IMG/VR virus record: IMGVR_UViG_3300030012_004106
Coordinates: 1-33,814 of that record
From: a virus
Length of the DNA stretch: 33,814 nucleotides
Strand: one strand, 5' to 3'
The number at the start of each line of letters is the position of its first letter. The stretch's first letter is position 1. The notes beneath the pieces were generated by a model that saw only the letters and a list, made by a program, of their open reading frames with translations, did no database searches and was not told the origin of the DNA. This document shows positions 1 through 33,814 of the stretch, piece by piece. The position numbers and the translations under genes are program-made.

Positions 1-1
1 A

Positions 2-199
2 AAGATTATTACTAATACAGAAGATGATGTTTCTGCTGATAGACTAAAAAATGCTGCAGCTACTAAAAAACTAGCTATTTTTGACGCATTTGAAATACTT
101 AACAGAATCCAAGAAGAAGAAAACTTACTCGAGGGTAAAACACCTGAAGAGAGAAAGGAAAAAGTCTTTAAAGGATTCGCAGAAGGTAGATCTAAATAA
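2..199 (+). CDS. Partial gene, C-terminal end of possible small terminase subunit
   Basis: An open frame runs in from the left edge and gives 65 residues before TAA, starting KIITNTEDDVSADRL and ending FKGFAEGRSK. It is charged and clearly helical, with a segment around KKLAIFDAFEILNRIQEEE and an acidic/lysine-rich tail, and it has no membrane segment. The stop TAA shares its last base with the ATG of the large terminase (TAATG), so the two genes are translationally coupled. Position directly upstream of terL and the helical C-terminus suggest a small terminase subunit, the DNA-recognition part of the packaging motor. This is inference from position: the N-terminal DNA-binding part lies outside the window and no diagnostic motif is visible. 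It could equally be another small head or DNA-binding protein. Confidence 0.6.
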   Translation, partial: KIITNTEDDVSADRLKNAAATKKLAIFDAFEILNRIQEEENLLEGKTPEERKEKVFKGFAEGRSK

Positions 200-2406
200 T
201 GTACAATCAAAGTTTAGTTAAGGTTATAGAACCTATAAAAAAAACAACAATAACACGTTTAAATCGTAAAAAAAAATGGGAATATGGATACAATAAAGAA
301 CACGATATCATTGTTATATCAAAAACTGGAAAAATTGGGGAAATACTTGAGATCCAAAATTTGCGCATTGCTTTGCCAATGTTGCCAGTGCACGTGCACA
401 CAAGCGAAGTAAATAAGTGGCAAAAAATAAAATATCCAAAAGAATTAAATAGATTAAAAAACATATTTGATTGGAGATCATACCCTGAAGAGCAAAAAGA
501 TAAATGGTATGATTATATAGACGAAGAGTTTAAACGAAGAGACGAAGGCTTTTGGTTTATGAATAATAGTAAACCAACATACATAACAGGTACACATTAC
601 ATGTATTTACAATGGAGTAAAATAGATGTAGGTGCTCCAGACTTTAGAGAAGCTAATAGATTATTTTATATATTCTGGGAAGCTTGTAAAGCAGATAAAC
701 GATGTTATGGTATGTGTTACCTTAAAAACAGAAGATCAGGTTTTTCGTTTATGTCATCTGCTGAAACAGTTAATTTAGCTACACTAGCGAGTGATAGTAG
801 ATTTGGTATTTTATCTAAAACAGGTAGTGATGCGAAAAAAATGTTTACAGACAAAGTAGTACCAATTAGTATTAATTATCCTTTTTTCTTTAAACCAATA
901 CAAGACGGTATGGACCGTCCTAAAACAGAGTTAGCATATAGGGTACCAGCAAGTAAATTTACAAGAAAAAAAATTACTGCCAACGAGCAAGTTGAAGAGC
1001 TTGAAGGTTTAGATACAACTATTGACTGGAAAAACACAGGTGACAATAGTTATGATGGTGAAAAGCTAAACTTATTAGTACATGATGAAAGTGGTAAGTG
1101 GGAAAGACCTGACAATATATTAAATAACTGGCGAGTTACAAAAACATGTTTACGATTAGGTAGTAGAATTATAGGTAAATGTATGATGGGCTCGACTTCA
1201 AACGCATTAGATAAAGGTGGAGAAAACTTTAAAAAACTATACAACAACTCAGATGTCACTAAGCGAAATAGAAATGGTCAAACAAGATCTGGTTTATACT
1301 CTTTGTTTATCCCAATGGAATGGAACTACGAAGGATTTATTGACGAGTATGGAGTTCCAGTATTCACTACTCCTAGTGTCGACGTGTTTGCCCCAGACGG
1401 TGAACTAATAGATATAGGTGTAATAGATCATTGGGAAAACGAAGCTGATGGTTTAAAAAAAGATCAAGATGCTTTAAACGAGTTTTATAGACAATTTCCA
1501 AGAACTACTGAGCACGCGTTTAGAGATGAAACAAAAAATAGTATATTTAATTTAGCAAAAATATACGAGCAAATAGATTACAACGAAGGCGTTTTACCTA
1601 CAATGACTACTGGTAATTTTCAGTGGATAAATGGTAAAAAAGATACTCAAGTAATATTCTATCCAGATTCAAACGGTAGATTTAACATTAGCTGGACGCC
1701 TAGTCAAGCTTTACAAAATAAAATTATAATTAAAAACGGTATAAAATACCCTGGTAACGAGCATATGGGGTCTTTTGGATGTGACTCATATGACATATCA
1801 GGGACCGTAGATGGTCAAGGTTCTAAAGGTGCTTTGCATGGTCTAACTAAGTTTAGTATGGAGGACGCTCCAGCAAATACATTTTTCTTAGAATACTTGT
1901 CTCGGCCACCTACGGCAGAAATATTCTTTGAAGATGTATTGATGGCATTGGTTTTTTATGGCATGCCAATACTTGCAGAGAATAACAAACCTCGACTTTT
2001 ATACTATTTAAGACGTAGAGGTTACAGAGGTTTTAGTATGAACAGACCAGATAAAGTTTGGAATAAACTATCTGTAGCTGAAAAAGAAATAGGAGGTATA
2101 CCTAACACAAGCGAAGACATAAAGCAAGCCCACGCTGCTGCTATTGAGATGTATATACAAGACCACGTTGGTCATAAAGGTGACGGTGTTTATGGTAACA
2201 TATGTTTTAATAAAACCTTAAATGATTGGAGTCGTTTTGATATAAACAGAAGAACAAAATATGATGCTACTATAAGTAGTGGTTTAGCTATAATGGCAAA
2301 CAATAAACATTTATACAGACCAAACGCTACCATTAAAAAACCAAAATTAAACATAAATATTTCCAAGTATTCAAATACTGGAACAAATTCACAAATAATA
2401 AAATAA
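199..2406 (+). CDS. terL: Terminase large subunit (packaging ATPase-nuclease)
   Basis: This is the motor that translocates and cuts phage DNA at the portal. The ATPase part shows a degenerate Walker A at residues 175-183 (LKNRRSGFS; Arg-rich, without the usual GK[ST]) and a Walker B at about 292-297 (LLVHDE). The C-terminal RNase H-like nuclease is visible as FGCDSYD (D529), then an acidic residue in PILAENNK (E594), and a third acid probably in SEDIKQAHAAA (D640). The N-terminal segment TYITGTHYMYLQWSK is of a kind I associate with TerL proteins of crAss-like and marine Bacteroidota phages. At 735 residues it is longer than T4- or lambda-type TerL but in the range remembered for crAss-like TerL. 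The start is fixed by the one-base overlap with the previous gene, and the portal gene begins one base after its stop. Assignment to TerL is strong; family placement is moderate. Confidence 0.93.
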   Translation: MYNQSLVKVIEPIKKTTITRLNRKKKWEYGYNKEHDIIVISKTGKIGEILEIQNLRIALPMLPVHVHTSEVNKWQKIKYPKELNRLKNIFDWRSYPEEQKDKWYDYIDEEFKRRDEGFWFMNNSKPTYITGTHYMYLQWSKIDVGAPDFREANRLFYIFWEACKADKRCYGMCYLKNRRSGFSFMSSAETVNLATLASDSRFGILSKTGSDAKKMFTDKVVPISINYPFFFKPIQDGMDRPKTELAYRVPASKFTRKKITANEQVEELEGLDTTIDWKNTGDNSYDGEKLNLLVHDESGKWERPDNILNNWRVTKTCLRLGSRIIGKCMMGSTSNALDKGGENFKKLYNNSDVTKRNRNGQTRSGLYSLFIPMEWNYEGFIDEYGVPVFTTPSVDVFAPDGELIDIGVIDHWENEADGLKKDQDALNEFYRQFPRTTEHAFRDETKNSIFNLAKIYEQIDYNEGVLPTMTTGNFQWINGKKDTQVIFYPDSNGRFNISWTPSQALQNKIIIKNGIKYPGNEHMGSFGCDSYDISGTVDGQGSKGALHGLTKFSMEDAPANTFFLEYLSRPPTAEIFFEDVLMALVFYGMPILAENNKPRLLYYLRRRGYRGFSMNRPDKVWNKLSVAEKEIGGIPNTSEDIKQAHAAAIEMYIQDHVGHKGDGVYGNICFNKTLNDWSRFDINRRTKYDATISSGLAIMANNKHLYRPNATIKKPKLNINISKYSNTGTNSQIIK

Positions 2407-2407
2407 T

Positions 2408-4822
2408 ATGGCATATTCTAATAGTTATTTTCCTAAACAAACTGTAAGCGATGCAGAAAAGCTTAGCTATGATTACGGTTTAAAAGTAGCTAAAGCTATA
2501 GAAACTGAATGGTTTAATGATGATAGAAATAATAATAGATATAGAAATAACTATAATAACTTTCATAATCTAAGATTATATGCTAGAGGCGAACAATCAA
2601 TACAAAAATACAAAGATGAATTATCTATAAATGGTGATTTGTCTTATTTAAATTTAGACTGGACACCTGTTCCAATTATACCTAAGTTTGTAGATATTGT
2701 AGTTAACGGTATATCAGAAAGACTGTACGACGTAAAAGCTTATTCTCAATCACCTAATGGTGTAGATAAAAGAACAAACTACATGGAGTCATTGTTGGCT
2801 GACATGCAATTAAGAGAGTTTGATGAAGAAAACTTTGCAGCTTTTGGTATAGATTCTAGACAAACTACAGATATTGATTTACCAGAAACTAATGAAGAAC
2901 TACAGTTGCATATGCAACTTAATTATAAACAAGCTGTAGAGTTAGCAGAAGAGCAAGCTATAAATACTCTTTTTGATGGCAACAACTACGACTTAATACA
3001 AAAAAGATTTTATTATGATTTAGCAGTGCTAGGTATTGGTGCTGTCAAAACAGACTTTAACACTTCAGAAGGCGTTACAATTAAATATGTTGATCCTGCT
3101 GATTTAGTTTATTCTTATACAGACTCACCTTATTTTGAAGACATATATTACGTTGGTGAAGTAAAAAATATACCTGTTAACGAGCTAGCAAAAGAGTTTC
3201 CTTTTTTAAGTGAAACTGACTTAGAAGATATAATGAACAACAGTTCTTATTATAGAAACAGTAATAGAAGTAGATATAATTCTGACAAAGAAGATAACAA
3301 TAAAATACAAGTTTTATATTTTAATTATAAAACTTATATGAACGAAGTATACAAAGTTAAAGAAACAGGTACTGGGGCAGAAAGAATAATACCTAAAGAT
3401 GATAACTTTAATCCACCTGAAGACAAACAAGGTGAATATTCAAAACTATTAAGATCTATAGAGGTTTTGTATGAAGGCGCTTATATATTAGGTAGTGATA
3501 AACTTTTAAGATGGGAGATGGCTTCAAATATGATAAGACCAAAAAGTAATTACACTAAAGTAAAAATGAACTATGCTATAGTTGCACCGCGTATGTATAA
3601 TGGTAAAATTGAAAGTATAGTTAAACGTATAACTGGTTTTGCTGATATGATACAGCTTACTCATTTAAAGTTACAACAAGTTATGTCTAGACTAATACCT
3701 GATGGTGTTTATTTAGACGCAGATGGTTTAGCTGAAATAGATTTAGGTAATGGAACTAATTATAATCCACAAGAAGCTTTAAATATGTTTTTCCAAACTG
3801 GTTCTGTAATTGGTAGATCATTTACAAGTGAAGGTGATATGAACCCTGGTAAAGTACCAATACAAGAAATAAACACTAATAATGGTGGTGCTAAAATGCA
3901 AAGCTTAATAGGTACGTATAATTATTATTTACAAATGATAAGAGACACTACAGGTTTAAATGAAGCTAGAGATGGTAGCATGCCAGATAAAAACGCTTTA
4001 GTTGGTGTACAAAAATTAGCTGCTGCAAATAGTAATACTGCTACTAGACATATACTAAACTCCGGTTTGTTTTTAACTTCTCAAATAGCAGAGTTATTAT
4101 CTCTTAGAATATCTGATATTATAGAATATTCTCCTACAAAAGAAGCTTTTATTGAATCAATGGGTGTTCACAATGTAGCTACATTAGAAGAAATGTCTAA
4201 CTTGCATTTGTATGACTTTGGTATATTTATAGAGCTACAGCCAGATGAAGAAGAAAAAGCAAGACTTGAAAACAATATTCAAATGGCTATACAACAAAAA
4301 AGTATAGACTTAGAAGATGCTATTGATATTAGAGAAATAAAAAATATAAAATTAGCTAATCAAGTTTTAAAAATAAGAAGACAAAAGAAAATAGATAGAG
4401 ATAGACAAATGCAGCTTGAAAATATACAAGCTCAAACGCAGTCTAATACACAAGCAGCTCAAGCTGCAGCGCAGGTTGAACTTCAAAAAGAACAAGCCTT
4501 AACTCAGTCTAAAATACAGCTAGAACAAGCTAAAGCTGAACTTGAAAATCAAAAAATGATGGCTGAAGCTGAACTTAAAAAACAACTTATGGGTCTAGAG
4601 TTTCAATACAATATGCAGCTTAAAGGTGTTGAATCACAAGTGTTAAAAGATAGAGAAAAACAAAAAGAAGATCGTAAAGACGAAAGAACAAAAATACAAG
4701 CTACTCAACAAAGTGAGATGATAGAGCAAAGAAAAAGTGGAAAACCACCTAAAAACTTTGAGTCTGCAGGTAATGATATAATGGGAGGTGGCTTTAATCT
4801 AGAGTCTTTTGAACCTAGATAA
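2408..4822 (+). CDS. Portal protein
   Basis: This is the probable portal subunit, the dodecameric ring at the capsid vertex through which DNA enters and leaves. The N-terminal part contains YLNLDWTPVPIIPKFVDIVV (about residues 78-97), a pattern I recognise from portals of crAss-like phages. The middle part includes GTYNYYLQMIRDTTGLNEAR and DKNALVGVQKLAA, typical of the portal stem and clip region. From about residue 610 the chain starts with QPDEEEKARLENN. It then becomes a long Gln/Ala/Lys/Glu-rich coiled coil to about residue 775, which would form the barrel projecting into the capsid. The length of 804 residues and the position between terL and the scaffold/capsid pair agree with a portal. 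The gene follows terL by one base and starts at AATAATATGGC without a Shine-Dalgarno sequence. The function call is well supported by context; I could not verify homology. Confidence 0.85.
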   Translation: MAYSNSYFPKQTVSDAEKLSYDYGLKVAKAIETEWFNDDRNNNRYRNNYNNFHNLRLYARGEQSIQKYKDELSINGDLSYLNLDWTPVPIIPKFVDIVVNGISERLYDVKAYSQSPNGVDKRTNYMESLLADMQLREFDEENFAAFGIDSRQTTDIDLPETNEELQLHMQLNYKQAVELAEEQAINTLFDGNNYDLIQKRFYYDLAVLGIGAVKTDFNTSEGVTIKYVDPADLVYSYTDSPYFEDIYYVGEVKNIPVNELAKEFPFLSETDLEDIMNNSSYYRNSNRSRYNSDKEDNNKIQVLYFNYKTYMNEVYKVKETGTGAERIIPKDDNFNPPEDKQGEYSKLLRSIEVLYEGAYILGSDKLLRWEMASNMIRPKSNYTKVKMNYAIVAPRMYNGKIESIVKRITGFADMIQLTHLKLQQVMSRLIPDGVYLDADGLAEIDLGNGTNYNPQEALNMFFQTGSVIGRSFTSEGDMNPGKVPIQEINTNNGGAKMQSLIGTYNYYLQMIRDTTGLNEARDGSMPDKNALVGVQKLAAANSNTATRHILNSGLFLTSQIAELLSLRISDIIEYSPTKEAFIESMGVHNVATLEEMSNLHLYDFGIFIELQPDEEEKARLENNIQMAIQQKSIDLEDAIDIREIKNIKLANQVLKIRRQKKIDRDRQMQLENIQAQTQSNTQAAQAAAQVELQKEQALTQSKIQLEQAKAELENQKMMAEAELKKQLMGLEFQYNMQLKGVESQVLKDREKQKEDRKDERTKIQATQQSEMIEQRKSGKPPKNFESAGNDIMGGGFNLESFEPR

Positions 4823-4838
4823 ATTTATTAATTATTAT

Positions 4839-4849
4839 TATATTATATT
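4839..4849 (+). promoter_or_regulatory. A/T-only translation leader of the scaffold gene
   Basis: The eleven bases TATATTATATT lie directly before the ATG at 4850. The identical eleven bases precede the ATG at 7541. There is no purine-rich ribosome-binding site. Such A/T-only leaders fit Bacteroidota translation, which depends little on Shine-Dalgarno pairing. Whether the repeat has a specific function or only reflects base composition cannot be told from sequence. Confidence 0.4.
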
Positions 4850-6043
4850 ATGGAAGAAAAAAATGAAAATGTAGTTGAAGAAACTACACAAGAAAACGTT
4901 ACTAAAGTTAAAGTTGAAGAAAAAAAACAAGATGATAACGTTATAAAAGTAAATTTAGATAAACCAGTAAAAAAAGAAGAAGATGCCACTAAGAAGCAAA
5001 GCACAGATGAGGTACCTGTTCGCGACGGATCCGAAGCTAGCGAAAAAGTTCGTGAAGAAGACGAGAAAAAACCTGAAGAGTCTACCGAACAAAGTGAAGA
5101 GAAAAAAGAAGAAGTAGTACTAGAAGAAATAACTGAAGATTCAACTGAAGAAGAAGTTACTGAAGTAGAAGAAAAAGTTGAAGAAGCTGTTGCTAAAGCT
5201 GAAGAAACAGGCGAGCCACTTCCTGAAAATATCCAAAAGCTAATGGATTTTATGAATGAAACTGGTGGTGATATAAACGATTATGTAAAACTTAATCAAG
5301 ATTACAGTAAGTTGAATGATAATGACGTTGTGTTTGAATACTATAAACAAACAAAACCACATTTAACTAATGACGAAATAAATTTCTTAATGGAAGATAC
5401 TTTTAAAGTAGACGAAGAAGAAGATACTGATAGAGAAATACGAAGAAAAAAACTAGCGTTTAAAGAGCAAGTTGCCAGCGCTAGAAGCCACTTGGACAGG
5501 CAAAAGTCCAAATACTATGAAGAAATTAAAGCTGGAAGTAAACTTACAAAAGAACAACAAAAAGCTATGGATTTCTTTAATAGATATAACAAAGAGTCAG
5601 AAGCAAATCAAAAAATAGTTAAAAAGAACTCTGATATTTTTACACAAAAAACTAATCAAGTTTTTAACGACAAGTTCAAAGGTTTTGAATATAACGTCGG
5701 TGATAAAAAATTTAGGTTTAACGTAAACAATGCTGAAGAAGTTAAAAATACTCAAAGCGACATAAATAATTTTACTAAAAAGTTTTTAGATAAAAATTCT
5801 ACATTGTCAGATGCTAAAGGTTATCATAAATCACTTTTTACAGCAATGAATGCTGATGCTATTGCAAAACACTTTTATGAACAAGGAAAAGCTGACGCTG
5901 TTAAAGATAGTGTTACTAAAGCTAAAAACATTAATATGAACCCAAGACAAGCTCATGGAGAAGTTAATGTTGGAGGTATGAAAGTAAAAGTTTTAGGTAA
6001 TAATTCTTCTGATTTTAAGTTTAAAATTAAAAATAACAAATAA
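4850..6043 (+). CDS. Acidic scaffold-like head assembly protein
   Basis: This 397-residue protein lies between portal and major capsid protein, the usual place of a scaffold gene. Residues 1 to about 115 are extremely Glu/Lys/Val/Thr-rich and probably disordered. The body starts near ENIQKLMDFMNETGGDINDY (about 124-143), continues through DYSKLNDNDVVFEYYKQTKP, and is helical and charged, including RRKKLAFKEQVASARSHLDR. There is no catalytic motif and no membrane segment. This composition, a disordered acidic arm plus a coiled-coil core, matches phage scaffolds that template the capsid and then leave or are degraded. No protease gene lies beside it, so exit would not need a locally encoded protease. 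The stretch at 5011-5041 has a base composition unlike its surroundings. Homologues occur, as far as I recall, beside capsid genes of marine phages. The function is inferred from position and composition. Confidence 0.7.
   Translation: MEEKNENVVEETTQENVTKVKVEEKKQDDNVIKVNLDKPVKKEEDATKKQSTDEVPVRDGSEASEKVREEDEKKPEESTEQSEEKKEEVVLEEITEDSTEEEVTEVEEKVEEAVAKAEETGEPLPENIQKLMDFMNETGGDINDYVKLNQDYSKLNDNDVVFEYYKQTKPHLTNDEINFLMEDTFKVDEEEDTDREIRRKKLAFKEQVASARSHLDRQKSKYYEEIKAGSKLTKEQQKAMDFFNRYNKESEANQKIVKKNSDIFTQKTNQVFNDKFKGFEYNVGDKKFRFNVNNAEEVKNTQSDINNFTKKFLDKNSTLSDAKGYHKSLFTAMNADAIAKHFYEQGKADAVKDSVTKAKNINMNPRQAHGEVNVGGMKVKVLGNNSSDFKFKIKNNK
5011..5041. other. Cluster of four six-base palindromes inside the scaffold gene
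   Basis: Within 31 bases lie GGTACC (5011-5016), TCGCGA (5020-5025), GGATCC (5027-5032) and GCTAGC (5036-5041). The local codons (CGC, GGA, TCC, AGC) are more GC-rich than the flanking AAA/GAA-rich linker. The segment encodes part of the disordered acidic arm (EVPVRDGSEASEK). It may be chance in a fast-changing linker or a recently acquired patch. It resembles a cloning linker, but the reading frame is intact and nothing else looks vector-like. Confidence 0.5.
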
Positions 6044-6063
6044 CAATTTAAAATTACAAAATT

Positions 6064-7521
6064 ATGGCAATTACTCCTGGTGGTAATTTAAATAGCGTAC
6101 CTTCTGCAACGCAGAAAACGTTATCAACAAATTACCTAGATTTAAACGTAAGCGGTGGATGGGCACAACAATACCTACCAGAGCTAATGGAAAAAGAAGC
6201 TGAGGTTTTTGGACCTCGTACAATTTCTGGTTTCCTTGCTCAAGTTGGAGCTGAAGAAGCATCGCAATCAGATCAAATTATTTGGTCAGAACAAGGTAGG
6301 TTACATTTTTCTTACAAAGGTAAGTTAACTAATGATGATACCTTTTTAATACAAGCTGATATTGATGAGGCTGCTAATATTACAGCTGGTCTTGATACTG
6401 CTCATGGTGTTAGAGAAAATGACACTGTTATTGTGTCTAACGCTAATGGTGTAGTTAAAGCAATGGTTACAGCTATCACTAACAACGATGAATTAACTTT
6501 AGCTGCTTATGATGGTTCTACTATTTCTCAGTTAAATACTAATTTAACTACTACTATATTAGTTTATGGTAATGAGTTTGCTAAAGGTACTGGTTACGAA
6601 GCTGGTAATGCAACTTTTGAAGGTACTAGAAAAGCTCACGAGCCTCAGTTCAAAACTTTTGCTAACAAACCAATAATCATGAAAGATTACTACGAAGTAT
6701 CAGGATCTGATGCGTCTAGAATTGGTTGGGTTGAAGTTTCTACTGAGTCTGGTCAGTCAGGTTACTTATGGTACTTAAAAGCTGAGGCTGATACAAGAGC
6801 TCGTTTTACTGATTATATTGAAATGGCTATGTTAGAATCTGAAATAGTTGGTGATTCTACTAGTAACTACGGTGGTGGTTTATCTGCAACTGCAAACGCT
6901 GTTGACGCTCACTTAGGTCACAACGGTAGCGTTGTAGGTACACAAGGTTTATTCGCTGCTATAGAAGAAAGAGGTAATGTGACTTCTGGTGTTACTGGTG
7001 TTAACGCTGCTACTGACTTAGCTGAGTTCGATGCGATTTTAGCTGAGTTTGATAAGCAAGGTGCTATTGAAGAATACATGATGTTTGTTAACAGAGGAAC
7101 TAGTTTAGCTATTGACGATATGTTAGCTTCAATGAATTCTTACGGAGCTGGTGGTACTTCTTATGGCGTGTTTAATAACTCTGAAGATATGGCATTAAAT
7201 TTAGGTTTTACTGGTTTCAGAAGAGGTTCTTATGACTTCTACAAGTCTGACTTCAGATACTTAAATGACAAAGCTACTAGAGGTGGTATTAATGATGCGG
7301 CTGGTAGTGGTGCTATTAGAGGTGTTATGATTCCTGCTGGTACTTCTTCAGTTTATGACCAACAAGTTGGACAAAGCATGAAAAGACCTTTCTTACACGT
7401 AAGATATAGAGCTTCACAAACTGATGACCGAAGAATGAAAACTTGGGTTACTGGTTCTGTTGGTGCTGCTACATCATTTTTAAAAGACCGGGGCTTCGGC
7501 CTCGGCCTTTTATTTTATTAA
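6064..7521 (+). CDS. Major capsid protein (HK97-like fold expected)
   Basis: This 485-residue protein follows the scaffold gene and has the features of a tailed-phage major capsid protein. The N-arm is MAITPGGNLNSVPSATQK, followed by YLPELMEKEAEVFGPRTISG and FLAQVGAEEASQSDQIIW (around residues 38-75). Residues about 90-165 form a beta-rich insertion (GVRENDTVIVSNANGVVK, then AMVTAITNNDELTLAAYDG), probably an exposed insertion domain. The C-terminal half is Gly/Ala/Asp-rich with FANKPIIMKDYYEVSGSDASR and the closing DRGFGLGLLFY. Codon use is cleaner than in the neighbours (many GCT, GGT, ACT), consistent with high expression. The last coding bases also form a strong terminator hairpin. The start ATG sits behind an A/T-only leader. 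Position and style make this call solid, although fold assignment is from family knowledge. Confidence 0.88.
   Translation: MAITPGGNLNSVPSATQKTLSTNYLDLNVSGGWAQQYLPELMEKEAEVFGPRTISGFLAQVGAEEASQSDQIIWSEQGRLHFSYKGKLTNDDTFLIQADIDEAANITAGLDTAHGVRENDTVIVSNANGVVKAMVTAITNNDELTLAAYDGSTISQLNTNLTTTILVYGNEFAKGTGYEAGNATFEGTRKAHEPQFKTFANKPIIMKDYYEVSGSDASRIGWVEVSTESGQSGYLWYLKAEADTRARFTDYIEMAMLESEIVGDSTSNYGGGLSATANAVDAHLGHNGSVVGTQGLFAAIEERGNVTSGVTGVNAATDLAEFDAILAEFDKQGAIEEYMMFVNRGTSLAIDDMLASMNSYGAGGTSYGVFNNSEDMALNLGFTGFRRGSYDFYKSDFRYLNDKATRGGINDAAGSGAIRGVMIPAGTSSVYDQQVGQSMKRPFLHVRYRASQTDDRRMKTWVTGSVGAATSFLKDRGFGLGLLFY
7482..7520 (+). terminator. Intrinsic terminator overlapping the 3' end of the capsid gene, UUCG tetraloop
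   Basis: The stem is AAAAG (7482-7486), an A/C mismatch, then CCGGGGC (7488-7494). The loop is TTCG (7495-7498), followed by GCCTCGG (7499-7505, one G-T wobble), C, and CTTTT (7507-7511). A T-rich tract follows (ATTTTATTAATTTTATT). C(UUCG)G is an exceptionally stable tetraloop, and the hairpin is the most GC-rich spot seen in an otherwise AT-rich window. It is encoded inside the codons for DRGFGLGLL, so the capsid protein C-terminus and the terminator share the same bases. Confidence 0.85.
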
Positions 7522-7529
7522 TTTTATTA

Positions 7530-7540
7530 TATATTATATT
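7530..7540 (+). promoter_or_regulatory. A/T-only translation leader, second copy
   Basis: TATATTATATT directly precedes the ATG at 7541 and is identical to the leader of the gene starting at 4850. No Shine-Dalgarno sequence is present. It also follows the terminator hairpin and may be part of its T-rich tail. Confidence 0.35.
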
Positions 7541-8347
7541 ATGGCAAAAAAACAAAAAACTGAAAAGGTAGAAGTACCTGTTGTTGAAACACCAATTGTT
7601 GAAACACCAAAACTTAAAAAACCTAAATGGGAAGTAAAAGATAGAGTTTATAATTTGAAAAGCAGAAGAAGACCTATATCTTATATGTTAAGAAGTTCTG
7701 GTATATATTATTTTGACGAAGAGAAAGGATATGAAAGAGAACTTAAGTATTGTCAAAACCAAAGAACTCCTTTTGTAGATGAGATGGTAGGCGACCAAAG
7801 ATTAGAGCATATTATTTTTAGAAACGGTAGTTTATTTGTAGAGAAATCAAAAACAACTTTACAAAAATTATTATCTTTATATCATCCGCAAAAAAATAAG
7901 ATATATACGGAATACGAACCTGTAAAAGAAGCTGCTAGCGAAATAGAAGTTTTAGAGTTAGAAGCAGATGCAATAGTTTTAGCTAGAGAAATAGATATTG
8001 ATTTAGCAGAAGCTATTATGCGTGTAGAAAAGGGTTCTGAAGTATCTAAGATGAGTTCTAAAGAACTTAAAAGAGATTTACTAGTATTTGCTCGTAATAA
8101 TCCTGCTTTATTCTTAGAGTTAGCCGCTGATGATAATGTTCAACTTAGAAACTTTGGTATTAAAGCTGTAGAGCTTGGTATCATTAAGTTATCTCAAGAT
8201 CAAAGAAACTTTTTATGGGGATCTAATGATAGACCTTTAATGACAGTACCATTTGACGAGCATCCATACACTGCTTTAGCGCATTGGTTTAAAACTGATG
8301 AAGGTATGGAAATATATGCAAATATAGAAAAACGATTAAACAACTAA
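7541..8347 (+). CDS. Head-associated protein of unknown role
   Basis: This 268-residue soluble protein comes directly after the capsid gene. Residues 1-33 are a Lys/Pro/Glu/Val linker containing a tandem VVETP-IVETP unit. Residues about 34-125 form a mixed region (YNLKSRRRPISYMLRSSGIY, then EKSKTTLQKLLSLYHPQKN). A helical C-terminal region follows, with DLLVFARNNPALFLELAADD, RNFGIKAVELGIIKLSQDQR and PFDEHPYTALAHWFKTDEGM. I remember the C-terminal pattern (LFLELA..DN..LRN.GI) from proteins next to capsid genes in many marine phages, where they are annotated only as hypothetical. The basic N-terminal half could contact DNA or the capsid inner face, but nothing proves this. It lies between two hairpin terminators, so it is likely expressed at a level different from both the capsid gene and the tail genes. 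Confidence 0.8.
   Translation: MAKKQKTEKVEVPVVETPIVETPKLKKPKWEVKDRVYNLKSRRRPISYMLRSSGIYYFDEEKGYERELKYCQNQRTPFVDEMVGDQRLEHIIFRNGSLFVEKSKTTLQKLLSLYHPQKNKIYTEYEPVKEAASEIEVLELEADAIVLAREIDIDLAEAIMRVEKGSEVSKMSSKELKRDLLVFARNNPALFLELAADDNVQLRNFGIKAVELGIIKLSQDQRNFLWGSNDRPLMTVPFDEHPYTALAHWFKTDEGMEIYANIEKRLNN
7580..7609 (+). repeat. Short in-frame tandem repeat, two copies of 15 bases
   Basis: The unit [G/A]TTGTTGAAACACCA occurs twice in succession and encodes VVETP-IVETP in the N-terminal linker of the head-associated protein. Fifteen bases keep the frame, so this looks like slippage or a small duplication in a flexible arm. Confidence 0.75.
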
Positions 8348-8358
8348 TCAAACTGTAG

Positions 8359-8394
8359 AGTAACCACTCTACGGGGTGGTTACTTTATTATAAC
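8359..8394 (+). terminator. Intrinsic terminator with UACG tetraloop and a competing upstream hairpin
   Basis: The stem AGTAACCACTC (8359-8369) pairs with GGGTGGTTACT (8374-8384), with one T-G wobble and loop TACG (8370-8373). A T-rich tail follows (TTATTATAAC). C(UACG)G belongs to the stable UNCG tetraloop class, like the terminator at 7482. Overlapping it is a second perfect stem, GTAGAG (8355-8360) with CTCTAC (8367-8372), which cannot form at the same time. It sits in the 58-base gap between two genes, one of the few true intergenic regions here. Confidence 0.85.
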
Positions 8395-8405
8395 AAAAAA
8401 AATAT

Positions 8406-9194
8406 ATGGCAATAAGTGTAAACGAAGTATATCAAACAGTATTAGCTGTAGCTAACAAAGAGCAAAGAGGATATGTAACTCCTCAAGAATTTAATCTATT
8501 TGCAGAGCAAGCTCAAATGGACATATTTCAACAATACTTTTATGATTTAAATCAATTTAGAAGAGATCCAGGTAATAACACTATTATAGGAGACGTAGAT
8601 AACATAGTAGAAGAAAAAATAGATGTATTTACAAGAACTGTTCCTGCTTCTGTAGATGCTACTACTGGAGTAGTTGGTTTACAAAGTAATAATCTTTACA
8701 AATTATACTCTATAGTTTTAAATTACACTGGTGGCGCTGGGGCTACCACTTATACTATAAGCACACACGCTAATCAATGTAGCATTAAAGATTATAGCCA
8801 ATATTCAAAATCACCTTTAACTAGACCTACAATGGAAACACCCATGTATTATCTTGTAGGATCTGGTGGAGCTGTAGGTATAGATTATGCTATTTTTTCA
8901 AAACCTACTATAGATGAATTATCTAATATAAAAAACCCTCCAACTGGTATTTCAGCAAATATAACGTATATAGCTAAACCTAAAAAACCTAATTGGACTT
9001 ACATTATAGTTAACAATAAGCCTTTATATAACTCTTCTGCTACTGATCATAGAGATTTTCAATTACATGTTTCTGAAAAATCTTTATTAGTTAAAAAAAT
9101 ACTACAACTAACTGGAATTAGCACTAAAGATTTTGATGTAACTCAGTTTGCATTACAAGATGAAGTAAAAACAATACAACAACAAAAATCATAA
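8406..9194 (+). CDS. Ring/connector-type virion protein
   Basis: This 262-residue protein has the N-terminal pattern NEVYQTVLAVANKEQRGYVT and PQEFNLFAEQAQMDIFQQYF. I recognise this pattern from small structural proteins located between capsid and tail-tube genes of crAss-like and marine phages. The first 60 residues are helical and probably contact the portal or a neighbouring ring. The middle is beta-rich with many Thr/Gly (YTGGAGATTYTISTHANQCS), and the end is again helical (KSLLVKKILQLTGISTKDFD). It has no signal peptide or membrane segment. It starts downstream of the terminator at 8359 and is followed within four bases by the next ring-type gene, so both probably belong to the same connector. 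The specific ring position is not deducible from sequence. Confidence 0.75.
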   Translation: MAISVNEVYQTVLAVANKEQRGYVTPQEFNLFAEQAQMDIFQQYFYDLNQFRRDPGNNTIIGDVDNIVEEKIDVFTRTVPASVDATTGVVGLQSNNLYKLYSIVLNYTGGAGATTYTISTHANQCSIKDYSQYSKSPLTRPTMETPMYYLVGSGGAVGIDYAIFSKPTIDELSNIKNPPTGISANITYIAKPKKPNWTYIIVNNKPLYNSSATDHRDFQLHVSEKSLLVKKILQLTGISTKDFDVTQFALQDEVKTIQQQKS

Positions 9195-9198
9195 TTAA

Positions 9199-10791
9199 AT
9201 GGGATTATACGATAGCATAACACATCAAAGTTATTACCAAGGAAACGATCTTGGTAATTATCAATTTGTATCAATAAAAGATATTATGAATCAGTTTATG
9301 GTTGCTTATGTAGGTGAAAACAAAATAATACCAAAAATAAAAAAAGCTGATGTTTTTTTTCATGCTCAAAGAGCTTTACAAGAATTATCTTTTGATACTA
9401 TAACTTCTTTTAAATCTCAACAAATAGATGTACCACCAAGTTTAGTAATGCCAATACCTCATGATTATGTTAACTATACTAAAATATCTTCAGTAGATAA
9501 TTCTGGTATAAAGCACGTTTTGTATCCTACAAAATACACTAATAATCCTTTTCAAATAAAACAAAGCGAAGGAGACTTAAGTTATTCATTTCCCTCTGGA
9601 GAAGAAACTTTAGTTAATCCTGGTTTTACAGATTTAAATGGGCAAGTACCTGAAAATTGGATTAGAAAAGCTGCGGGAAGTAATCACGGACCGGCAAACT
9701 TTAATAGTACGTTAGGTATTGTAGACGGTAAATTAACTTGGGCTTATAGAACTAAAGATACTGCCGGTGGAGCAGGATGGGGTCAAATTGGTGTTTTATA
9801 CCAAGAAGTAGATGTTTCTAGTTTAACTTATGCTGATTTGTCTGGTGATGGTGTTACTAGTGATATAACTTATGAAAACACTTCTAGTAACACAAACTCT
9901 GGAACAGCTGTTGGTACTATTAGACTTGGAATAACAACACAAGATCCTTCAACTATTACAAATTTAAATAATTATGATGACTTTACACATCCAAATACTG
10001 GTGTGTTTTTTCCACAATCTCCTTTTGGTAAAACAAGTTATTTTGATTTAGGTTATGTAGAATGGACTGGTAATGATAGCGGTATCAAAACACTTGAAGA
10101 TGTAGATCTTACAAATCACAATACTGTTTATGTTGTTGCTCTATCTTTTATAGATGTTTCAGAACCTTTAGATAATGGCTTTATGTTAAAGCCGGTTGAT
10201 TTACATGCGTCAAATCCATCACCTAATGGTATTATAACAGGTACAGGTAACATAAATTCTTTAGATGATTTAAGTCTAACAAACGCTTTTGCTAGTACAG
10301 AGCTTTCTTCTCCGCTTGGTAACGAAACAAACTCATCTACATGGAATAATTACAAGTCACATACGGCTTCTGAAAACAATATTAACGACTATCAGGATTA
10401 TGAAAATAATGTTTATTGGCCTAATGAAGGTGAAAGATATGGATTAGATCCAGAACACGCTCAAATAAATGGTAGCTTTTATATAGACCAAAGATTAGGT
10501 AGAATACATTTTAGTTCTGTTTTAAGCGGGCAAACTATTATATTAGATTATATAAGCGATGGATTAGGAACTGAAGATGAAATGAAAGTACATAAGTTTG
10601 CTGAAGAAGCTATGTACAAAAGTATAGCTTATGCTATTTTATCAACGTCTAATTATGGACAGTCTTTAGTACCTAGATTTAAAAAAGAAAAATTTGCTGA
10701 AACTAGAAAAGCAAAATTAAGATTATCAAGTTTTAAATTAGAAGAATTAACTCAAATACTTAGAGGTAAGTCTAAGCAAATAAAACACTAG
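9199..10791 (+). CDS. Tail tubular/ring protein with a large inserted beta domain
   Basis: The N-terminal (residues 1 to about 134) and C-terminal (about 400-530) parts look like one head-completion/ring protein split by an insertion. The N-part has FFHAQRALQELSFDTITSFK and PPSLVMPIPHDYVNYTKIS. The C-part has RYGLDPEHAQINGSFYIDQR, YISDGLGTEDEMKVHKFAEE and LRLSSFKLEELTQILRGKSK. The intervening 260 or so residues begin LVNPGFTDLNGQVPENWIRK and are Gly/Thr/Asn-rich beta, the style of carbohydrate-binding jelly-roll modules. The core role would be to extend the portal channel and dock the muzzle encoded next. The stop is TAG, the only one in the window. The downstream ATG follows after a single codon in the same frame. 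Family placement is from remembered patterns. Confidence 0.8.
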   Translation: MGLYDSITHQSYYQGNDLGNYQFVSIKDIMNQFMVAYVGENKIIPKIKKADVFFHAQRALQELSFDTITSFKSQQIDVPPSLVMPIPHDYVNYTKISSVDNSGIKHVLYPTKYTNNPFQIKQSEGDLSYSFPSGEETLVNPGFTDLNGQVPENWIRKAAGSNHGPANFNSTLGIVDGKLTWAYRTKDTAGGAGWGQIGVLYQEVDVSSLTYADLSGDGVTSDITYENTSSNTNSGTAVGTIRLGITTQDPSTITNLNNYDDFTHPNTGVFFPQSPFGKTSYFDLGYVEWTGNDSGIKTLEDVDLTNHNTVYVVALSFIDVSEPLDNGFMLKPVDLHASNPSPNGIITGTGNINSLDDLSLTNAFASTELSSPLGNETNSSTWNNYKSHTASENNINDYQDYENNVYWPNEGERYGLDPEHAQINGSFYIDQRLGRIHFSSVLSGQTIILDYISDGLGTEDEMKVHKFAEEAMYKSIAYAILSTSNYGQSLVPRFKKEKFAETRKAKLRLSSFKLEELTQILRGKSKQIKH

Positions 10792-10794
10792 TTT

Positions 10795-13700
10795 ATGCCG
10801 GAAATTAAAAATACCTTTTTAAAAGGTAAAATGAATAAAGATCTTGATGAAAGATTAATTCCAAACGGAGAATATAGAGATGCGTTAAACGTAAAGGTTT
10901 CTACATCTGAAGATTCTGAAGTTGGAACAATACAAACAATACTTGGTAATGAACGTGCTGACGCTTTAGTTCCAAATGATCATGTTTGTGTCGGTAGTGT
11001 TTCAGATGAAAAAACTAATAAATTATATTGGTTTACTAAAACTTCTAGTGTAGATTTAATATTAGAATATGATCAAAATACACAATCTTCTCAATATGTA
11101 TTTGTTGATACTAAAACAAACACAGATGACGCTGTTTTAAAATTTCCTGATAGACTTATAACTGGTATAAATGTTATTGATAATCTTTTATTTTGGACAG
11201 ATGGAATAACAGAGCCTAAAAAAATAAACATAACAAACTGTATAATAGGAACTATACAAGATCCTTTAGTAGCTTTAACAAGTCATACTCAGTTAGTTGT
11301 TAACGGTGTAAACACTCTTACCGACATTAAAGAAGAAAATATAACCGTTATTAAAAAGAAACCAAATAGAGCTCCAGTAGCTAATATAGTTTATGCACAA
11401 AATACAGGTAATAGTAACGATAAAAATTCTTTATTTGAAAGAACTTTTTCAAGATTTTCTTTAAGATACAAATATGACGATGGTGAAGTTTCTGCTTTTG
11501 GACCTTTTTCAGATGTAGTCTTTAATCCTCAATATATTTCTAATACCAACTACGATGAGCTAGCTACTGTTGACGGTGCTAAAGAAAATAATTTTACTAG
11601 AAAAGAGCCTTTTAACAGGGCTATGGTTAATAAAATAGATAAAATAGAAATATTTGATTTTGTTTCACCAGAAATGCCAGGCAATGTTGTTGAAGTAGAA
11701 ATACTTTACAAACAAGAAGATTCACCTATTATATATTCTATAGCAAAACTAGATATAAACGATAATTCTTGGCAACAGCCTGGTTTTAATGAAGGTCATA
11801 GTGTTATTGATTCTGAATACAAAGGTAAATACACAATTGAAACAGAAAATATATACGCTGCATTACCAGAAAATCAATTTATTAGAGTTTTTGATAATGT
11901 TCCACGTTATGCTTTAGCTCAAGAAGTTACTGGCAGTAGAATAGTTTATGGTAACTACACTCAAAACTATGATATATTACGAGATGAATATAATCATGAA
12001 GTTAGATTAGAAGATAGAATTAATACCCAATACTTAAGCAACGATGGTAACTTTGATTTAAGTCCACAAAAAAGTTTAAAATCATTACGTAATTATCAGT
12101 TAGGTGTTGTGTATGGTGATAAGTATGGTAGAGAAACTCCTGTTTTTACAACAGAACGTGCAGCTGTTTCTATACCTTGGCAAGAAGGAAGTGATTTTAA
12201 CGCTAGTAAAAGATTAAGTTTAGTTGTAGATAATAGTACTAATTATCCAACTTGGGCTGATTATTTTAAATACTATGTAAAAGAAACTTCTACAGAATAT
12301 TATAACTTAATAATGGATAAGGCTTTTGTTCCTACATCTCAAGATGATGTTGACAGAAACTTACCGTCTGATCATATATGGCTTTCTTTTTTCTCTTCTG
12401 ATAGAAATAAAATAACAGAAGAAGATCATATAATATTAAAGAAAATATTTGGAACATTACCTGGTCAAATTACTCAAAACAATAAGTTTAAAGTAATAGA
12501 TGTAAAAAATGAAGCTCCAGAATCTATACAATTTGATACAAAAAGAGTTTATGTTGAAGTTAATCAACAAACATTAAATGACATTTTTGACATTAGTAGT
12601 AGTAGAATAACAGATACTGTAAGTCAAATAAAGTTAGATTTTGATGAATATATATCAGCTGGAGGTTATGATTTTTTATCTACAGATAGAACTGGTGACT
12701 CACCAACAGAACCTCAATTTAAAGTTACTGATCATTATATAATATGGCAAGACAACGCTACAACAGGTCCTACAGCTGGACAAGTTTCTAGAAGATATAG
12801 AATAGATAATGCTATTATAGATAACACTGAAATAATATTAAAGTTAGACAGAGCTATAACAACAGAAGATGCTAATATAGCAGACGTCAATAGCTCGACT
12901 AATGGTACTATAAAAAGTACACTTCAATTTGAAGTTGAAAGAAAACAAAGAAGAGAGTTAGATCAATTTTCTGGTAGATTTTTTGTTAAAATAGCTTTTA
13001 ATAATTTAGCTTCTCAAATACAAGATGTAATACCTGATTTAATAAATGCTTTTACACCTGTAAGTACTTTAGGCCTTAGACATTTTATAGATGAAGTTGA
13101 TTCTAATAGTCTTGATCCTAGCTCCGTAGCTGTAAATAATGATAATACTGGCGCAACCGCTTACACAAGCGCTGGAGGTAATAATGAAAACGTTGTTAAC
13201 GGTATTACGTTGGCTAGTGGCGTTACAAATACTAAATCTGATTGGAATGCTTTGACAGAAGAAATAAGTAGCGAAAGCGCTAGTACAGATGCAGATATAG
13301 AGTTTTTTATAGATGGTTTATATTATTGCGCTGGTAACTGGGGCGCTGAAATAGGCCAGCCTTTTGCTTCTAGAGCTGTAAACATACAAAGAGGTAATGG
13401 TACTGGTAGTGGTGGAGATCAATACGTTTATGTTGAATGGAAAGACACTTCATATTATGACGATTTACCTTGGAGAGCTAATAACGGTATAATTGATGTT
13501 AATGGAGCGGCAGGTGCGAATTCTAAGAATTATTATCCTTATGTAAAATATACTAATACTAAAGAAGGTCCACATAGCACAAGTGGTGGTGGTACAAATT
13601 TAAACGCTGGTAATAATGATTTTATAGACTATAACGGTCCAGATGGTGTTTATGGTAGTGGTGATAGATATGACAGTTCTCCAAATGGTTTAAGAGAAAT

Positions 13701-16700
13701 ACCTGGTATAGATTTAACAGGTACTACACTACAAACCTCTTTTGATCCTCCGGTTGGTGGAGCTGGTCAAATATCAACAAACTATGCGGCTCAAGTACCT
13801 ATGTTTAGATGGTTTCCTTTTGACAAAGATAATCACAACATGGGTGGTCTTGATGGTATAGACGCTTATTACAACAATACTAACACCCCTTGGAGAGGTG
13901 CTGTTGTTAACGTACATCCAAACTCTAGTAATATTACAGGTGATAACGTTACTTTTCCTATTCGTTTTTTCCACAAGTCTATATATAAAGATACTTTCAA
14001 TCCAGGAAATCCTATAACAGAAAACCTTCCTCCTTCTCATTATGGTTTAAATGGTTACCAAAATTCTGGTCACAATGCTACCGAAGTTGTAAATGCTTTA
14101 GAAGGTTTTATAGTTAGTACAAATGAACACACTACTGGTTCTAGAACTTGGAGAAAAGAAAATATAGGTAGTGTGTTTTCAAACTTTTCTAGCGATGACA
14201 CGTATGGTTCTGCAGGTGATGAAGGTAAATTTTATATACATCTTACATTTTTAGCGCCTGGCCAAGACTTAACAGATTCTACTTTTAGTTTACCTAGCAA
14301 TTTAGATATACAAGGTAATAATAGTTTAGGAAAACATTTACAAGGTATACATGGTGGTGGTGTTTTTACTAAATCATATAAACAAGCTACAGATGACGGG
14401 TTTGATGCTTTTGATAACACTGATAATTGGGATTCACCAAGAACTATACATTGTGAAGGTAGTACTAACAATACACTTACGTTAGATTTAGGTCATGATC
14501 CTAATTTTCAAAATTTACACGACGAACAGTGGGATCCTACAAAAACTCCTTATGGAGATCCAAACGGTACAATAGCAGGTTATATAAACCTAATAACAAC
14601 TACTGGTGCTAAATTTATTTTTGCTGGAGATACTAATAACACTGTATATACTATTTTAAGTACATCTAGAAAATATCTTTATAATCATACTCCTTGGAGA
14701 AGGAGATATATAAGAGATACTGCGGGATCTGCTCCTATTAACAGTTCGTATCAAGATGATTGGGCTCTTAACGGTAAAAATATAGCTGCTAATGATAGTG
14801 TTGAAGAAGCTGCTGTTACTTGGGCTAAGTCAAAAGCTCTTAATGAAGCACAAGCAACACAAACTGCAAATAGAGATGCTTTATCTCAAAAAATACAAGA
14901 TTTTGGCAAAAGAAATAATAGACGTGTTGTATATATTATTGAAATAGATAAAAACCCAACAGACGCTACTGTTAACGGTGGTTATAATCCTTTTGACGCT
15001 GACAATGATGGTGGAAGTGGAATTACAGCTGCTTCATCTGCAAACTTACAATTTATAAGTAACGTAGCTAATTTTTCTCAAGGTAGTAGTTCTATATTTC
15101 CTGCCATATGGGAAACTGAACCAAAGAAAAACACAGATTTAGAAGTTTATTACGAAGTTAGTAAAGCTGTACCTTTAAATATTAATAGTTTTAATAGAGA
15201 AACTTTAGCAACCGTTGGTTGTGAAATTAAACATGAAAGTATACAAGAAGCTATAACTGCAGGTACACCTGTATTTTTAGAAGGATGGAGAGAAGAACAA
15301 GGAGAGCAAATAGCAATTTTAAATCCCGGTTTAAACTCTCAATATCCTAGCACTATACCGATTGATTATGACAATACTTATATAACTTTTATTTCTAAAG
15401 ATGGTAGTTTTGTAAACGCACAAATAGAACCTTCTTCTTTAACAGCTGGTGCTTCAAATGGTTATTTTACAGAGTTTAGTATAAGATTAAATCAACCATC
15501 AACAATAACAGGTTTAAGTTATTACAATTCTTTTTCTTTTGGTAATGGTATAGAGTCAAATAGAATACGTGATGATTTTAATCAAATGCAGATTACTAAT
15601 GGAGCTAGAGCTTCTGCTGTTCTTGAAGAACCTTACAGCGTTGAAAATAAAAAAAGTAGCTTAATATACTCTGGTATATATAATTCAACTTCAAATATAA
15701 ACAACTTAAATCAGTTTATTGCCGGTGAAAAAATAACAAAAGATTTAAATCCTACATACGGTAGTATACAAAAATTATTTCAACGAAGAATAAGTTTAGT
15801 AGCTTTTTGTGAAGATAGAGTTGTAAGTATAGTTTCTAACAAAGACGCTTTATTTAATGCTGATGGTAATTCTCAATTAATTTCTACAAATAGAGTTTTA
15901 GGTGATGCTACGCCTTTTGTTGGTGATTATGGTATATCTAAAAACCCAGAAAGTTTTGCTAAGGAATCTTATAGAGCTTATTTTACAGATAAAAATAGAG
16001 GTGCTGTTTTAAGATTATCTAAAGATGGTATAACACCTATATCTCAAGCTGGTATGCATGATTGGTTTAGAGATAACTTACCTTTAGCAAATAAAATATT
16101 AGGAAGTTATGATGAATATAATCAAGATTATAATATAAGCTTGATAGTTGACTTACCTAATTACAATTTGATACAAAACTCATTTGTAGAAAGAGGTTCA
16201 GAGTTTGTTTCTTTAGGATCCGGTACAGAAAAAGTTATTGATGGTAGTTTAAATAGTAGCACTAATTATGATTTTCCTAAAGCGTTACCTTGGCAAAACG
16301 ATAATAGTTTTAGTAATGCAGATTCTAGTGGTATGGGACTTAAAAATCAAGATTTAATTAGTGAAGTTAAAATAATAAAACACGAGTTAATACCAGCTGG
16401 TTCTTTTCAAACTTATCAACCCGCTACTACTACAACTACAATAACAGTTCCTGCTGAGTCTTATATAGCTGCTACTTATAGTAATAATAACCCAGATAAT
16501 TATGGTAGTAGTAGCCAAAGTCAATTAATATATGGATACGCAACTGGACATACTCTCAGCGGCTCTATTAATATTTTTAATCCTGATAATGGTGCTGGTG
16601 CTTCTGATTCTCACCTAACACTAGGTACTAATGGTGAAAGAGAAGCTTATATTTTAAGATTTATAGACGAAAGCTTTGTTAACCCTCTTCAGGCTGCAGA

Positions 16701-19700
16701 TTACTTTGATTCTTCAGATTATAGCTTTTATAATAATGGTTATCAGTTTGATAACATATATATAGCTGAAGGTATGAGTGGTGATCCTATTGTTATTTCT
16801 GATCCTCACGATGCGAGTAGTCCACTTAGCTCATCAAATCAGTTTGATCTATCTTGGTTTAATGACGCGGGTATAATGTACGCTTCTAAAGGTACTTCTT
16901 CTGCTTCTTTAAATAGTGGGCCAACACCTCCAGGTCCAGGTAGAGTAAGTGATGCAACTGAAAGTTCTTTAAATTATGGCGACGCAATACAAAGCTCTTA
17001 TAATTCTTTTGCACATAGTATTAGAACTAATGATACTGATCTTTGTGTTTACAAAGGAGAAGTAATAATAGTAGAATATCATTTACGCTTTCAAAATTTC
17101 ATTGTAAATAGCAGTTATACATATAGTGGTGTGCCTAGTAATCATGCAGGAAACTCGAGATTATTTCATTTTTCAGGAGGTGAAGTACTAAATTCTAGTA
17201 TGACTCAAGGTAATGCTACTTATGATAATCCTGCTACTTCATACGCAGGAAGTACTTATCCTCTTCCTAATGGTGGAGAGTTTGGTACTGATGGTGGCTC
17301 TATAACTGTACAATGCTTTCTTATAGATGGAAATAATTTCACTGGTTTTGCTTCGTTATCAAGTTTGACTAACGGAACAGTATCTCCACTTACTGGTAAT
17401 GAGCTTTATTATGAAAGCTATAAAGATATGAACAATAATGATGGAAACTATTGGATTACAGATAAAGATGTTTGTAACCCACAGTGGTATTCATATGGCA
17501 ATGGTGGTAATGCAAGAGTAAGACAAGTTTTTAAATTTCCAGAGCACGTTAATGCTCCTGACACTTCTGGACCTACTTTAGATGATTTACTTGTTACAGA
17601 TGATTTAAGAGTAGTATTAAAGTTTAAACCTTCTGGAAACATGGTTCCAAATAATAATTATACTGGACCAGCTGGCTCTACAATTTATCCTGGACCTATA
17701 ATTATTAAAGACTTTAATGTTTATAAAGCTGACACAATAGCAAGTTTACCAGATAATAGTGTAACTCAACAATCAACTACAACTACTACAAATATGGTAC
17801 CAGGTATACCAACTGCTGATGTTCCAGAGTGGCACGAAATAATAGCAAATCAACCATACTGGACAACTGATAGGCCTGATTTAGTAAACTTACATGCTGT
17901 AGCTACTAATAATCATGGTGTTAATACAGGGTCAGTTAGTACAAATAGTGCAACAGATACTCAAGGTAATGTTTGGGTCTGGCAAGTTGATCCTTTGACA
18001 AATAGTTTTGGAACTGCTAACACAGATGCTCTTAACAATCCTTATGTTGCTGGTGATATTTACCAAACTATAGGTGTACCTACTACTGCTGGTGACGCTA
18101 TGTCTAATGCAAGCATTGTTGAGCCTTCACATATAAAAACTTATAACGATCAAATAGAAATAACACCTACAACTAGTAATCCATCTAACGTAAATATATA
18201 CCAAACTTTAACAAATGCTTATCAAGCTAGTCATTTTTATTTACTTGATGCTGTTACTAGTAAATCATCTTCTGCTGTTAGATCTGTTTATAGTAGAAAT
18301 TACGACAATACTAATAAAAATTTATTTGGAATACGTGGTATTTTTGATCCAAGTAGCACTGTAGTTACTGATACAGATGTTAGTTTTGAACAATCTGGAT
18401 ATCCTGGTTATCCTTATCATCATTTTGGTAGAATAAGAGGTAGTGTAAATAGCGCTTCAGGTAGAAGAATTCAAGCTCTTTTTGTGGATCCTACAAAAGA
18501 TGCTACAAACGATTACTTGTCTGATTATAATAATATTTATCACGAAACAAACGTAAATGGTTTTATTAATGTAAATCAACCTTTTTTACATTCGTTATTT
18601 AATTATGCTAGTTATGCAGCTGATACTAATGTTTTAAGATCTATATATAAAATGGATAGTAATAGTAATCACCTAGCAAATGATCCAGGATTGTTAAACA
18701 TTAATATTTTTCAGCCAACTGAATTTACATCGAGTGGTAATATTGGCGCTATAACAAGTCTTAGATTAATAGATCTTGGTTTAGATACAACAGGTGGAAC
18801 TCATTATAGCACTGGTAGTTTAACAGACTGGAACACAGGAAATTCTGCTTACCAACAGCATTTAATGGTTACACCTAGAAATTATGTAAATAACAATGTT
18901 AGCTATCATAATGGTTTAATGCCGAATGTTTTAAGTAAAGAGGGTAATCCTGCTTTTACAAATCCATCAACAGGCGCGCATTTTTCTCAAAGATATTCTA
19001 ATCCTGGTGGACAAGGACCTAATGAAATTGCTGAATTAGCACCACCAGCTACAGACTCTGGTTATGAATTTAGATTTGATTTTTTACCTGAACATTTACT
19101 TGCAACTAATTATGGAGGATGTTTTTGTAACGTAAATGGTGTAGATGGTAAAGGTTTTAGAATTAATGATATTACACAGACAGGTAGATATAAAATAATA
19201 GCTAATGTTGATAGTACAGATGATCCTATTGTTGATGGTACTGTTTGGAGTATAGAATATGATCCTGCATATGGAACAAATTGGCAATCAACAACTGCCA
19301 CACTTGTACCTCGTGATGTTTCAGCCCAAGCACCAGGCTCATTTGGTAGGTTTTATGGTAATGTTTTTTTTGGTGCAGATCCTAACAACGAAGGCATGTT
19401 CGCGTTTGGTGTTTCTAATATTAGTTTAGTTGATAGAACCGCTTATTATATAGCACCGTTTTCACCTTCTTGGATTTTTGTTAATAATACCGAGTTAGGA
19501 TTTAACTGGAGTAACGGACAGTTAGTTATAAATAGTGCTTATCGAAAAAACGCTATTGTTGGTGATCCATTGTTAAATTATCCTAACGCTTTTCAAGATG
19601 TAGGATTTATACCTCAAGGTCAAAAAATAAGATTTAGTGTTGACTACGCGGATCTTGGAGGAGATCCAAACGCTAATATTGAAATTTTTTATGTAAATAG

Positions 19701-20745
19701 TAATTTAAAAGGTTTTTATTTAGCATTTGGAGCTGGTGATAATGGTAATATTTTACATCCAAACGCTTCTGAATTAACAACATATCAAGAAGTACACGCG
19801 GACGGATCTTCTGGTACTTTTGAAGCTGAAGTAGAGGTTGGTGATTTATCTAATATAGAAGCTTTTGGTAATTTAACACCAGGAAGCATTGAGCTTCCTT
19901 ATATAAATAGACTTGTTATAAGAGCGGCTGGAACTTATGGTGGTTCAACTTACGAAAGTATAACAGCAAATTATTCTTTAGATAATTTTTCTATGGTTCC
20001 ATTTACACCTATAAATATAAGTCAAAACAAAACAATTAGTTTTAGTGAAGATGTTAATGGTTGGACTAGTTTTAAATCTTTTGCTCCAGAATCAGCATTA
20101 AGCTTATCAAAAAAATATTATACTTTTCATAATGGTGGTTTATATAAACACGACGTAGAAACAAATGGTTATAATAATTTTTACGGCACACAGTTTGATT
20201 CTAGCGTTACAGCTATTTTTAATGCAGAGCCATCAATGATAAAGTCTTTTAAAACTTTAAGTTACGAAGGCTCTAAATCACGTGTTTCTAAATTTGTTAC
20301 AACAAACATAGTTGATTCTAACAATACTATACTTGAAAATTTAGATACTCTTAATTATAGCCATGTAAATAATTTAGAAGATGTTGATGGTTGGTATGTA
20401 GAAAATATATCAACAAACAAGCAAGATGGTTTTGTAGATGAATTTATAGAAAAAGAAGGTAAGTGGTTTAATTATATAAAAGGTGGGTTGGTAACTATTG
20501 ATCAGGATTATATATCAAAACATACTGGAGATTTAAGTTTTCAAGGTATTGGAGAAATAGGCACTATACAAGATGTAACATTAACCGATACTGAACTTAA
20601 CGATATAGATCCATTAGAACCTGGAACTTCTGCAGCAAATGCTCCACTACCTAACATGGTTCAGCCAGTGCTTCAACCACCAGGCTCAGCTCCTTATACA
20701 CCACCTTCTGATCCAGCTGGAAGCGGAAATACTTCAATATATTAA
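10795..20745 (+). CDS. Giant muzzle / tail-stabilization-type protein with adhesin-like insertion
   Basis: At 3316 residues this is the largest protein in the window. The N-terminus (NTFLKGKMNKDLDERLIPNG, EYRDALNVKVST, VGTIQTILGN) matches the start of P22 gp10-like and crAss-like muzzle proteins, beta-propeller proteins that close the tail end. A second conserved block spans about residues 1448-1790, with ESNRIRDDFNQMQITNG, LIYSGIYNSTSNINNLNQF, SNKDALFNADGNSQ and GDYGISKNPESFA. A third spans about 3081 to the end (EDVNGWTSFKSF, GKWFNYIKGG). Between blocks two and three lie about 1290 residues of Asn/Ser/Thr/Gly-rich beta sequence. This stretch includes two Thr-runs (1878-1882 and 2328-2332) and two tandem jelly-roll-like modules (about 2755-2900 and 2900-3073). 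Other marine muzzle proteins are, as I recall, clearly shorter. The insertion is probably exposed and host-contacting. The final 50 residues are Pro/Gly-rich. The neighbours on both sides are tail genes. Confidence 0.8.
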   Translation: MPEIKNTFLKGKMNKDLDERLIPNGEYRDALNVKVSTSEDSEVGTIQTILGNERADALVPNDHVCVGSVSDEKTNKLYWFTKTSSVDLILEYDQNTQSSQYVFVDTKTNTDDAVLKFPDRLITGINVIDNLLFWTDGITEPKKINITNCIIGTIQDPLVALTSHTQLVVNGVNTLTDIKEENITVIKKKPNRAPVANIVYAQNTGNSNDKNSLFERTFSRFSLRYKYDDGEVSAFGPFSDVVFNPQYISNTNYDELATVDGAKENNFTRKEPFNRAMVNKIDKIEIFDFVSPEMPGNVVEVEILYKQEDSPIIYSIAKLDINDNSWQQPGFNEGHSVIDSEYKGKYTIETENIYAALPENQFIRVFDNVPRYALAQEVTGSRIVYGNYTQNYDILRDEYNHEVRLEDRINTQYLSNDGNFDLSPQKSLKSLRNYQLGVVYGDKYGRETPVFTTERAAVSIPWQEGSDFNASKRLSLVVDNSTNYPTWADYFKYYVKETSTEYYNLIMDKAFVPTSQDDVDRNLPSDHIWLSFFSSDRNKITEEDHIILKKIFGTLPGQITQNNKFKVIDVKNEAPESIQFDTKRVYVEVNQQTLNDIFDISSSRITDTVSQIKLDFDEYISAGGYDFLSTDRTGDSPTEPQFKVTDHYIIWQDNATTGPTAGQVSRRYRIDNAIIDNTEIILKLDRAITTEDANIADVNSSTNGTIKSTLQFEVERKQRRELDQFSGRFFVKIAFNNLASQIQDVIPDLINAFTPVSTLGLRHFIDEVDSNSLDPSSVAVNNDNTGATAYTSAGGNNENVVNGITLASGVTNTKSDWNALTEEISSESASTDADIEFFIDGLYYCAGNWGAEIGQPFASRAVNIQRGNGTGSGGDQYVYVEWKDTSYYDDLPWRANNGIIDVNGAAGANSKNYYPYVKYTNTKEGPHSTSGGGTNLNAGNNDFIDYNGPDGVYGSGDRYDSSPNGLREIPGIDLTGTTLQTSFDPPVGGAGQISTNYAAQVPMFRWFPFDKDNHNMGGLDGIDAYYNNTNTPWRGAVVNVHPNSSNITGDNVTFPIRFFHKSIYKDTFNPGNPITENLPPSHYGLNGYQNSGHNATEVVNALEGFIVSTNEHTTGSRTWRKENIGSVFSNFSSDDTYGSAGDEGKFYIHLTFLAPGQDLTDSTFSLPSNLDIQGNNSLGKHLQGIHGGGVFTKSYKQATDDGFDAFDNTDNWDSPRTIHCEGSTNNTLTLDLGHDPNFQNLHDEQWDPTKTPYGDPNGTIAGYINLITTTGAKFIFAGDTNNTVYTILSTSRKYLYNHTPWRRRYIRDTAGSAPINSSYQDDWALNGKNIAANDSVEEAAVTWAKSKALNEAQATQTANRDALSQKIQDFGKRNNRRVVYIIEIDKNPTDATVNGGYNPFDADNDGGSGITAASSANLQFISNVANFSQGSSSIFPAIWETEPKKNTDLEVYYEVSKAVPLNINSFNRETLATVGCEIKHESIQEAITAGTPVFLEGWREEQGEQIAILNPGLNSQYPSTIPIDYDNTYITFISKDGSFVNAQIEPSSLTAGASNGYFTEFSIRLNQPSTITGLSYYNSFSFGNGIESNRIRDDFNQMQITNGARASAVLEEPYSVENKKSSLIYSGIYNSTSNINNLNQFIAGEKITKDLNPTYGSIQKLFQRRISLVAFCEDRVVSIVSNKDALFNADGNSQLISTNRVLGDATPFVGDYGISKNPESFAKESYRAYFTDKNRGAVLRLSKDGITPISQAGMHDWFRDNLPLANKILGSYDEYNQDYNISLIVDLPNYNLIQNSFVERGSEFVSLGSGTEKVIDGSLNSSTNYDFPKALPWQNDNSFSNADSSGMGLKNQDLISEVKIIKHELIPAGSFQTYQPATTTTTITVPAESYIAATYSNNNPDNYGSSSQSQLIYGYATGHTLSGSINIFNPDNGAGASDSHLTLGTNGEREAYILRFIDESFVNPLQAADYFDSSDYSFYNNGYQFDNIYIAEGMSGDPIVISDPHDASSPLSSSNQFDLSWFNDAGIMYASKGTSSASLNSGPTPPGPGRVSDATESSLNYGDAIQSSYNSFAHSIRTNDTDLCVYKGEVIIVEYHLRFQNFIVNSSYTYSGVPSNHAGNSRLFHFSGGEVLNSSMTQGNATYDNPATSYAGSTYPLPNGGEFGTDGGSITVQCFLIDGNNFTGFASLSSLTNGTVSPLTGNELYYESYKDMNNNDGNYWITDKDVCNPQWYSYGNGGNARVRQVFKFPEHVNAPDTSGPTLDDLLVTDDLRVVLKFKPSGNMVPNNNYTGPAGSTIYPGPIIIKDFNVYKADTIASLPDNSVTQQSTTTTTNMVPGIPTADVPEWHEIIANQPYWTTDRPDLVNLHAVATNNHGVNTGSVSTNSATDTQGNVWVWQVDPLTNSFGTANTDALNNPYVAGDIYQTIGVPTTAGDAMSNASIVEPSHIKTYNDQIEITPTTSNPSNVNIYQTLTNAYQASHFYLLDAVTSKSSSAVRSVYSRNYDNTNKNLFGIRGIFDPSSTVVTDTDVSFEQSGYPGYPYHHFGRIRGSVNSASGRRIQALFVDPTKDATNDYLSDYNNIYHETNVNGFINVNQPFLHSLFNYASYAADTNVLRSIYKMDSNSNHLANDPGLLNINIFQPTEFTSSGNIGAITSLRLIDLGLDTTGGTHYSTGSLTDWNTGNSAYQQHLMVTPRNYVNNNVSYHNGLMPNVLSKEGNPAFTNPSTGAHFSQRYSNPGGQGPNEIAELAPPATDSGYEFRFDFLPEHLLATNYGGCFCNVNGVDGKGFRINDITQTGRYKIIANVDSTDDPIVDGTVWSIEYDPAYGTNWQSTTATLVPRDVSAQAPGSFGRFYGNVFFGADPNNEGMFAFGVSNISLVDRTAYYIAPFSPSWIFVNNTELGFNWSNGQLVINSAYRKNAIVGDPLLNYPNAFQDVGFIPQGQKIRFSVDYADLGGDPNANIEIFYVNSNLKGFYLAFGAGDNGNILHPNASELTTYQEVHADGSSGTFEAEVEVGDLSNIEAFGNLTPGSIELPYINRLVIRAAGTYGGSTYESITANYSLDNFSMVPFTPINISQNKTISFSEDVNGWTSFKSFAPESALSLSKKYYTFHNGGLYKHDVETNGYNNFYGTQFDSSVTAIFNAEPSMIKSFKTLSYEGSKSRVSKFVTTNIVDSNNTILENLDTLNYSHVNNLEDVDGWYVENISTNKQDGFVDEFIEKEGKWFNYIKGGLVTIDQDYISKHTGDLSFQGIGEIGTIQDVTLTDTELNDIDPLEPGTSAANAPLPNMVQPVLQPPGSAPYTPPSDPAGSGNTSIY

Positions 20746-20754
20746 AAACAAAAT

Positions 20755-22296
20755 ATGAGTTATCACAATACAAACACATCTAATTTAAGACAACAGTCTC
20801 AACAAAATATACTAACATATATTAATGGTGCGCCTTTATTTAGAACTATACAACAAGCTTTAAACTATGGTCAAAGTATTGGTTTAACAGGTTATCATAC
20901 TCATACTTTTGAAAATATTATTGGCTATATGGCTGGATTTGATCATTCAGAAGCTACTTTAAACGCGCAACGTCAAGCAATACAAGATGAGCAATTAATT
21001 TTACAAAAACAAATTAATTCTTTTGAAATTAACACTAATGATTTATCTCCTGTTGCTACTAATAGATCTTTACAGATTAATGGTGATATTGGTAGTGAGT
21101 TTTCTTTACAAGTTATACAAAACTCTGCTTCTAGTAGTGTTTTAGATAAGTTTTATAATTTTAAAACAAAAACTTTTGATTCTATTTTTAATAATAGTCA
21201 TGTTTTAAACGTAAAATTACAAAGTAATTTTTTTGCTAAAAATATATTTTTTCCTGCTACAGTTGTTACAGATTACAGAATAGTTTTAACAGCTAAAAAT
21301 AACACTATAATAAATAGTGCTATAGGTACAAGTGACAAAGTTGTTTCTAAAACAATAACACAAACAGGTGATGTAACTATTGATTTTGTTTTTAAAACTA
21401 GTAACACTAGCAGTTATAATGCTAACCCTCCATCAACAACTTTACAAATAAACGGTAAACCAGGTTTGGTTACTGTAGATACTTTAGATATTAGTAAAAC
21501 AATAACTAATACAACTGGAGCTACTAATAGTTTTGGATTAATAGTTTCTAGTGTTTTTAAAGATGAAACAGGTTTTTTTATAGAAAAAAATCATACTGTT
21601 AACGGTGGTATAACAAACTCAAACGTATTAGCTTTAGACGATGTTAGTAATATTGCAGAGGGTAGTGTTATTACAGCTAGTACTGGTAGTTTAAGTGGAA
21701 CTCCAACTGTTAACGCTATAAATGGTAATAAAATTACATTAAGTAGTGCGCAAAGCTTTGCAGATGGTATTACTTTAACTTTTAAAACTACAGGCTCTTC
21801 TAAAATTGAAAAAGCTACAGGTTTATTGTTTACAACTGCAAGAAGTATAGAAAATCTTACACAATCTACTATTGACGCTAATACTGAATCTATAGAAAAT
21901 CCTGAAGTTGTAACAGTATTAGATAATAGTCAATTTGTACAGACTACAGTTAGAGCAGATGGTTCGTTGTCAGAAGCTACAGATGGTAGTAGTGCTGTTG
22001 TTGCTGTAAATGGAACTAATGGCATTAGCAAAGACTCTGTTATTGCAGGTTTTTCAATACCAAATAATGGTACTAAAGTAACTGCTATAAATACAGCTAG
22101 TGCTAGTGCTGGTCATTTAACATTAAATCAAGCTTTACCAGAAACTTTAGATGCTGGTCAAACAGTTACTTTTATAGGATCTTCAAAAACTTTTGAATTT
22201 GTTAACTGTCAAGTTCAAATAAGTAAATATCCTACATCTAATCTAACAGTTAATATTGATTTAGATTCTTTTATAACCCCTGGAACAGCATCATAA
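20755..22296 (+). CDS. Virion structural / fibre-like protein with beta repeats
   Basis: This 513-residue protein follows the muzzle gene. The N-terminus contains ALNYGQSIGLTGYHTHTFEN and GYMAGFDHSEATLNAQRQAI, a His-rich motif I remember from structural proteins of marine phages, followed by a helix (QAIQDEQLILQKQINSFEIN) that could trimerise or anchor the protein. The rest is Thr/Ser/Asn-rich beta sequence. Two related modules stand out: residues 303-350 (GSVITASTGSLSGTPTV ... ITLSSAQSF) and 427-478 (DSVIAGFSIPNNGTKVT ... LTLNQALPET), each ending with a GSSK motif. Such modules are common in phage fibres and decorations. The protein could be a tail fibre or an outer decoration of the tail. 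It has no lytic or depolymerase motif. Confidence 0.7.
   Translation: MSYHNTNTSNLRQQSQQNILTYINGAPLFRTIQQALNYGQSIGLTGYHTHTFENIIGYMAGFDHSEATLNAQRQAIQDEQLILQKQINSFEINTNDLSPVATNRSLQINGDIGSEFSLQVIQNSASSSVLDKFYNFKTKTFDSIFNNSHVLNVKLQSNFFAKNIFFPATVVTDYRIVLTAKNNTIINSAIGTSDKVVSKTITQTGDVTIDFVFKTSNTSSYNANPPSTTLQINGKPGLVTVDTLDISKTITNTTGATNSFGLIVSSVFKDETGFFIEKNHTVNGGITNSNVLALDDVSNIAEGSVITASTGSLSGTPTVNAINGNKITLSSAQSFADGITLTFKTTGSSKIEKATGLLFTTARSIENLTQSTIDANTESIENPEVVTVLDNSQFVQTTVRADGSLSEATDGSSAVVAVNGTNGISKDSVIAGFSIPNNGTKVTAINTASASAGHLTLNQALPETLDAGQTVTFIGSSKTFEFVNCQVQISKYPTSNLTVNIDLDSFITPGTAS
21661..22188 (+). repeat. Two diverged beta-module repeats within the fibre-like gene
   Basis: The encoded modules at residues 303-350 and 427-478 share the order [GD]SVI, a GT[PK]xV[NT]AIN motif, [IL]TL, a DG/AGxTLTF-type strand, and GSSK. 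The similarity is at protein level; the DNA is diverged, so this is an old duplication rather than recent slippage. The segment between the two modules (351-426) carries a Thr-rich linker. Confidence 0.6.
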
Positions 22297-22298
22297 TT

Positions 22299-22667
22299 AT
22301 GGCAATATATAAAATAACTTTAAATAATAGTGGTATAAACAACCCTTCACTTCAAGTAGGTGATTATGCTTTTTATCAATCTACTACTACTTTTTCAAAC
22401 TCTTCTGGTACTAACAACGTTGCAATAAGCGCAGATAATCCTATTTATATTGGACCTGTAGTTGATATAGGTCCAAACTTTATACTTGTTGAAAGTACAA
22501 TAGATACAACTTTAATATATGGTTTTTTAATGTTTTCAAAAGATAAAAGAGTAAACAACGATAGTTTAAATGGTTATTATGCTGAAGTTACTATAAGAAA
22601 TAACGATCCTGAAAACGCTTCAGAAATGTTTGCTATAAATACTGAAGTTGTTAAAAGTAGTAAATAA
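22299..22667 (+). CDS. Small structural protein
   Basis: This 122-residue protein starts two bases after the fibre-like gene (TAATTATGGC). It is beta-rich, with IYKITLNNSGINNPSLQVGD, PIYIGPVVDIGPNFILVEST, FLMFSKDKRVNNDSLNGYYA and EVTIRNNDPENASEMFAINT. It has no signal peptide or membrane segment. The segment FSKDKR.N..SL.GYYAEVT recurs, in my memory, in small proteins of marine phage tail modules annotated as hypothetical. Tight coupling to the fibre-like gene suggests it binds that protein as an adaptor or decoration. This is inference from position only. Confidence 0.75.
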   Translation: MAIYKITLNNSGINNPSLQVGDYAFYQSTTTFSNSSGTNNVAISADNPIYIGPVVDIGPNFILVESTIDTTLIYGFLMFSKDKRVNNDSLNGYYAEVTIRNNDPENASEMFAINTEVVKSSK

Positions 22668-22711
22668 AATGCAAAAAGTGTAACTATATAATTAATAAAT
22701 AGATAAATGTA

Positions 22712-23605
22712 ATGGAAGAAAATAATTTGCAAAAAAAATCACCAGCTAAACTTTTTTCTCTTTTTGGTCTATCAGCAGCTGCTTCGATAGGTCTTATTGG
22801 AGCTGGTGTTAGTGCTTATCAAGGTTATAAGAGTAGAAAACAACAAAAAAGACAGTTTAAAGAGCAACAAAAAAACTTAAAAGAAATAGAAGCTCAAAAA
22901 CTAGCTTTTCAAAAAGAACAGCAAGCAAAACTTGATGCACAAAGAGCAGAGTATAGAGCTATGGAATTTATAAATCCTTATGCTGATTTTGGTGATAGAT
23001 ATAGTGAAGTTAGTGGTATGTATTCTAATTTAGCGAGTACAATGGAAAATACTTTTGAAGATATTACTGTTGATCAAAGAGCTGCTGATTTTCAAAAAGG
23101 AACTTTAGCTCAACAATCAGCAAATATATTACAAAATTTACAACAAGCTGCTGGTGGTAGCGGTATAGCTTCTTTAGCTCAACAGCTTGCAAATCAACAA
23201 CAATTAACAGCAGGTAGAATATCAGCTGATTTAGCTAAACAAGAAAGACAAAATCAATTGTTATCTGCTCAACAAGAAGCTAGACTACAACAACAAAGAG
23301 CCAACATGGAATTACAAGGCGCTCAATTAGGTTTAAAAGGAGAGCTAATAGAAGCTGGTGGTGAAGCTATGCTTCAAGAAGCTGAAATGTCAAGACAATC
23401 TACATTACTTGGTATGCAATATGGTTCTTCTATAGGTGCTAATCAAGCTTTAAATCAAGCACAGCAAAATACTTTAATGGCTCAGAATCAAGCTAATCAA
23501 ATGCAATTATCTAACATGCAAGCTACCGCTGGTATTTTTAATAACTTAAGCAAAATAGATTTTACTGGTCTTGATTTTAGTCAAGGTATAAGTTTCGGTG
23601 GTTAA
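22712..23605 (+). CDS. Internal virion protein, membrane segment plus Gln-rich coiled coil
   Basis: Residues about 13-37 (KLFSLFGLSAAASIGLIGAG) form a hydrophobic Ala/Gly helix. A highly charged Gln/Lys/Glu coiled coil follows (about 40-90), then NPYADFGDRYSEVSG and ENTFEDITVDQRAADFQKGT. The rest is a Gln/Ala-rich helical region, including QQAAGGSGIASLAQQLANQQ. The lay-out and the NPYAD/ENTFEDLTV-type motif are those of internal or ejection proteins of podoviruses (the role of T7 gp14) and of crAss-like cargo proteins. Such proteins are carried in the capsid or tail and released to form a channel through the cell envelope. The next two genes encode further internal-protein candidates. A 44-base A/T-rich gap precedes it, a possible promoter position, but no convincing promoter can be read. 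Confidence 0.72.
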   Translation: MEENNLQKKSPAKLFSLFGLSAAASIGLIGAGVSAYQGYKSRKQQKRQFKEQQKNLKEIEAQKLAFQKEQQAKLDAQRAEYRAMEFINPYADFGDRYSEVSGMYSNLASTMENTFEDITVDQRAADFQKGTLAQQSANILQNLQQAAGGSGIASLAQQLANQQQLTAGRISADLAKQERQNQLLSAQQEARLQQQRANMELQGAQLGLKGELIEAGGEAMLQEAEMSRQSTLLGMQYGSSIGANQALNQAQQNTLMAQNQANQMQLSNMQATAGIFNNLSKIDFTGLDFSQGISFGG

Positions 23606-23621
23606 TATAAACAAATAAATT

Positions 23622-25406
23622 ATGGCAAAAAAAATAGTTGGAAGAGCAGATAGTGTATTAGTTGGAATGGCGCTAAAAGAAGGTATGTCACAAATACCTG
23701 CTGACATGAGTGGTGTTTTAAAAGAAATGGGTACTACATATGGATTAACTAATGCTTTTATACAAAAACAATTTGAAAGTCTTGTTTCACAAACTAACGA
23801 AGCTAACGAAGAGCTACTAAGTGTAGTAAATCCTTTGTATGATATGTTGCAAGATGGTTCTTTTACAGATGAAGACATGATGAGTTTTACAAAAGATATT
23901 GATGCTTTGAAAGAAGAGTGGAAAACTTTAAAAACCGACGAAGAAAGGATGAGGTGGACAGCAAAGTCAAATAGAATTAGAAATAGTTTAAATTCTTTTA
24001 ACAACGATTTAAATAGTATAACAACCATGATAGCTAATGATCAATATGTAGCTGCTGGTTCTGATGGTTTTGAGGGTAATACTTCTGCTGAAAATTTACA
24101 ATTCTTAACTGCTATATATAATAAGAGAACTGGTAAAGGTGATAATAAAGCTGAAAGAATTATAGATTCAGAAGGTAATGTTAGTTATACAGCTACTGTA
24201 AAGGATGCTGATGGAAATGACAAATCTATAGAAATGTCACTTCCAGATATAAAAAAGATAATACCTACAACTGATAATGGTGCGTTAAGTGCTAGAGAAA
24301 CTTTAATGTATAATATTAAAAATTATGGTAATAAAGCTGGAACATCATATAACTCTAACTATCAAAAAGATATTGCTGACGGTATGTTTAGAATTGTAAA
24401 TAGTTCAAAATCACCAAGAGATGCTTTTTTAACATTAGCGCATCAGTCTTATAGTGGAGCTACTGGTGAGTCTTTTTACGAAGCTTTAAATAGTCCTTAT
24501 AGCTCTTTATCTCAAGTATTAAAAAATAGTTTAAAAAACGCAAAACTACCAGCAAGTAAGTTTGATAAAAACAATGATGACAAAGTTAATGAATTAGACT
24601 TTCAAAATTTTGAAAATTTTCAAAAAATAAAACAATATATAATGAATAATCCAAAAGTTGGGGCTAGATTGCTTGGTGATTGGACAGCTGCAACAGATGG
24701 TTTAAAATCTTTTAGTGTTGGAGAAGGAATGAGAACTAAAAATGGCGGTAGTAGTGGTTCAGGTACTTTTAAAGATTATCTTTATTATCAAATACCTGGG
24801 AGTGATGAAAAAAGAAGTGGTTCTGCTGTTATAAACTTAAGAAATCAAATTAAAAATATTGTACTAGGCAAAACAAAAAACAATTCATTTACAGGTTATT
24901 TTACTGATTATATATACCAAACAGAAGGAAAAAATGCAGGTGAATTTTTACATAAAGAAGATAATAAATATCTTTCTGTTTACGATGTTTTAATTAAAGA
25001 AGGTTTATATGATTCAAAAGATAAATTTGATATAGGCTTAGGCACAGCAAGTTCAGAAAATGAAACAAAACAGCTAAGTGCTATAGATTTACAAAGCGCA
25101 CAAAGTGCTAATGAAATATTTAAGATTATTGACAACACTTTTACTGATAAAAACGAAAAAATTAGAAAACAAACAGGTAGCGCTGGAGGATTAAGAGTTG
25201 AAAAATCTGGTCAAGAAATAACACTTTTTGAAGCTAATAAAAAAATAGGAACATTTAGTTTAGGTGGTAATTATGGTTTTGGACTTACTTCTCGATCTGC
25301 TGATAACAAAGGTCGTGCTTTAGATCAGTTAGAAAAGTTGATAAACGCTGTTAACTCTTCCTTAGGTTTTATTAGTGATGAATATAATTCAACTCAAAAA
25401 CAATAA
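23622..25406 (+). CDS. Internal virion protein candidate with a single calcium-loop motif
   Basis: This 594-residue protein is soluble and largely helical in its first 160 residues (for example SLVSQTNEANEELLSVVNPL and FTKDIDALKEEWKTLKTDEE). A mixed region follows with ERIIDSEGNVSYTATVKDAD. Residues 315-327 (DKNNDDKVNELDF) fit a 12-residue calcium-binding loop of EF-hand/dockerin type: acidic or amide side chains at positions 1, 3, 5 and 9, Val at 8 and Asp at 12. Only one copy is present, while dockerins have two. Helices flank it (KNSLKNAKLPASKF and FENFQKIKQYIMN). No enzyme motif was recognised. The gene lies between two internal-protein genes with 12-16 base gaps, so it is probably co-packaged. 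The function remains unassigned; the class call rests on position. Confidence 0.65.
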   Translation: MAKKIVGRADSVLVGMALKEGMSQIPADMSGVLKEMGTTYGLTNAFIQKQFESLVSQTNEANEELLSVVNPLYDMLQDGSFTDEDMMSFTKDIDALKEEWKTLKTDEERMRWTAKSNRIRNSLNSFNNDLNSITTMIANDQYVAAGSDGFEGNTSAENLQFLTAIYNKRTGKGDNKAERIIDSEGNVSYTATVKDADGNDKSIEMSLPDIKKIIPTTDNGALSARETLMYNIKNYGNKAGTSYNSNYQKDIADGMFRIVNSSKSPRDAFLTLAHQSYSGATGESFYEALNSPYSSLSQVLKNSLKNAKLPASKFDKNNDDKVNELDFQNFENFQKIKQYIMNNPKVGARLLGDWTAATDGLKSFSVGEGMRTKNGGSSGSGTFKDYLYYQIPGSDEKRSGSAVINLRNQIKNIVLGKTKNNSFTGYFTDYIYQTEGKNAGEFLHKEDNKYLSVYDVLIKEGLYDSKDKFDIGLGTASSENETKQLSAIDLQSAQSANEIFKIIDNTFTDKNEKIRKQTGSAGGLRVEKSGQEITLFEANKKIGTFSLGGNYGFGLTSRSADNKGRALDQLEKLINAVNSSLGFISDEYNSTQKQ

Positions 25407-25418
25407 ACACATATAAAT

Positions 25419-28400
25419 ATGATCGAGATTTACGAGGTTGACGGTAGAAAATATAGAGTTAGCCAAGACAACTTACAAAGATTTTTAAATGATTTTCCTA
25501 ATGCTGTAAAAGCGGGAAAAGAACAAGGTTCGACGGAAGATCCGACGATGAACCAAGAAAGTATGGGATCAAATTTGGAAACTGGTTCTTCGGATTCTTT
25601 AAATTGGTTTGAACAAGCTTTACAAGCTGGTAAAGTAAACGCTGATTTATATGACGATGCAGATGCTATTTTTGATGTAAGTAGTTCTACAGAAGTTGCT
25701 AATTTATCAGATGATCAGTTAAAAGCTTATATATCGTTAATACAACAATCTCAAGCTTCTGCGGCTGAAATGGAAGAGCTTAATAAGTTTACTACTGCTT
25801 TTCAAAAATACAACTCTCAAGGTGAAAACTGGGCGATGTCTACTATCAACGCTATAAAAGAAACTGGTAACGTTAAAGGTTTTGCTCAATCTGCAATACA
25901 AAGTTTTAGATCAATGGCTAATAAAGAATTAGCAAAAGAAGCTATTGCTCCTACTTTAACCGCAGCTGGAACTGGTGCAGCTGCTACAGCTTATGGTTTT
26001 GGTATTGGGGCTATACCTGCTGCTTTTACAGGTTTATTCGGATCTATGAATTATGGTTTAGAAACTATAAACACTTTTAATGAGTTATTACAAGAAGAGA
26101 TAAAAAACGCTAATTTAGATTTTAACCCAGATTCTATAAGAAAAATATTAGCTGATGACACCATAAGAAAAAGAATAAAGGCAAGGGCTAGAAAAAGAGG
26201 TCTTACTATAGGTACGGTAGAAGGTTTAACAACTTTAGTAGGTGTTAAAGGTGCTGGTGCTGTTAGTAAAGCTATAGGTGATGTTTCTACAACAGCAGGT
26301 AGAATCGCTAAAACAACAGCGCAAACAGCCGTAACTACACCTATTGAAGCTGTTGGAGGTGGTTTAGGTGAATTTTTAGGTGCTAAAGCAGCCGGTAAAG
26401 AAGCTACAGGTGTAGATGTTATTTTAGAAGGTCTTTCTGGTTCAGTTGTTTCTGGACCTATAGACGCTAGTATTGCTGCTGTTGATTTAACTGTTAACAA
26501 ACCTTCTTATGAAATAAATGGTAAAAAAGTAAAAAAACAGTCTGTATTAGATTACATAGAAAATGACGATATAACTAGTCAAGAACTAGCTGATTTAGAT
26601 ATTAAAATTAAAAATGACAATAACTTTGAAAATAAAGTTAAAGTTATACAACAAAGAGCTACTATAGATAAAAACTTAGACACTTCTATATCTAAAGAAA
26701 AAAGAGATAAATTAATAGATTTAGAGTTTAAAAGATTTAACTTAAAGCAAGATATTAAAAACCAAGGTGAAAATAAGTTAATAGATACAAATAAAAAACT
26801 AAAAGATGTTGAGAGTCAAATAAATGACATTATAGAAGATGTAGAAGGCGTAACAATTCAAGATGTTGAAACTGCTGTAGAAACTGGTGCAAAAGAAATA
26901 GAGTTAAAAAAAGACGTTGCTTTTGCTAAAAAATATGCTCGTTTTTATGATTTAGAAGTTAACGAGTTAAAAGATCAAGCTGCTATAGATAAATATATTA
27001 AAGATAATAATATTACAGATAAACAAGATTTAAAGGATCTTAAATTAGCTGGCTATGTAAATGAAAAAACTGGTGAAATAATAATTAATAAACAAAAGGC
27101 TTTAGAGTTAAATAACGTTACTGTTGGTAACCATGAGCTTTTACATGGTATACTTAGAAAAGCTGTTAAAGAAGGTAAAATAAGCAAAAAGCTAATAGAT
27201 AATATAAAGAATAAATATGGTAAAGCTTTAGAAAAAAGATTACAACCTTATCAAAATATAAAAATAAAAGGTAAAGCTTATTTGGAAGAAAATCCAGATG
27301 AGTATATAACACAGTTATCAGAAGCAGTACAAGCAAAAGAAATAACATTAGACCAAAGCGCACTTGGAAAATTCAAAGAGTTGATATTACCTATACTTAG
27401 AACTTTTGGTTTTGGAAAAATAGATTTTGAAACAGTTGAAGGTGTTGAAAGCTTTTTAAAAGAATATTCAACAAGTGTTAAAACTGGAAAACTAAGTAAA
27501 GGTTTAATAAATCAAACAGCTTCAAAAAGAGAAGGTGCCACTAGTAAAACTTTTTCTATAGCGCCAGGTATAAAAAAAGATTTAACAGAAGAGCAAGCTA
27601 CCACAGAAGTTAACGATATTGGTAGAAAAAATGAGTTTGGTGATGATTTAGAGGGTCAAGATGGTAATGCTATGTGGAAGGCTGTTGAAGGTGACGATGC
27701 TGCTAGAAGAATACAAGAACAAGGCTTGTTAGATAAACTAATATTAAAAAAACCTCATGTTGGTGTTGATGATGCTAGTTTTTTAAGCGCTACTTATACA
27801 GCTTTATTACCACATATTAGAAACTATAAGCCTGAAAGAAAAAATCCTAACGGTTTGTTTGGTTGGATTAATCCACAAATAGGTAATAAAGCTAAACAAG
27901 CATATAACGATCTTCAAAAAGGTAAAACAACTCAACCTACTGTAGATATTGGCCAAACAACAAAAGAAGGTGAAGTAAAAGTACAAGTTGCAGCAGACAA
28001 AGACGTTGCTATGCAAGAGCTTGAGACTAAAGATGTTAGTATTGCTGCTCAAATAAAAGAAAAGCAAGGTAAAAAACCAAAACTTGTAGCTTACTCTAAA
28101 CTTAGACAAGAAGTTGGTATAGAAACTGGTAGTGAGTTATATAATAGAATATTAGATTCTGTTAAAAAAAGTTTGTTTGCGGCTTATGCTAAAACAGAAA
28201 ATATTACTAACGTAAAAGAAAGAGTAGACAATATAGTTGAAATGTTACGTAAAGAATATACAACTAAAGGTAATTTTACTCCTATATTTAAGCAAATAAA
28301 AAATCTTTTATCAGAAGGCAAGTATATTGATAATTTAAAAAAATACAAAGAAGTTTTTATTGAGCAAGTTAAAACAGCTGATCTTGTTCAGATGTTAAGA

Positions 28401-31400
28401 GAAGCGCCTGAAGGCGAGCAGTTTGGGTTAAAATTTGTTGCACAACTTACTAATAAAGCTGATGTAAAAAAATATGTTGATTTAGGTAAGTTACCAAAAG
28501 ATTCTTTAAACAAAATGGACAAAGGTCAAGCTATTAATTTGTATGAAAAAACAAAACCTACTGATGAAAAAATTGTAGCATTTGCAGACAAACCACCAAT
28601 AAATCCTGAAACAGGTAAAAGATCAGGTTTAAAAGGTACTAGAAAAGATAACTTTGCAAAACGTTTTCAACAAATATTTGTAGACGATGCTATAATGCAA
28701 GTTAGGCAAAGTGAAGAGTTTAAAGCTTTAGTTGATCAAAAAGTTAGTATTGAAAATGATGTTCAAGAGTTAGCCGCAGCTGTTGATAAAGATGTTGATA
28801 AAAAGTTTACTTTAAATGATAATTTAGTTTTTAACTTAAGAGATACTTTAGAAACTTTAATACAAGAAACTAGCGATCAAAATAAACGAGTTACTAGTAA
28901 AGACTTTACATCTAAAGTTATAAAAGTTAATAGAGATGAAGATGGTAAGCTTATAAATGTAGAGTTTCAAAAAGGTAAAGAAATAAAAGGTGTAAGAGGT
29001 GGTGAAATAAAAAAGAGTAAACAAGATTTTGTTGCTAAACTTGCGTATGATATAATGAACGCAAGAAATTATGAAAGAGCAACAAATATAAATATTTACA
29101 AAAAACCTTTATATAAACTTATTGAACAAAAAAAAGCAAGAAATGAAGGTGAAGCCAATGAATTATTTCAAAAAAATGAAATAGATAAAAATTTACCTAA
29201 AGGCGCTAAAATTGTAGATGGATATGGAGATATATATATACGTGTAGGTAATTTTGTAATTGGTATTGAAGTTAAACTAGGTGAAGCACAGGGTGTTAGT
29301 CAGCTTTTAAGTTATACGAAAGATGGTGTTAACTTTCCAAACGAAAACTTTACTATTAATCAAAAAACAGGCTTATCATATGACAACGAAATAGCTAGCT
29401 TAATGTTAGCTAAAAAACCTGAAATAAATAAAAAATTAGCAGATAAAGGTTTATCTACAATTGAAAATTTTTCAACTAAACTATCACAAGAGCAAATTAA
29501 TTTTTTAAAACCATATAGAAAAGAGTTTATTATAAATACTAATGTTTCGCTTGAATATTTTATGTCTGCTTATGCAAATGGAAAATATGCTAAAGATCCA
29601 CAAGGTGTTTTATTGTTTGAAAACTTTTTGTTTTTAATGGAAACTGGTGTAGATGCTGTTGATCAAAAAAGTATTGCTTTTGCTGAAGAGTTTAAAGAAC
29701 TTACTGGTAAAGAAATTACACAGTTAAAACTTGATGGTGTAAAAAATATTGAAGTTGCTATTAATTTAGATATTGTTGATGGCAAATTAAAATTTAGATT
29801 AAGGCCTTTAATAGATATAAATAATTTTAATACTACAAATGCAGTAGAAGTTAATAAAGATGTTCACAAAAAAATAGGTGAAGCAGTTGTAGAAGCATCT
29901 AATAAATATAGTTTAAACAATAAAAATGCTAATTTAAGTAAAGCATTAGCAAACGTTAGAGAAGCATTAAACTATGATAAAAACAAAAAAGGTATGTCAA
30001 CTTTTGATTTTGACGAAACTCTTATTGATAAAGGTAAAAACTTTATAATAGCTAAAAAAGATAATGAAGAGATTAAAATAAGTAGTGCTGATTGGCCTAT
30101 AAAAGGTCCTGAACTTGATAAACAAGGTTATAGTTTTGATTTTACAGATTTTGTTAATGTTAGAGGTGGTATTGAAGGACCACTATTACAAAAAATGCGT
30201 AATCAAATTAAAAAGTTTGGACCTAGTAATGTATTTGTATTAACTGCTAGGCCACCAGAAAGCGCTAAAGCAATACATGGTTGGTTAAAAACAAAAGGAA
30301 TAAATATATCTTTAGATAATATAACTGGTTTAGGTAATAGTACTGGCGAAGCAAAAGCGTTATGGATGGCTGAAAAATTTTCTCAAGGTTATAATGACAT
30401 GTATTTTGTTGATGATGCTTTACCAAACGTAAAAGCTGTTAAAGATATATTAGATCAACTAGATGTTAAATCAAAAGTTGTACAAGCTAGAAAAAAGTTT
30501 AGCTTAGACATGAATAAAAGTTTTAATGATATATTAGAGCAAGTGACAGGTATTGAGTCAAACAAACGTTTTTCAGATGCTAAAGCTAGAAAGCGTGGTA
30601 GTGGTAAAGGTAGATTTAGATTTTTTGTACCACCATCACATGAAGATTTTGTAGGTTTATTATATAACTTCATAGGTAAAGGTGAGCAAGGTAATAAACA
30701 TATAAAGTTTTTTGAAAAAGCTTTAATAAAGCCTTTAAATAAAGCTTATAGAGAGTTAAGCCAAGCTAAACAGTCTATAGCAAATGATTATAAAAACTTA
30801 ATTAAACAAATGCCTGATATACGTAAAAAATTACTACAAAAAACGCCAGATGGTGATTTTTCGTATAGTGATGCTGTTAGAGTTTATTTGTGGGATAAAT
30901 TTGGTTTTGATATACCTGGATTAAGCAAAACAGATAAACAAAACTTAATAGATCTTGTTGAAGCAGATGGTAAACTAAAAAGATTTGCTTTAAAAATAGG
31001 TATAATATCAAGAGTAAAAGAAGGTTATGTAGAGCCAGGTGAACATTGGATAGCTGGTGATATAAGGCAAGATTTAGCTGATGCTACAGGTAGAGTTGGT
31101 AGAAAAAAGTTTTTTGCAGAATTTATTGAAAACTCTGATCAAATTTTTGGTAAATTAGTAAATGGTAAACTTACTGGTGATAATGTAAATAAAATTAGAG
31201 CTGAGTTTGGTGACAATTTTGTTGAAGCTTTAGAAGATATGTTATATGCAACACAAACTGGTACAAATAGAAAACAAGGCAGAAGCAGACAGGTTAATTC
31301 GTTTTTAGACTATTTAAATGGATCTGTTGGTGCTACAATGTTTTTTAATGCTAGATCAGCTGTATTACAGACATTATCTACAGTTAACTTTATAAATTTT

Positions 31401-32621
31401 GCTGATAATAATATATTTAAAGCAGCAGCTAGATTTGCAGATCAAAAACAATTTTGGTCAGACTTTTCAATGTTATTTAATTCTGACTTTTTAAAACAAA
31501 GAAGATCTGGTGTTGGATTTGATGTTAATGGCGCTGAAATAGCAAACGCTGTTGGTAAATCAAAACAACCTGTTAAAGCAGCTATAGCTTATATACTACA
31601 AAAAGGTTTTTTACCTACACAAATGGCTGATAGTTTTGCTATTGCGCTTGGTGGTGCCAGCATGTACCGTAATAGAGTAAATACATACAAGTCGCAAGGA
31701 TTGTCACAAAAACAGGCAGAAACAAAAGCGTTTGATGATTTTATGGATATTGCTGAAAGTACACAGCAGTCAGCAAGACCAGACAAACTGTCACAACAAC
31801 AAAGATCTCCTCTTGGCCGTATGATATTAGCTTTTCAAAACGTAACATCACAATATGTTAGGTTAATAAAAAAAGCTGGTTTAGATTTAATTAATAGAAG
31901 AAAGTCACCAGGTTACGATAGTCAAGTTAAAAGTGATATGTCTAATATATCTAAAATAATATATTATGGTGCTGTACAAAATTTAATATTTTATAGTTTG
32001 CAAAGTGCTTTATTTGCTATGGCTTTTGAAGATGATTTAAATGAAGACAAAAAAGATGATAAATTTTTCAAAACTAAAAAACAAAGGTTATTAAACGGTA
32101 GTATAGACAGTATATTAAGAGGTATGGGTGTTGGTGGCGCTATAATATCTGTTTTAAAAAATGCAGTTATAAAATACGGTGAACAACAAGAAAAAGGTTG
32201 GGGTAAACAGCTAGGTGTTATAAGTGATGAGTTATTACAATTATCACCTCCAGTAGGTATTAAGCTTAGAAAATTAGATAGCTTTGAAAAAACTATGGAA
32301 TACAATAAAAAAGTAATACCTGAAATGGACACGTTTGATATTGATAATCCTATGTGGGATGCTTATGGTAATTTAGTTGAAGGATTAACAAATGTGCCTG
32401 TAGCTAGATTACTTAGAAAAGTTGAAAACGTAAGATCAGCTTTAGATAGTGAAAACGCTTGGTGGCAAAGACTTGCACTTGGTTTAGGTTGGAGTAAATG
32501 GGAGTTAGGTATTGAAGATAAAGAAATAAAAGAAGTAAAAGAGCAAATTAAAAAAACTAACAAAAGAGTTAATAGAGATACTAAACGTAAAAAAAGAAAG
32601 TTTCCAACTAGAACGTTTTAA
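25419..32621 (+). CDS. Giant multidomain internal virion protein: metallopeptidase, nuclease-like and HAD phosphatase motifs
   Basis: This 2400-residue protein is probably packaged and ejected. In order: an N-terminal motif (MIEIYEVDGRKYRVSQDNLQ); a Gly/Ala-rich hydrophobic region (about 165-365), possibly membrane-active; and an HExxH zinc-peptidase motif, H572-E573-L-L-H576, with downstream acids (E628, E635) that could be the third ligand. Next comes a PD-(D/E)XK-like nuclease motif, D1271 then E1284-V-K1286. Then an HAD set: D1530-F-D1532-E-T1534, T1609 in VFVLTARPP, K1646 and D1665-D1666. The C-terminal third (from about 1720) resembles a conserved region of internal proteins from marine phages: FRFFVPPSHEDFVGLLYN, GATMFFNARSAVLQTLSTVN, KGFLPTQMADSFAIALGG and a Trp-rich WWQRLALGLGWSKWELGI. 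Four K-[FY]-[ST]-L-like motifs (711-714, 1129-1132, 1496-1499, 1693-1696) sit between domains. The layout is that of polyvalent proteins. Activity of each domain is untested. Confidence 0.78.
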   Translation: MIEIYEVDGRKYRVSQDNLQRFLNDFPNAVKAGKEQGSTEDPTMNQESMGSNLETGSSDSLNWFEQALQAGKVNADLYDDADAIFDVSSSTEVANLSDDQLKAYISLIQQSQASAAEMEELNKFTTAFQKYNSQGENWAMSTINAIKETGNVKGFAQSAIQSFRSMANKELAKEAIAPTLTAAGTGAAATAYGFGIGAIPAAFTGLFGSMNYGLETINTFNELLQEEIKNANLDFNPDSIRKILADDTIRKRIKARARKRGLTIGTVEGLTTLVGVKGAGAVSKAIGDVSTTAGRIAKTTAQTAVTTPIEAVGGGLGEFLGAKAAGKEATGVDVILEGLSGSVVSGPIDASIAAVDLTVNKPSYEINGKKVKKQSVLDYIENDDITSQELADLDIKIKNDNNFENKVKVIQQRATIDKNLDTSISKEKRDKLIDLEFKRFNLKQDIKNQGENKLIDTNKKLKDVESQINDIIEDVEGVTIQDVETAVETGAKEIELKKDVAFAKKYARFYDLEVNELKDQAAIDKYIKDNNITDKQDLKDLKLAGYVNEKTGEIIINKQKALELNNVTVGNHELLHGILRKAVKEGKISKKLIDNIKNKYGKALEKRLQPYQNIKIKGKAYLEENPDEYITQLSEAVQAKEITLDQSALGKFKELILPILRTFGFGKIDFETVEGVESFLKEYSTSVKTGKLSKGLINQTASKREGATSKTFSIAPGIKKDLTEEQATTEVNDIGRKNEFGDDLEGQDGNAMWKAVEGDDAARRIQEQGLLDKLILKKPHVGVDDASFLSATYTALLPHIRNYKPERKNPNGLFGWINPQIGNKAKQAYNDLQKGKTTQPTVDIGQTTKEGEVKVQVAADKDVAMQELETKDVSIAAQIKEKQGKKPKLVAYSKLRQEVGIETGSELYNRILDSVKKSLFAAYAKTENITNVKERVDNIVEMLRKEYTTKGNFTPIFKQIKNLLSEGKYIDNLKKYKEVFIEQVKTADLVQMLREAPEGEQFGLKFVAQLTNKADVKKYVDLGKLPKDSLNKMDKGQAINLYEKTKPTDEKIVAFADKPPINPETGKRSGLKGTRKDNFAKRFQQIFVDDAIMQVRQSEEFKALVDQKVSIENDVQELAAAVDKDVDKKFTLNDNLVFNLRDTLETLIQETSDQNKRVTSKDFTSKVIKVNRDEDGKLINVEFQKGKEIKGVRGGEIKKSKQDFVAKLAYDIMNARNYERATNINIYKKPLYKLIEQKKARNEGEANELFQKNEIDKNLPKGAKIVDGYGDIYIRVGNFVIGIEVKLGEAQGVSQLLSYTKDGVNFPNENFTINQKTGLSYDNEIASLMLAKKPEINKKLADKGLSTIENFSTKLSQEQINFLKPYRKEFIINTNVSLEYFMSAYANGKYAKDPQGVLLFENFLFLMETGVDAVDQKSIAFAEEFKELTGKEITQLKLDGVKNIEVAINLDIVDGKLKFRLRPLIDINNFNTTNAVEVNKDVHKKIGEAVVEASNKYSLNNKNANLSKALANVREALNYDKNKKGMSTFDFDETLIDKGKNFIIAKKDNEEIKISSADWPIKGPELDKQGYSFDFTDFVNVRGGIEGPLLQKMRNQIKKFGPSNVFVLTARPPESAKAIHGWLKTKGINISLDNITGLGNSTGEAKALWMAEKFSQGYNDMYFVDDALPNVKAVKDILDQLDVKSKVVQARKKFSLDMNKSFNDILEQVTGIESNKRFSDAKARKRGSGKGRFRFFVPPSHEDFVGLLYNFIGKGEQGNKHIKFFEKALIKPLNKAYRELSQAKQSIANDYKNLIKQMPDIRKKLLQKTPDGDFSYSDAVRVYLWDKFGFDIPGLSKTDKQNLIDLVEADGKLKRFALKIGIISRVKEGYVEPGEHWIAGDIRQDLADATGRVGRKKFFAEFIENSDQIFGKLVNGKLTGDNVNKIRAEFGDNFVEALEDMLYATQTGTNRKQGRSRQVNSFLDYLNGSVGATMFFNARSAVLQTLSTVNFINFADNNIFKAAARFADQKQFWSDFSMLFNSDFLKQRRSGVGFDVNGAEIANAVGKSKQPVKAAIAYILQKGFLPTQMADSFAIALGGASMYRNRVNTYKSQGLSQKQAETKAFDDFMDIAESTQQSARPDKLSQQQRSPLGRMILAFQNVTSQYVRLIKKAGLDLINRRKSPGYDSQVKSDMSNISKIIYYGAVQNLIFYSLQSALFAMAFEDDLNEDKKDDKFFKTKKQRLLNGSIDSILRGMGVGGAIISVLKNAVIKYGEQQEKGWGKQLGVISDELLQLSPPVGIKLRKLDSFEKTMEYNKKVIPEMDTFDIDNPMWDAYGNLVEGLTNVPVARLLRKVENVRSALDSENAWWQRLALGLGWSKWELGIEDKEIKEVKEQIKKTNKRVNRDTKRKKRKFPTRTF

Positions 32622-32664
32622 AATAAAAAATTAAAGATTCAATAAAATAAGTGATTATATAAAA

Positions 32665-33768
32665 ATGGTGAAAAGAATAATAACATTAATAATATTAACT
32701 ATACTTATTGCTTGCTCAGCGCCTAAAAAATGTTGCTCGCAAACAGATTTAAATATAGATGTTAAAAAGCTATTAAAGTTTTCAACTTTTTATGCCGCTG
32801 TTAATGGTGGTACATCTTTGTCTGATGTTGATGTTTTCTCTGTAGACAACGGGCTTTCTACTAGCACCATATCAACTCCTTATGATTATAATTTTACCAT
32901 TGGTCTTCGTAAAATAGCTAGATTTGGATATGAGAATAAAGCACAGACTTTTTACGATGGAACTGAATCTAATTACAGTGACGCGGCTACTGTAGGTAAA
33001 GTTAAAGGAGTTGAATATTTATTTGAAATAGATTACAAAAGACAAGAAGGTGTAGATTATATGGATCAACATCATTTTATTAGATTTAGTTCTGATGATG
33101 GTTGTCCTAGTGGTTTATGTGTAAACTTTTTTGCTTTAAAATTTGAATATTTACAAGATGGGTTTGCTGATGTAGAATATTTTGAGGCATCAGAAAGATA
33201 TAGATATAGAAAAAACAAAAATTTATCTTGGAATATTGGTTTAGCGCATAGACTAGCAGAGCCTTATGGTTATGATCCTCTTGACGAGTGGATGTTGTCA
33301 AATGGAAATTTACATTACACATATTTAGCTCTGCAAGAAGGTTATAATGTTGATGTGTATAGCAATGAATATTATAATCCAGCTGGAGAAGTTGTAGCGA
33401 CTAGTTCTGAAGTTTGGGAGGCTGTAGTAATACCTGAAGTGTTATCAGACTATGTTAATAAAAAAAGGAACGAGCTTGATAGAATAATGCAACACTCTAT
33501 AGTTGTTGGTTTTGATTATTATAAATACACGAAGAAAAATTGGTTACATGTATGGGGTAACTTAATGCCTTGGCATTATAATGATGGTAGCGAGTTTAGT
33601 TATCATAACTATATAGAAGATGATCAGTGGTATGATTATTCAGGCGGACTGATATATGGAGTAAAACAAAATAAAAATTTAGGGTATTTTATTGAAGGTA
33701 AATATAATAAATACTGGAACAGAGAATGGTATGACTTCAAGCTTGGAGTTAACTACGTAATATTTTAA
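32665..33768 (+). CDS. Phage-encoded outer-membrane barrel-like protein with signal peptide
   Basis: The N-terminus MVKRIITLIILTILIACSAP is a signal peptide: two basic residues, a Leu/Ile core and LIAC, a lipobox with Cys17. An alternative is signal peptidase I cleavage near CCSQ-TDLN, since Bacteroidota signal peptides often end in SQ. The mature 340-350 residues alternate polar and aromatic residues in strand-like stretches (YNFTIGLRKIARFGYENKAQ, FFALKFEYLQDGFADVEYF, YSGGLIYGVKQNKNLGYFIE, KYNKYWNREWYDFKLGVNYV). The chain ends in Phe, as outer-membrane barrels do. It would sit in the host outer membrane during infection. Possible roles are masking the phage receptor (superinfection exclusion) or weakening the envelope at lysis. 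A virion protein is less likely because of the signal peptide. Position at the end of the structural block, just before a further small gene, fits a late host-envelope function. Confidence 0.75.
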   Translation: MVKRIITLIILTILIACSAPKKCCSQTDLNIDVKKLLKFSTFYAAVNGGTSLSDVDVFSVDNGLSTSTISTPYDYNFTIGLRKIARFGYENKAQTFYDGTESNYSDAATVGKVKGVEYLFEIDYKRQEGVDYMDQHHFIRFSSDDGCPSGLCVNFFALKFEYLQDGFADVEYFEASERYRYRKNKNLSWNIGLAHRLAEPYGYDPLDEWMLSNGNLHYTYLALQEGYNVDVYSNEYYNPAGEVVATSSEVWEAVVIPEVLSDYVNKKRNELDRIMQHSIVVGFDYYKYTKKNWLHVWGNLMPWHYNDGSEFSYHNYIEDDQWYDYSGGLIYGVKQNKNLGYFIEGKYNKYWNREWYDFKLGVNYVIF

Positions 33769-33769
33769 A

Positions 33770-33814
33770 ATGGCAAAAGAATTAAATGAAGAAACAAGCT
33801 TTAATATAAGCATA
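33770..33814 (+). CDS. Partial gene, first 15 codons, possible small membrane protein
   Basis: An ATG one base after the preceding stop opens MAKELNEETSFNISI and runs off the window. I recall that the start (KELNE.T then an alternating hydrophobic segment) resembles small membrane-spanning proteins near lysis genes in marine and Bacteroidota phages, where a holin role has been suggested. Only 15 residues are visible, so this is a weak positional inference. Confidence 0.5.
   Translation, partial: MAKELNEETSFNISI

What the first reader, a model, noticed from the sequence alone, without database searches (positions are those of the whole stretch)
10795..20745. Muzzle-type protein enlarged to 3316 residues by a long beta-rich insertion
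Three blocks that look conserved (about 1-760, 1448-1790, 3081-3316) are separated by long Asn/Thr/Gly-rich segments. The second gap is about 1290 residues and includes jelly-roll-like modules. If the conserved parts form the tail-closing propeller, this insertion would project outward and could take over receptor binding, making a combined gate and adhesin.
Basis: partly seen in the sequence, partly recalled or inferred. Interest (0 to 1): 0.62.

Follow-up and report, generated by a model that had tools for sequence, protein, structure and literature searches.

The report
Phage tail gate carrying swappable adhesin
A marine virus of the crAss-like kind has a very large protein at its tail tip, in which about 1,300 extra amino acids, ending in sugar-binding-type folds, are spliced into one tight turn of the conserved exit gate; in related viruses this piece changes far faster than the rest and has been swapped between viruses, as expected if it recognises the host cell.

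Summary
ORF 10795-20745 (3316 aa) is a crAss-type muzzle (Pfam crAss_MUZ_C above cut-off, muzzle synteny; a minimal relative folds like the phiCrAss001 muzzle, Z 24). The second gap is a true insertion, residues 1784-3079 (1296 aa), in a hairpin turn inside the beta-propeller, not in the crass or IG2 domains where muzzle insertions were reported. In 149 complete relatives the flanking blocks are 7-34 aa apart (102) or 586-1473 aa apart (47), with nothing between. The core tree fits one gain and two losses. The insertion has a shared entry segment, a highly variable middle, and a shared base of two jelly rolls whose best structural matches are carbohydrate-binding modules. It diverges much faster than the core. 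One phage (L095) has core DNA 87-98% identical to L042, yet part of its insertion is 83-96% identical to distant L019 and only 45-52% to L042: a cassette swap. Other lineages put large modules at the muzzle C-terminus or in the next gene. Best reading: a gate with a built-in, exchangeable receptor/glycan-binding adhesin. Binding, and sole responsibility for host recognition, are inferred; a separate fibre-like gene lies 7 kb beyond the window. New variant of a known kind.

The parts
10795..20745 (+). Muzzle-type tail protein, 3316 aa
   Evidence: phrog_14478 virion structural protein E 2.1e-128; Pfam PF25729 crAss_MUZ_C at residues 3126-3229, 40.5 bits against cut-off 27; synteny terminase-portal-MCP-...-ring protein-muzzle as in phiCrAss001, Calle_1, Panino
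10795..13344 (+). Conserved block A (residues 1-850): N-terminal and propeller part plus domains inserted in it
   Evidence: aligned in most relatives at 30-45% identity; in the minimal relative L037 these residues map onto 7qol_P from residue 40
13345..14070 (+). First variable segment, residues 851-1092 (N/T/G/S 39.5%)
   Evidence: almost no relative aligns here; composition
14071..16143 (+). Conserved block B (residues 1093-1783), ends with propeller strands GSYDEY and YNISL
   Evidence: should contain the blade-4 gate region, inferred from phiCrAss001 (PMC10172136)
16144..20031 (+). Insertion, residues 1784-3079 (1296 aa), between strands YNISL and TISFSE
   Evidence: relatives without it join the two strands by a few residues (L046 YNLTLNLN-TISYDE); bimodal B-C distance; turn between strands 941-946 and 955-960 of the L037 model
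16144..16425 (+). Insertion entry segment (residues 1784-1877), recognisable in nearly all carriers
16426..18807 (+). Variable middle of the insertion (residues 1878-2671)
   Evidence: residues ~1950-2650 matched by none of 32 other insertions; in close pairs of relatives the middle is 31-89% identical while block B is 71-99%; swapped between phages in L095
18808..19437 (+). Jelly roll 1 (residues 2672-2881), CBM-like
   Evidence: AlphaFold2 model m145b1a6764c5 795-1004 against CBM4 1gu3_A, Z 9.2, rmsd 3.2, 123 aligned
19438..20025 (+). Jelly roll 2 (residues 2882-3077), CBM-like
   Evidence: model 1003-1199 against CBM16 2zey_B/3oeb_A, Z 9.2, rmsd 2.7-2.8, 121 aligned
20032..20559 (+). Conserved block C (residues 3080-3255): end of the propeller plus crAss_MUZ_C
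22299..22667 (+). 122-aa probable muzzle-associated protein
   Evidence: phrog_18548 joins muzzle block C (profile 2-99) to this protein (profile 144-239), as does Panino ORF 14940-15902; its homologue in insertion-free L036 carries jelly rolls like those of the insertion
9199..10791 (+). Ring (tail-tube) protein, 530 aa, itself enlarged
   Evidence: phrog_13977 at 8-121; phiCrAss001 gp43 is 236 aa

Best explanation
The protein is the tail-tip muzzle (exit gate) of a marine crAss-like podophage, probably of a Bacteroidota host. A module of about 1,300 residues has been inserted into a tight beta-hairpin turn of a late propeller blade (by my strand count the B-C turn of the penultimate blade). 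Because it enters and leaves through two neighbouring strands, it need not disturb the propeller and loops out as an appendage. If the muzzle is a hexamer as in phiCrAss001, six copies would add nearly as much protein as a whole phiCrAss001 muzzle. Its entry segment and its two jelly rolls form a conserved base; the middle is a variable, exchangeable tip. Most likely the module binds cell-surface glycans or another receptor, so recognition sits directly on the gate and binding could help trigger opening. SHOWN: muzzle identity, exact insertion site, jelly-roll fold of its last ~400 residues at model level, single origin in the sampled tree, faster divergence than the core, one recombinational swap. 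INFERRED: outward projection on the cell-facing side (B-C turns lie on the same face as the blade-to-blade loops, where IG1 is inserted), hexamer, glycan binding, role in host range, coupling to gate opening.
For: Muzzle family and fold. Insertion borders in a hairpin turn. One gain and two losses: 47 carriers plus L013, L015, L036 form one clade of 50, support 0.998; 3 state changes against at least 31 in shuffles. Hypervariability: e.g. L042/L095 A 96%, B 98%, C 97% against middle 43%, fourfold-site difference 0.09-0.15 against 0.39; L029/L175 B 95% against middle 39%; DNA identity in L042/L095 falls only over the insertion and at the end of the shared locus. Swap: L095 residues 1651-2025 are 83-96% identical in DNA to L019 but 45-52% to its sister L042, while the core is 87-98% to L042 and 64-86% to L019. 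Jelly rolls matching CBM4, CBM16, CBM11, CBM29. Other lineages place large modules next to the muzzle in two other ways: C-terminal extensions of 300-1288 aa with fn3, Ig and cadherin-like hits, never together with the insertion, and homologous separate downstream genes (L050 extension against L061 gene, E 8e-66; L065 against L080, 2e-45).
Against: No binding or host-range data exist. The variable middle of this particular protein has no detectable homologue and mostly no confident model. CBM-like Z of about 9 is modest and many beta-sandwiches share the fold; no Pfam CBM family reached significance. A separate fibre-like gene exists in the same record. Never finding insertion and C-terminal extension together rests on one origin of the insertion, so it is not independent evidence. 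L013 and L015 lack the insertion without an obvious replacement. The swap is documented in other members of the clade, not in the window's own phage.
Confidence: 0.7

Rival explanations
1. The insertion is mainly a structural dock or collar that holds separate tail fibres, comparable to the fibre-dock domain of T7-like nozzles; variation follows the fibre it holds.
For: T7-like nozzles have a fibre-dock domain (PMC10575957); a fibre-like gene is present at record 40874-43123.
Against: A module of 600-1470 residues is far larger than needed for a dock; a variable middle between conserved ends, swapped between phages, is typical of a recognition surface; relatives without it still have intact muzzle genes.
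Confidence: 0.13
2. The insertion is an enzyme that degrades surface polysaccharide (depolymerase), its jelly rolls being accessory binding modules.
For: CBM-like folds often accompany glycan-degrading enzymes; some structural matches are glycosidases, although aligned over their beta-sandwich parts.
Against: No catalytic family hit in 41 insertions (single hit to Glyco_hydro_67M at E 0.004 in one member); no confident enzyme-like fold in the model; the middle is too variable to share an active site across carriers.
Confidence: 0.1
3. The insertion is a passive decoration that prolongs virion stability or gives weak, non-specific adherence to particles, without a role in host choice.
For: Jelly-roll and Ig-like decorations are common on phage virions (established knowledge); L013 and L015 do without it.
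Against: Kept in 47 of 50 members of the clade; hypervariable and swapped, which passive decoration does not require; part of the tail-tip protein, not the capsid.
Confidence: 0.07

Closest known systems
phiCrAss001 muzzle gp44 (PDB 7qol/7qok; PMC10172136)
   Same: Same family and fold: propeller, crAss_MUZ_C, position after the ring protein gene. The paper already notes length variation through insertions and suggests that the distal part touches the cell.
   Different: gp44 is 1371 aa. The reported insertions are in the crass and IG2 domains; here 1296 residues sit in a propeller hairpin at the position of gp44 ~1199, which has a turn of about two residues.
Cellulophaga phages phi38:1, phi13:2, Calle_1 (Pervagoviridae group)
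   Same: Among the closest annotated phages, about 31% identity over block A, same gene order.
   Different: Muzzle only 1324 aa (Calle_1); 18-residue B-C distance.
T7-type nozzle and P22 gp10
   Same: Propeller-based tail plug with gate loops (PMC10575957); P22 gp10 matches the L037 model at Z 19.
   Different: No crass or IG domains and no large adhesin-like insertion of this kind known to me; host recognition by separate fibres or spikes.
Carbohydrate-binding modules CBM4, CBM16, CBM29
   Same: Fold of the two jelly rolls at the base of the insertion (Z 8-9).
   Different: Sequence identity 8-15%, no Pfam family hit; ligand unknown.
Modular phage receptor-binding proteins
   Same: Conserved anchor with a variable, recombining distal part.
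   Different: Here the anchor is the exit gate itself and the variable part is an internal loop, not the C-terminal end of a trimeric fibre.

Membership tests
crAss-type muzzle protein | Sequence family of the muzzle (PF25731 / PF25729) | tested here: met
   PF25729 40.5 bits, cut-off 27; PF25731 not hit by the window protein but hit by its relative Calle_1
crAss-type muzzle protein | Overall muzzle fold (ring-joining part, propeller, IG and crass domains) | tested here: met
   On relative L037 only: best match 7qol_P Z 24.2, 590 aligned, rmsd 5.2, model range 40-1020. The window protein was not folded whole; the crass domain was not resolved separately (pLDDT under 50 at 562-701)
crAss-type muzzle protein | Gene position directly after the ring (tail-tube) protein in the structural block | tested here: met
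crAss-type muzzle protein | Hexamer with gate loop at the tail tip | not testable with these tools
   needs a virion structure
Order Crassvirales | Phylogenetic placement by hallmark genes | not tested
   phage phi13:2, among the nearest annotated phages, is the outgroup in PMC10172136; no hallmark tree was built here
Carbohydrate-binding module (CBM4/CBM16-like) | Jelly-roll fold | tested here: met
   Z 9.2, rmsd 2.7-3.2 over 121-123 residues for both domains; Z of this size is modest
Carbohydrate-binding module (CBM4/CBM16-like) | Sequence family membership | tested here: inconclusive
   no significant Pfam CBM hit; one member GalBD_like E 0.009
Carbohydrate-binding module (CBM4/CBM16-like) | Binding of a glycan | not testable with these tools
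   experiment needed
Receptor-binding protein (functional class) | Variable, exchangeable recognition part on a conserved anchor | tested here: met
   in relatives of the same clade:
Receptor-binding protein (functional class) | Binds the host and sets host range | not testable with these tools
   no isolate or binding data

The most novel reading that the evidence does not exclude
In this clade the receptor-binding protein is not a fibre but a swappable loop of the gate itself: a 600-1470 residue cassette in one propeller turn, so that receptor binding acts directly on the blade ring that holds the gate, and phages change host by exchanging this cassette inside the gate gene.
Probability: 0.35. 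Interest if true: 0.75.

Novelty: new variant of a known kind. Interest (0 to 1): 0.6.

Why it matters
How crAss-like phages couple host recognition to opening of the muzzle is open; the distal muzzle is thought to touch the cell, without direct proof. A clade in which a large, fast-changing and naturally exchanged module hangs on the propeller itself gives a concrete test: its boundaries are fixed to a few residues, insertion-free relatives exist, and a natural swap (L095/L042/L019) predicts which trait should follow the cassette. It also shows three routes (internal loop, C-terminal fusion, separate neighbouring gene) by which related phages place large modules at or next to the same tail protein.

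Tried and rejected
phmmer of the whole protein against PDB sequences found nothing; the relation to gp44 needed a family profile. A scan for close relatives of the insertion found none in viral contigs, so variation had to be studied in other members of the clade. DGR as the source of variation: no direct repeats of 45 nt or more in the window and no reverse transcriptase among the families found; the rest of the record was not searched for DGRs. Sequence-profile search of PDB with the insertion family gave only chance hits. Ring-protein inserts against insertion jelly rolls by hhalign: no match, though the insertion profile matches single ring proteins (L049 E 1e-5, L044 3e-4). Panino's split muzzle was considered as a break at the insertion site and rejected: the split is inside block B. 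Fisher test on insertion against C-terminal extension (p 0.001) is not used as evidence, because the insertion has one origin. Foldseek hits of the insertion to insecticidal proteins and glycosidases are matches over beta-sandwich parts and were not followed.

Full report
WHAT IS THERE. The window is positions 1-33814 of a 43,161-base virus record. It reads through a structural block: terminase, portal, major capsid protein, further virion proteins, then the ring protein, the 3316-aa ORF at 10795-20745, and downstream proteins of 513, 122, 297, 594 and 2400 aa. The ORF is a muzzle: phrog_14478 at E 2.1e-128 and Pfam crAss_MUZ_C at residues 3126-3229, above the curated cut-off. The nearest annotated phages infect Cellulophaga, Flavobacterium, Tenacibaculum and Maribacter at about 28-32% identity; relatives also turn up in metagenome-assembled genomes labelled Flavobacteriales, Flavobacteriaceae and Bacteroidetes, and in two contigs of a Maricaulis bin. 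A Bacteroidota host is therefore likely but not shown.

FAMILY AND FOLD. A family profile built from short relatives aligns with phiCrAss001 gp44 at residues 1055-1278 (E 5e-10) and 25-156. An AlphaFold2 model of the minimal relative L037 (1198 residues folded, mean pLDDT 61) has the phiCrAss001 muzzle as best solved match, 7qol_P, Z 24.2 over 590 residues, far ahead of Foldseek's next unrelated entry in E-value (1.6e-25 against 2e-7), and propellers of many kinds match residues 46-998.

THE INSERTION SITE. In relatives without the insertion the chain runs from strand GSYD..YNLTL through a few residues into TISYDEKVKGWSSFKSF (L046); in the window YNISL (1779-1783) is separated from TISFSEDVNGWTSFKSF (from 3080) by 1296 residues. 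In the L037 model this is the turn between strands 941-946 and 955-960, within the propeller. The matching place in gp44, around residue 1199, lies after IG2 (318-1021), hence outside the crass and IG2 regions where PMC10172136 places length variation. Counting strands from the sequence I read it as the B-C turn of the penultimate blade; that numbering is mine. [quoted passage not shown] Other relatives carry insertions near the B-C turn of the first blade (around residue 80 of the window protein; L044, L049, L059, L078).

DISTRIBUTION. Among 149 complete muzzles (248 loci held) the distance between blocks B and C is 7-34 residues in 102 and 586-1473 in 47. On a tree of the conserved core, all 47 carriers and three non-carriers (L013, L015, L036) form one clade with support 0.998, and three changes explain the states, against at least 31 in shuffled labels. 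One gain and two losses is the simplest reading. The sample was drawn by similarity to the window and to members of its clade, so frequencies are not population frequencies.

ARCHITECTURE AND VARIATION. Across carriers the first ~100 residues and the last ~330 of the insertion are recognisable; the middle is patchy, and in the window residues about 1950-2650 match none of 32 other insertions. In the AlphaFold2 model of residues 1878-3077 (mean pLDDT 60) the last ~400 residues are the best-defined stretch and form two jelly rolls whose best solved matches are carbohydrate-binding modules CBM4 and CBM16 at Z 9.2. Z near 9 supports the fold, not the function. Between close relatives the insertion changes fastest: L042/L095 are 96-98% identical in blocks A, B and C but 43% in the middle; L029/L175 are 95% in B but 39% in the middle. 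In L042/L095 and L003/L163 fourfold-degenerate sites also differ more in the insertion middle than in block B (0.39 against 0.15; 0.26 against 0.05), so selection on amino acids alone does not explain it. The cause is visible in L095: over its residues 1651-2025 its DNA is 83-96% identical to L019 and only 45-52% to L042, whereas before and after the insertion it is 87-98% identical to L042 and 64-86% to L019. The cassette was exchanged by recombination inside the gene.

ALTERNATIVE PLACEMENTS. Non-carriers often have a C-terminal extension beyond block C: 43 of the 149 exceed 300 residues, none of them a carrier. Some of these extensions are homologous to a separate gene directly downstream in another phage: L050 extension and the 1040-aa gene of L061 match nearly end to end (E 8e-66), L065 and L080 match over much of their length (E 2e-45). 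Pfam finds fn3, bacterial Ig, cadherin-like and LRR domains in a few of these proteins. Extra downstream genes of 450 aa or more were seen in 15 of 42 plain muzzles, 4 of 35 with an extension and 0 of 25 carriers where the anchor gene was on the contig. In L036, which lacks the insertion, the homologue of the window's 122-aa protein carries jelly rolls matching the insertion profile (E 7.5e-6 and 3e-4); that small protein is fused to the muzzle end in Panino, so the jelly rolls of L036 may still sit at the muzzle. This is a single case.

MECHANISM. The best-supported mechanism is a gate with a built-in recognition appendage: conserved base, exchangeable tip, placed on the propeller whose loops close the channel. 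Binding could be the trigger for opening, as proposed for the distal muzzle of phiCrAss001 (PMC10172136). Shown here: identity, site, single origin in the sample, variability, swap, fold of the base. Not shown: orientation, binding, ligand, host range, coupling. The record also holds a fibre-like 749-aa gene (L087 7175-9424), so the insertion need not be the only receptor-binding part.

VERDICT. It is a new variant of a known kind: muzzle insertions are known, but not, in the papers read, one of this size at this site with evidence of cassette exchange. The literature search was limited to open-licence papers.

Noticed in passing
window 9199-10791: The ring (tail-tube) protein is also enlarged (530 aa against 236 in phiCrAss001 gp43), with about 300 extra residues starting NPGF..W like a carbohydrate-binding jelly roll; it is 467-745 aa in relatives close to the window. 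In L029/L175 DNA identity there falls to 36-51%.
   Followed up: partly
window 32665-33768: 367-aa protein with a lipoprotein-type signal peptide and a pattern like an outer-membrane beta-barrel ending in Phe; a phage-encoded surface protein, perhaps for superinfection exclusion. No Pfam or PHROG hit.
   Followed up: no
L087 3099-5555 (record about 36798-39254): 818-aa protein with signal peptide, MAM domain (PF00629, E 2.5e-23), repeated GCTD..NY.P.A..DDGSC motifs and an end that resembles a type IX secretion sorting signal: a phage-borne secreted Bacteroidota-type protein.
   Followed up: partly
L087 5563-9424: Three adjacent paralogous proteins of 134-144 aa, then (after a 106-aa ORF) a 749-aa fibre-like protein (phrog_6002 E 1.1e-14).
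   Followed up: no
L084 11989-14829 and 14940-15902 (Maribacter phage Panino): The muzzle is split into two genes inside block B; the second carries crAss_MUZ_C fused to a homologue of the window's 122-aa protein.
   Followed up: partly
window 20755-22296: 513-aa protein whose first ~85 residues (with a GYHTH motif) are present in L007 and L024 but missing from most homologues.
   Followed up: no
L036 17534-18790: Homologue of the window's 122-aa protein with two inserted jelly rolls like those of the muzzle insertion, in a phage whose muzzle lacks the insertion.
   Followed up: partly

Follow-up and report, generated by a model that had tools for sequence, protein, structure and literature searches.

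The final gene of the particle-building block of a marine phage encodes a 2400-residue protein, P0001, which is probably an ejected multi-enzyme giant, with a protease-like and a phosphatase-like core and one exchangeable slot. We class it with the known polyvalent and ejection proteins, among which it is a new variant. The gene lies in a window of 33,814 nucleotides (the whole stretch of DNA analyzed, 33.8 kb out of a 43.2-kb viral record), along which terminase, portal, and capsid-type genes are followed by a 3316-aa muzzle-like gene, small genes, g11, g12, and P0001. ORF calling and a translation check gave a P0001 frame that opens with ATG and runs for 2400 codons with no internal stop. 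The nearest terminase is that of phage genome MW202828 (64%), and the next are those of Flavobacterium Elemovirus, Cellulophaga Pachyviridae/Pervagoviridae, Tenacibaculum, and Maribacter phages, which makes a bacterium of the Bacteroidota the most likely host. As a separate observation, the crassvirus muzzle C-terminal domain occurs here in a phage with a Pachyviridae/Elemovirus-type terminase.

Features of the P0001 gene and of its neighbors (positions are those of the window)
Feature	Residues of P0001	Positions	Strand	Description	Basis
Muzzle-like tail protein		10795..20745	+	3316 aa, crassvirus muzzle C-terminal domain	PF25729, E 3.8e-10
g11		22712..23605	+	297 aa; residues 14-32 hydrophobic, followed by a Gln-rich part; candidate small ejection protein of the gp14 type, judged by its features and position
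g12		23622..25406	+	594 aa, middle-sized, between g11 and the giant gene; gp15-like place
P0001	1-2400	25419..32621	+	2400 aa, putative giant internal virion/polyvalent-type protein	ORF call; relatives
N2 region	186-409	25974..26645	+	glycine/alanine-rich, mildly hydrophobic stretches
Zincin-like domain	502-697	26922..27509	+	H572-E573-x-x-H576 and invariant E628	alignment, model, elemoF gp18 profile match
M module	737-1133	27627..28817	+	helical	linked to nuclease-like motif
R domain	1140-1500	28836..29918	+	PD-(D/E)XK-like nuclease; E1248, D1271, E1284, K1286	alignment
HAD phosphatase-like domain	1513-1699	29955..30515	+	D1530/D1532, T1609, K1646, D1665/D1666, N1670
C1 and C2	1701-2390	30519..32588	+	conserved all-helical C-terminal module

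A preliminary description of the gene had placed three enzyme signatures in this one frame, and every residue it named was verified: H572, E573, and H576; D1271, E1284, and K1286; D1530, D1532, T1609, K1646, D1665, and D1666. Shuffles of P0001 yielded HExxH in 0.3% of cases, the ordered HAD set in 2.3%, and a loose PD-(D/E)XK pattern in 8.7%, so that the last is weak when taken alone. Beyond these signatures, we found the zinc ligand E628, the alpha-A glutamate E1248, a conserved 700-residue helical C terminus, and a mosaic build.

A first scan for relatives gave 27 loci, and a scan of one viral collection with a HAD profile gave at least 473 confirmed tblastn matches, 80 of which were kept for analysis; architectures were compared in 96 fetched members carrying both HAD and C2. 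The HAD scan required DFD[ED]T or ND[MF]YF[VA]D, and the conservation of D1530, D1532, and D1665 is for this reason partly selected; T1609, K1646, and D1666 lie outside the search patterns and are therefore free of this bias. All 96 members had HAD, C1, and C2, and 88 had a zincin-type HExxH; M was present in about 23, R in 8 (one of them a duplicate), and a kinase in 6. Judged by sequence, the HAD-like domain is retained in hundreds of related ocean viruses and the zincin-like one in nearly all of those checked, and other predicted enzymes are swapped in. P0001 thus joins several enzyme domains, exchangeable among members, in one phage chain encoded at the position of an ejection gene, and its earlier description as a polyvalent-type protein stands.

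Several relatives depart from the common plan. In L014 the giant protein is divided over two overlapping frames (9356-10663 and 10654-16857), through either a sequencing error or a real split, and in L021 (residues 1898-2349) and L102 (residues 2442-2925) HAD and C1 are separated by an unassigned insertion of 450-480 residues, which starts similarly in the two proteins. L029 encodes, at 3799-6255, an 818-aa protein with GCxDxxAxNY repeats, whose C terminus is similar to the sorting tails of type IX secretion and points to a Bacteroidota host, and, at 2693-3217 (record 35692-36216), a small protein with the PAP2/acid phosphatase motifs KxxxxxxRP, PSGH, and SRxxxxxHxxxxD. A search of genome contigs returned one match, a 6.6-kb contig that had been binned into a Maricaulis MAG but probably derives from a phage. 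The whole of P0001 gave no tblastn match among 50,697 phage records, and HAD plus the C terminus alone gave nothing credible. Searches of Pfam, PHROGs, and NCBIfam with P0001 or its domains produced no direct match except to weak HAD models.

HExxH occurred 89 times in the 96 members, against 1.3 expected, and H572, E573, H576, and the third ligand E628 were identical in 59/59 aligned members; the zincin assignment is upheld by both results. Seven of the eight members without a zincin-type HExxH look truncated, and the eighth, L103, carries HEVLGH. In the model of this domain (pLDDT about 70-84) H572/H576 and E628 sit on separate helices behind short strands, the layout of polyvalent-protein zincins, which likewise carry their ligands on separate helices (PMC5512222). 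A zincin profile matched elemoF gp18 at HEIFH (37 bits) and MW202828 at HEFGH (17 bits), with reversed-sequence controls for the profile searches reaching at most about 7 bits. PDB sequence profiles gave only chance matches for this domain, and a fold search with the model of residues 480-1500, whose overall confidence was low, returned no zincin and nothing interpretable among the best 50 matches. P0001 did not match Pfam MPTase-PolyVal (PF18818) at E<=10, nor LPD38 (PF18857) at the same threshold, the latter being a weak search, as no control genome matched either.

HAD motifs I (DxDxT), II (T), III (K), and IV (DD) follow one another in order, with the T, K, and DD present in 93/93 aligned members. 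T1609, A1610, R1611, K1646, D1666, and N1670 were identical in all 93, and D1530 and D1532 in 91; the identity of T1609, K1646, and D1666 bears out the earlier contention that the motif set is no chance match. NCBIfam assigned P0001 to HAD-SF-IA at 2.3e-4 (best member, 9.5e-6) and also matched HAD-IIIC/IB, and the Pfam matches of the region were HAD and DUF2608. A Foldseek search, the kind of check called for by the preliminary description, found Legionella Ceg4 (prob 0.92, E 0.23) and several HAD hydrolases at moderate confidence; the model has strands at 36-41, 116-120, and 171-176, with the catalytic residues at the proper strand and helix ends. Generic HAD subfamilies match best: the DNA 3'-phosphatase model TIGR01664 was a weak match (E 0.023, 3/18 members), and PNKP in the PDB matched at E 0.67. 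In the cultured relatives that were examined, the giant protein carries no HAD.

In five relatives (L013, L017, L021, L023, and L114) HAD motifs I and II are separated by an inserted P-loop kinase, about 175 residues long, and a part of this insert remains in L012, whose start is cut off. These five have no nuclease; in P0001 itself no Walker A was found and the kinase is absent. The insert matched two PHROGs families, phrog_505 of phage polynucleotide kinases (1.3e-11) and phrog_8238 of RNA ligases, and, in Pfam, Zeta toxin/PezT (8.8e-13); its sequence places it in the Zeta-toxin/polynucleotide-kinase group and no more finely than that. In T4 Pnkp an Arg follows the Asp at a distance of three residues; in the alignment, the insert lacks this Arg. 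Zeta toxin/PezT phosphorylates a sugar nucleotide. Three relatives of the kinase, Atu_ph07 gp053 included, were examined and showed no HAD motif I; the myophages Melnitz and HTVC008M encode theirs as separate, stand-alone proteins.

The R domain had one sequence relative at first, and the larger HAD-based set brought seven distinct members; a single-sequence search of viral contigs with this domain had found nothing. E1248, D1271, E1284, and K1286 are invariant in the seven, all but one of which are only 28-31% identical to P0001, and this conservation sustains the PD-(D/E)XK-type site proposed earlier. Over all members, the loose pattern occurred 24 times versus 15.5 in shuffles (sd 4), not clearly above expectation, and a tighter motif in 16/92 members versus 2.4 in shuffles. 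Because the tighter motif was defined after the loose matches had been seen, more weight falls on the seven-member alignment and on the spacing, which is also significant, the motif lying 240-275 residues before HAD in 15 of the 16 members that bear it. It was found in 13/23 members with M versus 3/69 without (Fisher p 2e-7). The R region was modeled at pLDDT 24-35, a PD-(D/E)XK core was not obtained, and PDB sequence profiles gave only chance matches. That nuclease and HAD always occur together was rejected: HAD is present in all 96 members, the R domain in 8/96 (7 distinct), and the motif in 16/92. The nuclease-phosphatase pair put forward in the preliminary description is thus not general, since HAD is near-universal and the nuclease occasional; judged from the domain content of these members, an end-cutting and end-processing pair is a possible configuration of the exchangeable slot, not a rule.

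Outside the enzyme domains, N2 is possibly membrane-active and is also found in the last structural gene of MW202828 (a 3859-aa protein, 41.5 bits). C1-C2 is the most conserved large stretch of the giant protein, and C2 occurs in Tenacibaculum phage Gundel_1 gp074 (33 bits), which, like elemoF gp18, is called a "structural protein". P0001 has distant homologs among the giant structural proteins that cultured phages encode. In Gundel_1 and elemo the term is an annotation, and mass spectrometry is absent from the main text of PMC8776804. A BFVD fold search with the C-terminal model returned relatives from uncultured viruses, one of them named UDP-N-acetylglucosamine kinase, and polyvalent and MuF proteins at low TM-scores.

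Podovirus ejection genes are reported in the order gp14, gp15, and a larger gp16 (PMC8954989), and g11, g12, and P0001 form the same small-medium-giant order adjoining the structural genes. A g11-type gene precedes the giant gene in nearly all listed relatives and is annotated "virion structural protein" in cultured phages. In crassviruses the cargo proteins gp45-gp50 come after the muzzle gp44 in numbering (PMC10172136). We read P0001 as a giant ejected podovirus protein of the gp16/N4-gp50 type because of the gene order, the upstream muzzle gene, and the weak homology to "structural proteins" of Flavobacteriia phages; the traits of g11 and the parallel with N4 gp50 lead to the same reading. 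Its presence in the virion would follow, by analogy, from gene order and the annotations of distant relatives. A role as virion RNA polymerase was rejected, as P0001 has no Pfam RNAP match and no DxDGD motif.

On the preferred reading, P0001 would be the third, giant ejection (internal virion) protein of a short-tailed Bacteroidota phage with Elemovirus, Pachyviridae, and Pervagoviridae kin, stored in the particle and entering the cell through the muzzle-tipped tail, either ahead of the DNA or together with it. This protein would act as a multi-enzyme delivery chain in which N2 and helical C1-C2 probably serve membrane passage and packaging, and the zincin probably cleaves either a host protein or, once inside the cell, its own chain. 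The conserved HAD domain would work early in infection as a phosphomonoesterase, its most likely substrate being the end of a nucleic acid or a nucleotide, and the slot before it would be exchangeable, filled in P0001 by a PD-(D/E)XK-type nuclease.

What the enzymes do in the cell can be understood in several ways. The nuclease may cut nucleic acids and HAD remove 3' phosphates, with a polynucleotide-kinase-like domain taking the place of the nuclease in relatives to make a Pnkp-like kinase-phosphatase. The P-loop kinase within HAD of the five relatives and its remnant in L012, the matches of this kinase to phrog_505 and phrog_8238, the weak HAD matches to TIGR01664 and PNKP, and the position of the nuclease motif before HAD in 15 members all speak for such end-processing; we nevertheless regard it as possible but somewhat unlikely, as the kinase resembles Zeta toxin/PezT equally, lacks the T4 Pnkp-type Arg, and only a minority of HAD members have the nuclease. 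It seems unlikely that HAD instead destroys a defence signaling nucleotide or a modified nucleotide on entry, with nuclease and kinase as independent effectors. Early action would suit virion delivery, a general theme of such proteins (PMC5512222), and HAD is near-universal with variable partners; however, no sequence feature points to a signaling nucleotide. Phages also encode stand-alone HADs for nucleotide salvage. More speculative, and quite unlikely, is the picture in which a widespread group of marine phages injects a self-cleaving multi-enzyme chain with HAD as a socket, some phages having a polynucleotide-kinase-like domain spliced into it and others a PD-(D/E)XK nuclease set before it, and so heals or cuts DNA or RNA ends before phage gene expression.

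Two further readings would shrink the enzymatic role. P0001 might be mainly a structural or tunnel protein whose enzyme sites act in particle maturation and not in the host, as the conservation of helical C1-C2 could suggest; we consider this very unlikely, since catalytic residues that are fully invariant in two unrelated enzyme folds, together with the swapping of entire enzyme modules, are more in keeping with effectors than with scaffolding. Alternatively, only the zincin and HAD would be real and the PD-(D/E)XK signature a product of chance. The frequency of the pattern in shuffles of P0001 (8.7%) and the lack of structure or PDB profile support favor this, but an E-D-ExK set invariant in seven divergent members and a near-constant spacing in 15 make it very improbable.

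If the preferred reading, ejection of a multi-enzyme giant, is true, P0001 represents a large uncultured family (at least 473 tblastn matches) of ejected proteins in which exchangeable nucleic-acid or nucleotide enzymes accompany a fixed core of protease and phosphatase, in parallel to the N4 virion RNA polymerase. A conserved HAD would then be placed in the position of an ejection protein, and what short-tailed marine Bacteroidota phages deliver with their DNA would become testable.

Comparison with known systems places P0001 between several of them. Like the polyvalent proteins of Iyer et al. 2017 (PMC5512222), it has many enzyme domains per phage chain, a zincin hub, and exchangeable modules; unlike them, it matches neither MPTase-PolyVal nor LPD38 of Pfam, and the main text of that study does not have HAD, phosphatase, or polynucleotide kinase as domain terms. 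T4 Pnkp and PNKP likewise join a P-loop kinase and HAD in one unit, as do five or six relatives of P0001, but in these relatives the kinase is inserted inside HAD, and P0001 has none. The crassvirus cargo proteins gp45-gp50 showed no homology in Pfam/PHROGs searches of P0001, which also lacks an RNA polymerase motif, yet they too are encoded right after the muzzle gene, and the muzzle-like protein of this phage has crAss_MUZ_C. P0001 has no detectable sequence match to T7 gp14-gp15-gp16, no transglycosylase domain was found in it, and its predicted enzymes are zincin, nuclease, and HAD, in a chain of 2400 aa; the two systems nevertheless share a virion block of three clustered genes of rising size, with a small hydrophobic one first and the giant last. 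Compared with the virion RNA polymerase gp50 of N4/Schitoviridae, no RNA polymerase domain or motif was found in P0001, which has HAD and PD-(D/E)XK instead, but the overall plan is alike: a giant protein, ejected in N4 and putatively so here, in which a HExxH domain is followed by a large, mostly helical C terminus (PMC12633501).
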